NCBI GenBank assembly: GCA_903840415.1
Contig: CAIMFY010000082.1
Location: 1 to 64,000 of the forward strand
Source of the DNA: an uncultured Opitutia bacterium
Lineage (GTDB): Bacteria; Verrucomicrobiota; Verrucomicrobiia; Opitutales; Opitutaceae
Length of the DNA stretch: 64,000 bases
Direction: 5' to 3'
How positions within the stretch are numbered: the stretch's first letter is position 1; every line of letters begins with the position of its first letter. Positions 1 to 64,000 of the stretch are shown piece by piece. Both the position numbers and the translations under genes were made by a program. Under the pieces are notes generated by a model, which worked only from the letters and a program-made list of their open reading frames with translations, was not told the origin of the DNA and searched no databases.

Positions 1-86
1 ACTGACGCGGTGCTCATTGTGTCCGGTGCAAACCCGGAGATTAACGGCCGCACTCGCTGTTCGCGCGGCCTCATTGGCTCTTTATC

Positions 87-750
87 TCAACCCGCCTTCA
101 CAGGCTCGTTGCGATAAAAGCCTATGGTTTTTCGAACGGTGCGCACTGTCGGCAGGATCTCGGCTTCGACCTCGCGGCTCCAGAGAGAATACTCCGTCTG
201 CAACGCCGCAATTGGATGCACTTTCACGGCGCGGCGAATTGTAGCGGGCGCGGCTTCCGACAGGCCGAGGTGCCGCACTTTTCCGGTGCGAACGAGTTCC
301 GCCATTGCTCCCACAGTCTCCTCGATCGGCACCTTCGGATCGACACGGTGCTGATAATAAAGATCGATGGTGTCGACCTTGAGCCGGCGGAGGCTGGCTT
401 CGCAGCACTCCCGGACATAGGCCGGATCGCCGCGCACGCCGAGAAATTCGCCCTTGGGTCCGCGGACGTTGCCAAACTTCGTGGCGAGCACGGCAGTGTC
501 GCGCCGGCCGGCGAGGGCGCGGCCCACGAGTTCCTCGTTGCGACCCGAGCCATACATATCGGCGGTGTCCAAAAAATTACCCCCCGGCGTCGAGATAGTG
601 GTGAATGACGCGAATCGATTCGGCGTCGTTCATTTGGCTGGGCGAATAGAATTCGCTCATGCCCATGCAGCCAAGGCCGAGGGCGGAGACAGCGGGGCCG
701 TGGTCGCCGAGGCGACGTTGATGAGATGGATTGATTGTGGACGAGGCCAT
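87..750 (-). pseudogene. Aldo/keto reductase, frameshifted and truncated
   Basis: The N-terminal half of an NADP-dependent aldo/keto reductase is readable. From the ATG at 750 the frame gives a typical start ending in HHYLDAGG, then hits TAA at 577-579. Dropping one C from the six-C run at 580-585 restores [13 protein letters not shown], the conserved catalytic Asp/Tyr region, in the frame that stays open to 87. That second frame contains KFG (catalytic Lys), the YYQHRVD segment and YSLWSREVE. Homology stops after EILPTVR near position 140. The roughly 120 C-terminal residues of a normal 330-residue enzyme are replaced by about a dozen unrelated codons and a stop. So there are two lesions: a homopolymer frameshift, which could be a sequencing error, and a real 3' truncation. 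A small open frame enters the window on the same strand below position 74; I cannot identify it. Confidence 0.75.
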
Positions 751-910
751 GCGTGCAACTGAGGGCGTTGGTCACGAGACTTCAACTCGCGAACGCGGTT
801 TTCTCTTGGCGGCGGCAAAAACCTCGCCGCGAATCAAAGCCGGCCTCACCGGTGCGCGAGGTGTGGGCGAGGCGCGCGGCTTCTACCGGAGGCGAAACTA
901 AAGTTCGCTT

Positions 911-1237
911 GTGCCGCGTCATGGTGTCGATGTGGGCCTTATTCCTACCCTCGACTCCATTTTCGTTCCGATCTGTGCGGGCTGCGGTCGGTGCTGCCAT
1001 CAGGTCGTTGAGCTCGTGGCGGGGGTCGATGTGGTGCCCGAGGCGATGGTGGTCGAGCATGATGGTCTGCGCTGTCTGGAGCAACGCGGCGATGGTGCGT
1101 GCGTCGCGTTGGATCCGGTGACGAAGCTCTGCACCATCTACGAAAACCGACCGAGAGTGTGCCGCGAGTTTGACCGCGGCGGCGAACTCTGTGTGCAGGT
1201 CCTCGAGCGCATGGCGCGCCGAGCCGCCATGGTGTGA
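911..1237 (+). CDS. YkgJ-family cysteine cluster protein
   Basis: This small protein (about 108 residues from the GTG at 911) has the spaced cysteine pattern of the YkgJ/CxxCxxCC family: CAGCGRCC near residue 23, a GACVALDP segment, CTIYENRPRVC, and a last Cys in GGELC. The family is thought to bind a metal or an Fe-S cluster through these cysteines. Its function is not well established. The start is uncertain, because another in-frame GTG lies about 20 bases downstream and no clear ribosome binding site helps decide. It converges on the small DUF3892 gene that follows. Confidence 0.7.
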   Translation: MPRHGVDVGLIPTLDSIFVPICAGCGRCCHQVVELVAGVDVVPEAMVVEHDGLRCLEQRGDGACVALDPVTKLCTIYENRPRVCREFDRGGELCVQVLERMARRAAMV

Positions 1238-1249
1238 ACCAGTCTGGTT

Positions 1250-1540
1250 TCAGCGTTCGAGCAGATGCAGCAGATCGTCGGGGTGGGTTTTCTCGCGCTC
1301 GGTCCGCAGGTATTTCTGGCCGGCGTGCGCGGGCACGACGATTTTAACGGGACCGGTGTCGGCGGTGACAAAAAATTCCGTGCGACGAGATTCGATCGCG
1401 GCGATGGCCTGCTCCTGCGACATCGTCCAGCGGCTTTTGTCGGCATTGATTCCGCCGATGGTGTCGATGCGTTCGTGCGGGTCGTCGCTGTAGGCGCGTT
1501 GGAGAAAGGAAACCGGACGGCGGTGGAGAGGAAGGGCCAT
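1250..1540 (-). CDS. DUF3892-like small protein
   Basis: A 96-residue protein starting at the ATG at 1540. Residues from about 22 onward (HERIDTIGGIN, then W, then the EFFVTADTGP segment, and KYLRTEREKTHPDDLLHL near the end) match the DUF3892 pattern: a small alpha/beta domain that opens with an I-x-x-I/V-G-G-x-N strand and ends with a repeated basic/aromatic strand. No catalytic residues are evident and the function is unknown. There is no signal peptide. The longer upstream open frame beginning near 1636 reads through non-coding sequence and was not used. Confidence 0.65.
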   Translation of the reverse strand: MALPLHRRPVSFLQRAYSDDPHERIDTIGGINADKSRWTMSQEQAIAAIESRRTEFFVTADTGPVKIVVPAHAGQKYLRTEREKTHPDDLLHLLER

Positions 1541-1734
1541 GGTGGGACGTGGATAAGATTCGCGGGTCCGACATTCTAGGGGCGCGCCGCTCCCAACACG
1601 ACGCCGATCGCGGCCGCCGGCTCCCAATCCGGTCAACGCGCACGCGGGCCATCCGGTTAGAACGATTATTCATTGCCGCTGCGATCGCTTCCGCTGCCGC
1701 CGGTGCGGCGACGGGGACACTCGCGGGCCGCCGT

Positions 1735-2631
1735 TCACACTTCGCAGAGCCGCATCATGCGATCGAGCGTGCCGAGCGGATCTTTGGTCGGCGTGTATTC
1801 GTGCGAGATAAATCCGGTGTAACCGAGGTAGGCGATGGCACGGCAGATGCCGGTGTAGTTCAGCTCTTGGGTGTCGTCGAATTCGTGGCGACCCGGATTA
1901 CCGGCGGTGTGAAAGTGGCCGATATGGGCGAAATTCTGCTGAATCGTGCGGATGACGTCTCCCTCCATGATTTGCATGTGGTAGATGTCGTAGAGGAGTT
2001 TCACGCGCGGTGAGCCGACGCGTTTACACATCTCGACGCCCCACACCGTGTGATCGCACACATAGCCGGGATGGTTCACTTTGCTGTTGAGCAACTCCGT
2101 GCAGAGCGTGACGCCGGCGTCCTCGGCCTGCGCCTTGATCCCATTGAGAAACTTGACGCAGGAATCCATGCTCTGTTCGTCCGTAAACGTGCCCCGGTCG
2201 CCGGCGAGCACGATGACATTGGGAGCGCCCGCTGCCGCGGCGTCCTTGATCGCGGTGCGCATCCGGCCGTCGATCTCGGAGTGGAGCTTGGGATCGTTGA
2301 TGCCGGCTTTGATGCCGCTGCCGCCCGGCACCATCGTCGGAAGCAGGCCGTATTTTTTCAGGAGCGGAAACATTTCCGGCCCGACCAGATCGATGCCGTA
2401 GGCACCGGCTTTCGCCGCCTCGCGGCAAGTTTCCTCGTCGGTGAGTTTGACCCCGCGAAAGACGCCGCGGCAGACACCCTGTTTGAGTCGACCCTGCCGG
2501 TGCGTGGCCTGAGGGAGTTCTTCAGCGGCGCGGAGGTTGTTGCCGCCGAGGAGGGCGCAGGCGCCGAGGCCACCGAGCGTGGTGATGAATTTGCGCCGAT
2601 CAAGTGGCGGAGAACGAAGGGTATTTTTCAT
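1735..2631 (-). CDS. Tat-exported hydroxypyruvate isomerase-like TIM barrel protein
   Basis: A 298-residue protein from the ATG at 2631. It opens with a twin-arginine signal (RRKFITTLGGLGACALLGG, residues about 12-30), so it is expected outside the cytoplasm. The rest is a xylose isomerase-like TIM barrel of the sugar phosphate isomerase/epimerase (hydroxypyruvate isomerase-like) family. It has GIDLVGPEMF, a CTELLNSKVNHPGY segment carrying the metal-binding Glu, KLLYDIYHMQI with Asp/His, GHFHTAGNPGRHEFDD, and FISHEYTP with the last Glu. Metal ligands E, D, H and E are all visible. Exported members are frequent in Verrucomicrobiota and Planctomycetota; substrates are mostly unassigned. It diverges from the phosphoesterase at 2759 across a 127-base region. 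Confidence 0.85.
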   Translation of the reverse strand: MKNTLRSPPLDRRKFITTLGGLGACALLGGNNLRAAEELPQATHRQGRLKQGVCRGVFRGVKLTDEETCREAAKAGAYGIDLVGPEMFPLLKKYGLLPTMVPGGSGIKAGINDPKLHSEIDGRMRTAIKDAAAAGAPNVIVLAGDRGTFTDEQSMDSCVKFLNGIKAQAEDAGVTLCTELLNSKVNHPGYVCDHTVWGVEMCKRVGSPRVKLLYDIYHMQIMEGDVIRTIQQNFAHIGHFHTAGNPGRHEFDDTQELNYTGICRAIAYLGYTGFISHEYTPTKDPLGTLDRMMRLCEV

Positions 2632-2758
2632 GGGGAAAAGAAAAGACCGGCCGGCACGGACCGACTCTGGTGGAAACGAACTCTTCGGCGAGCTTTCTGC
2701 GCACGTAATGTGTGATTTCGCTCGTCTTGGCCGAGAGCTTGACCAGACGCTTGAAAAT

Positions 2759-3958
2759 ATGAAATCGATTTTGCGAGTTCGTTCGTGGGCGGGCCGCTGG
2801 TGGAGCGCTGCCGCTGTCTGGGTGTTGGCTGGCGCGATGGCGTGGGCGGCGCCGGTCACTTTCGTTTTCACGTCGGATCTCCACTATGGCTTAAATCGCG
2901 GATATTTTCGCGGCGCGGCCAACGTCGAGGCGCGCACCGTCAACGCCGCGCTCATCGCGAAAATCAACGGCCTGCCGGCGACTTCGCTGCCGTCGGACGG
3001 CGGCCTCCGCGCTGGCCAACCCGTCGGTCCGATCGCGTTTGTCGCGGTCACGGGTGACATTGCGAACCGGCAGGAGCTTTACCCGATTCATATTCAGAGC
3101 GCGACGACCTCGTGGGGCGAGTTTGAGGAAACTTTTCTCAACCGGGTGGCGTTGAAGGATGCGTTGGGTCAACCCGCGTCCCTGCTGCTTGTGCCCGGCA
3201 ATCACGATGTCTCCAACGCGATCGGTTCGCCGAGCAAGCTGCTGCCCGAGACCGACGCCACCTCTATGGCGGAGATCTACAACCTCACGATGCACCCGGC
3301 GGTGCCGCGAACGAAGGACACCTACCGCTATGCGACGGACAAGATTTTTTATGCGAAGGATTTTGGCGGCGCGCACTGCATTTTCATCACGATGTGGCCC
3401 GACAGCGTCGCGCGAGCTTGGATCGACAACGATCTCAAGGGCGTGCCGGCGACGACACCGGTCTTCGTGTTCTGCCACGATCAACCCGACATCGAGGCGA
3501 AGCATTTGATCAATCCGAACGGCAGCCATGACATCAACAGTCGCGATCGATTCGAGAATCTCGTCTCCGATACTTGTGCCGACGGCACGACGGTCGATGC
3601 GGAGACGAAGATTGAGCAGCGTGCGCTGGCGGCCTTTTTGAAGGCACACCGCAACATTGTCGGCTACTTCCACGGCAATTCGAACTGGAATGAATTTTAC
3701 ACGTGGAGCGGTCCCGACGGCGACATTGCGCTGAATGTTTTTCGCGCCGACTCGCCCATCAAGGGTAGGGACTCGGGCAAGGACGAAGCCAAACTGTCGT
3801 TTCAGGTCGTGACCTTCGATGCCGAGTTAAAAACACTCACGGCGCGAGAGTGCCGGTGGGATGCTCAGGGCAAGACCGATACCGATGCGACCCCAGTGGC
3901 GTGGGGCGCCTCACGCACAGTTAACTGGTCCCGCGCGAAAAGTGATCGGAGCAACTGA
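2759..3958 (+). CDS. Secreted calcineurin-like metallophosphoesterase
   Basis: 399 residues from the ATG at 2759, chosen because it gives a clean signal peptide (hydrophobic AAAVWVLAGAMAWAA, residues about 16-30). The mature part starts directly with TFVFTSDLHYG, the Asp-x-His metal motif. It continues with VTGDIANR (GD), VPGNHDVSN (GNHD), FCHDQPDIE (His) and GYFHGNSNWNEF, which stands where GHxH is usual. These are the two-metal ligands of the calcineurin-like phosphoesterase fold. The substrate cannot be read from the sequence. An upstream open extension to 2537 lies inside the opposite-strand isomerase gene and has no signal peptide, so it was rejected. A palindromic repeat follows the stop. 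Confidence 0.85.
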   Translation: MKSILRVRSWAGRWWSAAAVWVLAGAMAWAAPVTFVFTSDLHYGLNRGYFRGAANVEARTVNAALIAKINGLPATSLPSDGGLRAGQPVGPIAFVAVTGDIANRQELYPIHIQSATTSWGEFEETFLNRVALKDALGQPASLLLVPGNHDVSNAIGSPSKLLPETDATSMAEIYNLTMHPAVPRTKDTYRYATDKIFYAKDFGGAHCIFITMWPDSVARAWIDNDLKGVPATTPVFVFCHDQPDIEAKHLINPNGSHDINSRDRFENLVSDTCADGTTVDAETKIEQRALAAFLKAHRNIVGYFHGNSNWNEFYTWSGPDGDIALNVFRADSPIKGRDSGKDEAKLSFQVVTFDAELKTLTARECRWDAQGKTDTDATPVAWGASRTVNWSRAKSDRSN

Positions 3959-3967
3959 AGCTCGAAG

Positions 3968-4045
3968 CACGCTGGCGGTAGAGTAGGCGGGAGCCTTTTA
4001 ACGGCGTTGCCGTCTAAAGGCTCCTGCCTACTCTACCACGCTGGC
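3968..4045. repeat. Palindromic element flanked by a 9-bp direct repeat
   Basis: Positions 3977-4036 form a long imperfect inverted repeat (outer arms begin ggtagagtaggc and end gcctactctacc; the inner stem is acggc/gccgt). It sits between the convergent ends of the phosphoesterase and DUF4337 genes. The nine bases cacgctggc occur immediately before it (3968-3976) and immediately after it (4037-4045), as a target-site duplication would. As RNA it would form a strong hairpin in either direction and could end transcription of both neighbours. The stop codon of the DUF4337 gene begins at the edge of the right-hand copy. Confidence 0.75.
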
Positions 4046-4650
4046 TACATCCACCAGAGCACACGCGCCATCTGCACTGTGGCGATGGCGCCGGTGAGCA
4101 GAGAGGTGGACCAGAGCCAGCGCTTCTTCACGATGAGCGTCACACCGCCGAGTGAGATGGCGATTTGGAACAGCGTAGTCGCGAGACCCATCTCGCTGCC
4201 GCGTTTCGCGGCGGCTGTCGCTGAGGTGCTGGCTTCGTCGCGCTTGGCCTCAAGTTTCTTCGCCTCGACGGCGATCTCCTTTTGCTCGTTCGCATAGCGT
4301 TCGACCTTTTTGCCGAGATCGGCGAGGCGCTTGGGGTCGGCGTTGGCCGTGGCGGCGAGGACGTCGCGTTCCTCGTCAGCGATGCTCTGCTTGATACCTT
4401 TGGCCTGATAATACGCCCACTGGTCGGACGCCTGCGCCTGCTCGAAAGTGGCCACGCTGAGCTGCTTCATCGTGGTGGACGAGTAACCGGCGCCGCGCTG
4501 CGTGGCGGTCGCTGCCAGCACGGCGAGGACAATCATCGAGAGCGCGACATATTTCGTCCACGACTCGCGTTTCTCTTTGTCTTTTTGTGCGGCGCGATCG
4601 GTGGCAATGGTGGCGACAAGGCCTTTGAGTTCGTCGAGATGGTCGGGCAT
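4045..4650 (-). CDS. DUF4337 family membrane protein
   Basis: A 201-residue protein from the ATG at 4650. It has a short acidic/charged N-terminus (DHLDELKGLVATIATDRAAQKDKEK), a first membrane segment (YVALSMIVLAVLAATAT, about residues 33-50), and a conserved block after it in which the chain QLSVATFEQAQASDQWAYYQAKGIK is recognisable. A charged, probably helical soluble region follows, then two closely spaced C-terminal membrane segments. This order is that of the DUF4337 family. The role is unknown; the family is widespread and not assigned to a pathway. The start follows the conserved N-terminal length of the family. Upstream in-frame codons to 4914 look like non-coding sequence. Confidence 0.75.
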   Translation of the reverse strand: MPDHLDELKGLVATIATDRAAQKDKEKRESWTKYVALSMIVLAVLAATATQRGAGYSSTTMKQLSVATFEQAQASDQWAYYQAKGIKQSIADEERDVLAATANADPKRLADLGKKVERYANEQKEIAVEAKKLEAKRDEASTSATAAAKRGSEMGLATTLFQIAISLGGVTLIVKKRWLWSTSLLTGAIATVQMARVLWWM

Positions 4651-4940
4651 GGGAAAATCGGAAGGATGCGGTAGAAAAGAAAATCGCCGCGCTGTCACGT
4701 AATTTCGGCGGCACCGGGCGAACCGCCTTGCCGCGGGCCGGGTGGGGCGCAAGCCTGCGCGTCGATGAAACGACCGACGCACGAGGGGCGTCAGCAAGCC
4801 TGCGCCCGCAAGCGCCGCTACTGCTCGCAGGGTGACGCACTCGACGCGGCGCTGATCGCGGGCGTCGAGCGGCACCGCACCGCTTATCGCTGTGTTCTCT
4901 GCGGGCAGTGGCATCTGGCGACGAAGCCGGCGCGGCGCAC

Positions 4941-6005
4941 ATGAACCACCGCGAACTTGAGCGCTGCAACGCGCTGCTTGGCGTGGCGCCGGGCGTGGCG
5001 CGCGAGACGCTCGCGAAGACGATCGTGCAAAAAAACTTTGCGCTTATCCGCGCAGGCGCGCCGGAGGCCGAGCGGGCCCAGCTTCGCGCGGCGCACGACG
5101 CGATCGTCGCGCACCTCGATGAGATCGAACGGCTGCAACGGGTTGAAGCGACGGCGTCGGGGCGCATCGAGCAGCCGAAGAAACAGGTGGAGCAGCTCGC
5201 CACGGAGATGGAGCAAGAGTGGGAGGAACCGAAACAGAGCCCGTGGCATCCGTGGTCGTTCGACAGTTGGCAGATCAACACGCTCGCGCCGCCGTTCGTG
5301 GCGCTACTGGCGATCGGGGTGCAGCAGACGCCGATCGCATTTCTGCTCACGGGGTTTCACGTGTGGGTGCATGAGTTTGGCCACGCGACGATCGGCTGGC
5401 TGACGGGACACCGTGCGCTGCCGCTGCCGATCGGTTGGACGCCGATAGCGTCGGAGAAATCATTCTTCGTCTATTTTGGGGTCCTGTTTCTGCTCGGACT
5501 GATGTTCGTCGCGGGCCTGCGCGAGCGGAAGCGGTGGCCCATGATTCTGGCCGTCGTGCTGGCCGTTGTGCAGGCGTTCATGACGTGGCGGCTGCCGCAG
5601 CCGACGGCAGAAATGTGGATCGCGTTTGGCGGGGTGGGCGGGGAGTTTTACCTCTCGGCGGCGATGGTGGGGTTGTTCTATTTTCAGTTTCCCGAAAAAT
5701 TCCGGTGGGGCGGTTGTCGCTATTTTTTCCTGTTCATCGGGGCGGGGAGTTTCTTCCAGACCTTTGGGTTGTGGCGAAAAATCTATCACGGCGAGGAGGG
5801 CATCCCGTATGGCTCAATGATCTACGGCGAGGAAGACGCCGGCGGCGACATGAACGGGCTCCACGACGCGTTTGGCTGGAGCCAGCGCGACATCATCCAC
5901 ACCTACCATCACCTCGGGAATGGGTGCCTCGCGGTGATGCTCGGACTCTGGGTTTACTTCGCGCTGCGGCTCGACCGAGTGGCGGCGCGGAAGTTCGGAT
6001 GGTAG
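4941..6005 (+). CDS. Membrane protein with J-like N-terminus and HEFGH motif
   Basis: 354 residues from the ATG at 4941. Residues about 4-60 (ALLGVAPGVARETLAK onward, then ERAQLRAAHDAIVAHLDEI) resemble a J-domain helix pair, but the HPD tripeptide is absent. A charged linker leads to about six or seven hydrophobic segments. The second hydrophobic stretch contains VHEFGHA at residues 143-149, a metal-protease HExxH signature placed as in M50 site-2 proteases. I do not see the second M50 motif (an Asp with a conserved Pro/Gly context), although DMNGLHDAFGWS near the C-terminus is rich in candidate ligands. So it is a putative membrane metalloprotease. It diverges from DUF4337 across 290 bases that contain a 12-base direct repeat (gcaagcctgcgc) but no gene. 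Confidence 0.6.
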   Translation: MNHRELERCNALLGVAPGVARETLAKTIVQKNFALIRAGAPEAERAQLRAAHDAIVAHLDEIERLQRVEATASGRIEQPKKQVEQLATEMEQEWEEPKQSPWHPWSFDSWQINTLAPPFVALLAIGVQQTPIAFLLTGFHVWVHEFGHATIGWLTGHRALPLPIGWTPIASEKSFFVYFGVLFLLGLMFVAGLRERKRWPMILAVVLAVVQAFMTWRLPQPTAEMWIAFGGVGGEFYLSAAMVGLFYFQFPEKFRWGGCRYFFLFIGAGSFFQTFGLWRKIYHGEEGIPYGSMIYGEEDAGGDMNGLHDAFGWSQRDIIHTYHHLGNGCLAVMLGLWVYFALRLDRVAARKFGW

Positions 6006-6027
6006 GGCGACGGTCGGCCGCCGCTAC
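6002..6027. repeat. Single REP-like palindrome overlapping a stop codon
   Basis: The sequence running from gtagggcg to cgccgctac is an imperfect palindrome. It begins inside the TAG stop of the HEFGH membrane protein. Its core (gtagcggcgg when read on the minus strand) is the same as the arm of the larger element at 16484-16556, so it appears to be a solitary member of one repeat family. Confidence 0.5.
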
Positions 6028-6066
6028 AGGAAGATGAGATACAACTGAGAGCGCGTAATGTGCCGC

Positions 6067-6294
6067 TTAAAGCTTCCGGTATTTCTCGGGCGGGATCTTA
6101 AAGCGGTGGCCGGAGTCGAGGTCGGTGAAGATGTGCCACGACGGATCGTGGGTGTCGTGCACGGCCACCTCGATCTTGTGGCCGGCTTCGTAGGTGTATT
6201 CTTCCATCGCGAAGGCGTGATCCTCGTGCAGGATTGCTTCGCCAAGTTCGCCACTGTGCGGTTCGGTGATTTCGATTTTCCAGGTTGTTGTCAT
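6067..6294 (-). CDS. Small conserved-looking hypothetical protein
   Basis: A 75-residue protein from the ATG at 6294 (MTTTWKIEITEP). It is soluble, acidic and rich in His, Glu and aromatic residues, with a short all-beta look (alternating WKIEI, HKIEVAVHD and WHIFTD strands) and no signal peptide. I do not recognise the family. It lies 19 bases downstream of the EF-G paralogue on the same strand, so the two are probably co-transcribed. GC codon bias and the clear ATG support it being real. Confidence 0.55.
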   Translation of the reverse strand: MTTTWKIEITEPHSGELGEAILHEDHAFAMEEYTYEAGHKIEVAVHDTHDPSWHIFTDLDSGHRFKIPPEKYRKL

Positions 6295-6313
6295 GGTGGG
6301 AGGGAGAATTTTT

Positions 6314-8410
6314 TCACGGCGCCGATTTGCCGTTGCCGGCATCGCGGCGGGCCTTGGCCTCGGCGAGAAGCTTGCCGGCAAACTCTGCCGGCACCTCGGC
6401 GTAGTGGCTGAAACTCTCCGCGTGCCGGCCGCGGCCGCTGGTAAGCGAGCGCACGGTGGTGCTGTAGTGGTAGAGTTCCTTTTGCGGGAGCTGCGCGCGG
6501 ACGACTTGGAAATGCCCATCGACGTCAACGCCGAGGATGTGCCCGCGCCGGGCTGACAGATCGCCCATGATGGCGCCGACGTGATCTTCGGGAACGGTGA
6601 CTTGCACGTTGTAGATCGGTTCGAGGAGGCACGGGGCGGCGGCCTGGAACGCCTCCTTGAACGCGTGGTAGCCGGCGACTTGAAATGCGATGTCCTTTGA
6701 ATCGACCGGGTGCATCTTGCCGTCGTAGAAATCAGCCTTCACGTCGGTCACGCGAAAGCCGGCGAGGATGCCTTCGCGGCACACAGTCTGAACGCCTTTT
6801 TCGACGGACGGCACGAATACGCGGTCGACGTTGGTGCCGACGAGCGACTGCTTGAAGACGAGGCCGCTGTCGCGTGCCGCGGGTTCGATGCGCAGCCAGA
6901 CCTCGGCAAACTGGCCGGCACCGCCGGTCTGTTTCTTGTGGCGATAGCGCGAGTCGCCTTTCGCGCGGATCGTTTCGCGGTAGGGGATTCGCGGCTCCTC
7001 CAATTGCACGGACACGCCAAACCGCCGCAGCAGCCGCTCGACGATCACTTGGAGCTGAATCTCGCCTTGGCCGGAGACGATGGTCTGGTGGATCTCGTCA
7101 TCGACGCGGTAGTGGAAAGTCGGATCCTCCTGGTGGAGCGTGGCGAGGCCGACGGCGAGTTTGTCTTCGTCGCCTTTCGAACGAAGCCGGAGCGCGCCGT
7201 GGATATTGGCCGTGGGATATTCGACACGCGGCAGCACGACCGGCTGGCCCGGGCTGCACAGTGTATCGCCGGTGTGGGTGCCGCGGAGTTTCACGACCGC
7301 GCCGAGATCGCCGGCGTGGAGCTGCGTCACGGGCGTGCGGTCGTGGCCGTTGAGGAGAAAGAGCTGGCCGAGGCGCTCGGTCACATTGCGCGCGCTGTTG
7401 AAGAGTTCGTCGCCGGCCTTGATATTACCGGCGAAGAGCCGGAACAGCGAGAGTTCGCCGACGCCGGGCTCATTCATGGTCTTGAAGATATAAGCAATCG
7501 GCTCGGGCTGCGTGAGCGGCACCGAGCCGGGGACTCCCTCGGTATCCCGCACGGAGACATCCGCGCGGTCCATTGGCGAGGAGCCGTATTTTGCGATGAA
7601 GTCCATCAGGCGCGCGACGCCGACATTCGTCTCCGCGGACACGGCAAAGAGCGGCACGAAGACCTGATTCTGGATCGCCTTGTGGAGGCCGGCGCGGAAT
7701 TCCTCCTCGGCGAGGATGCCTTTCTCGAAAAATTTCTCCATCAGAGTGTCGTCCGACTCGGCGACATACTCGATGAGCTGGCGGTGGAGCAGCTGCACGC
7801 GTTCGGCGAGCGCGCCGGCGGGGGTTTCCTTGTAGATGCCGGTGCCGCCGGGCGTGTAGGTGGTGATTTCGTTGCGCATCACGTCGAGCACGTGGCTGAA
7901 CCCGGGGCCAGCGTTGAGCGGAATCGTGACGGGAAAAACGTTTTTGCCGAAATGCTCGCGGGCGTTTTCGACGATAGTCTCGAAGTTGATGTTGGCTTTG
8001 TCGAGCGCGTTGACCACGAGCATTTTTGGCAGGCCGTAGCGGGTGGCGTAGTTCCACACCGCGTCGGTGCCGACGCCGAGTCCGTGCGCGGCGTTGATGA
8101 CGACGAGCGCAAAGTCGCCGACGCGCAGCGCGCCGAGTCCCTCGCTGATGAAGTCGGCATAGCCGGGGCAATCGAGGAGGTTGAATTTGCGTTCCATCCA
8201 CTCGAGATGGAGCAACGAGGCATGCACGGAAATCTGGTGCTGCTTCTCGCTCGGGTGATAATCGGATACCGTCGTGCCGGCGGCGATGTTGCCCATGCGA
8301 CCGATGCGACCAGCGCAGGCGAGCATCGCTTCGCAGAGCATCGTCTTGCCGGCGGATGCGTGACCGAGCACCGCGAAATTTCTCAGATCCGGAGCAGTAT
8401 AATCTTTCAT
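6314..8410 (-). CDS. Elongation factor G-like GTPase (EF-G paralogue)
   Basis: A 698-residue translational GTPase with the full EF-G layout: GTPase domain (about 1-270), domain II, and domains III-V, ending in an EF-G domain V that contains PIYNVQVTVPEDHVGAIMGDL and RRGHILGVD. The nucleotide-binding motifs are not those of canonical FusA. The P-loop is GHASAGKT (16-23), G3 is DCPGYADF (80-87), and G4 is NALD (134-137) in place of NKxD. This pattern fits the EF-G-like second paralogue found in many bacteria, whose role in translation is less defined than that of FusA. No ribosomal protein operon surrounds it, which also argues against it being the housekeeping fusA. It is divergent from the GH43 gene. 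Confidence 0.85.
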   Translation of the reverse strand: MKDYTAPDLRNFAVLGHASAGKTMLCEAMLACAGRIGRMGNIAAGTTVSDYHPSEKQHQISVHASLLHLEWMERKFNLLDCPGYADFISEGLGALRVGDFALVVINAAHGLGVGTDAVWNYATRYGLPKMLVVNALDKANINFETIVENAREHFGKNVFPVTIPLNAGPGFSHVLDVMRNEITTYTPGGTGIYKETPAGALAERVQLLHRQLIEYVAESDDTLMEKFFEKGILAEEEFRAGLHKAIQNQVFVPLFAVSAETNVGVARLMDFIAKYGSSPMDRADVSVRDTEGVPGSVPLTQPEPIAYIFKTMNEPGVGELSLFRLFAGNIKAGDELFNSARNVTERLGQLFLLNGHDRTPVTQLHAGDLGAVVKLRGTHTGDTLCSPGQPVVLPRVEYPTANIHGALRLRSKGDEDKLAVGLATLHQEDPTFHYRVDDEIHQTIVSGQGEIQLQVIVERLLRRFGVSVQLEEPRIPYRETIRAKGDSRYRHKKQTGGAGQFAEVWLRIEPAARDSGLVFKQSLVGTNVDRVFVPSVEKGVQTVCREGILAGFRVTDVKADFYDGKMHPVDSKDIAFQVAGYHAFKEAFQAAAPCLLEPIYNVQVTVPEDHVGAIMGDLSARRGHILGVDVDGHFQVVRAQLPQKELYHYSTTVRSLTSGRGRHAESFSHYAEVPAEFAGKLLAEAKARRDAGNGKSAP

Positions 8411-8649
8411 ATACGAAGGAGCGAGGGGTTGGGCCGAAGAACGGGAGGCGGCTTGGAGTCCATCGTAGTCGAAGGGCGGCGGGTCTGCCTCCGCGTTGTT
8501 TGCGACTTGTGGTTCGGATTTTGCACAAAATCAGGCGCGAGCCAAGCCGGATGAAAATATTTCGCACGCTCAGCTTGGCTGCTTTCTTGATCGCTTCTTC
8601 GCGACCAACGCGTCCAATCGTCATTCGCGCCTCGCCCGACCGATTGCCC

Positions 8650-10317
8650 ATGAAACTTCGCTCCCTCACGTCTGGTGCCGCTCTGGTGGCGCTGCTTACT
8701 ACTGCCGGCTTTACCGCTGATTTCACCAATCCCATCATGCGCGGTGACTGGAGCGATCCGGGCGTGATTCGCGTGGGCGACGATTTTTATTCCGTGCGCT
8801 CGTCGTTCGGTTGGCAGCCCGGCCTGCCCATCGTCACGAGCAAGGATCTCATTCACTGGCGCTACATCGGGCATGGGTTCACGACGCACCCGAAACTTCA
8901 GCCCGGTGACACGCGCTTCGGCATTTGGGGTGTCGAGATGGGTTTCAATCCCAACACCAAGCAATTTCTCATCTACGCGCCGACGCGCGACGGCGAACTC
9001 TTCGGCTATTACGCCGACAAACCCGAAGGTCCGTATCAGGTGAAAAGTCTCGGCATCCTCGGCATCGATCCGGGATTCTTTGCGGACGACGACGGCCGGC
9101 TTTATCTCATCACGAACAAATTCGTGATCAACGAACTCACGCCCGACGGTCTCAGCGTGAAAGGTGAAATCGTGAAACTCAGTCGCGCCGGTCACCGTTA
9201 TTTCGAGGGTCCCGACATCTTCAAGCACGGCGGCTGGTATTACCTATTGTTCTCCGACGGCGGCACGCTGCCGCACGAGCCGAGCACCATTACGACGCTC
9301 CGCGCCCGGACGCTCGCCGGCCCGTGGGAGGAGGATCCGCAAAATCCGAACATGTTTTCGACGGGCAGCGGCGCGGCCTTTGAGGCGCCGGCGCACGGCA
9401 CGTTGATCGATACTCCGAATGGCGAATGGTTCATCACGTTTCACGCACACGAAACGGCATTCTACTCCCTCGGCCGGCAAATGCTCATGGAGCCGATCGA
9501 GTGGATGGCGGATGGCTGGTGGCGGCCGGTCGCCGGAAAAATTCCGCCGCTGACCGCGCGCGCTCCGTCCCTGCCGGCGTGCGACTATCACCTCGCGCAA
9601 TCGGACAATTTCGCCGCGCCGATGCTCGGCCTCCAGTGGTTTTTCACCTGCGCGCCGGATTTCAGCGGCCGGTCGTGGTCGCTCGCCGAGCGACCCGGTC
9701 ACCTCGTCGTTCGCACGCAGTCCGGCGACCTCAGTGCGCTGGACGCGTTGCCGGCGATTTTCCAGCAGCGCGTGATCGACAAAAAATTCAGCTTTGAAAC
9801 GCAGGTCACCTTCGACGCCCGCGACGGTCGCGAAGCCGCCGGACTGCACCTCTACCACGATCCGCTGATGAATCTCTGGCTCGCCTCGACCGTGCGCGAC
9901 GGTAAAAAAATCATCGCCGTCGGCAAACACAACCTTGGCCAGCGCACCGATCTTTGGTCGGCACCGAACCCGCACGGCGCGACCATCCACCTGAAAATTG
10001 CGGTCGATGGCGAGGAGCACGCCACGTTTTTCTTTGGGCCGGACGGCGAGGCTTGGACGCAAATCGGCGGCCCGATTTATTTCGGCGCGAGCGGCCACCA
10101 CCTGCGCAACGGTGAGCGCGGCGATCCCGATCTCGGGTGGGTCGGGCGCTACAAGGAGCCTGGCGCGCCTCCGTCGCCCGCCGATCCGCGGCTGCCGAAC
10201 CGCTCGGGCAACATCTGGACGGCGACGACATTCGGCCTCTTCGCCCTGGGCGACGGCGCTCCGGCCACGCGGGCGGCGGAATTTTCCAATTTTATCGTCG
10301 TACAACATCTACCTTGA
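8650..10317 (+). CDS. Glycoside hydrolase family 43 (beta-xylosidase/arabinofuranosidase-like)
   Basis: 555 residues from the ATG at 8650, giving the signal peptide MKLRSLTSGAALVALLTTAG. An upstream ATG at 8551 gives a poorer, longer leader. The five-bladed propeller begins NPIMRGDWSDPGVIRV, with the catalytic base Asp in DPG. The pKa-tuning Asp is in GIDPGFFADDDGR and the general acid Glu in FEGPDIFKH. From about residue 330 a jelly-roll C-terminal domain of the beta-xylosidase type follows (SDNFAAPMLGLQWFF onward). It is exported, and probably releases xylose or arabinose from plant xylan side chains or oligomers. The GH51 gene begins 7 bases after its stop, so the two form one unit for arabinoxylan breakdown. 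Confidence 0.9.
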   Translation: MKLRSLTSGAALVALLTTAGFTADFTNPIMRGDWSDPGVIRVGDDFYSVRSSFGWQPGLPIVTSKDLIHWRYIGHGFTTHPKLQPGDTRFGIWGVEMGFNPNTKQFLIYAPTRDGELFGYYADKPEGPYQVKSLGILGIDPGFFADDDGRLYLITNKFVINELTPDGLSVKGEIVKLSRAGHRYFEGPDIFKHGGWYYLLFSDGGTLPHEPSTITTLRARTLAGPWEEDPQNPNMFSTGSGAAFEAPAHGTLIDTPNGEWFITFHAHETAFYSLGRQMLMEPIEWMADGWWRPVAGKIPPLTARAPSLPACDYHLAQSDNFAAPMLGLQWFFTCAPDFSGRSWSLAERPGHLVVRTQSGDLSALDALPAIFQQRVIDKKFSFETQVTFDARDGREAAGLHLYHDPLMNLWLASTVRDGKKIIAVGKHNLGQRTDLWSAPNPHGATIHLKIAVDGEEHATFFFGPDGEAWTQIGGPIYFGASGHHLRNGERGDPDLGWVGRYKEPGAPPSPADPRLPNRSGNIWTATTFGLFALGDGAPATRAAEFSNFIVVQHLP

Positions 10318-10324
10318 ATTTCCC

Positions 10325-12328
10325 ATGAAGAAGCCCCGCTGTGCTCTGCTGTCTTTGTTGCCGGTTTTGGCTATCGCACAAAATCCTCCGATCGCGCCAG
10401 TGGTGTTGCGGGTCGATGCGGCCAAAGTCACCGCGCACGTTAGTCCCGCGCTCTACGGCCTGATGACCGAGGAGATTAACTATTCCTACGACGGCGGGCT
10501 CTACGCGGAACTCGTCCGCAACCGCACATTTCAGGACAGCGCCGACACGCCCGAACACTGGTCGCTCGTGCAGGACGGCGGCGCGGGCACTATCGCGCTC
10601 GACCGCACGCAGCCGCTGAACGACGTGCTGCCAGTTTCATTCAAACTCGATGTGGCCACGGCCGCAACCGGCTCCTCAAACGTTGTGAGCCGCGCGCGCG
10701 TCGGCATCGCAAACGAAGGCTTCTGGGGCGTGCCCGTCCGCCCGAACACGCACTACCGCGCATCATTCTACGCGAAGGCTGACAAGAATTTCTCCGGCAC
10801 ACTCACGGTTGCGCTGGAGAGCAACGACGGCGCGCTCATTCACGCGAGCGCCGAAGTGCCGCGCGTTTCGCAGAGCTGGCACAAATACGAAGTCACGCTG
10901 ACCACGTCGAAAGTCGCGCCGACTTCCGCGACGAACCGCCTCGTGATTTCCACGACGAGCACGGGCACCATTTGGTTCGATCTCGTTTCGCTGTTTCCGT
11001 CGACCTGGCGCAATCGCCACAACGGCAACCGGCCGGACCTCATGCAACTGCTCGCCGACATGAAGCCGGCGTTTCTCCGCTTCCCCGGTGGCAACTACGT
11101 GCAGGGCCACACGGTCGAGACCCGGTTCCCGTGGAAAAAAACGCTCGGCGATCTCGCCGCCCGCCCTGGCCATCTCAACGACTCGTGGAAATACCGCTCG
11201 TCCGACGGCATGGGTCTGCTCGAATTTCTTGAGTGGTGTGAAGACCTGCACATGCAGCCGGTGCTCGCGGTGTTTGCGGGCCTCACGCTCGATCGTCAGA
11301 ACCAGAAGCCGATTCCCGCCGGGCCGGAGTTGCAGCCCTTCGTGCAGGAAGCGCTCGAGGAGATCGAATATGTGACGGGTGACACTTCGACGGCGTGGGG
11401 CAAGCGTCGCGCGCAGGACGGCCATCACGATCCGTTCCCGCTCACTTATGTCGAAATTGGCAACGAGGATTTTTTTGATCGCACGCCCGGCAGTTACGAC
11501 GGCCGCTTCGCGCAGTTCTTCGACGCCATTCGTGAGAAATATCCGGCGCTGAAAATCATCGCCACGACAAAGGTCACCAGCCGCGTGCCCGACGTGCTCG
11601 ACGATCACTATTACAAGTCGGCGAAGCAGTTTCAGGCCGATGTCCACCACTACGACGCCTACGATCGCACCGGCCCGAAGATCATGGTGGGCGAGTGGGC
11701 CACGCGCGAAGGCGTGCCGACGCCGAACCTCGGGGCCGCGCTCGGCGACGCCGCCTGGATGACCGGCATGGAGCGCAACTCCGATCTCATCGTGATGTCG
11801 TGCTACGCTCCGCTCTTCGTGAACGTGAACCCCGGCGGGATGCAGTGGCGCACCGATCTCATCGGCTACGATGCGCTTTCCAGCTACGGCTCGCCGGCCT
11901 ACTACGTGCAGAAAATTTTCAGCCTGAATCACGGCGATGGCGTGCTCGCGGCCGCTGCCGAAAATATTCCCATGGAAACCTGGCAGCCGCCGAAACCGCG
12001 CAACAGCGAAGTCGCGCCCCCGCCGCAACCGGTGCCGACCTTCTTCTTCAATTCCACGCGCGACGCGAAGTCCGGCACGATCTTCCTGAAGCTCGTCAAC
12101 ACCGCCGGCACACCGCTTCCCGTGCAGGTCGAGCTGTCCGGCATTGCATCGGTCGCGCCCAACGGTGACGCGATCATGTTGAGCGGCGCCGCCCTGACGG
12201 ACACCAACTCTATCGCCGACCCGATGAAGATCGTTCCGGTCGAATCGAAGGTGACAGGGCTCGCGGCCAGCTTCACCCGTGAACTGCCGCCTTATTCGAT
12301 CACCGTCCTGAAAGTCCACCCGCGTTAG
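10325..12328 (+). CDS. Alpha-L-arabinofuranosidase, glycoside hydrolase family 51
   Basis: 667 residues with signal peptide MKKPRCALLSLLPVLAIAQ. A carbohydrate-binding-like beta domain occupies roughly residues 75-230 (SLVQDGG to IWFDLVSLFP). The (beta/alpha)8 catalytic domain follows, with LRFPGGNYVQG, the acid/base Glu in YVEIGNEDFFDRT, and the probable nucleophile Glu in KIMVGEWATR. The C-terminal beta domain completes the GH51 layout. It removes terminal arabinofuranosyl groups, complementing the GH43 enzyme directly upstream. The signal peptide places it in the periplasm or outside the cell. Confidence 0.92.
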   Translation: MKKPRCALLSLLPVLAIAQNPPIAPVVLRVDAAKVTAHVSPALYGLMTEEINYSYDGGLYAELVRNRTFQDSADTPEHWSLVQDGGAGTIALDRTQPLNDVLPVSFKLDVATAATGSSNVVSRARVGIANEGFWGVPVRPNTHYRASFYAKADKNFSGTLTVALESNDGALIHASAEVPRVSQSWHKYEVTLTTSKVAPTSATNRLVISTTSTGTIWFDLVSLFPSTWRNRHNGNRPDLMQLLADMKPAFLRFPGGNYVQGHTVETRFPWKKTLGDLAARPGHLNDSWKYRSSDGMGLLEFLEWCEDLHMQPVLAVFAGLTLDRQNQKPIPAGPELQPFVQEALEEIEYVTGDTSTAWGKRRAQDGHHDPFPLTYVEIGNEDFFDRTPGSYDGRFAQFFDAIREKYPALKIIATTKVTSRVPDVLDDHYYKSAKQFQADVHHYDAYDRTGPKIMVGEWATREGVPTPNLGAALGDAAWMTGMERNSDLIVMSCYAPLFVNVNPGGMQWRTDLIGYDALSSYGSPAYYVQKIFSLNHGDGVLAAAAENIPMETWQPPKPRNSEVAPPPQPVPTFFFNSTRDAKSGTIFLKLVNTAGTPLPVQVELSGIASVAPNGDAIMLSGAALTDTNSIADPMKIVPVESKVTGLAASFTRELPPYSITVLKVHPR

Positions 12329-12386
12329 CAGAGAATCGGATCGCCAGGGCGCGCGCCTTTCCGGATTTTCGCGCGTCCTGCCCCCA

Positions 12387-14636
12387 ATGCTCCCCTACGC
12401 CCTGACGATTTTCACCGGCGCGTTTCTGCTGTTTCAGGTTCAGCCGTTGATTGGGAAATTCATTCTGCCGTGGTTCGGCGGCGGGCCGGGCGTCTGGACG
12501 ACGTGCCTGCTCTTTTTCCAGACGCTGCTGCTCGGCGGCTATGCCTACGCGCATTTCACGTCGACGCGCCTGAAGCCGAAAACCCAGGCCGCGGTGCACC
12601 TCGGATTGCTCGCGTTGGCGCTCGCGACGCTGCCGATCACGCCGGGTGATAGCTGGAAGGCCCACATTGCGGGCAATCCGGTCGGGCACATCCTCCTGCT
12701 GCTCACGGTGTGTGTGGGGCTGCCATATTTCGTGCTGTCCTCGACGGGACCGCTGATGCAGCAGTGGTTCAGTCGCGCGCAACCGGGCGTGTCGCCCTAC
12801 CGGCTCTACGCGTTGTCCAACGTCGGCTCGCTGCTCGCGTTGTTGAGCTACCCGTTTTTCTTCGAGGTGAAATTTTCTCGCCACGCGCAAGCGGCGATGT
12901 GGGCGATGGGCCTCGGCGTGTTCGTGTTGTGCTGCGCTTACTGCGCGTTGCGGTTGTGGCGATCCACGGGGGCACCGTTGGACAGCGCGCTGGCGGAGGA
13001 GGCGACGGTCCCAACGTCCACGCCGTGGGCTGACAAAGCGCTGTGGTTGGTGCTGCCTGCACTCGCGTCGGTGTTGTTGCTGGCGACGACAAACAAGCTT
13101 TGTCAGGAGGTTGCGGTCGTCCCATTTCTCTGGGTGCTGCCGCTGGCGCTCTACCTGCTGAGTTTCATCATCTGCTTCGATCATGCGCGGTGGTATCGGC
13201 GCGGGTTGTTTGTGGCGTTGCTGGCGATCGCTTCGGCTGTCGTGTGCGAGTTGTTGAGTGCGGGCGGCGATGCCTCGATGACGCTGCAAATCGCGGGTTA
13301 CACCGGAGCGCTCTTCGTTGCGTGCATGGTGGCGCACGGCGAACTCTACCGGTTGAAACCGTCGCCGCGCGACCTGACGGCCTACTATCTATTCATCTCA
13401 GCGGGTGGCGCGTTGGGCGGCTTCCTTGTCGCGATCGCGGCGCCGGCGATTTTCACGGAATTTCGCGAGCTGCAAATCGGCTGGTGGCTCCTGTGGGTGG
13501 CGGTGGCGGTCGTTTCCGTCCGCCAGCAGAGCTGGATTCTTGTGCACGGCGCGGGCGCAGGTGCGCTCGCCACCACACTGCTGGTGCCGTGGTTGCGGTC
13601 GCATCTCAGCGGCGGCGCAGGCTTCGGGGCCGAGTTACTGGCGTTTTACCGCGATCACCTCTGGTTCATTTTGGGCGGGCTCGTGGCTTTCATCGTCGCA
13701 GTATTCGACGTGCGCCGCCGGCGTTTGGAAGTGGCCTGGCAGCCGCGGATGGGCGGATTCGTGACGCTGCTCGCCGCGGGCCTCGGGGCGGTATTTATGT
13801 TGCAATGGCTCCATGATCGCGACGCGAGAGTGCTGCGAGCGTCGCGAAATTTCTACGGGACGCTCAAGGTTTTCGACTACGCCCCCAACGATCCGGACGG
13901 CCATTACTATTTGCTGATGCATGGCGCGACGACGCACGGACTGCAGTTTGCCGCGCCGGCGAAAGCACTCATGCCGACGAGCTACTACGGTGAGCACAGC
14001 GGCATCGGGCTTGCGATGCAGCACCTGCCGCGCGCCAGCGGACGGCACCTCGGTCTCGTGGGCCTCGGCACAGGCACCGCGGCGGTTTACGCGAAAGCCG
14101 GCGACTCACTGCGCATATATGAGATTAACCCCGCCGTCGAAAAGCTCGCGCATGATCCGTTCACGCACATCGATCGCAGCCCGGCCAAGGTCGAGGTCGT
14201 GATGGGCGACGCCCGCCTCTCGCTCGAGGAGGAACTCGCGTCCGGCCACTCCAACCAGTTCGATTTGCTCGCGCTGGATGCGTTCAGCAGCGATGCGATT
14301 CCCGCCCACCTGCTGACACAGGAGGCGTTCGAACTCTATTTGCAGCACCTCCGACCCGATGGCGTCATCGCGGTGCATATCTCCAACCGCTACCTTGATC
14401 TCGAGCCGGTCGTGCGGGCGCTCGCGGCGCGGTTTGCTCTCAACCTGGCGGTGATTTCCGACGACTACGAGTCGGACTGGTGGTTTTACGAGACGACATG
14501 GATCCTCGTGACGAAAAACAAGGCGTGGCTCGCGCAAACTGACATCGCCGACGCAACAGACGTGCCGGCGAAGAATCCGAAACCGCCGTTGCTGTGGACG
14601 GATGACCAGACGAGCCTCTATGAAATTCTGCGGTGA
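12387..14636 (+). CDS. Fused MFS-like membrane / spermidine synthase-like protein
   Basis: 749 residues. The first 480 or so form about 12-14 hydrophobic helices, beginning ALTIFTGAFLLFQVQPLIGK, the hallmark of the fused MFS/spermidine synthase family. The C-terminal third is a methyltransferase-fold polyamine synthase-like domain with GLVGLGTGTAAVYA (nucleotide-type binding loop), IYEINPAVEKLA (acidic residue after the second strand) and DLLALDAFSSDAIPAHLLT, where the catalytic-type Asp lies. No real polyamine activity is proven for most such fusions. It is not obviously part of an operon: it starts 58 bases after GH51 and converges on tatD. Confidence 0.85.
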   Translation: MLPYALTIFTGAFLLFQVQPLIGKFILPWFGGGPGVWTTCLLFFQTLLLGGYAYAHFTSTRLKPKTQAAVHLGLLALALATLPITPGDSWKAHIAGNPVGHILLLLTVCVGLPYFVLSSTGPLMQQWFSRAQPGVSPYRLYALSNVGSLLALLSYPFFFEVKFSRHAQAAMWAMGLGVFVLCCAYCALRLWRSTGAPLDSALAEEATVPTSTPWADKALWLVLPALASVLLLATTNKLCQEVAVVPFLWVLPLALYLLSFIICFDHARWYRRGLFVALLAIASAVVCELLSAGGDASMTLQIAGYTGALFVACMVAHGELYRLKPSPRDLTAYYLFISAGGALGGFLVAIAAPAIFTEFRELQIGWWLLWVAVAVVSVRQQSWILVHGAGAGALATTLLVPWLRSHLSGGAGFGAELLAFYRDHLWFILGGLVAFIVAVFDVRRRRLEVAWQPRMGGFVTLLAAGLGAVFMLQWLHDRDARVLRASRNFYGTLKVFDYAPNDPDGHYYLLMHGATTHGLQFAAPAKALMPTSYYGEHSGIGLAMQHLPRASGRHLGLVGLGTGTAAVYAKAGDSLRIYEINPAVEKLAHDPFTHIDRSPAKVEVVMGDARLSLEEELASGHSNQFDLLALDAFSSDAIPAHLLTQEAFELYLQHLRPDGVIAVHISNRYLDLEPVVRALAARFALNLAVISDDYESDWWFYETTWILVTKNKAWLAQTDIADATDVPAKNPKPPLLWTDDQTSLYEILR

Positions 14637-14646
14637 GGTCGGGATC

Positions 14647-15504
14647 TTAAGCCGTCGGCGCGATTCGTCCGAAGAGCTGCTGGAAATTATATTCCACCTG
14701 CGCCGCGAGTGATTCCAGAGTCGTGCCGCGCAACGCGGCGAGGGCGGCATAGGTGGCAGCGAGGTTGGCCGGATGATTGGCGAGCGCACCGTCGTCGCCG
14801 GGCAATGGAGGGAATTTTTCGTGCGAAGACGGCAATCGCATCGCGGGCGCGTCCGTCTCGACGAGCAGCCGATCGGCGGGGAGGCTGGCGTAGAGTTCGC
14901 GGAGGCGCAGTTTGCGCGGTTCGAGAAACGCGCCGTTGAAGGAGAAAAATGCGCCGAGATCGGCGAAGGCTTTCGCCATTTCAGCCGAACCGCTGTAGGC
15001 GTGCAGCAGGAAACCACCCACCGGCAGCCGCGCCTCACGCAGCGCGCCGAGCAACGGACCGAAAGCATCGAGGCAATGAATCGACGCTGGCCGGTTTCGC
15101 GTGGTGGCGAGATCGAGTTGCCGGAGGAAAACTTCTGTCTGCTCCGCGAGTGGCGCGCGCCGCAGGCCGGCAAGCCGCGGGTCGTCCGGTCGCGCGCGTT
15201 CGAGGATCCAGCGGTCGAGGCCGATCTCGCCGATGAACGCGTGCGGGTTGGCCTCAAGTTGGGCGCCGAGATTTTTCTCCCAGTCTGACGATCGGTTGCC
15301 CGCATCCCACGGGTGGAGGCCATAGCTCGGGGCGACGATGGGAAATTCTTGCGCAAGCGTGGCGACCGCGGGCCAGTCGGCTTCGCAGGTGCCATTGACG
15401 ACGGCGCAGCGCACGCCGACGGCGTCCAAATCCGCGAAGACGCAGGCGCGGTGCGCGGCCATCCACGCATCGTGGTAGTGGCAATGCGCGTCGAAGAATT
15501 TCAC
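14647..15504 (-). CDS. TatD family metal-dependent hydrolase
   Basis: 285 residues, a TIM-barrel amidohydrolase-related nuclease of the TatD/YcfH group. Metal and catalytic motifs are visible: FDAHCHYHD at the N-terminus, IGEIGLDRW (Glu ligand), ASIHCLDAFGPLL (His), LLHAYSGSAEMAKAF (His) and VETDAPAMRLP (Asp). The initial motif has HCHYH rather than the usual HCHLD, still retaining both His. The family contains 3'-5' DNA exonucleases and D-aminoacyl-tRNA editing-like members; the exact substrate is unresolved. The sufE-like gene upstream stops 2 bases before this start, so the two are co-transcribed. Confidence 0.85.
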   Translation of the reverse strand: MKFFDAHCHYHDAWMAAHRACVFADLDAVGVRCAVVNGTCEADWPAVATLAQEFPIVAPSYGLHPWDAGNRSSDWEKNLGAQLEANPHAFIGEIGLDRWILERARPDDPRLAGLRRAPLAEQTEVFLRQLDLATTRNRPASIHCLDAFGPLLGALREARLPVGGFLLHAYSGSAEMAKAFADLGAFFSFNGAFLEPRKLRLRELYASLPADRLLVETDAPAMRLPSSHEKFPPLPGDDGALANHPANLAATYAALAALRGTTLESLAAQVEYNFQQLFGRIAPTA

Positions 15505-15506
15505 GG

Positions 15507-15920
15507 CTAGGCGTGCGCCGTGGCGAAGGCGCGGATGGCGGCGCGGGCGCTGGCGAGGCCATTCTGGCGGGTCGGCGACAGGCTACGGGTGAGCTCGAGT
15601 GCGCCCAGCGGGTCGGTGTCGCTCGCGGCAATTTCAGCCGGGGTGGCGCCACTGAAAAAATTGCACAACAACGCGACCAGTCCGCGCACCAGCGGCGAAT
15701 CGGCGTCGCAGTGAAACTGGCAGTGACCATCGGCGTCGACCGTGCCGGTCAGATAAACCACGGACACGCACCCGTGCACACGATTTGCCTCGGTTCGCTC
15801 GCTGGCCGGTAGCGGCGGTAGACGTTTCGCCCGATCGACAACCGCGGCGAGCCGTTCCTGCGGATCATCAATGATGGCGAGATCGTCGGCCACTTGCTGC
15901 TGCTTCTCGGTGAGCGTCAC
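15507..15920 (-). CDS. sufE: SufE-family Fe-S cluster/sulfur acceptor protein
   Basis: About 137 residues if the GTG at 15920 is used (V/MTLTEKQQQV), which matches the usual SufE N-terminus better than the TTG 36 bases further upstream. The diagnostic DDPQERLAAVVDRAK segment and RVHGCVSVVYL, with the sulfur-accepting Cys, are both present, as is the C-terminal RQNGLASARAAIRA motif. SufE takes persulfide sulfur from a cysteine desulfurase such as SufS and stimulates Fe-S cluster assembly. No sufS or sufBCD lies in this window. It is co-transcribed with tatD. Confidence 0.85.
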   Translation of the reverse strand: MTLTEKQQQVADDLAIIDDPQERLAAVVDRAKRLPPLPASERTEANRVHGCVSVVYLTGTVDADGHCQFHCDADSPLVRGLVALLCNFFSGATPAEIAASDTDPLGALELTRSLSPTRQNGLASARAAIRAFATAHA

Positions 15921-16026
15921 GGCATGAGGTTGCACGAGGAACGTGGCCGCGGGCAAGCTCGCGGGCGCAATCTCGACTTCAGCTCCGGCGAGAACGAGCC
16001 GTTAAGATGGGCACGTGATTGCTGTT

Positions 16027-16473
16027 ATGAATGACAACGTGCTCATCCCGCTGTCTGGTTTTATCCTGCCCGGAGATTTCCCCTGGCGGATCGGGTTCAT
16101 CACGCTCGTCGATTTGCAGCTGCGACGGCTCCGGGCGACGGGGCATTTTATGCCGCCGCGGTTCTTCGGTTACTATTTCCGCGGCGACCTGCCGGTCGCC
16201 ATCGGCGGGAGTTGGACGGTGTCGCTCGATCCGGTGCCACCGATGACGTTGCTCCCGGACGCAATTGAACGCTTCACGCAGGGGGACTACAAAATTGTGA
16301 GCCGTTCCCGTGAACTCATGCCGGACTACATGCTCGTGCATGATACCTGCAGCGGTGGATGCTGGTTGTGGACGTTCGCGCAGGGGGTGAAATTTGTTGA
16401 GGCGATTGAACCGGTGACAGTCAGCGACAGCGGCTGGGACGACGCGGAAAAAACGAAATTGCTCGGGCCGTAA
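16027..16473 (+). CDS. Hypothetical soluble protein
   Basis: 148 residues from the ATG at 16027 (an in-frame GTG at 16015 is also possible). I do not recognise the family. It is rich in aromatic residues and prolines, with segments such as LIPLSGFILPGDFPWRIGF, RFFGYYFRGDLPVAI, and a CSGGCW pair of cysteines near residue 116. There is no signal peptide or long hydrophobic helix. It starts close to the divergent sufE gene and is followed by an inverted REP pair. Confidence 0.5.
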   Translation: MNDNVLIPLSGFILPGDFPWRIGFITLVDLQLRRLRATGHFMPPRFFGYYFRGDLPVAIGGSWTVSLDPVPPMTLLPDAIERFTQGDYKIVSRSRELMPDYMLVHDTCSGGCWLWTFAQGVKFVEAIEPVTVSDSGWDDAEKTKLLGP

Positions 16474-16483
16474 CGAGGCTCGG

Positions 16484-16556
16484 TTGTAGCGGCGGTCTAT
16501 GACCGCCGAATCAGTCTCGTTGGATTTTCGTGGGCGGTCACAGACCGCGGCTACAG
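16484..16556. repeat. REPIN-like pair of inverted REP sequences
   Basis: Two 24-base arms face each other across about 25 bases: 16484-16507 (beginning ttgtagcggcggtc) and 16533-16556 (ending gaccgcggctacag). They differ at only three positions as inverted copies. Each arm is itself partly palindromic (gcggtctatgaccgc), which is how REPINs are built. The element lies between the convergent ends of the hypothetical gene and the PSD1 gene. No RAYT transposase is present in the window to explain its movement. Confidence 0.75.
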
Positions 16557-16576
16557 CAAGACAAAACTATGCTCCT

Positions 16577-19216
16577 TCACTGATAAAACATCGCCTCGTT
16601 CGACTGGAAGAGGGCGTGGGCTAGTTTGGTCCAGGCGTCGGGCGGCGCGTGCGTGTCGAAGTTGCCGCCGACCTGCACGGCAAAACGGCCGGGTGTGGGG
16701 CGCTTGGGATTATTCGCCTGCTTCGCGTCCTTGCGCAGTTCTTTCACGCTCGGCGGCGGATCGCTCGCGATCGGGGCGGGGAGATCGACGGCGGCGCCGG
16801 TGGGATTGGCCTTCACGTAGCGGAGGGCGAGCGTGATTTCCTGTTTCGTCGGCGGGCGCTGATAGACGGCGAGGTAGAGTGAGGCGACGCGTTCCTCGTC
16901 GGTTTTCAGCGCGGCGAACGAGGCGCGATCGACGAGTTTGCGCGCGGCCTCGATCACCATCGGGCTGTTCATGAGGAAGAGCGCCTGTTGCGGGACGATC
17001 GTCGTGTAGCGGCGGCCGGACGCGGTGTCGGGGTTCGGAAAATCGAACTGCGTGAGCAACTCCGGCGGGCTGCGGCGATCGATGCTGGTGTAGATCGCGC
17101 GGCGCGAGGCGAAGCCCTCGCTCGTGATCAGCACCGGGCGGCCACCCATCGTGGGATCGAGTTCGCCGGTGATCGTGAGGAGGGCGTCGTGCATTTCCTC
17201 GAAATCGAGGCGGCGGAGGTTGGCGCGCCAGAGGAGGCGGTTGTTGGGATCGGTCTCGGCGTAGTGCGGGTTCGTGGTCGCGGCCTGCTGGTAGGTGTTG
17301 CTGAGGACGATCGTGCGCTGGAGGTTTTTGATCGACCAGCCGTTGGCCATGAACGTGGCGGCGAGATAATCCAGCAACTCGGGGTGCGACGGCGGCGCGG
17401 ACTGGTTGCCGAGATCATCGGGCGTGAGGACGATGCCAGCGCCCCAGTGTTGCTGCCAGATGCGGTTGACGAGCACGCGGGCGGTCATCGGATTTTTCGG
17501 ATCGACGATCGACTGCGCGAGTTGGAGGCGGCCGCTGCCCTCGCGCCACTCGGCGCGGTGCTTCGGATCGGGCGAGAGGATTTCGAGGAAACGGCGCGGA
17601 ACAGTGTCGCCCCGGTTTTGCGTCTCGCCGCGCAGGAGGACCGGATAGTCCTTCACGTTGCGTGGAGTGACATCGACGAGAACATTGGCGCGCGGGATCG
17701 CGCCGGGGTGCGTGGAGTCGAGGTCGGCGATTTCGCGAGCGACGTCGCGCTGGCGCCGAATGAGTTCCTTGCGTTTTTCGGGATCGGGAGTCTTAGAGCG
17801 CGCGCGTTCGCGGCGGAATTCGGCGAAATCGGCGAGCACCTGATCGCTTTTTTTCCGGAGGTCGTCGGACTTCGCGATGTAGTCGATCAATTCGGGCGTG
17901 CGCGGCAGGCGAGTATGCAGCGCGGGCAGTTGCTGCTCGTCGGGGACCTGCGTGTTGGCGAACACGCCGTAGAGCGAATAATAGTCCTTCGTCGGGATCG
18001 GATCAAACTTGTGGTCGTGGCAGCGGGCGCAAGCGACGGTGAGACCGAGAAACGCCTTCGTCGTCACGTCGATACGGTCGCCGATGATGTCGTCCATTCG
18101 GCCCTCGAATTGCGGGCCGAGCGTGAGGAAACCGAGCGCGGCGAGCGCCAACTCGTCGGTGGGCGCCGGCGCGTTTTTGTCCTTCGCGCGGGCCTTCGCG
18201 ATTTGGTTTTTGAGGACGAGATCGGCGGCGAGCTGTTCGGTGACGAACTGGTTGTAGGGTTTGTCGGAGTTGAACGCGTCGATCACATAGTCGCGATAGG
18301 TCCAGGCGAACGGGAAGCGCGGATCGACGTCGCGATCGGTGACTTTCTTCGGCGGTTCGCCCTTGGTGTCGGAGTAGCGCGCAATATCGAGCCAGTAACG
18401 CGCCCAACGCTCGCCGTAGTGCGGCGAGGCGAGCAGGCGATCGACGACGCGCGCATAGGCGTCGGGTGCTGTATCGGTGAGAAAATCTTCGATTTCGCTT
18501 TCGATCGGCGGGAGGCCGGTGAGATCGAACGTGACGCGGCGGATAAGAGTGCTTTTGTCGGCGGGCGGATTGGGCGCCATGCCGTTGGCATCGAGCTTCG
18601 CGAGGACAAACGCGTCGACCGGTGTGCGCACCCAGTCGGGGTTGCTGACGGCGGGGATCTCGGGCAATTTTAGCGGTTGAAACGCCCAGAGGGCCTTGCC
18701 GACACCGCCGTAGGCGGACGAACTGCCTTTCGCGACGAGTGTGCGCGGATCGGGGGCGCCGCGCCGGACCCATTCGGTGAGATCGGCGATTTGCGCATCG
18801 GAAAGTTTTTCACCGTTCGGCGGCATCTGCAGATCCTCGTCGGTATAGCGGACCGCGGAGATGAGCAGTGACTTGTCGGGATGGCTCGGGACGATCACGG
18901 GACCGTTGTTGCCGCCATCGAGCCAGGCCTCGCGCGTGTCGAGCCTGAGGCCGCCCTTGATCTTGTCGGCCTCGCGGCTGTGACACTTGTAGCAGTTGGC
19001 GACGAGGATCGGACGGATCTTCGCCTCGAAGAACTGGAGATCGGCGGGCGAAATGGGCTGCGCGCCCGCGGGCGACGCCAGGTCGGCGGCGCGGGAGAAA
19101 ACAGCCAGCGCGGCGAACAACGACAGGTAGGAGCCTGCTTGCAGGCGATTCGTGCGCCCTGCAATCGCCTGCAAGCAGGCTCCTACCTGTCGCGGACGAA
19201 TAAAAATTACGCTCAT
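16577..19216 (-). CDS. PSD1 protein: planctomycete-type cytochrome c, DUF1549 and DUF1553
   Basis: 879 residues. A planctomycete-type cytochrome domain with one heme site (CYKCH near residue 77) leads to a MPPNGEKLSDAQI segment carrying the expected distal Met, then DUF1549 (about 200-420, with FDLTGLPP and CARCHDHKFDPIPT, a second CxxCH) and DUF1553 (about 560-820, with RVLVNRIWQQHWG). It is exported and usually pairs with a DUF1501 protein, as here. The family is proposed to act in oxidative breakdown of sulfated or complex glycans, but no reaction is proven. The start at 19216 is fixed by a 4-base overlap with the upstream gene. Its N-terminus carries an in-frame palindrome between codon 8 and the hydrophobic signal (SLFAALAVFSRA). 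Confidence 0.9.
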   Translation of the reverse strand: MSVIFIRPRQVGACLQAIAGRTNRLQAGSYLSLFAALAVFSRAADLASPAGAQPISPADLQFFEAKIRPILVANCYKCHSREADKIKGGLRLDTREAWLDGGNNGPVIVPSHPDKSLLISAVRYTDEDLQMPPNGEKLSDAQIADLTEWVRRGAPDPRTLVAKGSSSAYGGVGKALWAFQPLKLPEIPAVSNPDWVRTPVDAFVLAKLDANGMAPNPPADKSTLIRRVTFDLTGLPPIESEIEDFLTDTAPDAYARVVDRLLASPHYGERWARYWLDIARYSDTKGEPPKKVTDRDVDPRFPFAWTYRDYVIDAFNSDKPYNQFVTEQLAADLVLKNQIAKARAKDKNAPAPTDELALAALGFLTLGPQFEGRMDDIIGDRIDVTTKAFLGLTVACARCHDHKFDPIPTKDYYSLYGVFANTQVPDEQQLPALHTRLPRTPELIDYIAKSDDLRKKSDQVLADFAEFRRERARSKTPDPEKRKELIRRQRDVAREIADLDSTHPGAIPRANVLVDVTPRNVKDYPVLLRGETQNRGDTVPRRFLEILSPDPKHRAEWREGSGRLQLAQSIVDPKNPMTARVLVNRIWQQHWGAGIVLTPDDLGNQSAPPSHPELLDYLAATFMANGWSIKNLQRTIVLSNTYQQAATTNPHYAETDPNNRLLWRANLRRLDFEEMHDALLTITGELDPTMGGRPVLITSEGFASRRAIYTSIDRRSPPELLTQFDFPNPDTASGRRYTTIVPQQALFLMNSPMVIEAARKLVDRASFAALKTDEERVASLYLAVYQRPPTKQEITLALRYVKANPTGAAVDLPAPIASDPPPSVKELRKDAKQANNPKRPTPGRFAVQVGGNFDTHAPPDAWTKLAHALFQSNEAMFYQ
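19121..19192. repeat. Perfect 30-bp inverted repeat inside the PSD1 coding sequence
   Basis: Arms 19121-19150 (starting cgacaggtaggagcctgc) and 19163-19192 are perfect inverted copies around a 12-base loop. The 72-base unit is exactly 24 codons and lies in frame within the first 32 codons of the PSD1 gene, where it encodes the odd stretch RQVGACLQAIAGRTNRLQAG ahead of the signal-peptide core. The core gtaggagcctgcttgcaggc has the look of REP palindromes known from other bacteria. Confidence 0.85.
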
Positions 19217-20682
19217 GTCAGAATCGGTTTGACGACGTTGCCGGCGACGTCGGTGAGGCGGAAGTCGCGGCCGTTGAAACGGTAGGTGAGCTTCGTGTGA
19301 TCGAGGCCCATCGCCGCGAGAATCGTGGCGTGCAAATCGTGGACATGCACCTTGTCCTTCACCGCAGCGGCGCCGAATTCGTCGGTAGCACCATAGGCCG
19401 TGCCGCCCTTTACGCCGCCGCCGGCCATGACGATCGAGAACGCCTTCGCGTTGTGATCGCGGCCGGCTTTTTCATCGGTGACGTTGTTGTTTTTGTCGAC
19501 CGTCGGCTTGCGGCCGAACTCGCCGCCCCAGATGACGAGCGTGGAATCGAGCAGCCCGCGCTGCTTGAGATCGGCGAGGAGCGCGGCGAGCGGCTGATCG
19601 ATTTCGCCGGCCTTCGTGGTGATGCGCGCCTCGAGGTCTTGGTGATGATCCCAGCCGTCGTGCCATACTTGGACGACGCGGACGCCGCGCTCGACCAAGC
19701 GGCGCGCGATGAGGAGTTGCTTGGCAGTGTCGCCGCCCTGGCCGCGATCGGGGATGCCGTAGGCTTTGCGCGTCTCGGCGGTCTCCTTCATGATGTCGAA
19801 GGCGTCGAGCGACTCGGCCTGCATGCGAAACGCGATCTCGTAGGACTCGAGGCGCGTCTCGAGGGCGGCGTCGCGCTCTAGGTTTTGCGCGTGGAGCTCG
19901 TTGAGCTGCTGGACGAAGTTGAGTTGGCGGCGCTGTTCGCGGGTGCCGACATATTGGTTGCGGATGTTTTGAATCATCTGCGGCACGCTGGGCGCCTGGG
20001 TATTGATGCTCGCGCCCTGATAGATGCCCGGGAGAAACGCGGCTTGGTAATTCGCGGAGCCGCCGGGCGGGAGCCGGCCGCCGCGGAGGGCGATGAATCC
20101 GGGGAGATTTTGGTTTACGGTGCCGAGGCCGTAAACCATCCACGAGCCCATGCTCGGCTTCGCAATGCGGAGCGAGCCGGTGTTCATAAACACGGTGGCG
20201 ACCTCATGAGCGGGGATGTCGGTCCACATCGAGCGGATGATCGCGAGATCGTCGGCGTGGGCGGCGGTCTTCGCGAAGAGCTCGCTGATCTCGAGGCCAG
20301 ACTGGCCGTATTTCTGAAACTTGAACGGCGAGCCCATTGCGATACCACCGTCGATAGACTTGCCACTCATGCGCGCGAGCGCCGGTTTCGGATCCCACGT
20401 GTCGATGTGCGAGGGTGCCCCTTGGGCAAAGATGTGGATGATAGATTTGGCTTTGGCAGGAAACATCGACGGCTTCGGCGCGAGGGGATTCGCGATCAGC
20501 GTCGGGCCGGCGGGCGCACCGATGAGATATTTCGGATCGAGGAGGCCGGCGAGGGAGAGCGCACCGAGGCCCAGGCCCATGCGGCTGAGGAACTGGCGGC
20601 GGGTTTGAAAATAGTCCTCGATGTTGGTCGAGAGGCCGCAGCAGGGCGTGTGGTGATGATGGTCGTCGGGCGGCGAAGACAT
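19213..20682 (-). CDS. DUF1501 Tat-exported protein
   Basis: 489 residues from the ATG at 20682. The N-terminus has the usual DUF1501 look: a His run and CCG, then the twin-arginine signal TRRQFLSRMGLGLGALSLAG (about residues 27-46). The body is an alkaline-phosphatase-like fold (sulfatase superfamily) with HIFAQGAPSHIDTWDPKP, LVWHDGWDHH-like VVQVWHDGWDHH, WGGEFGR and GRDHNAKAFS. The DUF1501 family is genetically paired with PSD1 proteins in Planctomycetota and Verrucomicrobiota, and its chemistry is not assigned. Its stop overlaps the PSD1 start by four bases, so translation of the two is coupled. Confidence 0.9.
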   Translation of the reverse strand: MSSPPDDHHHHTPCCGLSTNIEDYFQTRRQFLSRMGLGLGALSLAGLLDPKYLIGAPAGPTLIANPLAPKPSMFPAKAKSIIHIFAQGAPSHIDTWDPKPALARMSGKSIDGGIAMGSPFKFQKYGQSGLEISELFAKTAAHADDLAIIRSMWTDIPAHEVATVFMNTGSLRIAKPSMGSWMVYGLGTVNQNLPGFIALRGGRLPPGGSANYQAAFLPGIYQGASINTQAPSVPQMIQNIRNQYVGTREQRRQLNFVQQLNELHAQNLERDAALETRLESYEIAFRMQAESLDAFDIMKETAETRKAYGIPDRGQGGDTAKQLLIARRLVERGVRVVQVWHDGWDHHQDLEARITTKAGEIDQPLAALLADLKQRGLLDSTLVIWGGEFGRKPTVDKNNNVTDEKAGRDHNAKAFSIVMAGGGVKGGTAYGATDEFGAAAVKDKVHVHDLHATILAAMGLDHTKLTYRFNGRDFRLTDVAGNVVKPILT

Positions 20683-20846
20683 GGGCGTGGGAAATTTCAG
20701 GGAGCGCGAAAGGGAACTTGGGGATAGACGCCGGCGCTGGCGCAGGGTTTCAACCCGCCGGGCCGCACGGATGGCGACCAAGCTGAATAACATTTCAGCC
20801 TTCCGCCTTTGACGCGGGCCGCGCAGACCGTTCAACTCGCCCTTCG

Positions 20847-22124
<1,278 letters not shown>

Positions 22125-22172
22125 TCCCGCAGGCTTCGACTTGGCGGCGAAGGCAAGATCGGATTGGCGCCG

Positions 22173-23909
22173 TCAGATGTCGGAGGCTTGGACGACTTTT
22201 TTCTCTTCGTGGAAATCGTGGGCGGTGAAGGTCGGCGTGACGTAGCCGGTGCGGATGACGAAATCGCCGAAGTGTTCGTGGGCGGTGCGCTCGACGGCGT
22301 AACGCCGAATGATCGGGCCTAGGAGCGGAACGATTTCCTCGGTCGGCACGGAGGCTTTGTAGAGCGTGTTGAGCCGCGAGCCGTTGAACGCAGCGCCTAG
22401 GTAAACGTTGTATTTGCCTGGCGCGCGGCCGACGAAGCCGACTTCGGCGAGGTAGGGGCGGCCGCAGCCGTTTGGGCAGCCGGTGATGCGCAGTGTGATC
22501 GCGTCATCGCGCAAGCCGGCAGCCTCGATCTCGGCTTCGAGCGCGGTGACAAGGTCGGGGAGGTAACGTTCGCTTTCAGCGAGCGCGAGGCCGCAGGTCG
22601 GCAGCGCGACGCATGACATCGAGTTGAGCGCGAGGGCGGAGACATGGTTCGCGGAGTCGAGCTTGTGCTTGCGGAGCAGCGCCTCGATCGCCGGGCGGTT
22701 CGCGGGTGTGACGCCGGCGATCATCAGGTTTTGGTTGGCGGTCAGGCGGAAGTCGCCGTGGTGGGCGAACGCGATTTCGCGCAGGGCGTGTTTGAGGCCA
22801 TCCTTGATACGTCCGCTCATGATAAAGAGCGTGAAATGCGAACTGCCGTTTTCGCCCTCGACCCAACCGTAGCGATCGCCGGTGTGGTTGAACTCGAAGC
22901 GCCGCGGCGTGGCGAGCCGGTAGCCGAGTCGCCGCTCGACCTCGTCACGGAACCACAACAACCCGCGGTCTTCGATGGTGTATTTCAGGCGCGCGTGCTT
23001 GCGGTCGGTGCGATCGCCGTAATCGCGCTGTGTGGTGAGGATTTTTTCCGCCACGTCCACCACTTGATCGACGCGGCAGAAGCCGAGCACGTCAGCGATG
23101 CGCGGAAACGTCTCGAGTTGGTTGTGCGACATGCCTAGCCCGCCGCCGACCGTGACGTTGAAGCCAAGGAGCTTTTTGCCGGACTCATTGGCGATCGCGA
23201 TGAAGCCGAGGTCGTGGCCGTAGATGTCGACGTCGTTGCTCGGCGGAACGGCGACCACAATTTTGAATTTTCGCGGGAGGTAGGTCGCGCCGTACAGTGG
23301 CTCCGACTCCGGTTCGCCGCCAGCGACGAGATCGCCGCCGACCCAAATCTCGTGGTAGGCGCGGGTGCGCGGTAGCAGGTGGTCGGCGATGGCCTTCGTC
23401 ACACGCAGCGTTGCGGCGTGGAGCGCCGATTGCTCGGGGTTCGGGTTGCACATGACGTTGCGGTTGACGTCGCCGCAGGCCGCTAGCGTGTCGAGCAGCG
23501 CGCGATTTACGCCGTTTACGGTGCGCCAAAGATTACCTTTCAGGATGCCATGAAACTGAAACGCCTGCCGCGTGGTGAGCTTAAGTGTGCCGTTGGCGAA
23601 CTCGTCCGCGAGACCATCGAGTGCGAGCCATTGGGCGGTCGTGCAAACTCCGCCGGGCACGCGCACGCGGGCCATAAAGGAAAACGCCTTCTCTTTGCTC
23701 TCCTTGCGCCGCTGGTTGCGCAGGTCGCGATCGTCCTGCGGATAGACGCCATGGAATTTCGTCAACTGCCCGCTGTCGTCGGTGATGGTGCCGGTCGAGG
23801 TGTCGGCGAGGTCACGGAGGATGTTGCCGCGGAGAAAATTGCTACCGGCCTTGATGTGCTCGTTTTTGGAGAGCGCTTTTTCGGGCTCGGGAATGGTGGG
23901 GACGTTCAT
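22173..23909 (-). CDS. cysI: Assimilatory sulfite reductase hemoprotein subunit
   Basis: 578 residues, the siroheme/[4Fe-4S] subunit reducing sulfite to sulfide. The siroheme-binding repeats are present, and near the C-terminus are the cluster ligands CVALPTCGLALAESE and CPNGCGRPYLAEVG (C-x5-C and C-x3-C). N-terminal substrate-site segments include DDRDLRNQR and QFHGILKGNL. It is the last gene of the operon, and its ATG overlaps the chelatase stop by four bases. No CysJ flavoprotein gene is adjacent, so the electron donor is either encoded elsewhere or is ferredoxin. Confidence 0.93.
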   Translation of the reverse strand: MNVPTIPEPEKALSKNEHIKAGSNFLRGNILRDLADTSTGTITDDSGQLTKFHGVYPQDDRDLRNQRRKESKEKAFSFMARVRVPGGVCTTAQWLALDGLADEFANGTLKLTTRQAFQFHGILKGNLWRTVNGVNRALLDTLAACGDVNRNVMCNPNPEQSALHAATLRVTKAIADHLLPRTRAYHEIWVGGDLVAGGEPESEPLYGATYLPRKFKIVVAVPPSNDVDIYGHDLGFIAIANESGKKLLGFNVTVGGGLGMSHNQLETFPRIADVLGFCRVDQVVDVAEKILTTQRDYGDRTDRKHARLKYTIEDRGLLWFRDEVERRLGYRLATPRRFEFNHTGDRYGWVEGENGSSHFTLFIMSGRIKDGLKHALREIAFAHHGDFRLTANQNLMIAGVTPANRPAIEALLRKHKLDSANHVSALALNSMSCVALPTCGLALAESERYLPDLVTALEAEIEAAGLRDDAITLRITGCPNGCGRPYLAEVGFVGRAPGKYNVYLGAAFNGSRLNTLYKASVPTEEIVPLLGPIIRRYAVERTAHEHFGDFVIRTGYVTPTFTAHDFHEEKKVVQASDI

Positions 23910-24712
23910 GCGGAAAGTGGTTGGGTAGTGGAGGCGAGGGCGCGGTGGAGTGCGACAGCGAGCGCGTCGAGCGCGGCCGGATGGGCGCCGATAAGCTCAG
24001 TGAAATGAACGCGGGCTGAAGCCATGCGCGCGATCTGCGCGAGGTCGCCGGCGGGGCCGGCATGGCGGCCCGGCGAGAGAAACAGCGACGCGACTACCAC
24101 GTCACCACGATCAATACCGGGAGCGGCGAGGGCGTCGGCGAACAGCGGGCGATTGTGGTGATGCCCGCGGCCTTCCATCGACGCCGCGGTGAGCGGGCCG
24201 ATGTCCGTTCCGAGCAGGCGGCGGACGTCGTCAGCGATTTGATCGCGCAGTGCGGCGGAGGTCGGCGACGGTCCGCCGTGGTCGACGACGATGACGGGCG
24301 GGTGCGAAAGTTTTTTTGCCGCGATGGTTTCGTGCACGCGGGCGGCGACGATGCCGCCGAGTGCGCCGGCCTCGGCGAGGCCCGCGGAAAAGGCGAAGGA
24401 AACGCCGCCTAGTTCGCCAGAAATTTTATCGAGATCGTCGCGCAGCGCGGAACCGATGGCGCCTTGAGCGCTGATGAAGAACGGCACGAAGAGAAAATCG
24501 CGTTGGCCTTCCACGACGTGATGGCGCAGCCACGGCGCGAGCGTCCACGCCGGCACCCCGCCGAGCGCGACCGCCGGGATGCGGTCGCTGTGTTTCCACG
24601 AGATGGGTTCGACGGTGACGCCTGCTCGCGCCGCCAACGCCGCCGCGACCGCACGCAGGTTGTGATGTGCAGCGGGTTCGAGCGAGCCGTTGTCGATGAG
24701 CGCGACGATCAT
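23906..24712 (-). CDS. CbiX/SirB-like sirohydrochlorin chelatase
   Basis: 268 residues from the ATG at 24712. It looks like a two-domain (long) class II chelatase: residues 1-140 hold LIDNGSLEP and FLFVPFFIS, and residues 150-268 repeat the fold with VIVVDHGGPS, ASMEGRGHHHNRPLFAD and VVVASLFLSPGRHAGP. His residues in the latter are the expected metal ligands. In this operon it most likely inserts iron into sirohydrochlorin to make siroheme for CysI, rather than cobalt for B12. It overlaps cobA and cysI by four bases on each side. Confidence 0.8.
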   Translation of the reverse strand: MIVALIDNGSLEPAAHHNLRAVAAALAARAGVTVEPISWKHSDRIPAVALGGVPAWTLAPWLRHHVVEGQRDFLFVPFFISAQGAIGSALRDDLDKISGELGGVSFAFSAGLAEAGALGGIVAARVHETIAAKKLSHPPVIVVDHGGPSPTSAALRDQIADDVRRLLGTDIGPLTAASMEGRGHHHNRPLFADALAAPGIDRGDVVVASLFLSPGRHAGPAGDLAQIARMASARVHFTELIGAHPAALDALAVALHRALASTTQPLSA

Positions 24713-25506
24713 GACGGGAGTGCGTGCGCGCGATTGGCCTCGAACCACGCGAGTTTGCTAGCGAGCCGGACGACGTTGCCGACGATGACGATGGCGGGCG
24801 CACCGAAGCCCGCGCGCTCGGAGGCAAGCGCGATGTCACCGACCGTGCCGACAAATTGCCGGTGCGCACCCGTGGTGGCTGATTGAATCACTGCGGCAGG
24901 GGTGTCGGACGCGAGACCGCCGGCCTGAAGGCGGCGCGTGATGGACTCGAGATTTTTCATCCCCATGTAAATGCACAGCGTCGCGTCAAGCCGCCCGTAG
25001 TCTTCCCAGCGAAATGAGGAGTCGGTTTTTTTCGGATCCTCGTGGCCAGTGAGAAACACGACAGCGGAGCTGTGTTCGCGATGCGTGAGTGGGATGCCCG
25101 TGTAGCTCGCCGCGCCGAGCGCCGACGTGACGCCTGGGACGATTTCAAAAGCGATCCCGGCGGCGGCGAGCGCTTCGGCCTCCTCGCCACCGCGGCCAAA
25201 GACGAATGGATCGCCGCCTTTTAGGCGGACGACGGTTTTGCCCTCGCGCGCGAGGCGGAGGAGCGTGCCCTCGATGTCGCGCTGCGGGCAGCAGAAAGCG
25301 CCGGGCTTTTTGCCGACAAAAATCGTTTGGGCGCCCGTCCGGGCAAATGCGAGAATTTGCGGCGAGACGAGTTGATCGTAAACGATCGCGTCGGCCGCCC
25401 GGACGAGACGCAGTGCCTTCAGCGTGAGCAACTCGGGATCACCCGGGCCGGCACCGACGAGATAGACGGTGCCGGTAGCGCGAAAATCTCCAAAGTTGTG
25501 GGGCAC
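24709..25506 (-). CDS. cobA: Uroporphyrinogen-III C-methyltransferase
   Basis: 265 residues, the SUMT/CobA enzyme that methylates uroporphyrinogen III twice with S-adenosylmethionine to give precorrin-2, precursor of siroheme. Signature blocks: VYLVGAGPGDPELLTLKALR, YDQLVSP, VVRLKGGDPFVFGRGGEEAEAL, VPGVTSALGAASYTGIPLTHR and the C-terminal APAIVIVGNVVRL. The N-terminal CysG-type dehydrogenase/ferrochelatase domain is absent, so precorrin-2 oxidation must be supplied elsewhere. It starts 3 bases after the cysNC stop. Confidence 0.93.
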   Translation of the reverse strand: MPHNFGDFRATGTVYLVGAGPGDPELLTLKALRLVRAADAIVYDQLVSPQILAFARTGAQTIFVGKKPGAFCCPQRDIEGTLLRLAREGKTVVRLKGGDPFVFGRGGEEAEALAAAGIAFEIVPGVTSALGAASYTGIPLTHREHSSAVVFLTGHEDPKKTDSSFRWEDYGRLDATLCIYMGMKNLESITRRLQAGGLASDTPAAVIQSATTGAHRQFVGTVGDIALASERAGFGAPAIVIVGNVVRLASKLAWFEANRAHALPS

Positions 25507-25509
25507 TGT

Positions 25510-27390
25510 TCAGATGTCGGAGCCGGAATCTGCAAACAGCTGGTCCGACTCGCGGGCAAGGGTGGCGGCGAGCGTGAACAATTTTTCAAGCGACTGTTCG
25601 ACCGGCTCTAGATCAGTGCGCAGTTCCAGCGTGGGCGCGAGCGGCGGTTCGTAGGGCGAATCGATGCCGGTGAATTTCGGAATCTGGCCGGCGCGGGCGC
25701 GAACGTAAAGTTGCTTGGGATCGCGGCGCTCGCACTCGGCGAGGGGCGCGTTGACGAAGACTTCGGCGAACGGCACGCCGCGCACGCGGCACAGCTCCGC
25801 GACGAGCTGGCGGTCGGCGCGGAACGGCGAGATGAGCGCGGTGATGACGACGGCGCCCGCCTCGGCGAGGAGCAGCGCGGCCTCGGCGGCGCGGCGGATA
25901 TTTTCTTTCCTGTCGGTATCTGAAAAACCGAGACCTTGGCACAAACCGGCGCGCAGCACGTCGCCATCGACGACGGCGGGCAGGATGCCGGCGCGGAAGA
26001 GCCGCTGCTCCAGCGCGGTCGAAAGCGTGGACTTGCCCGCGCCAGAAAGGCCCGTGAGCCATATGACCGCGCCACGGTGACCGAGCAGCGTGGTGCGCGA
26101 CGCGGGCGTCACGGGCAGCGTGTCGTCGCGCCCGGCATCTGGCTGCACCGCGGAGTCGATCACGCCGCCGCCAGCGATCCGGCGGCCGCGCATAAGCACA
26201 AAACGGCCAAGGGCCGGAATCTTGCCGCCGGCGTCAAACGCGATCGGACGGCGGACGCGGAGCCGAAGTTCGGCGACTTCGTGGCGCTTCACCTCGGTCG
26301 CGGGCGCAAGGCTGGCGTCGAGCGTGACGGCGTCGAGCACGCGTGAAACGGCCACGAGCCGCGCGTCGGCCTCTTGTGTGCCGAGCCGCAGCGGCAGAGT
26401 GTCGCCGACGCGCAGCGGCTCGGCGTGGAGCCAGAACACGCGGCCGGTAAACTCCCGGGCCTCGGTCGGCAAGGCGCTCGGCGGCGCCCCGATCTGGCCG
26501 CGTTCGACGAAGAGTTCGTCGTCCAGTGTAATCGCCACGGGCAAGCCGGCGCCAACGGGACCGCTCATGTTGGCGGCGGGCCAGGTCTCGATGGTTTTCA
26601 CCCGGCTGCGTTTGCCGCCGGGAGAAAACTCGATCGGATCGCCGATGGAAACCGAACCGGCCTCGACGAGACCGGCGACGATCCGGCGGGCGTCAAAGCG
26701 GTAGATGTCCTGCACCGTGAGGCGCAGCGGTGCGCCCGCGATCGGCGGAGTAGCGCGGAATTGCTCCAACGCCTCCAGTAGCGCGGGGCCGTGATACCAC
26801 GGCGTGTGGGTGCTCACGTGGACCAAGCCCTCGCCGTGTTTCGCGGCAATGGGAACAAAATGCGACGCAGTGACGTGGAGCTTGCCGAGAAACTCGGTGA
26901 GCTCGGCCCGGATGCGGGCAAAGATTTTCTCGTCATAACCGACGAGATCCATCTTGTTCACTGCGACGACGACCTGCTTCAGGCCGAGGAGCGAAAGGAG
27001 GTAACCGTGGCGGCGCGTCTGCTCGCGCAATCCTTCATTGGCATCGACGATCAGGATCGCGGCGTCGGCGCTCGCGGCGCCGGTGATCATGTTCTTGAGG
27101 AATTCCTTGTGGCCGGGCGCGTCGATGATCGTGAACTGCCGGCGCGGGGTGCGGAACGGCACGCGCGTGGTGTCCATCGTGATGTTCTGCGCCTGCTCCT
27201 CGAGGAGCGCGTCCATAAGGAACGCATATTCGAACTCCATGCCCTCGGCTTTGCACGCGGCCTCAATGCGCTCTTTTTTCCCGTCGGGCACGCTGTTCGT
27301 GTCGAAGAGGAGCCGGCCGATGAGCGTCGATTTGCCATGGTCCACATGACCGACGACAACGAGGTAGAGGTGATCGTGTGGCGCGCTCAC
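25510..27390 (-). CDS. cysNC: Bifunctional sulfate adenylyltransferase subunit 1 / APS kinase
   Basis: 626 residues, a CysN-CysC fusion. Residues 1-430 are the EF-Tu-like GTPase subunit of ATP sulfurylase: P-loop GHVDHGKST, DAPGHKEFLKNMITGA and NKMDLVGYDE. Residues about 435-600 are APS kinase with its own P-loop GLSGAGKST near residue 447, and ALISPFRADR and FVNAPLAECERRDPK motifs. The kinase makes PAPS, so the pathway runs sulfate to APS to PAPS to sulfite, which fits the CysH type below. The start overlaps the cysD stop by four bases, as expected for the CysDN complex. Confidence 0.95.
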   Translation of the reverse strand: MSAPHDHLYLVVVGHVDHGKSTLIGRLLFDTNSVPDGKKERIEAACKAEGMEFEYAFLMDALLEEQAQNITMDTTRVPFRTPRRQFTIIDAPGHKEFLKNMITGAASADAAILIVDANEGLREQTRRHGYLLSLLGLKQVVVAVNKMDLVGYDEKIFARIRAELTEFLGKLHVTASHFVPIAAKHGEGLVHVSTHTPWYHGPALLEALEQFRATPPIAGAPLRLTVQDIYRFDARRIVAGLVEAGSVSIGDPIEFSPGGKRSRVKTIETWPAANMSGPVGAGLPVAITLDDELFVERGQIGAPPSALPTEAREFTGRVFWLHAEPLRVGDTLPLRLGTQEADARLVAVSRVLDAVTLDASLAPATEVKRHEVAELRLRVRRPIAFDAGGKIPALGRFVLMRGRRIAGGGVIDSAVQPDAGRDDTLPVTPASRTTLLGHRGAVIWLTGLSGAGKSTLSTALEQRLFRAGILPAVVDGDVLRAGLCQGLGFSDTDRKENIRRAAEAALLLAEAGAVVITALISPFRADRQLVAELCRVRGVPFAEVFVNAPLAECERRDPKQLYVRARAGQIPKFTGIDSPYEPPLAPTLELRTDLEPVEQSLEKLFTLAATLARESDQLFADSGSDI

Positions 27391-28190
27391 ATGAAGCCTT
27401 TCGCCCGGAGCTTCTGCATCGCATTGCGCTCGTGATGATCTTGGGCGCGGCCGGCGCGCTCGGAGGTGCGGGTGACTTTCAATTCTTCGATGATTTGATC
27501 GATAGTCGTCGCGGTGCTCGGAACGTCTTTGGTGATCGGCATGCAGCCGAGTGAGCGAAAGCGGCGGCCGTTTCTGGCGAAATACATCCCGGGCAGCGGG
27601 ATTTTTTCACGATCACAATAGCGCCAGATATCGATTTCGGTCCAGTCGAGGAGTGGTTGCACGCGGACGTGTTCTCCGGGACCGACCTCGGTCGTGAAGT
27701 GGTTCCAGAACTCGGGCGGCTGATCCTTGTAGTCCCACTCGAACTCGGCGTTGCGCGGCGAAAAGTAGCGCTCCTTGGCGCGCGTCGAATCCTCATCGCG
27801 GCGGATGCCGGTGATGAGCGCGTCGAACTTGTGGAGGCCGAGGACTTGTTGGAGGGCGACCGATTTCAGCTCGTGCGTGACGGTGACCGGATCGGTCGTC
27901 TCGTAGCCGATGCCGCGGGCGCGCGCCTCAGTGTTGATGTGGACGATGAGCTCGAGGCCGTAGTGCTGCTGCGCCCAAGCCCGGAACTCGAGCATCTCGG
28001 GAAACTCGTAGGTCGTATCGACATGGATGACCGGAAACGGGATGTGGCCGGTGAAGGATTTTTTCGCGAGCCAGAGGAGGACATTGGAGTCCTTGCCCAT
28101 CGACCACAACATGCCGACCTTGCCGAAGGCGTGATACGCCTCGCGCAGGAGGTAGATGCTGTGGGATTCGAGTTCGTCGAGATGGCTCAT
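27387..28190 (-). CDS. cysD: Sulfate adenylyltransferase subunit 2
   Basis: 267 residues, the small catalytic subunit of ATP sulfurylase (PAPS reductase-like N-type ATP pyrophosphatase fold). Visible are SHLDELESHSIYLLREAY, the SMGKDS pyrophosphatase loop (WSMGKDSNVLLWLA), HVDTTYEFPEM, GIRRDEDSTRAKER and the C-terminal GRAQDHHERNAMQKLRAKGFM. It works with CysN to form APS from ATP and sulfate. It lies 41 bases after cysH and overlaps cysNC by four bases. Confidence 0.95.
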   Translation of the reverse strand: MSHLDELESHSIYLLREAYHAFGKVGMLWSMGKDSNVLLWLAKKSFTGHIPFPVIHVDTTYEFPEMLEFRAWAQQHYGLELIVHINTEARARGIGYETTDPVTVTHELKSVALQQVLGLHKFDALITGIRRDEDSTRAKERYFSPRNAEFEWDYKDQPPEFWNHFTTEVGPGEHVRVQPLLDWTEIDIWRYCDREKIPLPGMYFARNGRRFRSLGCMPITKDVPSTATTIDQIIEELKVTRTSERAGRAQDHHERNAMQKLRAKGFM

Positions 28191-28231
28191 CTGTAAAATG
28201 GAACGGAGAAAATCGAGAAATCAGGCAGCGG

Positions 28232-28960
28232 TCAAATACCCGTGCCGCCGGTTTCTTCGTGGAGGCCGCACTCGCGTTTGAGGCCGAAAAAGCGCGTCTG
28301 CTCCGGCGTGAGGTCGGCGGTGAGCGGGCGGCTGGTGTGCGTGTCGCCGATCGAAACGTAGCCGTGGTGCCAGAGCGGGTGGTAGGGCAGGTGGTGTTTT
28401 TCGAGGTAGCGGTGAACGTCACGGTCGGTCCAATCAATGATCGGATGAATTTTCACGCGGCCGTCTTGGCGGCGGACGATGTCGAGGCGTTCGCGCGAGC
28501 CGGCCTGCACGCGGCGGAGGCCGGCAAGCCAGGCGCGTGCGCCGAGTTCGTGGAGTGCGCGGTGCATGGGCTCGACTTTGACGAGGTGGTTATAGCGGGC
28601 GAGGGCGTCGGGACCTTGCGTCCACAGCGGGCCGTGACGCGCTTCGAGCCACGCGGATGAAAGCGTAGGCCGGTAAACACGGAGGTTAAGATTGAGTTTG
28701 GCGGTAAGTTCGTCGGCGAAGCGGTAGGTCTCGGGAAACAGATAACCGGTATCGATAAGCACGACCGGGAGGCCCGGCACGACACGTGTGACGAGGCTGA
28801 GCATAGCAGCGGCCTGCGCACCGAAACTTGAGCTGAGGACGAGTGCGCCGCCGAATTCCGCGGCAGCCCACGCAACGCGAGCCTCGGCCGAAGCGGACGC
28901 AAGCGAGGCGTTCACCGCGGCGAGGTCAGCCGCGGGTAAATCTTTTTCCGCAGTGACCAT
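28232..28960 (-). CDS. cysH: Phosphoadenylyl-sulfate (PAPS) reductase
   Basis: 242 residues. The pyrophosphatase loop SSSFGAQ, the DTGYLFPETYRF segment, and the catalytic ECGLHEE tail (KRECGLHEETGG) are present. The paired cysteines (CC and CxxC) that bind the [4Fe-4S] cluster of APS reductases are absent: the corresponding region reads EPMHRALHELGARAW with no Cys pair. So this should be the thioredoxin-dependent PAPS-reducing type, consistent with an APS kinase domain in CysNC. The ATG at 28960 lies three bases after the stop of a Cys-rich upstream frame. Confidence 0.92.
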   Translation of the reverse strand: MVTAEKDLPAADLAAVNASLASASAEARVAWAAAEFGGALVLSSSFGAQAAAMLSLVTRVVPGLPVVLIDTGYLFPETYRFADELTAKLNLNLRVYRPTLSSAWLEARHGPLWTQGPDALARYNHLVKVEPMHRALHELGARAWLAGLRRVQAGSRERLDIVRRQDGRVKIHPIIDWTDRDVHRYLEKHHLPYHPLWHHGYVSIGDTHTSRPLTADLTPEQTRFFGLKRECGLHEETGGTGI

Positions 28961-28963
28961 CGT

Positions 28964-29041
28964 CTAGTCGAAGCAGCAGCAGCACGCGCGCGTGACACAG
29001 GTCACGTCGAACACGCAGGCGATGGTGCGGAGAAATTTCAC
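28964..29041 (-). CDS. Cysteine-rich leader peptide upstream of cysH
   Basis: A 25-codon frame from GTG at 29041 to TAG at 28964-28966. It encodes six cysteines in 25 residues and ends ACCCCFD: four consecutive TGC codons at 28973-28984. The stop is separated from the cysH ATG by one codon, so the frame is placed to act in cis on the first gene of a cysteine-making operon. Upstream the same frame stays open to a TGA at 29162-29164 and holds five more Cys codons, so a longer product from another GTG (29122) is possible. No purine-rich ribosome binding site decides the start. It is interpreted as a cysteine-sensing leader; the peptide itself is unlikely to have another job. Confidence 0.7.
   Translation of the reverse strand: MKFLRTIACVFDVTCVTRACCCCFD
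28991..29006 (-). promoter_or_regulatory. Hairpin within the Cys leader, just before the Cys run
   Basis: On the transcribed strand the bases cgtgac and gtcacg (6-bp arms, 4-base loop) form a stem that ends 6 bases before the first codon of the four-Cys run. A ribosome paused on those codons would have melted it. As double-stranded DNA the same TGAC-N4-GTCA symmetry could instead be a regulator binding site. I cannot tell which applies. Confidence 0.4.
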
Positions 29042-29198
29042 GGAGGCGCAACGTGCGCAGGGCCTCGCGCCCCGGCAAACGCGTTTGCTGTCATATCTCG
29101 TGGCGCACAGTGAACCGAGCACGATGGTAGAAAAGAGATTGGTTACGCAGTGCGATGACGGTCAGGGTTTTCGGTCCCACGAAGCGGTTGGCGATACT

Positions 29199-29219
29199 TT
29201 GAACTCGCATTGAGTTCAA
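29199..29219. promoter_or_regulatory. 8-bp inverted repeat after cysE
   Basis: Perfect arms ttgaactc and gagttcaa around a 5-base spacer, beginning 3 bases beyond the cysE stop and about 180 bases ahead of the Cys leader start (minus strand). The arms lack the GC-rich stem and U-run of an intrinsic terminator. An operator for the cysH operon is therefore an option. Confidence 0.35.
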
Positions 29220-29221
29220 TA

Positions 29222-30235
29222 TCAGATCTGCCACTCGCCATCTGGCACGACGGGGCTACCGTGGCCAACAAGAATATCGTTCTTGCGACGGCTACGGATA
29301 ACAACGCTGTCACCTTTGAACAGGGCGACGGAGTCGGCGGGGATCGATCTCATTAGCCAGACGTTGGAGCCGATGATTGAGTGTGCGCCGACCGTAGTGT
29401 CGCCACCAAGGATCGTGGCGTGCGCGTAGATCGTGACGTGGTCGCCGATGTCGGGATGGCGTTTCACGCCTTTGACGGGCTGACCGTGTTCGTCGATCTC
29501 GAAGGATTTCGCACCGAGGGTAACGCCTTGGTAGATTTTGACGTGTGAGCCGACGGTCGCAGTTTCCCCGATCACGACGCCGGTGCAGTGGTCAATGAAG
29601 AAGTAGTCGCCGAGCCGCGCGCCGGGATGGATATCGCAGCCGGTGCGTTCGTGACCATATTCAGTGAGCATGCGCGGGAGTAAAGGAACACCAAGATGAT
29701 AGAGCACGTGAGCGAGTCTCTGTAGTGAAATTACCAGCACACAGGGATACGCGACAATGATTTCCTCAACGCTTCGCGCCGCCGGATCGCCTTGATAGGC
29801 GGCGACAACATCGGTCTGAATCAGCTTTCGCAATGCGGGAAGCTGGGCGAGGAACGTGGTGGCGCGCTCCCTCGCCTGCGCGGCAGGAGCTTCCACTTTG
29901 GCGAAGCGAAAACATTTTTCGATTTCAGCGACCAGGCGCTCATCGAGCTGGGAGATCAGTTGTGCGACGTAAGTCGGTAGGGCAACCTCGGTCAGGCCTT
30001 GGACCTCAAAATAGCCCGGAAAGAGTAGGAGCATGCAGTCGACGGCCAGTTGGTTGACGGACGCCTGCGAGGGGAGGTTGACGCCATCGACATGATTGAT
30101 GCCGCCGTCGCTGCGGTAGGATTCGAGGAGGGCAAGCTTGAGATCTTGGAGGTGCATGGCGGCGTGAGCCAGTGATCGTTGAAGTGAATCGCCCGAATGC
30201 AAGCGAGCCTGAATCGCGGTTGTGACGGTAGGCAT
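29222..30235 (-). CDS. cysE: Serine O-acetyltransferase (EpsC-type)
   Basis: 337 residues from the ATG at 30235. The C-terminal left-handed beta-helix (hexapeptide repeats from about residue 195: GCDIHPGARLGDYFFIDHCTG, GVVIGETATVGSHVKIYQGVTLG, IYAHATILGGDTTVG) carries the catalytic His and Asp. The long helical N-terminal region (about 190 residues) is that of the EpsC form rather than the short E. coli CysE. The product, O-acetylserine, is the sulfide acceptor for cysteine synthesis. It is the first gene of the sulfate block by strand order, 180 bases ahead of the Cys leader. Confidence 0.92.
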   Translation of the reverse strand: MPTVTTAIQARLHSGDSLQRSLAHAAMHLQDLKLALLESYRSDGGINHVDGVNLPSQASVNQLAVDCMLLLFPGYFEVQGLTEVALPTYVAQLISQLDERLVAEIEKCFRFAKVEAPAAQARERATTFLAQLPALRKLIQTDVVAAYQGDPAARSVEEIIVAYPCVLVISLQRLAHVLYHLGVPLLPRMLTEYGHERTGCDIHPGARLGDYFFIDHCTGVVIGETATVGSHVKIYQGVTLGAKSFEIDEHGQPVKGVKRHPDIGDHVTIYAHATILGGDTTVGAHSIIGSNVWLMRSIPADSVALFKGDSVVIRSRRKNDILVGHGSPVVPDGEWQI

Positions 30236-30386
30236 GGTGCCGCGTGCATTGCTGAGTAATGTCCACAAGCGACTGGATCTGCGCGCCGTCCTGTGGCGGG
30301 CCTATCAGACGCATAGGTAAAATCCGCAATTGCGGGTCTATGATCTGGACTTGCCTGACCGACCCATTGCGCCTGTTCTATTTTAC

Positions 30387-30815
30387 ATGAAATTCACGAT
30401 CCAAGCTCTCGTGGTAATTGGAGTGATTTCAATTGGGCCACTTCATCAGTGCGATGTGCGTTCGGCCGAACTTCGCTGTCAGGGTGCTTCTGCAACATCG
30501 ACCGCCTCGTTCGGTAACTCCAATGACTGCCTCATTTGCCACGATGGGGTCATTGCAAGAAGTGCCTTTCCAGTTGGATTGGGAGAATCGAACTACAGCC
30601 AACAAGGCAATCACCCTGTGTTGGTTTCCTACGAGAATGCTCATTCGCGAAATCCGGCAGCGTTTGTGCCGCTAACAGCGTTGGATCCCAAACTCCAGTT
30701 GGTAGACGGAAAAGTCCAATGCATCACTTGCCACGCGCTATCATCCAAACAGGAGTGGACCGCGATTTCACTCACGGGGAAAGCCGATCTCTGTTTGGGT
30801 TGCCACAAAAAGTAG
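30387..30815 (+). CDS. Small exported tri-heme cytochrome c
   Basis: 142 residues from the ATG at 30387, which gives the signal sequence FTIQALVVIGVISIG. Three heme-attachment motifs are present: CLICH, CITCH and CLGCH (the last almost at the C-terminus, CLGCHKK). The spacing and the NHPVLVSYE segment resemble the paired-CXXCH cytochromes further along the island (35265, 40880), of which this looks like a shorter relative. It is the first gene of the AT-richer island and is separated from the next by 441 bases. Likely a periplasmic electron carrier. Confidence 0.8.
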   Translation: MKFTIQALVVIGVISIGPLHQCDVRSAELRCQGASATSTASFGNSNDCLICHDGVIARSAFPVGLGESNYSQQGNHPVLVSYENAHSRNPAAFVPLTALDPKLQLVDGKVQCITCHALSSKQEWTAISLTGKADLCLGCHKK

Positions 30816-31256
30816 ACTGGTCGCAGTTGCTGAGTAGAGCTGACTTTGGTCGATTGGCTGAAACAGAGCGGAATCAGGCAAATTTTGATCGTCGCCGAAC
30901 GGGGTTCGTCGAGAGACGTAATTGAGATTCGGTGGCGCGACAACTCCATGCGTGCAGGCAAATAGGGCCATTTGTTGATGGCAGATCGTAAAATGAATCT
31001 AAATACTGGGTGGAAAGGGCTCGCAAGTGGTCCTGATGATTGACGGTAAAATGACCTGAGGATTGCCTCCGCTCGTGCGGCCTCAGAAAAACTTTTGGCA
31101 GATTCTCGGCTCTAACTCAGACCTCGAAATGGCGTCTGGGGCCTTTCCGCTAGGGCTCAATGTCCCTCGTGAGGGCGCCAGCCTCCGTTTGCCAAATAGT
31201 TCTGGGGGTTTCTAGGGAGCACGAGTGCGATGCTGAATCGCTCGTGAAAATGCCGT
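30816..31256. other. 441-base intergenic region with no gene recognised
   Basis: I see no convincing coding sequence here. A nine-base direct repeat, gtaaaatga, occurs at 30988-30996 and 31046-31054. A stem with arms ctgagg/cctcag and an inner ccgc/gcgg pair occurs near 31056-31086; it is followed by a run of A rather than T on the plus strand. The promoter of the large cytochrome gene must lie here or further upstream, but I cannot pick a -35/-10 pair with confidence. Confidence 0.4.
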
Positions 31257-34200
31257 GTGAAATACAGCGATTTCTTCCAGTTTGATCTGACCGATCGTAG
31301 AGTCCGACTCTGCGAAGCCGATCACGAGGACGAAGCCCGCCGTCTTGTCTCCCACTATTCGGTCTCAATGGGGATGGCGACTCGTCTCAAGAGTCAGATC
31401 TTTCCTGTCTTGCAACTCGACAGTGCCTTGGGCGGCAAAGCGCTATTGTTGGTCGGTCCTAGTGGGGTAGGCAAAAGTCATCTGTTGGCTGCGATTTCTA
31501 GTATCGGTGAGCGTGGAGAGTTGACCGAAAATGTGACGAATCAGAACGCGCTCATCACTAGGGATGGTTCCGAGGATGAGGGGGTTGTTGGAGTGGGGAA
31601 AATAGCCGGTCGCTTTTGTGTGATCCGCGCAACGGTAGATCTGGCGGCGAAATCGCTTCGAGAATTCCTAGTTGGCCAGTTTGAGCTATTCCTCGCTAAG
31701 CAGGAAATCTCGTATCGTTTTTCCCTTGAGTTTAGGCGCCCAGATTCGAAGGCGAGCTTTGACGATATGATGGCGGCATTTCACGAGAAGTTTCCGGAGC
31801 ACGGATTGATGGTAGTGATCGATGACCTGCTTGATTTCTTAAAATCCAGAAACGCTGAAGACCTGGACGACAGTTTGGGTTTTCTTGCTGATCTGTGTGA
31901 AGCGAGTCGGGATCTGAGATTCCGTTTCATCGCGGCCGCTCGTGAATCCATTTTCGATTGTTCCCAACTCAGCGCCGCTACTAATCACCTCCAACGCTTA
32001 CGACATCTATGCGTCGAGGTGGTGCTTGAAAAACAGGACCTGCATTTTGCGAAAGTCGCTCGATTGGTGCACAAGACGCCTGAACAACGGGGATTAGTCG
32101 ACCGACACCTTACTAAATTTGCCAAGTTTTACAGTCAGATGGGCGAGAGAATGGGTGAATTTGTTGATCTATTTCCAATTCACCCCGACTACATCGGTCT
32201 ATTGGGAAGATATTCTGCGCGAGTCGCTGACTTTCAGATTCTTTCGGAGGCTGTGGGAAGGCGATTGGAAGATGAGGTGCCCACGAACGATCCTGGCATT
32301 ATAGCCTATGATAACCATTGGAATGAACTCTGCATTGTGCCGACTGGCAGTGACGAGCACGAGTTAGTTGCAGTACAAAAATTTAGCCGCTTGCTAGAGC
32401 AACGTGTCGAGCGGTCTAATGAAGCGGTTGAAACCAAAGCGATAGCGAGGCGCATAATTCGTGCAATCTCAGTTCAACGTTTGGCCGCAAGCGATATGTA
32501 TTGCGAGTGTGGAGTAACGCCGGACGAGCTTCGAGAATCACTTTGCTTGTATTATCCGGATCTTGACGTTAGTGATAGAGACCCATCCGAAGCGCTTCTG
32601 GTCCAAGTGAAGCAAGCGCTGGAAGCAATATGTCAGGGTAATAACGACAGTCTGCTTACGGTTCATTGCCGGAATAATCAGTATCACCTCCACTTCCGGA
32701 AATTCCGGCGTTTCATCAAACCGGAGTTGATACTTCACTGGGTCAACGCACTTCCCTTTCTGTTGTTGATGGTGACCGGTGGGGTCATGTTAGGTTCGAG
32801 GTTCAGTCATCTCGATCGCCAACTGTTCAGTTGGGCTGTAACGTTACACAAGGCATGTGCCTTCACATGGTTGCTCGGACTGCCGTTGAGCTTGTCGTCG
32901 CGTCCCAAATTTCATTGGAGAAATATTCGCACCTTCTTCACTTGGGGTGCTAAGGACGCAGCATGGATGATCCAGTCCGCGCGTAGCCTTTACAATAAGT
33001 CGGCGGTCATCCCACCAGCCGGCCGTTTTAACACTGGTCAGAAGATCAATGCCTGCCTAGTCATATTATATTACTTCGGATTTGGCGCGACAGGTGTGTT
33101 AATGTTCTCGAAGGGGACGATTCTTTTCCCGTGGTACATTCATACGGCGCTGTTTTTCTCCGCTATGGGATCGGTCGGCGGCCATCTCTTTCTGGCGTTG
33201 ATCAATCCGAGCACCCGCATCGCTATCGCGGGGATTTTTCATGGCTGGGCGCCGATGAAATACGTCGAGCACCATCACGCGCTGAGTCTCCCTAAGTCGC
33301 TACAGTCACACGCTGAAAAGGATAGTGCTAGAGCTGTCGCCGAGGAAGTATTTGTATCTAAGGTAGAAGTTGGTGTCCTCGTCGGCACCATTCTCCTGGC
33401 TGGCGCAGGAATTTTCGCGTTCGGTCAGGGACGGATGGCGACTGCAAAAAATCAATTTGATAAAGGTTTCGCCGACTTGATTCAGCCGAGTCAACTCACC
33501 ACCAAGCACCGTATCGGTCCCACAGCTGAATCATGCACGAAGTGTCATCTTTTTACTGGAGAGATACCAAACCAGAAGTGCGAGCAATGCCATCTCGACG
33601 TAAAATCCCGCCGTGCGGAACATATTGGCTTTCATGGCACGCTCAAAGGAGATTGCCGGTCCTGCCACCGCGAACATCGCGAGCATACTGCGCCGCTCGT
33701 GCCGTTGGACCGGAACAAATTCGATCACAATGAGGCTCTTTTCAAATTAGAGGGCAAGCATGCCGCAGTGAAATGCGAAGATTGCCACAAAGAGACTCGA
33801 AAGCCCGACACGCCTGGAATTTATTACATCGGGCTAAAACACGACAAATGCGCAGATTGTCATCGCGATCAGCATGCCGGGCAATTCGCAGCAAAGTGTG
33901 AAACGTGTCACACCCCTGCTGGCTGGACGGGAAAGAATCTAAAATTTCGACACGAGAAGGACTCTGAATTTCCCTTGGCTGGTCTTCATGCAACGGTGGA
34001 ATGCCGGAAGTGCCATCAACCGCCCAAGACTGCTGATTCAGTTGGTTTGGCCAAGTTTAAAGGACTACCGAAGGACTGTGCGGGGTGTCATGAGGATCCT
34101 CATCGTGGGCAGTTTGCGACCCGATGCAGTGATTGCCATACGCCAGTCGGGTGGCATGGGAAGAATCTAAATTTTGTCCACGATAAGAACTCGAGGTTTT

Positions 34201-35006
34201 TATTGGTCGCAAGTCACGCTCAGGTTGCGTGTGAAAAATGTCATCAGCCTTTAAAGACTGGCGAGCCCCTTGGTCGGGCGCAGTTTCGTGGTTTAAAGAC
34301 AGAATGCGCTGACTGTCACCAGGATCCTCATCGTGGGCAGTTTGCACGTGACTGCACAAAATGCCACGCAACACCAAACACGTGGGCAGTGACCGCTCTT
34401 AAGTTTGAGCATGATCGTGACACAGAATTTACCCTTCTAGGGAAACACTCGTCGGTTGATTGCATCAAATGTCATAAGCCTCGTGCAGAGGACGGTTCAC
34501 TTGCCTCGGCCAAGTTTAAGAGTCTCGAGACTGCGTGCTCAAGTTGTCATGCGATAAAGCATCCCGAATGGTATGGTTCCACCTGCACAGCCTGTCATAC
34601 TCCCTCAAATTGGATTCAAAAGGAGCCGACTTTTGATCATACTCGTGACGCTCGATTCGAGTTGGCTGGCAAGCACTTCGTGGCCAAGTGCAGCGCCTGC
34701 CACACAGACAAGATCTTTGCCGTTCTAGATCATTCCGCCCGACGGAATTTCACCTGCCTCACATGTCATCAGAAGGATGAACCGCACAAGAGCACTTTAG
34801 GCACAAATTGCTCTCAATGTCACAGTCCCATTGGCTGGAAAGGAGAAGATCTCCTGTTTGACCATAACACCATGGCGAGCTTTGGATTGAATGCCGATCA
34901 CGAAAATGTATCCTGTGTGAAGTGTCACAAAAATAGAGTTTGGAAGCCCTTGGATTCCGCCTGTTCCAGCTGCCATACAAAATTCTTTTTGGATAGCAGA
35001 AAATAA
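31257..35006 (+). CDS. DUF6079 (PglY-like) ATPase fused to cytochrome b and 20-heme cytochrome c
   Basis: One uninterrupted frame, 1249 residues, start GTG at 31257 (TGA lies in frame just upstream). Residues 1-480 follow the DUF6079 ATPase from its first residues: MKYSDFFQFD, Walker A GPSGVGKS (67-74), Walker B VVIDDLLDF (about 186-194), FRFIAAARESIF, DLFPIHPDYIG, GIIAYDNHW and ISVQRLAASDMY. From about 490 it becomes a four-helix FdhI/HydC-type cytochrome b with one His per helix (ILHWVNALPF, TLHKACAF, YIHTALFF, GGHLFLAL) ending in VEHHHALSLP. A fifth helix (about 703-722) follows, then 20 CXXCH sites from 760 to 1240, partly as 76-residue tri-heme repeats. Five helices put the ATPase in the cytoplasm and the c-hemes in the periplasm. 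It is likely a quinol-linked electron exporter; the ATPase's purpose is unknown. Confidence 0.85.
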   Translation: MKYSDFFQFDLTDRRVRLCEADHEDEARRLVSHYSVSMGMATRLKSQIFPVLQLDSALGGKALLLVGPSGVGKSHLLAAISSIGERGELTENVTNQNALITRDGSEDEGVVGVGKIAGRFCVIRATVDLAAKSLREFLVGQFELFLAKQEISYRFSLEFRRPDSKASFDDMMAAFHEKFPEHGLMVVIDDLLDFLKSRNAEDLDDSLGFLADLCEASRDLRFRFIAAARESIFDCSQLSAATNHLQRLRHLCVEVVLEKQDLHFAKVARLVHKTPEQRGLVDRHLTKFAKFYSQMGERMGEFVDLFPIHPDYIGLLGRYSARVADFQILSEAVGRRLEDEVPTNDPGIIAYDNHWNELCIVPTGSDEHELVAVQKFSRLLEQRVERSNEAVETKAIARRIIRAISVQRLAASDMYCECGVTPDELRESLCLYYPDLDVSDRDPSEALLVQVKQALEAICQGNNDSLLTVHCRNNQYHLHFRKFRRFIKPELILHWVNALPFLLLMVTGGVMLGSRFSHLDRQLFSWAVTLHKACAFTWLLGLPLSLSSRPKFHWRNIRTFFTWGAKDAAWMIQSARSLYNKSAVIPPAGRFNTGQKINACLVILYYFGFGATGVLMFSKGTILFPWYIHTALFFSAMGSVGGHLFLALINPSTRIAIAGIFHGWAPMKYVEHHHALSLPKSLQSHAEKDSARAVAEEVFVSKVEVGVLVGTILLAGAGIFAFGQGRMATAKNQFDKGFADLIQPSQLTTKHRIGPTAESCTKCHLFTGEIPNQKCEQCHLDVKSRRAEHIGFHGTLKGDCRSCHREHREHTAPLVPLDRNKFDHNEALFKLEGKHAAVKCEDCHKETRKPDTPGIYYIGLKHDKCADCHRDQHAGQFAAKCETCHTPAGWTGKNLKFRHEKDSEFPLAGLHATVECRKCHQPPKTADSVGLAKFKGLPKDCAGCHEDPHRGQFATRCSDCHTPVGWHGKNLNFVHDKNSRFLLVASHAQVACEKCHQPLKTGEPLGRAQFRGLKTECADCHQDPHRGQFARDCTKCHATPNTWAVTALKFEHDRDTEFTLLGKHSSVDCIKCHKPRAEDGSLASAKFKSLETACSSCHAIKHPEWYGSTCTACHTPSNWIQKEPTFDHTRDARFELAGKHFVAKCSACHTDKIFAVLDHSARRNFTCLTCHQKDEPHKSTLGTNCSQCHSPIGWKGEDLLFDHNTMASFGLNADHENVSCVKCHKNRVWKPLDSACSSCHTKFFLDSRK

Positions 35007-35264
35007 TACCATCGGCAGTCGCTGCTGCGCGGTGTGACAAAACACAGGTAACCGTAGGTGTATAACAGAAGCAGCGCACACGCCATAGTCACGTGAAGCG
35101 TTTTTAGATTGATTTTACACTCAGCAACTGGACAGCAGTGTAAGCCACCTATACAAAGTTACCTATAACTCGATTTCCCATCCGCCCACAACCACCCAGA
35201 CACGGTATCCGAATCAATTCCGCGCTACCGTGATGACAGACAACTAACAATAATACCGATCAGT

Positions 35265-35894
35265 ATGAAAACAGACAAAACGATACGAACTCACATAGTG
35301 TTCTCTATTGCGATAGTCGCTTCCGCACTGCTGGAACCCTGCGCAAATGCATCCTCTATCGTAGGCACAAAACACGACTTATCGTCATATACTAACAGTT
35401 CAGGGCAAATCTGCATCGCTTGTCATACGCCACACAATGCCCAAGCAGATCAACTCGTGCCTTTGTGGAATCATGCCGCGACGACGACACAATTTACGCT
35501 TTATAGCAGTGTTACTGCGAAATCAGTTCCAGGACAGCCTACCGGTTACTCGAAGGCGTGCCTCAGTTGCCATGATGGAACCTTGGCGCTCGACTCCTTC
35601 GGGGGTAAGACGCCTGCTGGAGCTGGAAAAATTTCCGGCGCTAACAATCTCGGCACTGATTTGAGCGATGATCATCCAGTGTCATTTACCTATGACACAA
35701 ATCTTGCTACCGCTCACCCTGGAATAGTTAGCCCAGCAAGTGCAGCCTTTGTAGATACCGCAAAAACGGTGCCATTGTTCAATGGAAAACTTGAGTGCTC
35801 ATCATGCCATGATGCTCATGATAACCAGAACACCTTCTTTCTGCGAAAATCCAATGCGGGCAGTGCACTCTGCTTGAGTTGTCACAATAAATAG
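35265..35894 (+). CDS. Tetra-heme paired-CXXCH cytochrome c
   Basis: 209 residues with signal sequence IVFSIAIVASALLEPCANA. Four heme sites are present: QICIACHTPHNA, ACLSCHDGTLALD, CSSCHDAHDN and a terminal CLSCHNK. The two-plus-two layout, the CHTPHN and CHDGT motifs and the DDHPVSFTYD segment match the doubled-CXXCH domain also seen at 40880. Probably periplasmic or secreted. It starts 258 bases after the fusion gene in AT-rich sequence, and I saw no Shine-Dalgarno sequence before the ATG. Confidence 0.85.
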   Translation: MKTDKTIRTHIVFSIAIVASALLEPCANASSIVGTKHDLSSYTNSSGQICIACHTPHNAQADQLVPLWNHAATTTQFTLYSSVTAKSVPGQPTGYSKACLSCHDGTLALDSFGGKTPAGAGKISGANNLGTDLSDDHPVSFTYDTNLATAHPGIVSPASAAFVDTAKTVPLFNGKLECSSCHDAHDNQNTFFLRKSNAGSALCLSCHNK

Positions 35895-36061
35895 AAATAT
35901 CCGCATTGATTCTGCTCCAGCGCCCTAGCAAAAGATATAGACTACGGCGTTGGCGCGATGGAAGTCTAGGATTTAGCGTGCCACGGGAATCTATAGCTCA
36001 GGCGACCAGATATGCAATAGTAGTTGCTGTGCCGACGACTCTAGAAAACACACTGAAAACG

Positions 36062-37222
36062 ATGAAAAGATTATTGAAACAGAGCAGATTGTTAGTGGCG
36101 AGTATGGTTCTTTTGGGAGTTATCTCAGGGTGTTCGACTCCACCAAAGGTTGAATTGGCTCCGGCAACATATTATCCAATGCCGCCGCTACCACCGCGTC
36201 TTCAATTCTTGATCGCATATTCGGGTGAACAAGATCTTGGAGGTGGTCCGAGCCAGTTTGCTACGTTTGTAGTAGGCAAAGAACCAGTCAGGAAACCGAT
36301 CAACAAGCCATATGGTGTGGCGCTGCATGATGGGAAAATTTATGTTTGTGACACTGGTGCCTCGGCGATTGATATCTTGGATCTCCGCACTCGGGAATTG
36401 CGCTATTTTATCCCCGGCGGTGAAGGCAAACTTGTTACGCCAACGAATATTGCAGTCGATCGCGATGGAACAAAATATATCGCCGATTCCGCTCGCGGCC
36501 AGATTCTCGTATTTGGTCGGGACGACAGTTTTCAAGGAGCAATCGGCGGCCGGCAGAATGGACCTGGCCGGGCGCATACCCGACTTATGCCGGTGCCCAC
36601 TGAAAGCGATGCAGCGTCAAATTCCGAAGAAGGAATGAAGCCAACCGATGTGCAGATATTCGGCGATCGTTTGTATGTGACTGATCTGAAAAACCGTTGT
36701 GTCCGGGCGTATGACAAGACAAAGCGGAAACTTCTGTTCACGCTTCCGCGTGATCCAGCGACAGCGGATATAAGGAGTAAGCTTTTCGCTCCAGCCAATC
36801 TCGCTGTTGACGCCGAAGGACGGATTTACGTTTCTGACATAGGAGCTTTTCGAGTGCAGCAATATGCCCCAGATGGGCAATTCATCCGCCAGTTTGGTCA
36901 GGGTTCTGGGGACCGACCTGGTGAGTTTGCGCGACCCAAGGGCGTCGCGGTTGATCGGGAGGGTCTCGTGTACATTGTCGATGCGGCGACACAAGTAGTG
37001 CAGATTTTTAATCCCGAGGGACAATTGCTGCTATACTTCGGCGAAATGCAGGGAAGCTCTCCGGGCCTGGATCTGCCAGCAAAAGTGGCGATCGACTATG
37101 AACACACTGCGATGTTCGACTCTTATGCGGCGCCCGATTTTAAGATCGAGCATTTGGTGATCGTCACCAGCCAGATTGGTGAGCGCAAAGTCAGCGTGTT
37201 TGGATTTGGGCACAAGATATGA
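36062..37222 (+). CDS. NHL-repeat beta-propeller lipoprotein
   Basis: 386 residues from the ATG at 36062. The N-terminus is a lipoprotein signal (LLVASMVLLGVISGC, lipobox VISGC). The mature protein contains about six NHL-type blades: KPYGVALHDGKIYVCDTG, TNIAVDRDGTKYIADS, TDVQIFGDRLYVTDLKN, ANLAVDAEGRIYVSDIG, KGVAVDREGLVYIVDAA and a last partial blade. NHL propellers act as protein-protein platforms and accompany outer-membrane cytochrome complexes in metal-reducing bacteria. The upstream in-frame codons to 35906 lack a signal and were not used. No clear ribosome binding site is visible. Confidence 0.85.
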   Translation: MKRLLKQSRLLVASMVLLGVISGCSTPPKVELAPATYYPMPPLPPRLQFLIAYSGEQDLGGGPSQFATFVVGKEPVRKPINKPYGVALHDGKIYVCDTGASAIDILDLRTRELRYFIPGGEGKLVTPTNIAVDRDGTKYIADSARGQILVFGRDDSFQGAIGGRQNGPGRAHTRLMPVPTESDAASNSEEGMKPTDVQIFGDRLYVTDLKNRCVRAYDKTKRKLLFTLPRDPATADIRSKLFAPANLAVDAEGRIYVSDIGAFRVQQYAPDGQFIRQFGQGSGDRPGEFARPKGVAVDREGLVYIVDAATQVVQIFNPEGQLLLYFGEMQGSSPGLDLPAKVAIDYEHTAMFDSYAAPDFKIEHLVIVTSQIGERKVSVFGFGHKI

Positions 37223-37241
37223 CCCGGATTCGTTCTGGGCC

Positions 37242-37865
37242 ATGAACCTACAAGACAGGCGGCACATATCTGCTTTAATTGGCTTGTTAATTTCTTTCAC
37301 TGCCTGCACTGCCACCCACCGGACAAGAATTCTGACGGCGGTATTTGACGGAGTTCCTTCCGAGAAAACACCACAAGCTGACGCTCTGGTGGTCGCTGAA
37401 TCTAATGCGTCCGACGAGGTGAGTCTGCAAGTGTCAGAACTCTATGCGCGCGCTAGAGCAGCCCCGCCGGGTGTGCGTCATAAACCCTTTGCGAATCGTG
37501 AATGTCTCTCATGCCACGAATCACAGTTTTCAGAGAAGTTGCGAGCAGATGTCACTGAACTTTGTCAACTTTGCCATAAGAGCATGTTCGGGCCACGGTC
37601 CTTTCCACACGCTCCTGTAGAAGCGAAGCACTGCCTAGAATGTCACAAACCGCATGAGAGTATCGAGCCCGCGTTGCTCGCTCAATCAGAAAGGGAGGTT
37701 TGTGCCAAATGCCACGATCAAAACCGTGTGCTGAGCACGCCGGCCCACACACAAATCGGCAATGACGCGTGCCACGGTTGCCACGATTCACACGGAGGTC
37801 AGAAAAAGTATTTTCTTAAAGAGACAGTGACCGTCCGAGCGGTTGCTCCTACTGCATCCTCTTAA
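37242..37865 (+). CDS. Penta-heme cytochrome c lipoprotein
   Basis: 207 residues from the ATG at 37242, chosen because it gives a lipoprotein signal (SALIGLLISFTAC, lipobox FTAC). A Ser/Ala/Glu-rich linker precedes a compact domain with five CXXCH sites: CLSCH, CQLCH, CLECH, CAKCH and CHGCH. Several additional His (FPHAPVEAKHC, PAHTQIGND) could be sixth ligands. It is followed after 5 bases by the outer-membrane barrel gene. A lipidated multiheme cytochrome next to a barrel is the periplasmic-face subunit arrangement of porin-cytochrome conduits. Confidence 0.85.
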   Translation: MNLQDRRHISALIGLLISFTACTATHRTRILTAVFDGVPSEKTPQADALVVAESNASDEVSLQVSELYARARAAPPGVRHKPFANRECLSCHESQFSEKLRADVTELCQLCHKSMFGPRSFPHAPVEAKHCLECHKPHESIEPALLAQSEREVCAKCHDQNRVLSTPAHTQIGNDACHGCHDSHGGQKKYFLKETVTVRAVAPTASS

Positions 37866-37870
37866 TCATT

Positions 37871-39850
37871 ATGGCTGCTCGATTACACGTCTCGCGGCTG
37901 ATTCTTTGGCTGAACGTCATTTTAGCATGTGTAACAGAACTGTCCGCTCAATGGTCTCCAGATGTGCAAGGGCCACAAATGTTGAGGGTGCATGCAAGTG
38001 ACGAAAATATTCAGATTAACGTGGAGGGTCAAACAGACCAGCGAACTAATCGCGGTGATCCGATTCGCCGGGACTACGTTTTGGTTGAACCGACCATCGG
38101 GTTTGCGCTAAGGGGTTCGATTTATCACCCGAACCTTCTTGAATTCAATTTAAGTCCGGAATTCGGCTCCAGTTGGCAAGTGATGAGGTTGGATCCATCT
38201 GGCGGTGTCAGATTGTCGCAGAATTTTCTTCAGCGTTACGAGCTCAGTTTCGACGTGCTTCGGGCAAAACCCTATGCGGCACATTTTTTTGCGGAACAAG
38301 GCCGCTCGCACCGAGACCTAGATTTCTTCAGCAGAGTCCAAGTGGACAGTGAGCGTTACGGATTCCACGCGGGTTACACGGTCGGTCCGTTTCCCTTCAC
38401 TTGCGACGTGATGCACGTCGCAGAGACAGCGACAGGTGGTCTTGGTCAGGCGACCGACGTTGCCGACAATACTTTTTCTTTCAACGTAGGCCGCGCTGAA
38501 CAGAAGAATCACAAGACTAATCTCACCTATGTTTTAAATACTTACAATCGAATTGAAGGGGCCGTCGCTCCGTCAACTGGCACCGCCCAGAACGCGACCC
38601 TTCTTGATTCATTCTCATTTGGCAGGGAGGAGTGGATTTCACTCCATACTACCGGTCTGTTCAGCCAGTTGAATAGTTCCGCCAGCCATAACCGAAGTTT
38701 AGCTGTCCAAGAACATCTCGGGCTCCCATTCCGTCAAATTCTGACGGGTGACTGCTACTATGACTTCGGCGACCAACGGACAGACTATGTAGCGAGTCGC
38801 TCGCAAGAAGCACGGGCTACGGTGAAGCATCAACTTTACAAGAGCCTGACCTCCTCGTTTACTGTGCAGGGGGCATCGTTGGAATCACGCAGTCGGGATA
38901 CAAGTCTGGCAGAGAAACGCATCGGAGTCGCCGCAGTGGAGAATTATTCAAAACAACTTCCTGGGCGCGGTTTTTTAAATATTAGCGCAAATTGGCGAGG
39001 CGACCGGCTGCAACGCGAGACAACGGGACATGTGCTCTATGTGGCAAATGAGACAATCACATTGAGTGATCAGAAACCATCGTTCCTGAGCAAACCAAAT
39101 GTCTTGGAGGTAAGCCGAGTGACCAATCCCGTCGGGGTCGCCTATGTTGAGACTTTGGATTACGTTCTGGTGCGGCACGCCAATGTGATGGAAGTCCGCC
39201 GCGTGCCCGGCGGTAACATTCCGGTGGGTGGCAACGTGATGGTAGACTATTCTGCGACGCCACTTCCAACCGATTCCTATTCAACGATAATGCAATACTA
39301 CTCTGTGCGTGTGGATTTGTTTGACCGACTCATAGGTTTATATGGTCGACTGAATCGGGTCGATAATTTCGGCGGCCAGTCGCTCGTGCTGCGCGACCTA
39401 TCAGATCGTGCAATCGGCGCTGAAATTCAATGGCGTTGGCTGGTCATCGGCGCCGAGCGCGACCGACAGGATTCGAATCTGTTTCCGTTTTATTCTAAGC
39501 GACTATATCAATCATGTGTCTTGGAGCTTGGTGCAGGCACTACATTTACTGTGGATACTGAGCAAAGCTGGACGAGCTTTCCCGATACGGGGTTGGAGCG
39601 GGAAAGTCGCAGTTTCATCTCCCGTTTCCAGCAACAGCTTGCCTCGTTCGTTTCTTGGCAAATTGAGGGCGGACTTCACCGCGAACGGGGGCTGGGCATC
39701 GATCAGGATCGGAAGGTGGCCCGTGCGTCACTCGCGTTCACCTATGGCAAGCTGAGGTTGAATATGAGCTATGATTTTGAGGACGAAAATCTAGTCGGTG
39801 AACTCCACCGCCAACAGCATGTCATGCTGCGTGTTAAACGCAATTTCTGA
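37871..39850 (+). CDS. Outer-membrane beta-barrel (porin-like)
   Basis: 659 residues with signal peptide (LILWLNVILACVTELSA). The mature chain is free of hydrophobic helices and made of alternating amphipathic strands with frequent aromatic girdle residues (GFALRGSIYHPNLLEFNLSPEFG, YVLNTYNRIEG, LRLNMSYDFEDE). It ends ...VKRNF, the C-terminal Phe of outer-membrane barrels. I do not recognise a specific family. Its position between a lipidated penta-heme cytochrome and an NHL/multiheme pair suggests it is the sheath of a porin-cytochrome complex. A role as a general porin is possible. Confidence 0.7.
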   Translation: MAARLHVSRLILWLNVILACVTELSAQWSPDVQGPQMLRVHASDENIQINVEGQTDQRTNRGDPIRRDYVLVEPTIGFALRGSIYHPNLLEFNLSPEFGSSWQVMRLDPSGGVRLSQNFLQRYELSFDVLRAKPYAAHFFAEQGRSHRDLDFFSRVQVDSERYGFHAGYTVGPFPFTCDVMHVAETATGGLGQATDVADNTFSFNVGRAEQKNHKTNLTYVLNTYNRIEGAVAPSTGTAQNATLLDSFSFGREEWISLHTTGLFSQLNSSASHNRSLAVQEHLGLPFRQILTGDCYYDFGDQRTDYVASRSQEARATVKHQLYKSLTSSFTVQGASLESRSRDTSLAEKRIGVAAVENYSKQLPGRGFLNISANWRGDRLQRETTGHVLYVANETITLSDQKPSFLSKPNVLEVSRVTNPVGVAYVETLDYVLVRHANVMEVRRVPGGNIPVGGNVMVDYSATPLPTDSYSTIMQYYSVRVDLFDRLIGLYGRLNRVDNFGGQSLVLRDLSDRAIGAEIQWRWLVIGAERDRQDSNLFPFYSKRLYQSCVLELGAGTTFTVDTEQSWTSFPDTGLERESRSFISRFQQQLASFVSWQIEGGLHRERGLGIDQDRKVARASLAFTYGKLRLNMSYDFEDENLVGELHRQQHVMLRVKRNF

Positions 39851-39851
39851 C

Positions 39852-40883
39852 ATGAAGCAGCGACAAACATCCGGTTGCGAAATGCTTGGCTTGATGGCCG
39901 GACTGCTTTTGATGAGCACTCCACTTATTGCCGACAGCTTGTCGAACAAAGTAGCTCAACCGCGGATTTGGCCTTCTCCGCCTGCGGTCGCTCGAGTGAA
40001 GACGGAAGGTACGATTTCGGCACCCGAGGATCTGGGCATCGGGCCGACATGGTTTAACCGGATCGCCAACGTGCTGGCCGGGGGAAATCGAGGACGGGAA
40101 AAACTGATCAAGCCATTTGGCGTCGCGGTGGATGAGGCTGGAAATCTTTGCATTACCGACACGGGTGCCAAAGTTGTCTGGTATTTCGATCGCGTGAGAC
40201 AACGCTCTTCCCGTTGGGAAGAAATCGAAAAAGTGAGGTTTGTCGTTCCAGTGGCAGTGGCCAAGGCTGATGGGATATTTTATGTCGCTGATTCCGGACT
40301 CGGCCAAGTGGTAGCGTTCGACGAGGCGGGTCGAACTCGCTTTCGCCTGACGGGCCTGTTCGCCCGGCCGGCGGGCCTCGCTCTTTCTGCCGATAAAATA
40401 TATGTTGCCGATTCCGCAGCGCATTCGGTGCTCAGCTTCAACCTGCAAGGGAGGCTTTTGGGCAAGTTTGGAACGCGCGGCGTAGGCCAGGGGCAGTTTA
40501 ATTATCCCACGCATGTAGCTACCGATAGGGAAGGCCGTGTTTACGTTACAGATGCGATGAATTCGCGGGTGCAACTATTTGACGGCGACGGCCGTTATCT
40601 CAGCGAACTGGGAGGCATCGGTGACGGCTCGGGTTATTTCAGCCGCCCCAAAGGTGTGGCCGTGGATGGTTTTGGCCATGTCTATGTGGCCGATGCTCTC
40701 TTCGACAACGTCCAGGTGTTTGCTCGGGATGGCGATTTTCTCCTCGACTTGGGATCGTCCGGTTCAGCTCCTGGTGAATTCTGGATGCCGGCTGGAATAG
40801 CGATCGGCCGCGATAACCGAATCTATATCGCCGATACATATAACGGTAGGATTCAGGTGCTACGTTACGTTGGCCAACCATGA
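39852..40883 (+). CDS. NHL-repeat beta-propeller protein (exported)
   Basis: 343 residues from the ATG at 39852, one base after the barrel stop. Signal sequence MLGLMAGLLLMSTPLIADS. Six NHL-type blades are visible, among them KPFGVAVDEAGNLCITDTG, VAKADGIFYVADSG, LALSADKIYVADSA, THVATDREGRVYVTDAM, KGVAVDGFGHVYVADAL and AGIAIGRDNRIYIADTY. It resembles the lipoprotein at 36062 but lacks a lipobox. It overlaps the next cytochrome gene by four bases, so the two are translated together. Confidence 0.88.
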   Translation: MKQRQTSGCEMLGLMAGLLLMSTPLIADSLSNKVAQPRIWPSPPAVARVKTEGTISAPEDLGIGPTWFNRIANVLAGGNRGREKLIKPFGVAVDEAGNLCITDTGAKVVWYFDRVRQRSSRWEEIEKVRFVVPVAVAKADGIFYVADSGLGQVVAFDEAGRTRFRLTGLFARPAGLALSADKIYVADSAAHSVLSFNLQGRLLGKFGTRGVGQGQFNYPTHVATDREGRVYVTDAMNSRVQLFDGDGRYLSELGGIGDGSGYFSRPKGVAVDGFGHVYVADALFDNVQVFARDGDFLLDLGSSGSAPGEFWMPAGIAIGRDNRIYIADTYNGRIQVLRYVGQP

Positions 40884-42556
40884 AATTTGCGTCCACCATT
40901 CTTAGCTTCTCAGTTCTGCTCTCCGTGGCCCGGGCCGGATCGATTGTGACCACCAAGCACAATCTCTCCGTCAATGGAACTGGCACCTACAAAGCGGTTA
41001 CTGAATCGCAGATCTGCATCTTCTGCCATACACCGCATAACAGCAGTCGGGTCGCTCCTTTGTGGAACCGAGCCAGTTCGGGGCAGACGTATGTGCCCTA
41101 CACCAGTTCCACGGCCAAGGCTCATCCCGGCCAGCCCACCGGTGACTCGAAGCTCTGCTTGAGTTGTCACGATGGCACGATTGCATTGGGCATGGTGCTA
41201 AGTCGCCCCGCCGGAATTCAGATGCAGGGAGGCGTCACAGTCCTGCCTTCAGGCACGACCGTATTGGGCACCGATCTTAGCAACGATCACCCGATCTCGT
41301 TTACTTACGATTCGGCGCTTGCGACCGCTAACGGCCAGTTGAACAGCCCTGCTACGTTGACCGGCGCAATTCATTTAGACGCCAACAGTCAACTTCAGTG
41401 CACGACCTGCCATGACGCCCACGACAATCAGTTCGGAAAATTTCTGGTGATGAACAATATGGCGTCTGCGTTGTGCATCACCTGCCACAACAAAACCTAT
41501 TGGAGCACCACCCTGCACAACACCTCGACGAAAACCTGGAACGGACTCGGAACCAACCCCTGGCCTCACACCGCGAATACCACGGTCCAAGCCAACGCCT
41601 GCGAAAACTGCCATCGACCACACGCGGCGGGCAACAAACCGCGTTTGATGAATTTCGCCGGCGAGGAAACAAATTGCTACACCTGCCATAACGGTAACGT
41701 GGCGGCGAAAAATATTCAGGCCGAATTCAGCAAGGCTAGCGTCCACCCGGTTGCGGCCACGACCGGCGTTCACGATCCCACCGAGGATCCAGTGAATTCG
41801 CCACGGCACGTCGAATGCGAGGACTGCCATAATCCGCACGCTTCGAAGGCGCAGTCGGCCTTGGCCCCCACGGCTTCCGGTGATCTCGCCGGCGTCAGGG
41901 GCATCAGTAGCACGGGCAACGTCGTCAACTCCATAGCCAACCAGTTTGAACTCTGTTTCCGGTGCCACGGAGATAGCACCAATCGCGGCCCGGCACGTGT
42001 GGCGCGCCAATTCGTGCAGACCAACACTCGCTTGGAATTCCAAAGTTCCAATGCATCCTATCATCCTGTCCTCGCGGCTGGGAAGAATCCGAGCGGCCCC
42101 AGCCTGATCGCCCCTTGGACGACTGCCAGCATGATGTATTGCACCGATTGCCATAACAATAACCAAGGACCTGGAGCCGGGGGCACCGGACCCAATGGGC
42201 CACATGGCTCAAGTTATACTCCCCTGCTAGAGCGACAGTTGGTTTTGACCGACAATCAGACAGAATCCGCCACCATCTACGCCCTCTGCTACAAATGCCA
42301 CAGCCGCACCGTCGTTCTTTCCAGCGCTAGCTTTAAACTCCATAGCAAGCATGTATCGGACGTGAGGACTGCTTGCACCACCTGCCATGATCCGCATGGC
42401 GTGACTAGCACAACGCATCTGATGAACTTCAATACCGCTTATGTCACGAAGTCGACCAAGCGAAACGCTGGCCCAACCTTCACCGACAATGGAAGCGGTC
42501 ATGGCACCTGCACACTGACGTGCCATGGCGAAGACCATAGCGGCTACACCTACTGA
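40880..42556 (+). CDS. Twelve-heme-type exported cytochrome c
   Basis: 558 residues with signal peptide (FASTILSFSVLLSVARAG). There are eleven CXXCH sites: CIFCH, CLSCH, CTTCH, CITCH, CENCH, CYTCH, CEDCH, CFRCH, CTDCH, CYKCH and CTTCH. A twelfth site near the C-terminus is of the rarer CX3CH form (CTLTCH). The first part repeats the layout of the tetra-heme protein (QICIFCHTPHNS, CLSCHDGT, DDAHDNQ-like), so the two share an ancestor. Being secreted or surface-exposed is the natural guess for the large cytochrome downstream of the barrel and NHL genes. The start is fixed by the ATGA overlap. Confidence 0.9.
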   Translation: MKFASTILSFSVLLSVARAGSIVTTKHNLSVNGTGTYKAVTESQICIFCHTPHNSSRVAPLWNRASSGQTYVPYTSSTAKAHPGQPTGDSKLCLSCHDGTIALGMVLSRPAGIQMQGGVTVLPSGTTVLGTDLSNDHPISFTYDSALATANGQLNSPATLTGAIHLDANSQLQCTTCHDAHDNQFGKFLVMNNMASALCITCHNKTYWSTTLHNTSTKTWNGLGTNPWPHTANTTVQANACENCHRPHAAGNKPRLMNFAGEETNCYTCHNGNVAAKNIQAEFSKASVHPVAATTGVHDPTEDPVNSPRHVECEDCHNPHASKAQSALAPTASGDLAGVRGISSTGNVVNSIANQFELCFRCHGDSTNRGPARVARQFVQTNTRLEFQSSNASYHPVLAAGKNPSGPSLIAPWTTASMMYCTDCHNNNQGPGAGGTGPNGPHGSSYTPLLERQLVLTDNQTESATIYALCYKCHSRTVVLSSASFKLHSKHVSDVRTACTTCHDPHGVTSTTHLMNFNTAYVTKSTKRNAGPTFTDNGSGHGTCTLTCHGEDHSGYTY

Positions 42557-42584
42557 AAAGCGTAAGCCGGAGCGGACCCGGCAG

Positions 42585-43316
42585 TCACTGCACCACGACG
42601 GTCGCGTCCTCGACAATCAAGTCATATTTGTAGCCGCTGCTGAAGTCGCGGTCGGTCGCCAGCACGCCAGTGACCAGCACAAGATCGCCGACCTTGGCGG
42701 CGGTCGCCGTAGTCACGAGCAGATCGTTGGTGCCTTCCGTGCCGGAACCGTCACGGATATGGAGCCAATTCTTGCCTAGAATCATCGAATTATACTTTAC
42801 GATGCGTCCGCGCACCGCGACAGGTTTACCAGCGAATTTCGCTTTGTCGGTGTTGATCTCCGCCACCGTCTGACCCTTTTCGGCCCGCTTGATGCCTGAC
42901 AGATCCGGCGCTGCCGGGGTCGCCTCGCCGCCTATCGCCGGATGACCTCTGGGCAATTCAACAGCCGCAGTCGGCGACACTCCGTTTACCGTCACGCTGC
43001 CGCTGAAATACACGACATCGAAGGTGCGGTTCAGGGTCTTGCTCGTGTAGTTAGTCATCGCCATGGCTTGGGCCACGACGATCGCATCACCCACCTTGAC
43101 GACGAACTCCGGTGCTGCAGCCCAGATTTTTTTTGCGCCGGTGTCGACCAGCACATATGTGTAGCTCGCGACATTCATGGTCTCGACCACCTTGCCAGTA
43201 ATGCGGTCAGCTGTGACTGGCGCTGTCGGGGCCGATTCCCCACTGGGAGTTGCCGCGTGACTCTCGGTGCCGACCAGCACCAGCATCAGACCGCCCATTA
43301 GCAGAGTATTTTTCAT
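42585..43316 (-). CDS. Exported NrfJ-like / OB-fold protein
   Basis: 243 residues from the ATG at 43316. Signal sequence MGGLMLVLVGTESHA. Residues about 30-115 (GKVVETMNVASYTYVLVDTG, KIWAAAP, VGDAIVV, TLNRTFDVVYFSGSV) match the NrfJ-like domain often found with multiheme cytochrome operons. The C-terminal half (VAVRGRIVKYNSMILGKNWLHI to LIVEDATVVVQ) is an OB-fold of the tRNA_anti-like type with no heme or metal motif. It converges on the cytochrome cluster, 28 bases from the last cytochrome. An ATG 36 bases upstream is a possible alternative start. Confidence 0.75.
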   Translation of the reverse strand: MKNTLLMGGLMLVLVGTESHAATPSGESAPTAPVTADRITGKVVETMNVASYTYVLVDTGAKKIWAAAPEFVVKVGDAIVVAQAMAMTNYTSKTLNRTFDVVYFSGSVTVNGVSPTAAVELPRGHPAIGGEATPAAPDLSGIKRAEKGQTVAEINTDKAKFAGKPVAVRGRIVKYNSMILGKNWLHIRDGSGTEGTNDLLVTTATAAKVGDLVLVTGVLATDRDFSSGYKYDLIVEDATVVVQ

Positions 43317-43456
43317 AGAAAGGAAACAGCACAAACTCCGAGTCGATTTCAAGGTTCTCTATGGAGTCGTGGTGATTCTCCCTCAATTTGGCACAAAGTC
43401 GATTATCGACAAACCCTGAAGAGTTGTTCACATCTGCTTCACAAGAAATCCACACG

Positions 43457-45013
43457 ATGGAAAACCTTCGCGGGGCGCACGCCCCAACTTCGCGGATGAG
43501 GGTTACGGCCAAGGTGAAGACGTTCGTGCTCGACACGAATGTTCTCCTCCACGACCCCCAATCGATCTTCAAATTTGAGGACAACAACCTCGCCATTCCG
43601 GTCGAGGTGCTGGAGGAACTCGATTCCATCAAGGGCGAGCAATCCACCGAGCGCGGCCGCAGTGCACGGCGTGTGCACCGCATCCTGCAGGAATTGCTGC
43701 CCGATTCACGCTCGATGCACGAAGGTGTTGAACTTGCGAATGGCGGCACACTTTCCATCATCATCAACCCGTATCTGCTCGACACGGGTCGTCGCTCGCC
43801 GGCGATGGATCGGTTGCGAGCGATTCTGCCGGATTTGACGAAGAAGGACAACCGCATCATCGCCTCGGCGTTGTTCGTGCAGGAGCGCTTTCCGCCCCCG
43901 ACGATTCTCGTGACGAAGGACGTCAACGTGCAGCTCAAGGCGCGTGCGGTCGGACTCGAGTCGGAGGACTACCTCAACGATAAGGTGCCCGAGACCGACG
44001 AGGAGGCGAGCTACGCGGAAGTGAGCGTCAACGTTTATGAATTGCAGCGTTTCTGCTCGGAGGGCCTGTTTGAAGTCGAGGCCGAAGCGGCCAAGCGGCT
44101 GTCGCTCAACGAATATGTCCTGCTCCGCTCCGACGAGGGCAAGACGATGCCGGCCCGGTATTACGGCGATGCCCTCGTGCGCCGGCTGAAGATTCCGGAT
44201 TTTGTGAAAGCGCCTGGTGGGATTCCAGTGCGGGCGCGGAATTTGGAGCAGCAGTTTTTCATGGACGCGCTTCTGGACGACAGCATCCACCTGCTGACTT
44301 GCTTTGGCAAAGCGGGCACCGGTAAGACACTCCTTTCCGTCGCCTGCGCGCTCCACCAAACCCACGACGATCACTCCCACTACGATGGCGTCTCGATTTC
44401 GCGACCGGTGATCGCGCTGGGCAAGGATATCGGATTTCTCCCCGGCACGCTGGAAGAAAAAATGAAGCCGTGGCTTCAGCCGTATCACGACGCGCTCGAG
44501 GTGCTCATCCCCTCAAAACCGCCGAAAGATCCGCAGTTCGCTTCGAAGAAAGTTTCGAAGAAGAAACACAAGAATCGCGATGACCAACTTTACGCGACCA
44601 TGACGCCGCCGCAGCCGGTGCAAAATGGCCACGGTGGCCACGGTGGCTACGGTGGTGGAAACGGCGGCGCGGTGGTTAAACCCTACGAGCGGTTACTGAA
44701 GAGCGGACTCGTGGAAATCGAAGCACTTGCGTTCATCCGCGGTCGCTCGATCGCCCGGCGGTTTTTCATTCTGGATGAAGCGCAGCAACTCACGCCCCAC
44801 GAGGTGAAAACCGTCATCACTCGTATCAGCGAAGGTTCAAAAATCGTCCTGATCGGCGATCCGGCGCAGATCGACAATCCCTATGTGGATGCGCGCAGCA
44901 ACGGTCTCGTCTATTGTCACAACCGGATGAAGGGTCAGGCCATCCACGCGCACGTGAAGCTGATGAAGGGCGAACGCTCCAAGCTCGCCGAGTTGGCGGC
45001 GGACTTGCTGTAG
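43457..45013 (+). CDS. PIN-PhoH protein (PhoH-family ATPase)
   Basis: 518 residues from the ATG at 43457. Residues 12-150 are a PIN nuclease-like domain (TFVLDTNVLLHDP, LEELD, KKDNRIIASALF, TKDVN acidic residues). From about 255 comes the PhoH ATPase: FGKAGTGKTLL (Walker A), RPVIALGKDIGFLPGTLEEKM, and RRFFILDEAQQLTPHEVKTVITRI (Walker B), then VLIGDPAQIDNP. PIN-PhoH proteins are RNA-unwinding/ribonuclease candidates. Between the two ATPase halves an insertion of about 45 residues (about 355-415) is Lys-rich, then Gly/His/Tyr-rich (GHGGHGGYGGGNGG). I do not know this insertion from other PhoH proteins. Confidence 0.88.
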   Translation: MENLRGAHAPTSRMRVTAKVKTFVLDTNVLLHDPQSIFKFEDNNLAIPVEVLEELDSIKGEQSTERGRSARRVHRILQELLPDSRSMHEGVELANGGTLSIIINPYLLDTGRRSPAMDRLRAILPDLTKKDNRIIASALFVQERFPPPTILVTKDVNVQLKARAVGLESEDYLNDKVPETDEEASYAEVSVNVYELQRFCSEGLFEVEAEAAKRLSLNEYVLLRSDEGKTMPARYYGDALVRRLKIPDFVKAPGGIPVRARNLEQQFFMDALLDDSIHLLTCFGKAGTGKTLLSVACALHQTHDDHSHYDGVSISRPVIALGKDIGFLPGTLEEKMKPWLQPYHDALEVLIPSKPPKDPQFASKKVSKKKHKNRDDQLYATMTPPQPVQNGHGGHGGYGGGNGGAVVKPYERLLKSGLVEIEALAFIRGRSIARRFFILDEAQQLTPHEVKTVITRISEGSKIVLIGDPAQIDNPYVDARSNGLVYCHNRMKGQAIHAHVKLMKGERSKLAELAADLL

Positions 45014-45064
45014 GCAATCAACTCGCGGGCGCGATTGCGGGCGCGCAAAACGCGCTGCCCAACT

Positions 45065-45643
45065 TTACGCCGTGGCGCGTTTCGCGAGCAAGCTTGCGTG
45101 ACCGCGGCGTTGGGCGGCGTATTCCATTGTCAGGGTAAAACCGGTCGCAAAAAGCAGATCGCTCGCGAGGGTGTTGCGGAAAAACCAAATCGTCGGTGGA
45201 AATTCCGGCCGCCCAATTGTCAGCGCCTGGCACCAGCCGGCGGCAGTTTTCACGTAATACGGATCGCGCAGCCAGGCGTCGGTGTTGGTCGCGACGTAAA
45301 AGAAGAGCGAGCAGCCGAGCGCACCGCCGAGAAGCGTCATCCAATTTTTGCCGCTGGCGACCAGCGCACCCAGTGGCAGCGCAAAGGCGAAGCAAGCGAG
45401 GCGCGTCGCCACGCTGGGCCACGACCATTCCTCGTGAAACACCGTCGCGTAGTAGTGATTGAGGTAGAGATCGGAGAGCGTCAGCGCGAGAAACGGCACG
45501 AGCCAGAGACGCTTGTCGCGGAAATAAACGGCCCCGCAAAACGTGAGTGCCATCATCGGGGCGAAATTAGCCAGCACCGGCACATGGGCGCCAACAATGC
45601 GCCAGCCGGCGGCGAGCACGAGAAGGAATAGGGCGAGAGGCAT
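45065..45643 (-). CDS. DUF6580-like membrane protein
   Basis: 192 residues from the ATG at 45643. Five or six hydrophobic helices are visible, with the recognisable NFAPMMALTFCGAVYF and LALTLSDLYLNHYY motifs of the DUF6580 group, which has the look of an ECF-type substrate-binding membrane component. Function unassigned. The next gene upstream on the same strand is a cobalamin adenosyltransferase, 75 bases away, so a link with cobalamin is possible but not shown. I saw no cobalamin riboswitch in that gap. Confidence 0.65.
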   Translation of the reverse strand: MPLALFLLVLAAGWRIVGAHVPVLANFAPMMALTFCGAVYFRDKRLWLVPFLALTLSDLYLNHYYATVFHEEWSWPSVATRLACFAFALPLGALVASGKNWMTLLGGALGCSLFFYVATNTDAWLRDPYYVKTAAGWCQALTIGRPEFPPTIWFFRNTLASDLLFATGFTLTMEYAAQRRGHASLLAKRATA

Positions 45644-45718
45644 GGGAATTTTTCTGGGCGCAAACGCGGGCGATGACAAGCACAGCGTGTGTCAGGTATG
45701 CCCTAACTTTAGCGCGGC

Positions 45719-46261
45719 TCATTGCTCGGCTTCGCGTGCCAGTAGCCACATCAGATCAGATAGGCGGTTTACGAATTGGCGGATCTCTAGCCGCACGCAC
45801 CGGCCGCTCGCCGAGAGCGTGGCGATCCGGCGTTCGGCGCGGCGCGCCGCAACGCGGGCGAGATCGAAGGCGGTGGCGCGCGCATTGGCGCCGGGGGTGG
45901 CCCAGTTATCGAATTTCAAGCCGCGCGCCTCGAGCGCGGCGACGGCAGCATCGAGTCGCGTGACGTCGGAAGTGGCGAGTTTTTCAAACTTAGATTTAGC
46001 GTAGCGCTTCGCGTCGGCGTCCGCGCAAGCGAGCTCGCCCATCAAGGCGACCAGATTTTTCTGGACGGTAGTCAGCAGCGAACTCGCCGTGGCGCCGCGC
46101 GGCCCGCGGGCGAGTAGCGATTTCACCGCGCCGAGGGCGACGTTGAGTTCGTCGCACGCCCCGACTGCTTCGATCTGCGGATGATCTTTTGGCACACGCT
46201 GGCCGTAGAGGAGGCCGGTCGTGCCGTCGTCGCCGGTGCGGGTGGCGATCGAGCGCGACAT
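45719..46261 (-). CDS. PduO-type ATP:cob(I)alamin adenosyltransferase
   Basis: 180 residues, a trimeric five-helix adenosyltransferase that makes adenosylcobalamin from cob(I)alamin and ATP. Signature regions: the N-terminal ATP motif TRTGDDGTTGLLYGQRVPKD, VGACDELNVALGAVK, and the C-terminal RRAERRIATL and FVNRLSDLMWLLAR blocks, with RxxxR/N residues for ATP. It is 11 bases downstream of the Gfo/Idh/MocA gene, so probably in one transcript with peptide deformylase, the oxidoreductase and DUF6580. Confidence 0.9.
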   Translation of the reverse strand: MSRSIATRTGDDGTTGLLYGQRVPKDHPQIEAVGACDELNVALGAVKSLLARGPRGATASSLLTTVQKNLVALMGELACADADAKRYAKSKFEKLATSDVTRLDAAVAALEARGLKFDNWATPGANARATAFDLARVAARRAERRIATLSASGRCVRLEIRQFVNRLSDLMWLLAREAEQ

Positions 46262-46272
46262 GCGGGAGCGCC

Positions 46273-47349
46273 TCAGGCGATTTTCCGCGCGGCGAGTTGC
46301 GCGCGGAGGCAGAGTTCGGCGGCCTTGAAGGCGTGCGCCTGCGTCATCGCTTTCTCGGTGCGGTTGAGGCAGTCGAGAATGAGCTGGCCGAAGAAGCGGA
46401 AGCCGACCTGACCGGCAACGTTGAGGTGTTGCTCGCCCTTCTCATCGACCAGATAAACGTGATCACTGGTTTTTTCGCGGCCAACATCGATGTATTTGCG
46501 CAGCTCGATGTAACCTTTCGTGCCGAGGATGACCGTGCGGCCATCGCCCCAAGTGCCAAGCCCATCGGGCGTGAACCAATCGACTCGGATATAGTTTGAG
46601 GAACCGTTGTCGCCGAGCAACGACGCTTCGCCGAAGTCCTCGAACTCGGGTTTATCGGGATTGGCGTAGTTGCCCACTGCCGCCTGGGTGACGGTGGCGT
46701 CGGTTGCTCCGGTGTAAGTGAGAAACTGCTCGAACTGGTGGCTACCGATGTCGCAGAGGATGCCGCCATAGCTCGCCTTTTCGAAAAACCACGCCGGTCG
46801 GCCGGCCTTGCCGAGCCGATGGGGTCCGAGGCCGATGACTTGAATAACGCGGCCAATCGCGCCGCCGGCGACGAGATCGGTGGCGTGCATCGCGGATTCG
46901 ACATGCAGCCGCTCAGAAAAATACACCATGTATTTCCGACCGGTGCGGGCAACGGCGGCCTTCGCCAGATCGAGTTGGGAGAGCGACGTGAACGGTGTTT
47001 TGTCGGTGAAATAATCCTTGCCCGCTGCCATCACTCGACAGCCGAGTGGTCCGCGGTCGCAGGGCACGGCGGCCGCGGCGACGAGTGTCACCGCCGATTC
47101 AGCGAGAATTTCGTCGAGCGAGCGGGCGACGCCGGCCTGCGGGTATTTGGCGCGGAAGGCCTCCACTTTTTTTGGATCCGGATCGTAAACCCATTTTAGG
47201 TCGGCGCCGGCCTCAAGCAGGCCGTTGCACATGCCGTAAATGTGGCCGTGGTCGAGATGCGCGGCGGCGAAAACAAATTCGCCGGGCTTCACGACCGGGC
47301 TGGGTTTGCCCTGCGGCGCGTAGTTCATTCCGTCCGATTTCTGGGTCAT
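46273..47349 (-). CDS. Gfo/Idh/MocA family oxidoreductase
   Basis: 358 residues. The N-terminal Rossmann half carries HLDHGHIYGMCNGLLEAGADLKWVYDPDP and FRAKYPQAGVARSLDEIL. The DKTPFTSLSQL segment stands where EKP is usual. The C-terminal alpha/beta domain has GLGPHRLGKAGRPAWFF and GGILCDIGSHQFEQFL, the latter holding the conserved catalytic-site Asp/His pair. Substrate class (sugar or inositol derivative) cannot be told. Its GxGxxG nucleotide loop is not in the standard form. The start overlaps the peptide deformylase stop by four bases. Confidence 0.85.
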   Translation of the reverse strand: MTQKSDGMNYAPQGKPSPVVKPGEFVFAAAHLDHGHIYGMCNGLLEAGADLKWVYDPDPKKVEAFRAKYPQAGVARSLDEILAESAVTLVAAAAVPCDRGPLGCRVMAAGKDYFTDKTPFTSLSQLDLAKAAVARTGRKYMVYFSERLHVESAMHATDLVAGGAIGRVIQVIGLGPHRLGKAGRPAWFFEKASYGGILCDIGSHQFEQFLTYTGATDATVTQAAVGNYANPDKPEFEDFGEASLLGDNGSSNYIRVDWFTPDGLGTWGDGRTVILGTKGYIELRKYIDVGREKTSDHVYLVDEKGEQHLNVAGQVGFRFFGQLILDCLNRTEKAMTQAHAFKAAELCLRAQLAARKIA

Positions 47350-47927
47350 GAGGTATTTTTTTTATTCGCAGCTTCGCGGGTTACCTTGGCGAGGGCCTTG
47401 ATGACCTCGTCCAGATCGGCGCGAATTTTTTTCTCCATCCGATCGATAAACAGCACGCCGTTGAGATGATCGGCTTCGTGCTGGATGCACCGGGCAAACA
47501 ATCCGTCGCACTCCAACAGGTGGGGCACACCGCGTTCGTCTTGAAACTTCACCGTGATGGCGTCGGGCCGCGCGATGTCGCCGCGAATCTGCGGAAACGA
47601 CAAACAGCCTTCCTCGACGACAAACTCCTCGGTGCCGCGGGCGACGGCAATGACTGGGTTCACGATGACCAAGGGCATGAACAGCTCCAGTGGCGGGCGG
47701 GCCCCATCGATTTTCCAGCGAAAATCCGGCTCGGCTTCGCGCAAATCGACCACGCAGAGCTGGAGCGCGCGACCGATCTGCTGGGCGGCCAGCCCGATGC
47801 CGCGAGCCTCGTGCATGGTGTCGATCATGTCATTTGCCAGCGCGACCAGATCCGCTCCGAATACCTTCACGGGCGCGCCTTTCTTGCGCAAAAGTGGATT
47901 ATTATAGCGAACAATGGGCAGGGACAT
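47346..47927 (-). CDS. def: Peptide deformylase
   Basis: 193 residues from the ATG at 47927. All three signature motifs are intact: GIGLAAQQIG (GxGLAAxQ), EGCLSFP (metal Cys), and QHEADHLNGVLF (HExDH, two metal His and catalytic Glu). The enzyme removes the N-formyl group from new polypeptides. The longer upstream extension toward 48551 runs opposite to the neighbouring gene and is not coding. Confidence 0.94.
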   Translation of the reverse strand: MSLPIVRYNNPLLRKKGAPVKVFGADLVALANDMIDTMHEARGIGLAAQQIGRALQLCVVDLREAEPDFRWKIDGARPPLELFMPLVIVNPVIAVARGTEEFVVEEGCLSFPQIRGDIARPDAITVKFQDERGVPHLLECDGLFARCIQHEADHLNGVLFIDRMEKKIRADLDEVIKALAKVTREAANKKNTS

Positions 47928-47991
47928 CGGTCGGATAGTTGGCCAGCGTGGGTTTGCATCTGTGCGCCCGCAAACATAATACTTTCCATCG

Positions 47992-49653
47992 ATGAGCGAT
48001 CCTGCCGCCGTCTCTCGCCCGCCGTTCACCGCCTTCGCGCTGGTGCTCGTCGGCTTGGCGGTGGCCTTTGCGGCTTGGTCACTGCCGGCCAACCTCAAAT
48101 CGACCAACCCGGCGCTGCTGCGGGCCGCGGGAGAGGACACGCCGACCCTCGGCGGCTTCGGCCGCGACTTGGTGGATCTAGAGAAAATCGGCCCGGCCGC
48201 ATTGGTGCTGGCCGCGGCGCGCGCGACTGACGATCCGCGCGCCCCCGCATTGGCAAATGCACTCGACGCTTCCGCGGCGAAACAACCTGCGCTCGTCGCT
48301 TGGGGCGGCTGGGATCCATTTCTCGATCCGTTGTTCAACCTACGGGCCGACTCGGGCCGCCGCGTGAGCACGCCCGTGCTCACCTTCCTCATCCCCATCT
48401 CGGCGCGCGAAAAACTCCGCGCTTCGCTCGCCAACTCCGGCTCGCTCGGCGTGCAGACGCTCCTGAAGTTGCGTGATCTCACCGCGACCGGGCGTTTTGT
48501 GCCGGCCGCGCGTGCCGGCGGCCAGCCGCTCGATGCGCTCATCCTGCTCACGTCGCTGCTTTACCAAGGCGAACGTTTCTCTCCGCCGCTCCAGCGGGAA
48601 CTGCGCGCGCTGGCCGAGGCTGCGTTGGATAAAAAGCAACTCGGCGAACTGGAGCCTTTTTTTCTGGATCTGCTTTCACTCGGCCGGCGGCTGGATTGGA
48701 CGCAGTTGAGCGAACTGCTCCGCCGCACCGAGAACACCAAGACGGTGGGCGAGTTTGCGCACCTCGCCCGGGTGGCCCCCGATCAATTGCCGATCATTTA
48801 TGCCGCGTCGCTGTTTTCCGATACGGCCGATCCGGTGGCGAGCTACTTGATTCAGTTCGGAAAAAACGGGCTCGCTGATTTGCGGCTGGCGCTCGCCCTT
48901 GGCCAGGGTGCCGTGAAAGAATTGCTCGCGCGACAGGTGCCCGTGAATCGTGGCGCGAGTGCCGCTCTCAGCGTTCTTGCATCCTTTGCGCTGCTGCACC
49001 CGCAGCTGATGCTGGCTTTCAAATACCTCGGCTACGCGCTCGGCGTGTGGTTCGTGCTGCGGGGCCTCGATCGCGCAGTGGTCGGCCCGCTGGAGCGGAA
49101 GCTGGCGTTGCCGGCCCTCACGCACTTGCGCAGTGGCGTGCTGGCGGTCGTGTTTGCCGGTATGCTGGTCGTGGCGACTGAGCCGTTCCTGCTGCGCGCC
49201 GCGCCGCCCTCCGAATACCAGTTGCGCCTGCGCCTCCCCGTCCTCGTCGTTTCCGCTGAAGTTTCCGTTCCCGAAAAATCTCAACCCGCCACCACCATGG
49301 ACACTTCCACGCTTCTCTCCATCGCGCTGTTTGCCTCGCTGCAAATCGCGATGTATTTCACCTGCCTCGTCAAAATCCGCGAGGTCTCCCGCCAGTCCGT
49401 GCCGCCGCTCGTGAAGCTCAAGCTGATGGAGAACGAGGAGAATCTCTTCGACGGCGGCCTCTACGTCGGTATCGCCGGCACGGCGACTGCGCTCCTGCTG
49501 CAGGTGCTCCGCGTGATCGAGCCCAACCTCCTCGCCGCCTACGCCTCGAATCTCTTCGGCATCATCTGCGTCGCACTCGTGAAAATCCGCCATGTGCGCG
49601 ACTACAAGCGGCAGCTCATCCTCGAGGCGCAGGCTGAGTCGAAGCTGACGTGA
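47992..49653 (+). CDS. Unknown multi-pass membrane protein
   Basis: 553 residues; I do not recognise the family. An N-terminal membrane segment (FALVLVGLAVAFAAWSL, about 14-30) is followed by a 300-residue soluble, Leu- and Ala-rich alpha-helical region (several ELL/LLRRTE-like repeats). Hydrophobic segments then lie near 335-360, 380-398, 440-460, 488-505 and 515-530. A conserved-looking stretch in the C-terminal half, KLMENEENLFDGGLYVGIAG, is acidic. It starts 64 bases from the divergent def gene and ends 4 bases before the coiled-coil gene, with which it must be co-transcribed. Confidence 0.6.
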   Translation: MSDPAAVSRPPFTAFALVLVGLAVAFAAWSLPANLKSTNPALLRAAGEDTPTLGGFGRDLVDLEKIGPAALVLAAARATDDPRAPALANALDASAAKQPALVAWGGWDPFLDPLFNLRADSGRRVSTPVLTFLIPISAREKLRASLANSGSLGVQTLLKLRDLTATGRFVPAARAGGQPLDALILLTSLLYQGERFSPPLQRELRALAEAALDKKQLGELEPFFLDLLSLGRRLDWTQLSELLRRTENTKTVGEFAHLARVAPDQLPIIYAASLFSDTADPVASYLIQFGKNGLADLRLALALGQGAVKELLARQVPVNRGASAALSVLASFALLHPQLMLAFKYLGYALGVWFVLRGLDRAVVGPLERKLALPALTHLRSGVLAVVFAGMLVVATEPFLLRAAPPSEYQLRLRLPVLVVSAEVSVPEKSQPATTMDTSTLLSIALFASLQIAMYFTCLVKIREVSRQSVPPLVKLKLMENEENLFDGGLYVGIAGTATALLLQVLRVIEPNLLAAYASNLFGIICVALVKIRHVRDYKRQLILEAQAESKLT

Positions 49654-49657
49654 CGTC

Positions 49658-51070
49658 ATGAACAAGACGCTCCTCCTTATCATCTGCGACTTCCTCCTGC
49701 TGAATCTCCTCGCGCTCACGCGCTGGGAGAAAGCGGAGCCGCCGCGTCCCGTGCAGGCGCCGGTCCCCGAAATGGCCGCCAACGCCGTCACCAAGGATCA
49801 GGACCTCGTCGAGGCGATGCGCCAGTCGCTCGCTGACGAGTCGACGCAGCGCAACCAGCTCGCCGAAAAACTTTCTGCGACCGACGCCGCGCTAGCGGCC
49901 CGCGAGCAAAGCCTGACGGCTGCGCAAGCTGAGAAGAACGCGCTCGCGGCCGAGAAGATCACGCTCGCGAGTTCGCTCACGGAGTCGCAGCGCAACATCG
50001 CCGACCTCGGCAAGCGTTTCGCCGCTGCGGCGCAGGAAGCGACCATGACGAAGGACCAACTCGCGCAACTCCAGCGCGACCTCGCCGACAAACAGGCCGA
50101 GGGCGCTCGTCAAGCCCAGGCGCTCACCGCCCGTCAAAAGGAACTCGAAGACGCGAACAAGAAAATCAACGGCCTCTACACCATGGTCGCGCTCGCCGAT
50201 CAGGAAAAGAAAACGCTCAAGGAAACGGCCGACACGCTGAAGACCCAGGTCGAGGTCGAGCGCCAGGAGCGAGCCAAGGTGCAGGAAACCGCTACGCAAC
50301 TCGCGCAAGGTGTCGGCCAGCTCGCCGAAAAATCCGGCGAACTCACCAAGGAGATCCGCGACAACCGCCCGATCAACGCGAATGTGCTCTTCAATGATTT
50401 CCTCGCGAATCGCGTGAGCACGACGTTTGCCGCGACCCACAAGGGCTTTCTCGGCCCGACCAATCGCACGAAGGAAGCGCGCACGGTTCTCTTCACCGAC
50501 GGCCGCCAAATTTACGCGCTCCTCCATGTCGCTGACACGATTTTTTCGTTCAGCGAAGTCGGCGACAACTGGGAAAAATTCTCCATCGAGTTCTCGCATC
50601 CGCCCGCCTATCGCAGCGCCGCCGGTGTGCTCCAATTCCTGGCCCACGATCCGCGCGTGATCGTCATTCCTGTCGATGCGGCACAGGCGGCGGCGCTTGG
50701 GGCGAAGGTTTATCCGCTCGCCGCGGAACCGTTCAAATTCCCCGAGGCCGTGCTCATCAGCGGCGGCGGAAAAGGCTACGGCGAAGTCGGCTTCAAGCTG
50801 GATGCGGCCGAGCCAAATTTCGTGCGCGTGGACAACCGGATTTTCAAGCGGCTCTTCGGCGACTTTGCGCCGTCGCGCGGCGATTTGGTTTTCAGCAAGA
50901 CCGGCGAACTGCTCGGCATTATGGTCAACAGCGACTATTGCGCGGTGCTGAAGGACTTCACTCCGACGAAAACCATCCGCACCGGCGACGACATCATCTC
51001 CCAACAAACCGGTCCGCTCCTCGACGATCTCAGCGCGCGGGTTCGCGGGTTGCCGATAAATTTGCAGTGA
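49658..51070 (+). CDS. Membrane-anchored coiled-coil protein of unknown function
   Basis: 470 residues. An N-terminal hydrophobic helix (TLLLIICDFLLLNLLALTRW, residues about 4-23) anchors a long coiled coil (about 45-235), rich in Ala, Gln, Glu and Leu, without prolines. A globular C-terminal region (about 240-470) follows; its segments include GFLGPTNRTKEARTVLFTDG, ISGGGKGYGEVGFKLD and GELLGIMVNSDYCAVL, reminiscent of a degraded protease or peptidase-like fold but lacking an obvious catalytic triad. I cannot name the family. It is likely the partner of the preceding membrane protein. Confidence 0.6.
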   Translation: MNKTLLLIICDFLLLNLLALTRWEKAEPPRPVQAPVPEMAANAVTKDQDLVEAMRQSLADESTQRNQLAEKLSATDAALAAREQSLTAAQAEKNALAAEKITLASSLTESQRNIADLGKRFAAAAQEATMTKDQLAQLQRDLADKQAEGARQAQALTARQKELEDANKKINGLYTMVALADQEKKTLKETADTLKTQVEVERQERAKVQETATQLAQGVGQLAEKSGELTKEIRDNRPINANVLFNDFLANRVSTTFAATHKGFLGPTNRTKEARTVLFTDGRQIYALLHVADTIFSFSEVGDNWEKFSIEFSHPPAYRSAAGVLQFLAHDPRVIVIPVDAAQAAALGAKVYPLAAEPFKFPEAVLISGGGKGYGEVGFKLDAAEPNFVRVDNRIFKRLFGDFAPSRGDLVFSKTGELLGIMVNSDYCAVLKDFTPTKTIRTGDDIISQQTGPLLDDLSARVRGLPINLQ

Positions 51071-51088
51071 GCCGGCCTGCTGCCGCGC

Positions 51089-52657
51089 TCAGTGGGTGCC
51101 TTCGGCCACGTGTCGGATGCGCAGCGCGAGATAAGGACGGCCGGGGAGTGCGACAGTTTTCTTCGCAGCGTCTTCGAAGACGTAGGCGTCGCGCTTCTTC
51201 GTGACGAAAGTGCCGGGCACCGCGGTGACGGTCATATTCCACGTGTCGAGGATCTCGACTTGGAAGACGAGGCCGTCCTTCAAGCCTTCCTTGTAGAGCG
51301 CGAACGGCCAGTTCGTCGGAGTGTCTTTGCCGAAGTAGATCAGGTAGTATTCGCCTGCCTTGCCGGCGGTGCGTTCGTCCTGCCACTTGTCGATCATGTC
51401 GATGCCGGTGGCGGGCGAGTCCTCCATCACCTGCCGCAAAAAAGCGAGTCGCGCGGGGCTTTGACCCTGAAAGACGCCGCCTTTCGACCACCAGAGGACG
51501 TCGTCGGCCGGGTGGAGAAACGTTTCGCCGTGGCCGACGTAGGTGCCGGCGATGAGGCCGTTCCAAAAGCGGAAGACGAGTTCCTCCGCGGAGAGCTGGC
51601 CCCAGCGCGAGGGAATGTTGCCCTCGTATTTCACCTCGTCGAAGACGATCGGTTTGCGGTAGGCGTCGCGGTAGAGCACGGCCCGTTCGGGATCGACGAC
51701 GGCGGCGCCGTTCTGGATGCTGGCGTGCGTGACCCACGGCTGCGTGTGGTTGTAGATTTTCGAACCATTGTGGATCGAACGGAGGTGCGCGTAGGGATCG
51801 GAGGCTTGGACGATTTGGAAAAACCGATCCCAGTCGGACTCGGTTTTCTCCTTCATGAAATCAAACTCGTTAGCGAGCGACCACCAGACGTTGCGGAAGG
51901 CGGCGAGCCGCGCGACGACGTAGCGGAGGTAGCGATCGTCGCTCGCGGCATCCATGCGGTCGAAGCCCCAGCGACCCTTGTCGTATGGGTGAAACAAAAT
52001 CAGGTCGGCCTCGATGCCGAGGTCGCGGAGCTGGGCGAGGCGTTTTTCGAGGTGATGGAAAAACTCCGGGTTGAAGCGCGTGAAGTCCCACGTCGTGGGC
52101 GGCGTGCCGGCAAACGGATAGTAAACGGGATCGTTTTTGTTCCACTCGTAGTTTTTGGGAAAAACGCACATGCGGAGTTTGTTGAACGGCGAACTCGCAA
52201 GGGTTTTTAGCGTGGCTTCCTCGAGGGCGTCGCCTTGGTGGATCCACGCGTAGCACGTCGTGCCGATCTGGCGGAAGGGCGTGCCGTCGGCATAGGCGAA
52301 ATGAAACGTGTGCGCGACCCGCACTGAGCCGTGATTTGCGGCGGATGGCGCGACGGCGGTGAACGTGCCGGACTTGCCGTCGAGTTCATGGCGGTTGCTG
52401 TGCGTGACGTAGCGCCACTCGCCTGAAACTTCGGGCATGAAGCGCACGCGATACGTGCCGGAGCCGTCGTAGAAGCCGGTGACGTCGTGCTTGGTTTCGG
52501 CTTGGGTGAACGTGGCGGTGAGCGTCACGTCGGTGAACGGATTGCCGTCCGCGGGGCCGTCGAGCGCGGCTTCGAATAATCCCCAGCGTTCGATGGAAGA
52601 CTGAGCGAGCGCGAGGGGCACAACCAAGAATGCAAGGGCTAGAATGAGGGGGCGCAT
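51089..52657 (-). CDS. DUF5060/DUF4038 glycoside hydrolase-like protein
   Basis: 522 residues with signal peptide [19 protein letters not shown]. Residues about 22-95 are a DUF5060 beta-sandwich ([11 protein letters not shown] to YVTHSNRH). The DUF4038-like (beta/alpha)8 domain follows ([40 protein letters not shown] with the expected acid/base Glu, and [12 protein letters not shown] with the expected nucleophile Glu). A C-terminal beta domain of the DUF5605 type ends it. The TIM-barrel residues fit a retaining glycosidase such as an apiosidase-like enzyme; the substrate is not known. It lies in the region between the coiled-coil gene and the TonB-dependent receptor. Confidence 0.8.
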
Positions 52658-52741
52658 GATTCAGGTGAAGCCGGGCTTCGAATGGGGCGGGGTGCTGGTG
52701 GTGATGCCGGCGAAGTTTTGCGCCAGGTCGGGCGGCATGAC

Positions 52742-52780
52742 GAGGGGGAAAATAAAAAGGCCCGCCGAAGCGGGCCTTGG
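52742..52780 (-). terminator. Rho-independent terminator of the TonB receptor gene
   Basis: Read on the minus strand, the perfect 9-bp stem aaggcccgc / gcgggcctt (arms 52770-52778 and 52757-52765, 4-base ttcg loop) is followed by TTTTTATTTT. It sits about 30 bases beyond the receptor stop at 52808. This is the clearest terminator in the window. Confidence 0.9.
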
Positions 52781-52807
52781 AAACTATTCGATTCGCTAGT
52801 CGTGCGA

Positions 52808-55800
52808 TTACCAAACACCGCGCACACCGAGCTCGTAAATCGGATCGCCGTATTCGGCACGATTGGCTGGGAGAGTCGGAGTCGAGGTGACGATCGCACG
52901 ACCCAGAACATTGCGCGCCTGGAAGTAGGGCGTGAATTTCCGGCTCCACTTGTAGTCGACGCGGATGTCGACGAGCTCGCGCGGCGACTGATATTGGAGT
53001 TCGTTGAAATATTGGTTCACCGCGACGTCGGAATATTTTACGGTCTTCTGCGAGACGGCCTTCAACACGTGGCCCGTGTAGTTGGTCGAGACGTTGAAGC
53101 CGAAATTGCCGATGCTGTAGTTGAGCGTGACGTTGAGCGCCTGCTTCACCGAGGCGAGTTCCAGGCTCTTGTTGACCTGCTGGAGAACTGCAGCGTTCAA
53201 GTTGGCATCGGTGGAGCTGAACACCATGTTGGTCTTGATCGGGTCGATGCTGAGGATGGTGCCGTTGACCTGAAGACCGATCGTGTTGAACGGCTTGGGC
53301 AGGAACGTGAAGTTCTGCGCATAGCTGGCTTCGATGCCGTTATAGTGGCCGGCGTCGGCCACGTTGAACTTGGTTGTGATGTCGTATTGGTCGACCGTGG
53401 AGCCCAGTGAACTCGGGCTGATGCCGAGGGCGGCGGCCGAGGTGGCCGTGAGGGCCTGCGTGCCGGAGACGATGAAATTCGTCAGGTTCTTGCGGAAGAC
53501 CGAGACGGAGACGAAGGTGGAGCGGTTGAAGTAGTATTCCGCGCTGGCATCGAAATTATCCACATGGTAGGCCTGAAGCGCGGAATTGTAGATGCTAACT
53601 TTGCCGCGAGTGGTGCCCACGGGGTCCGTGATCGTCGGGGGTCCGGGCAACAGATCGCTGTAGTCGGGGAGGCCGATGGACTTGGCGTAGCCGAAGCGAA
53701 GGACGAGGTTGGCGTTCGGGGTGTATTTCGCGTTGAGCGAGGGGAACCAGCGTTTGTCGCCAAACTGGCTGCTCACCGGGGCGGCGAGCGTCAGCAGGCG
53801 GTTCTGGACCTTAGTGAGGCGATCTTCGTAGCGGACGCCGCCGACGACGAGCAGGTTATCGATGGGCGTGACGTCGGCGCGGAAGTAGCCGGCCTTGGTG
53901 ACGTCGTCGAAGCGAGCCTGAGTGTCGCTGGCCGGGGTGTAGGGCAGATAGTTGAGGCCGCCGAGGTTCGTGAAGGCACGATACACGCTCGGGAAGGTGT
54001 AGGCGGGCAGGCCGTAACCGATGGAGTGGTTCGCGAAGATCGTGTCGGCTAAAGTGGTGAGCTGCGCTCCCGTAATCGCGGGGATGCCATTTAAGCCCCA
54101 ACCGGGAACTGCGGCGGTTCCGTAACCGGCGCGATTGTAGATCGGATTAGAGATGTTACGGGTGGTGTCGTCGACGCGACCGCCGACCTTCAGCGCCAGC
54201 GGAATCGCGGCCTTGAAGACTTTCTTGTAGTCCACGCTCGCTCCGTCGTGCGTATCGACACCCGTCTGCGGGCGGCTGCGGATTTGCGTGACATAGTCTT
54301 TGCTGATGTCGTTGAGGTTGACGGCGGTGCCGGTGGCGTCAGTGACGCGGTAGGACGGGACAATGCCGCCGATGTTGTCGAAACCGACCGTGATGGGATC
54401 GGTGACGGTGTTGGTTTGCGGGCTGGTGCCACCGCGTTGAATCGTGACGTCGGAATACCACGAGCCGGTCGTATCGCGGTATTTGCTATAGGCCTGGCTC
54501 CAGAATGCGCTGGTTTCGAGTTTGGAGCCATCGGCAAAGTCGTGCGTGAGGCTGAGCGGAAAATCCCAGGTGACGCCGGACTTCCAGCGGTTGATTTCCT
54601 GGAAGGTCACAGAACCTTTGCCGGCGAGGCCGTTGAAGGTGGTGCCGGTAAACGGCGTCGACGTGGTGGCGAGCGCGGTGACGGTGCCGGTATTCACCGT
54701 AGTGGTGCGGTCGGTGAAGATGAGGTCGTAGAACGTCCAATCGCCGAGGAAGGAGAGCTTGGTGCGTTCACCAAGACGGTAGTCGATCTGGGCGGAAAAG
54801 CCCATACGACGGGTGTCCTTCTGTTCGTTCTGGAGATTCCACGAGGTCAGGACAGGATTGGTGGGCGTGCCGCCGTCCGCGGGGTTGTAGTCCCAAGTAT
54901 AGGAGGAGCGGGGGTAATCATTGAAGAGCTGGGAATTTTTGTAGCTGATGTTGATGCCGAGGTCCTTCGTCAGGCGTGTGGCGTAGTTGATGTCGACGCC
55001 GGGCAGAATCTTGCGAGTCAGTTCCTGGCCCCAGCCGGGGGTCTTATTAAGGGTGAGATCATCGTTGATCGCCTGGAGGTAGACGCGGTAAGTCGCGAGG
55101 CTGCCCTCGCGATCGAACGCGCTTTTCGTCACGAGATTGACGGAGCCGCCGGTGCTGGTGGCGGCCATCTCGGGTGTCAGGGTCTTGAAGACCTCGATCG
55201 TTTCAACGTTGCTGATGGAGACTTGTTCGAATTCGAAACGGCGGTTGAGATTGCCCGAGGTGGCGCTCGCCATCGGGTTGCCGTTCATCGTGACGTTGGT
55301 GAACGCGGTGGACATGCCGCGAAGAGTGGCGGCGCGGGCGTCGTTGGCGTTGTAGTCGATGCCGACGCCGGGGAGGAACTTCAGGTATTCGGCGGCGTTG
55401 CCTTCGGCGATATCGCCGTATTGGTCACCTGCGGCGACGATCTTGGTGTTGATGGACACGCGTTGCAACGCGATGGCCTGGGCCATGCCTTCCTTGGTGC
55501 CGGCGACTTTGAACTCGGCCAACTTGATCACTTCGCTGGCGCCGAGGCGGAACGGAGTGGTCGCGACCTGACCGGGGGTGACAGTGACCGGCAGCGTCTT
55601 GGATTCCAATCCCGGGTAGGCGACGGTGACGGTGTGTGAACCAGCAGGGACGTCGGCGAGGAAATAGGCACCTTCGCGCGCCGTGGAGGTGTGAAGCGCG
55701 GTGCCGTCGACGGAGACGTCGGCGCCTTCGAGGTATTTGCCGGTCGCGCCGTCAACAACGCTGCCGCTGATGATGCCGGTTTGTTGAGCATGCAGCGACG

Positions 55801-55891
55801 CGGTTGAAAACGCCAACAGGAGGGTGCACAGGGCGGCGCCGAGCCACCTGCCGAGGGATTGCGGAGAACGAGCGAGTTTAGGTGTGGTCAT
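52808..55891 (-). CDS. TonB-dependent receptor with carboxypeptidase-regulatory-like domain
   Basis: 1027 residues. Signal peptide (LGAALCTLLLAFSTASLHAQ), then a CarboxypepD-reg-like beta-sandwich (GIISGSVVDGATGKYLEGADV, about 39-115), a plug domain (EFKVAGTKEGMAQAI, RVSINTKIVAAGD, LPGVGIDYNANDARAATLRGM, TGGSVNLVTKSAF), and a long barrel. The last residues are YELGVRGVW; the C-terminal residue is Trp where Phe is usual. This form is the outer-membrane oligosaccharide or siderophore uptake type common in Verrucomicrobiota. No SusD partner or sigma/anti-sigma pair is adjacent. An intrinsic terminator follows, so it appears to be a single-gene unit. Confidence 0.9.
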   Translation of the reverse strand: MTTPKLARSPQSLGRWLGAALCTLLLAFSTASLHAQQTGIISGSVVDGATGKYLEGADVSVDGTALHTSTAREGAYFLADVPAGSHTVTVAYPGLESKTLPVTVTPGQVATTPFRLGASEVIKLAEFKVAGTKEGMAQAIALQRVSINTKIVAAGDQYGDIAEGNAAEYLKFLPGVGIDYNANDARAATLRGMSTAFTNVTMNGNPMASATSGNLNRRFEFEQVSISNVETIEVFKTLTPEMAATSTGGSVNLVTKSAFDREGSLATYRVYLQAINDDLTLNKTPGWGQELTRKILPGVDINYATRLTKDLGINISYKNSQLFNDYPRSSYTWDYNPADGGTPTNPVLTSWNLQNEQKDTRRMGFSAQIDYRLGERTKLSFLGDWTFYDLIFTDRTTTVNTGTVTALATTSTPFTGTTFNGLAGKGSVTFQEINRWKSGVTWDFPLSLTHDFADGSKLETSAFWSQAYSKYRDTTGSWYSDVTIQRGGTSPQTNTVTDPITVGFDNIGGIVPSYRVTDATGTAVNLNDISKDYVTQIRSRPQTGVDTHDGASVDYKKVFKAAIPLALKVGGRVDDTTRNISNPIYNRAGYGTAAVPGWGLNGIPAITGAQLTTLADTIFANHSIGYGLPAYTFPSVYRAFTNLGGLNYLPYTPASDTQARFDDVTKAGYFRADVTPIDNLLVVGGVRYEDRLTKVQNRLLTLAAPVSSQFGDKRWFPSLNAKYTPNANLVLRFGYAKSIGLPDYSDLLPGPPTITDPVGTTRGKVSIYNSALQAYHVDNFDASAEYYFNRSTFVSVSVFRKNLTNFIVSGTQALTATSAAALGISPSSLGSTVDQYDITTKFNVADAGHYNGIEASYAQNFTFLPKPFNTIGLQVNGTILSIDPIKTNMVFSSTDANLNAAVLQQVNKSLELASVKQALNVTLNYSIGNFGFNVSTNYTGHVLKAVSQKTVKYSDVAVNQYFNELQYQSPRELVDIRVDYKWSRKFTPYFQARNVLGRAIVTSTPTLPANRAEYGDPIYELGVRGVW

Positions 55892-56076
55892 GGATGTGGG
55901 ATGCTTCTGACAGGGTTACTTTGCCCGCGGGTTTTCACGATCGGCGACGGTTCGCGGCGGAAGAGGATCCGACGCAAATACACCGCATAGAGCATGCGGT
56001 GCCCGGCAAGCAAACATGGGGAACCAGAGGGTTGGGAGAGGAGGTTTCTGGCCGGCGGGAGGCAGTCAAATCAAAA

Positions 56077-56092
56077 CGGACACCTGTCCGTC
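56077..56092. promoter_or_regulatory. Palindrome 1 upstream of the TonB receptor
   Basis: acggaca-cc-tgtccgt: perfect 7-base arms with a 2-base centre, about 190 bases before the receptor ATG. It shares CGGAC...GTCCG with palindrome 2. On the minus strand it is followed by a T-rich stretch (ttttgattt), so it could be a weak terminator of the gene above instead of an operator. Confidence 0.4.
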
Positions 56093-56172
56093 ATACGAGT
56101 GCATGACAGTCAGGCAAAAAATCACCGCTAGACCGCAGTGGTCAGACGGTGAGTGGCGGAACTTGATCAAAG

Positions 56173-56187
56173 CGGACCAACGGTCCG
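56173..56187. promoter_or_regulatory. Palindrome 2 upstream of the TonB receptor
   Basis: cggacc-aac-ggtccg: perfect 6-base arms with a 3-base centre, 14 bases beyond the stop of the DUF1080 gene. It shares the outer five bases with palindrome 1, 85 bases apart. This may be a paired operator, or a hairpin at the end of the DUF1080 transcript. Confidence 0.35.
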
Positions 56188-56200
56188 TTGCGGCGTCGGA

Positions 56201-57400
56201 TTATTTCTTTTCCTCATCCCAACCTTGGGCCTTCACGATCTGATCGAGCGCGATCTTGGGTGCGTAGGTGGCGGGCACGAAGCCGAATTTGACGAGATAT
56301 TGGAAATCGCGCTGCACGGTTTTCGCCTCGTCCTTTTTCGCTTCGAGCGCAGCACCGGAAAGCGATTTGAGGTTGGTCACGTAGCCGGAGGCGAAGGCTT
56401 CGACTTTGGCGGCCGTCGCGGCGTCATTTTCGTAAACGAGCGATTCCGCGAAACGCAGCAACTGCGCGGTGCCGGTGAGTTTCGCAGCGTCTGTCCGGAC
56501 CGTGCTGGCGATCTCGTGGCGCTTGGTGGTGGTTGCGGCGACGGTGAGCGCACCATCGGTGCCGCCCTCGATCGAGCGCGGCGGCAGCGGGCGATACCAG
56601 ATGTTGCGGAAGCGAACCGGATTGCCGTGGTCCTGCAGCGCGAGCGGGCCGGTCTCGGGCAACGGGCCGGCGACGGAGCGCTTCATGTGGCCGCCGGGAC
56701 CTTCCAGCGGCGTGTGATCCTGCACCAGCACACCGTTGCAAAAGACTGTGAAGTAACCCGCATCCACGACCTGGCCGTCGTGGTAAACGGGGCGGCGGAA
56801 GACGATGTCGTAAACTTGGAACTCACCCGGCGCGCGCAGGGCGTTGGCGAGCGGTGGATTGATGCCGTAGACCGAAGCGGCGAAACCATCGGCGTAGGTC
56901 GGATTGTCGTAATTATCGAGGACCTGCACTTCGCAGATGCCCAGCAGGAAGACGCCGCTGTTGCCGCGGCCCTGACTGTCGCCCTTCACGGCTTTCGGTG
57001 CGGCCCACTCGACGTGCAGCTGGCAGTCGCCGAATTTTTCCTTGGTGCGAACGTAGCCGGACTTCGGCACGCATTCGAGCGCGCCGTCGTTAACGATCCA
57101 TTTGGTGGGCGTGCTGGGTTCGCCGGGCTTGGTGTCCGCCTCCCATTTGTCGAGCGTCGCGGCGGTGCCATCGAAAAGCACGACGGCGTCCGACGGTGGC
57201 TTGCCCGGTTGCGCAGCGGAACTGAAGGTGCCGGGCTCAACGCGCTTGGGCTGCGGCCGGTTCTGATCGTGGACGGCCCACGGATGCGTGGCGTCCGGCG
57301 GATCGCCGTAGAACGGCGTTCCAGTTGAGACGGCACTGCGGCTGGAGTGGACCGGCAGGGCGAGCAAACACGAGGCGGCGAGGGCGGGGAGGAATTTCAT
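56201..57400 (-). CDS. DUF1080 (3-keto-disaccharide hydrolase-type) protein
   Basis: 399 residues from the ATG at 57400. Signal peptide (FLPALAASCLLALPVHSS). The DUF1080 concanavalin-like beta-sandwich spans about residues 70-275: VVLFDGTAATLDKW, WIVNDGALECVPKSG, YVRTKEKFGDCQLHVEW, GNSGVFLLGICEVQVLDNYDN and VRFRNIWYRPL (conserved last strand). A C-terminal helical region of about 110 residues follows (KLTGTAQLLRF to KAQGWDEEKK). The DUF1080 group includes enzymes that cleave 3-keto-glucosides; some members only bind sugars. It diverges from the sulfatase-like gene. Confidence 0.85.
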   Translation of the reverse strand: MKFLPALAASCLLALPVHSSRSAVSTGTPFYGDPPDATHPWAVHDQNRPQPKRVEPGTFSSAAQPGKPPSDAVVLFDGTAATLDKWEADTKPGEPSTPTKWIVNDGALECVPKSGYVRTKEKFGDCQLHVEWAAPKAVKGDSQGRGNSGVFLLGICEVQVLDNYDNPTYADGFAASVYGINPPLANALRAPGEFQVYDIVFRRPVYHDGQVVDAGYFTVFCNGVLVQDHTPLEGPGGHMKRSVAGPLPETGPLALQDHGNPVRFRNIWYRPLPPRSIEGGTDGALTVAATTTKRHEIASTVRTDAAKLTGTAQLLRFAESLVYENDAATAAKVEAFASGYVTNLKSLSGAALEAKKDEAKTVQRDFQYLVKFGFVPATYAPKIALDQIVKAQGWDEEKK

Positions 57401-57539
57401 GACGACCAGCAACGGGGGTGAGGGTGGCTTCGCGCAGGCGAAGGTATTGCGTCGATCCAAACCGGCTGACGGAAGGTGGCAAATGGTTTTCGACGTCTGG
57501 GCTGCCTTTCTGCTCAACTGGCAGTCGCCGCTCTCTCCG

Positions 57540-58787
57540 ATGAAACGCCCGCCCAACCTTCTCTGGATCGTGACGACGCAATGGCGCGCGCAGGCGTGCG
57601 GCTACGCCGGCGATCCCAATGCCCGCACGCCGCACCTCGATGCGCTCGCAGTCGAGAGTGTGAACTACGCGCAGGCCGTCACGCCGCATCCATTCGGGCC
57701 ATTCGCGCGCGCGGCGCTGCTGACCGGCGTGCTGTCGCCGGAAAACGGCGTGCGCGATTATTTCGATCCGCTGCCGGTGGAGGCGCGCACGATCGCTCAC
57801 GAGTTGAGGGCGCGCGGCTACGCGACGGCGTTTTTCGGCAAGTGGCATTTGTGGAAACGCGATCCCGCTGTGCCGCTCGTCGGCGAGGCCCACGCCCAGA
57901 TCGTAGTGCCGCCGGAGGCGCGCGGCGGATTTGAATTTTGGGAGGGATTCGAGAGCGGATTTTTGCTGAACGATCCGTGGCTGCACGGCTCGCACTTGCC
58001 GAAGCCGGAAAAATATTCCGGCTACCAAAGTGACATCGTGTGCGCCCGCGCGGCCCAATGGATGATGGAAAACAAAAATCCCAAATCCAAAATCGAAAAT
58101 CCATCGCCGTGGTTTTGCGTGGTCAGCCTCGAGGCGCCGCACCCGCCTTACGGCGCGCCGGCGGCGGGCGTCGTCGCCCGCGATCCGCGCGAGATCATCC
58201 TGCCACCGAATGTCCCGCGCGGCGGCGATGCCGAGGTGCAGACGCGGCGCGAACTGGCAGGTTACCATGCGCACCTCGAGGCCACCGATCGCGCAGTAGG
58301 CCGGCTCGTCGCCGGTGCGAGCCGCGCCGATACGGTCGTGGTTTTTACCAGCGTGCACGGCGACATGCACGGGGCGCATGGGTTGTTCCGAAAAGGCTGG
58401 CCGCACGAGGAGAGTGTGCGCGTGCCGCTGCTCGTGCGCACGCCGGACGAGGCGCCCCGGCGGGATGAGGCGGCGATCTCACTCGTGGATCTGCCGGAGT
58501 TGATGCTCGCGAAAATCGAAGGGCGGCCGGCGAAAATCGCCAACGAGTGTGCGCGCCTCTCGATGCCGAGCGTCGTCGCGTTGCCGCACCAGTGCGACCG
58601 GGTCTGGCGCGGCGTGCGCACGCCGAAGCGCAAGCTGGTGCTTAACGACGATGGTTCGCCGTGGCTGTTCTACGACCTCGCCCGCGATCCGCTCGAAATG
58701 AACAATCTCGCGGGCGACCCGGCGTGCGCGCCGGAGATCGCACAACTCACCGCGCAGTGCTCCGGTCCTCAGCGCAGCGGCGAGTGA
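57540..58787 (+). CDS. Sulfatase-like protein lacking catalytic and metal residues
   Basis: 415 residues from the ATG at 57540. The fold is that of the sulfatase family: NLLWIVTTQWRAQACGY at the start, LLTG, GKWHLW, APHPPYG, VVFTSVHGDMHGAHGLF and the C-terminal DLARDPLEMNNLAGDP. But the key positions have changed. The formylglycine motif CxPSR reads GPFAR, so the nucleophile Cys/Ser is Gly. The N-terminal metal Asp pair is T-T. The SDHG metal site reads SVHG. So metal binding and sulfate ester cleavage should both be lost. A short KNPKSKIENPS stretch near residue 180 is low-complexity. No signal peptide is evident with this start. It overlaps the convergent membrane protein gene by 19 bases. 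Confidence 0.8.
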   Translation: MKRPPNLLWIVTTQWRAQACGYAGDPNARTPHLDALAVESVNYAQAVTPHPFGPFARAALLTGVLSPENGVRDYFDPLPVEARTIAHELRARGYATAFFGKWHLWKRDPAVPLVGEAHAQIVVPPEARGGFEFWEGFESGFLLNDPWLHGSHLPKPEKYSGYQSDIVCARAAQWMMENKNPKSKIENPSPWFCVVSLEAPHPPYGAPAAGVVARDPREIILPPNVPRGGDAEVQTRRELAGYHAHLEATDRAVGRLVAGASRADTVVVFTSVHGDMHGAHGLFRKGWPHEESVRVPLLVRTPDEAPRRDEAAISLVDLPELMLAKIEGRPAKIANECARLSMPSVVALPHQCDRVWRGVRTPKRKLVLNDDGSPWLFYDLARDPLEMNNLAGDPACAPEIAQLTAQCSGPQRSGE

Positions 58788-59401
58788 AATTGCTCGGGGA
58801 CATGGCGCTTGGCGCGATAGGCGACGACCATCTCGCGGCGGAACAGCAGCGACCAGAGAAACGGCAGCATGGCCGCGGCGGCACCTACAGTCAGGCCGAG
58901 GACAGCGCCTTTACCTTTGAACCAAAAGCCGATGCCGAGGTATGCGAGCGCGACGACGGGAAAAAATGCCGCGGGCGCGCCCGAACCTCGTGCCACCGGC
59001 AGCGCCAGCGCGATCGCGAACAGCGAGACGACGGGCGAGATCCCGCCGAGCAGCAGACCGATGACGAAGGTGAAGGGCGCGTTCACCGCATGCTCTTCGC
59101 GGCACACGACGGTTTGGAACAGCACGGCGAAGATGCGAATGCCGCCCTGCCAGAGCAGCACCTCGTATTTCGCGAAGCCGTGCGGATTGACCGCGCCGTG
59201 GAGCGCGTCGAGGAGCAGCCAGGTGCCGAGCGCGGCGCGCGCGAGGTCAATGGTATGCAGACCGTGCGAGAGGGCGCGGAGCCAATAGCCGTCCCAGTCG
59301 CGCGTGACGTCGCGGAAGCGGATCTTGCCGCCGTTGAAGAGGTCACCCGGCGTGAGCAGCAGCACGAGCGCGGGGAGAAACTTCAACCAGTCGATCGTCA
59401 T
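58769..59401 (-). CDS. Hypothetical inner-membrane protein
   Basis: 210 residues with five or six hydrophobic helices (FLPALVLLLTPG, LARAALGTWLLLDALHG, IRIFAVLFQTVVC, FTFVIGLLLGGISPVVSLFAIALALP, PVVALAYLGIGFWF, VLGLTVGAAAAMLPFLWSLLF). I do not recognise the family. Charged residues lie between helices 1 and 2 (GKIRFRDVTRDWDGY). It ends inside the last codons of the sulfatase-like gene on the other strand. Confidence 0.55.
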   Translation of the reverse strand: MTIDWLKFLPALVLLLTPGDLFNGGKIRFRDVTRDWDGYWLRALSHGLHTIDLARAALGTWLLLDALHGAVNPHGFAKYEVLLWQGGIRIFAVLFQTVVCREEHAVNAPFTFVIGLLLGGISPVVSLFAIALALPVARGSGAPAAFFPVVALAYLGIGFWFKGKGAVLGLTVGAAAAMLPFLWSLLFRREMVVAYRAKRHVPEQFHSPLR

Positions 59402-59494
59402 GGCAGCAGGGCACCGGGTTGCAGCATGGGTGCGACCATGATCAAATGGTGCCGTACGGTAAAGCAGCGTGACGCGCCCATTGGCTCAATTCAT

Positions 59495-63487
<3,993 letters not shown>

Positions 63488-63574
63488 AAGGGGTTTCCCT
63501 CAACGAAAACGACCGCCGCCTTGCGGAGCAACGTGATTTCGGCTCTCGCGTGGAATCCGCGGGCCGGCGGGAAA

Positions 63575-64000
63575 TCAGCTGGTCGGTTTCGTGCCTGGCG
63601 GCGTTTCCGGTTTGAGCTCCGGTGCGTTCGGGGGGGCGGGCGCGTCGGACTTTGGCGCCGGTGGCGCCTCACCGGGTGCGAGCGAGCGCAGGAAGTTGGT
63701 CGGTCCGATCGCGAAGGCCCAATGCGGTTTTTCGAGCGAGCCGGTCAGCACGACTTCAAAGACGTCCGAGAACGGCGAGAGCACAACCTCGAGACTCTGC
63801 TTGATGAGGTTACCGCTTTCGTGGAACGGCAGAATCTTCGCCTTGAAGTCGAGTTCGCTCCGGTCGAGCGCGAAGTCGCCGTGCGCCTCGATCGCGGAGT
63901 TGGCGCCGCGGAGGATGAACTCGGAGAACGCGAGCTTCGCGCCCTCGATTTTGAATTTCGCACTGGCCGCGGTGAAGCGCAGCGCGGTGAAGCGCAGCAG
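63575..64000 (-). CDS. AsmA/DUF748-like protein, C-terminal part only
   Basis: The gene enters the window from the right; 141 codons are visible. The readable part has strand-rich repeats (KFKIEGAKLAFSEFILRG, AIEAHGDFALDRSELDFKAKIL) and ends with SLEVVLSPFSDVFEVVLTGSLEKPHW-type sequence, then a Pro/Ala-rich tail (APPNAPELKPETPPGTKPTS). This is the look of the C-terminal region of AsmA-like lipid-transfer proteins, which bridge inner and outer membranes. The upstream domains are outside the window, so the call is tentative. Confidence 0.6.
   Translation of the reverse strand: MLRFTALRFTAASAKFKIEGAKLAFSEFILRGANSAIEAHGDFALDRSELDFKAKILPFHESGNLIKQSLEVVLSPFSDVFEVVLTGSLEKPHWAFAIGPTNFLRSLAPGEAPPAPKSDAPAPPNAPELKPETPPGTKPTS

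What the first reader, a model, noticed from the sequence alone, without database searches (positions are those of the whole stretch)
31257..35006. DUF6079 (PglY/BREX-type) ATPase fused in one frame to a cytochrome b and a 20-heme cytochrome c
The sequence shows one unbroken 1249-codon frame whose first 480 residues follow the DUF6079 ATPase family from its first residue (MKYSDFFQFD) through Walker A GPSGVGKS and Walker B VVIDDLLDF to the SVQRLAASD segment. It then switches at about residue 485 to a four-His cytochrome b and at 760 to 20 CXXCH sites. DUF6079 proteins are normally about 1200 residues and include, as I recall, PglY-like proteins of BREX phage-defence systems; none that I know of carries hemes. 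Geobacter CbcL is a diheme-b/multiheme-c fusion with no ATPase. The topology works: with five helices, the ATPase is cytoplasmic and the hemes periplasmic. An ATP-driven or ATP-sensing gate on electron export, or a redox-sensing defence switch, are both inferences.
Basis: partly seen in the sequence, partly recalled or inferred. Interest (0 to 1): 0.95.

Follow-up and report, generated by a model that had tools for sequence, protein, structure and literature searches.

The report
BREX-type ATPase fused to electron-export cytochrome
A single bacterial protein joins the ATP-binding head of a phage-defence protein to a membrane cytochrome and a 20-heme wire, is kept in at least eight copies beside electron-export genes, and looks like an energy-sensing part of extracellular respiration rather than of phage defence.

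Summary
The fusion is real. Window 31257-35006 encodes 1249 residues: a BrxC/PglY (DUF6079) N-terminal unit (1-482), an FdnI-type diheme cytochrome b, a fifth membrane helix and 20 CXXCH sites. I found eight full-length fusions in seven genomes (the others 43-68% identical to the window protein; two copies in the window's own genome), with 20 or 23 CXXCH, so an assembly chimera is excluded. All eight have NHL-repeat and multiheme genes in the stretch read around them; five also have the porin-like gene. The cytochrome b keeps all four heme-ligand histidines. The retained ATPase part corresponds to BrxC 1-551 (AAA+ plus first winged helix). The site residues Lys/Asp/Glu/Arg/Arg are complete in 23 of 24 ordinary DUF6079 loci (the 24th has a gap) and in 0 of 8 fusions; Lys and Asp stay in 8 of 8, the catalytic Glu is lost in 7 of 8. 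PglZ was not found in 6 of 7 fusion genomes. Best reading: a quinone-linked inner-membrane cytochrome feeding an extracellular conduit, carrying an exapted, ATP-binding but poorly hydrolysing module as regulator. ATP gating is inferred; a defence role is unlikely.

The parts
31257..35006 (+). whole fusion gene, 1249 aa, GTG start
   Evidence: seven full-length relatives
31257..32702 (+). BrxC/PglY (DUF6079) N-terminal unit, residues 1-482: AAA+ ATPase domain plus first winged helix
   Evidence: Pfam E 1.3e-115; PADLOC BrxC E 3.9e-120; VIA-align Z 17.5 to BrxC 25-551, model residues 23-481, rmsd 9.0 over 305 residues, model mean pLDDT 49
31455..31478 (+). Walker A GPSGVGKS, residues 67-74
   Evidence: Lys73 invariant in 8 of 8 fusions; ordinary loci have GNYGTGKS
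31812..31826 (+). Walker B VVIDD, residues 186-190; Asp190 stands where BrxC has catalytic Glu269
   Evidence: alignment to solved BrxC; Glu in 24 of 24 ordinary loci, D/Q/G in 7 of 8 fusions
32703..33326 (+). FdnI-type diheme cytochrome b, residues 483-690, four helices; His494, 531, 629, 643 and Asn592, Gly594
   Evidence: these residues align with FdnI His18/57/155/169 and Asn110/Gly112 (positions counted by hand); invariant in 8 of 8
33360..33425 (+). fifth transmembrane helix, residues 702-723, leading to the heme domain
   Evidence: hydropathy; helix in a low-confidence model
33528..35003 (+). 20-heme c-type domain, residues 758-1249, triheme repeat of about 76 residues
   Evidence: 20 CXXCH aligned in the first four fusions; spacing in eight
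35265..35894 (+). 209-aa c-type cytochrome, 4 CXXCH, recurring neighbour
   Evidence: relatives in L014, L035-L038, L068-L070
35906..37222 (+). NHL-repeat protein, recurring neighbour (true start probably inside, at a lipoprotein-like signal seen by eye)
37176..37865 (+). 229-aa c-type cytochrome, 5 CXXCH
37871..39850 (+). 659-aa porin-like protein (outer-membrane barrel inferred, not shown)
   Evidence: no Pfam match; C-terminal Phe in 9 of 10 family members and weak strand signal; structure prediction failed
39798..40883 (+). second NHL-repeat protein
40880..42556 (+). 558-aa multiheme c-type cytochrome, 11 CXXCH

Best explanation
It is the inner-membrane entry protein of an extracellular electron-transfer conduit. 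A diheme cytochrome b exchanges electrons with the quinone pool and passes them to (or takes them from) a 20-heme periplasmic wire, which connects to the cytochrome/NHL/porin-like conduit encoded next door (architecture and context shown; electron flow and direction inferred). On its cytoplasmic side it carries a module exapted from the BREX protein BrxC: the AAA+ domain and first winged helix, the part that in BrxC dimerises to some extent on binding ATP but does not bind DNA by itself. In the fusions this module keeps the P-loop Lys and Walker B Asp but has lost parts of the hydrolytic site, so I think it binds ATP with little or no hydrolysis and serves as a regulatory head, coupling adenine-nucleotide level to the assembly or activity of the cytochrome (inferred).
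For: Eight full-length fusions in seven genomes. NHL and multiheme genes in the stretch read around 8 of 8; porin-like gene in 5 of 8. In G879 and G823 the fusion frame starts 18 and 10 bases after the preceding multiheme gene. Cytochrome b: the residues aligned with FdnI heme ligands and quinone site are invariant in 8 of 8. ATPase: module border matches BrxC 1-551; K73 and D189 in 8 of 8; full K-D-E-R-R set in 0 of 8 fusions and 23 of 24 ordinary loci, the 24th having a gap. For BrxC 1-551 the paper reports mostly monomer with a measurable rise of dimer on ATP, more dimer with an E-to-Q change in Walker B, and no DNA binding (PMC13326643). PglZ found in 1 of 7 genomes only.
Against: No direct evidence of ATP binding, quinone activity or electron flow. 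The ATPase part is the least conserved domain (mean pairwise identity 38.4%, against 62.4% for cytochrome b, 43.9% for helix 5 and linker, 53.7% for the hemes), which also fits a decaying or merely structural domain. One fusion (G823) keeps the catalytic Glu, three keep Arg at the second finger and five keep Arg/Lys at the first, so the loss is not uniform. In G880 the DUF6079 match ends at profile position 420, so its winged helix is poorly supported. Five genomes have the porin-like gene and no detected fusion, so the conduit does not need it. Porin nature of the neighbour is unproven.
Confidence: 0.5

Rival explanations
1. The BrxC-like head is only a structural scaffold or docking surface. 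Nucleotide has no regulatory role; the head clusters the cytochrome or anchors cytoplasmic partners, and the protein works simply as a CbcL-like quinone cytochrome.
For: Least conserved part of the protein; catalytic residues eroded.
Against: P-loop Lys73 and Walker B Asp189 invariant in 8 of 8 fusions although the domain has a mean identity of only 38.4%.
Confidence: 0.27
2. A transmembrane redox-responsive regulator: the heme wire or quinone state is sensed and the cytoplasmic AAA+/winged-helix part controls transcription of the conduit genes.
For: A winged helix ends the retained module (BrxC domain order in PMC12839542 and PMC13326643; strands 467-480 in a low-confidence model); the gene stands at either end of several conduit loci.
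Against: BrxC 1-551 alone showed no DNA binding (PMC13326643); the second copy has an ordinary histidine kinase/response regulator pair next to it; the residues aligned with the FdnI quinone site are invariant.
Confidence: 0.12
3. A redox-linked anti-phage switch: the BrxC head acts with BREX partners and the cytochrome reports infection or energy state.
For: Homology to BrxC; one fusion genome, G930, also has PglZ.
Against: PglZ not found in 6 of 7 and BrxB in 3 of 3 fusion genomes tested; C-terminal two thirds of BrxC missing; electron-conduit genes in the stretch read around 8 of 8. PglX and other partners were not searched for.
Confidence: 0.03
4. Assembly chimera, or a frame fusion limited to this genome.
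For: Window copy lies in a stretch of lower G+C (0.52 against 0.63 in 1-30000).
Against: Eight full-length frames without internal stops, on different contigs of seven genomes.
Confidence: 0.01

Closest known systems
BrxC / PglY (DUF6079) of BREX phage defence
   Same: N-terminal AAA+ plus first winged helix over residues 1-482; best structural match (Z 17.5)
   Different: Lacks the rest of BrxC (alpha+beta domain, second winged helix, coiled coil, C-terminal dimerisation region); catalytic site incomplete; no PglZ or BrxB found in the window genome; membrane and heme domains instead
CbcL of Geobacter sulfurreducens (six helices, two b-hemes, nine c-hemes; PMC9129911, passages read)
   Same: Diheme b membrane domain and periplasmic multiheme c domain in one chain, tied to extracellular electron transfer
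   Different: 20 or 23 instead of nine c-type sites; five rather than six predicted helices; an added cytoplasmic ATPase-like head; sequence relationship to CbcL not tested
FdnI / formate dehydrogenase gamma
   Same: Four heme-ligand His and the N-x-G-Q-K loop in the same places (their roles in FdnI are recalled)
   Different: Below the curated cut-off; fused at both ends; no dehydrogenase subunit seen among the neighbours annotated
Porin-multiheme cytochrome clusters of freshwater Verrucomicrobia (PMC5615132, passages read)
   Same: Porin gene beside multiheme cytochromes, proposed extracellular electron transfer
   Different: The paper's main text holds no NHL (0 hits) and the passages read name no fused ATPase; sequences not compared
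Nanowire cytochromes such as GSU1996 (PMC10138318, passages read)
   Same: Triheme repeats in one chain
   Different: Membrane-anchored; TIGR04257 match far below cut-off (14.8 vs 40 bits)

Membership tests
BREX BrxC/PglY | N-terminal AAA+ ATPase followed by first winged helix | tested here: met
   (window protein)
BREX BrxC/PglY | alpha+beta domain, second winged helix, coiled coil, C-terminal dimerisation domain | tested here: not met
   profile match ends at 473 of 1238 and 470 of 1231
BREX BrxC/PglY | complete ATPase site (P-loop Lys, Walker B Asp-Glu, two basic fingers) | tested here: not met
   0 of 8 fusions, 23 of 24 ordinary loci with one gap; finger positions transferred by hand
BREX BrxC/PglY | PglZ in the genome | tested here: not met
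   not found in the window genome nor in 6 of 7 fusion genomes; draft genomes
Diheme cytochrome b, FdnI type | four heme-ligand histidines in four helices | tested here: met
   (sequence match to FdnI only E 0.14, over its whole length; family profile E 5.6e-11)
Formate dehydrogenase gamma (TIGR01583) | score above curated cut-off | tested here: not met
   42.8 vs 115.85 bits
CbcL-like inner-membrane quinone cytochrome | b-type membrane domain plus multiheme c domain in one chain | tested here: met
CbcL-like inner-membrane quinone cytochrome | sequence homology to CbcL and quinone oxidoreductase activity | not tested
   no CbcL sequence was compared; activity needs an experiment
NapC/CymA quinol dehydrogenases | NapC/NirT domain PF03264 | tested here: not met
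   not among the 16 families listed for the fusion up to E 1
Porin-cytochrome conduit (neighbouring genes) | outer-membrane beta barrel next to multiheme cytochromes | tested here: inconclusive
   multihemes clear; barrel only suggested

The most novel reading that the evidence does not exclude
Electron export in these bacteria is gated by cellular energy charge through a defence-derived AAA+ clamp: ATP binding, without turnover, dimerises or rings up the cytoplasmic heads and so switches quinone oxidation and a single-chain wire from cytoplasm towards the outer membrane on or off. That would be the first nucleotide-controlled respiratory cytochrome known to me and a case of a phage-defence module taken over for respiration.
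Probability: 0.35. Interest if true: 0.95.

Novelty: new variant of a known kind. Interest (0 to 1): 0.85.

Why it matters
It shows a BREX core module outside phage defence, in a respiratory-type protein, with a natural set of catalytic-site losses (one of them the same Glu-to-Gln change used in the laboratory to hold BrxC with ATP). It offers a testable link between ATP level and extracellular electron transfer, and gives BREX researchers eight natural truncations of BrxC that keep only its N-terminal unit.

Tried and rejected
Chimera: rejected by eight full-length copies. Defence role. Ordinary DUF6079 proteins as hidden fusions: the frames read had 0 CXXCH, but most of those loci hold only about the first 1000 residues; the 724-aa frame in G040 continues past the junction like the ordinary proteins, by eye, and has no CXXCH. 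Rows left out of the ordinary set of 24: L018 and L044 (duplicates of L004 and L009), L045, L046 and L049 (fragments without both site motifs), and L065 (fragment; checked apart, it has GNYGTGKS and VVDELLD). Cytochrome b part alone: in the phylum sample found only in the fusions (2 of 387 genomes); in viral contigs 50 pattern matches, none confirmed; in the genomes of L009-L012 none. Loci L010-L013 and L050-L052 match only the multiheme part and were set aside. Solved structures: nothing for the b part at E 0.01 nor for the heme part at 0.001; a search of the N-terminal part alone with one sequence gave no BrxC, the profile did. Porin structure prediction failed (mean pLDDT 29.2, two sequences). 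Strand-pattern test for the porin-like family was weak (z 0.6 to 3.5 in ten proteins; a multiheme control reached 2.6). The ATPase/cytochrome b model has mean pLDDT 49 and pTM 0.37, so only its top structural matches are used. Synonymous divergence between the two copies in the genome was near or at saturation. The tree used ordinary rows cut wrongly by my script; I repeated it.
Full report
OBSERVATION. The window holds one open frame of 1249 codons at 31257-35006. Pfam places DUF6079 on residues 2-482 (profile 2-473 of 1238, E 1.3e-115), cytochrome b561-type on 489-653 and c-type families further on. Twenty CXXCH run from residue 760.

NOT A CHIMERA. The same genome carries a second copy on another contig, 68% identical over the full length. 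A scan of a collection of 84,980 species genomes by short peptide patterns gave 26 stretches and seven confirmed loci, of which two (L007, L008) are full-length fusions, one (L009) an ordinary DUF6079 protein and four (L010-L013) multiheme proteins only. Searches of sampled genomes found the fusion in 1 of 95 relatives (the window genome itself), 2 of 387 genomes of the phylum sample (G000, G221; G221 is the genome of L007), 1 of 240 of the class of G221 (G221 again) and 5 of 196 of the order of L008's genome G452. Together: eight fusions in seven genomes. Identity to the window protein is 68, 52, 48, 50, 49, 43 and 46%. The first four have 20 CXXCH, the four have 23, one triheme unit more by spacing. 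The pattern scan returned two of the seven genomes; the window's own may be left out by design, and the other four may be missing from that collection or have been missed, so rarity should not be judged from it.

DOMAIN BORDERS. A model of residues 1-757 is weak (mean pLDDT 49), but its best matches among solved structures are the BrxC N-terminal structures 9zll and 9zdx, model 23-481 on BrxC 25-551, Z 17.5 and 17.4 (rmsd about 9); the first non-BrxC row has Z 11.6. In PMC13326643 (sections 24 and 27 and passages read) BrxC 1-551 is the AAA+ domain plus first winged helix; PMC12839542 (passages read) gives the same order of domains. The fusion keeps that unit and drops the remainder. The formate dehydrogenase gamma profile begins at residue 482 with its position 1. 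Both halves are thus cut at natural borders in the window protein. In the other fusions DUF6079 matches reach profile position 473, 472 and 470 in G879, G823 and G930, but only 420 in G880; the Ni_hydr_CYTB match is below cut-off in G823 (28.9 vs 30.1 bits) and not listed at E 0.001 for G930.

CATALYTIC SITE. Solved BrxC aligns its Glu269 with window Asp190. In 24 ordinary DUF6079 loci the five site residues read K-D-E-R-R in 23; the 24th (L023) has a gap at one and matches at the other four. In the eight fusions they read KDDRL, KDDRH, KDDLR, KDQKY, KDGRQ, KDEGH, KDGRR, KDDGR. Lys and Asp stay in all; Glu stays in one; no fusion is complete. Divergence alone does not explain this: ordinary L048, with a branch of 0.96, keeps the full set. 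L059 and L060 have zero distance in this part, so the ordinary rows are not all independent. The two finger positions rest on my transfer of K326/R330 through the alignment. In PMC13326643 an E269Q change lowers hydrolysis and increases ATP-dependent dimers of 1-551, which is otherwise largely monomeric, and 1-551 alone binds no DNA; the G452 fusion has Q at that place naturally.

PHYLOGENY. On the ATPase part all fusions split from all ordinary proteins: FastTree support 0.761, IQ-TREE ultrafast bootstrap 87; earlier smaller sets grouped four fusions at 0.993 against ten ordinary rows and 0.970 against sixteen. One origin is likely, not certain. Relations among fusions are poorly resolved (bootstrap 14 to 67 at several inner nodes).

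CYTOCHROME B AND WIRE. Hydropathy and the model give four helices (about 494-516, 522-547, 597-618, 624-649) and a fifth at 702-723; the model has a further helix at 551-579 that hydropathy does not mark as membrane. The two loops meant to be inside carry 7-10 and 3-7 Lys/Arg, those outside 0-1, in eight of eight; but the outside loops were taken only five residues long, the second inside loop also holds 1-8 acidic residues, and the stretch after helix 5, outside in this topology, has 4-6 Lys/Arg. The top solved sequence match is FdnI (1kqf_C), E only 0.14 but over the whole length; it pairs His18, 57, 155, 169 with His494, 531, 629, 643, and Asn110/Gly112 with Asn592/Gly594 (counted by hand), all invariant in eight fusions. 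That these residues bind hemes and the quinone in FdnI is recalled, not from a call. If the quinone site is on the cytoplasmic side as in FdnI (recalled), it lies close to the ATPase head, and outward electron flow would cost membrane potential, which would give a reason to regulate it; this is inference.

CONTEXT. Window: fusion, 209-aa cytochrome, NHL, 229-aa cytochrome, porin-like, NHL, 558-aa 11-CXXCH cytochrome. L007: cytochrome, NHL, cytochrome, porin-like, FUSION, NHL, two multihemes, ResB, CcsA. Second copy: 139-aa cytochrome, FUSION, histidine kinase, response regulator, cytochrome, NHL, cytochrome, contig end. L008: protein with 4 CXXCH at the contig start, NHL/Ig, FUSION, then unrelated genes. 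L068 and L069: cytochrome, NHL, porin-like, NHL, multiheme, FUSION. L070: FUSION, unknown, cytochrome, NHL, cytochrome, porin-like. L071: multiheme, ResB, CcsA, B12-radical SAM, NHL, FUSION. So NHL and multiheme genes are in the stretch read around 8 of 8, the porin-like gene in 5 of 8. In the sample of 387 phylum genomes the porin-like gene occurs in seven, two with the fusion and five without; one of those five, G346, has a NapC/NirT-type cytochrome in the same locus, consistent with the fusion being one of several inner-membrane entry proteins. That the porin-like protein is a barrel is not shown.

BREX PARTNERS. PglZ: 0 of 3 and, with four more genomes, 1 of 7; the one, G930, has it on contig C83, which also carries an ordinary DUF6079 gene, apart from the fusion on C161. 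BrxB: 0 of 3. PglX was not searched for. The genomes are in many contigs where told, so absence is not absolute.

LITERATURE. DUF6079 is named in two held papers; neither main text holds the word cytochrome. BrxC with cytochrome gives eight papers, none about a fusion by title (listing only). Multiheme with BREX gives none. A search for an ATPase domain with multiheme or b cytochromes gave 15 papers, 12 listed, none on this by title. Subscription papers and preprints are not covered.

MECHANISM AND CONFIDENCE. Shown by sequence: the fusion, its recurrence, the conserved histidines of the b part, the context, the invariant P-loop and the incomplete catalytic site. Inferred: quinone activity, direction of electrons, barrel, ATP binding, gating. 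I put about 0.8 on the electron-entry role and about 0.5 on the full statement with an ATP-binding regulatory head; the main rival is a nucleotide-independent scaffold.

Noticed in passing
G000 contig C117 (L014 5360-9202, minus strand): Second fusion copy in the same genome, next to a histidine kinase and a LuxR-type response regulator; contig G+C 0.615 against 0.52 for the window cluster, so the window copy may be a later arrival.
   Followed up: partly
window 31257-42556: The conduit cluster has G+C 0.52, against 0.63 in 1-30000 and 45001-64000, suggesting horizontal origin.
   Followed up: partly
L071 13788-15320 and L038 14669-16147: A B12-binding radical SAM gene (Pfam in L071; similar start by eye in L038) lies in conduit loci with and without the fusion.
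   Followed up: partly
L038 1828-3312: A 494-aa NapC/NirT-type cytochrome with 6 CXXCH lies in the conduit locus of a genome without a detected fusion, perhaps as its substitute.
   Followed up: partly
G930 contig C83: A genome with a fusion also has PglZ and an ordinary DUF6079 gene on one separate contig, about 20 kb apart.
   Followed up: no
L034 (G022:C2): A family member has the porin-like (63.5%) and NHL (72%) genes at a contig end without a detected fusion; the missing side could not be read.
   Followed up: no
window 22173-30268, minus strand: The genes before the fusion look like sulfate assimilation (sulfite/nitrite reductase, CysN/C, CysD, CysH, serine acetyltransferase), named by eye from the translations.
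   Followed up: no
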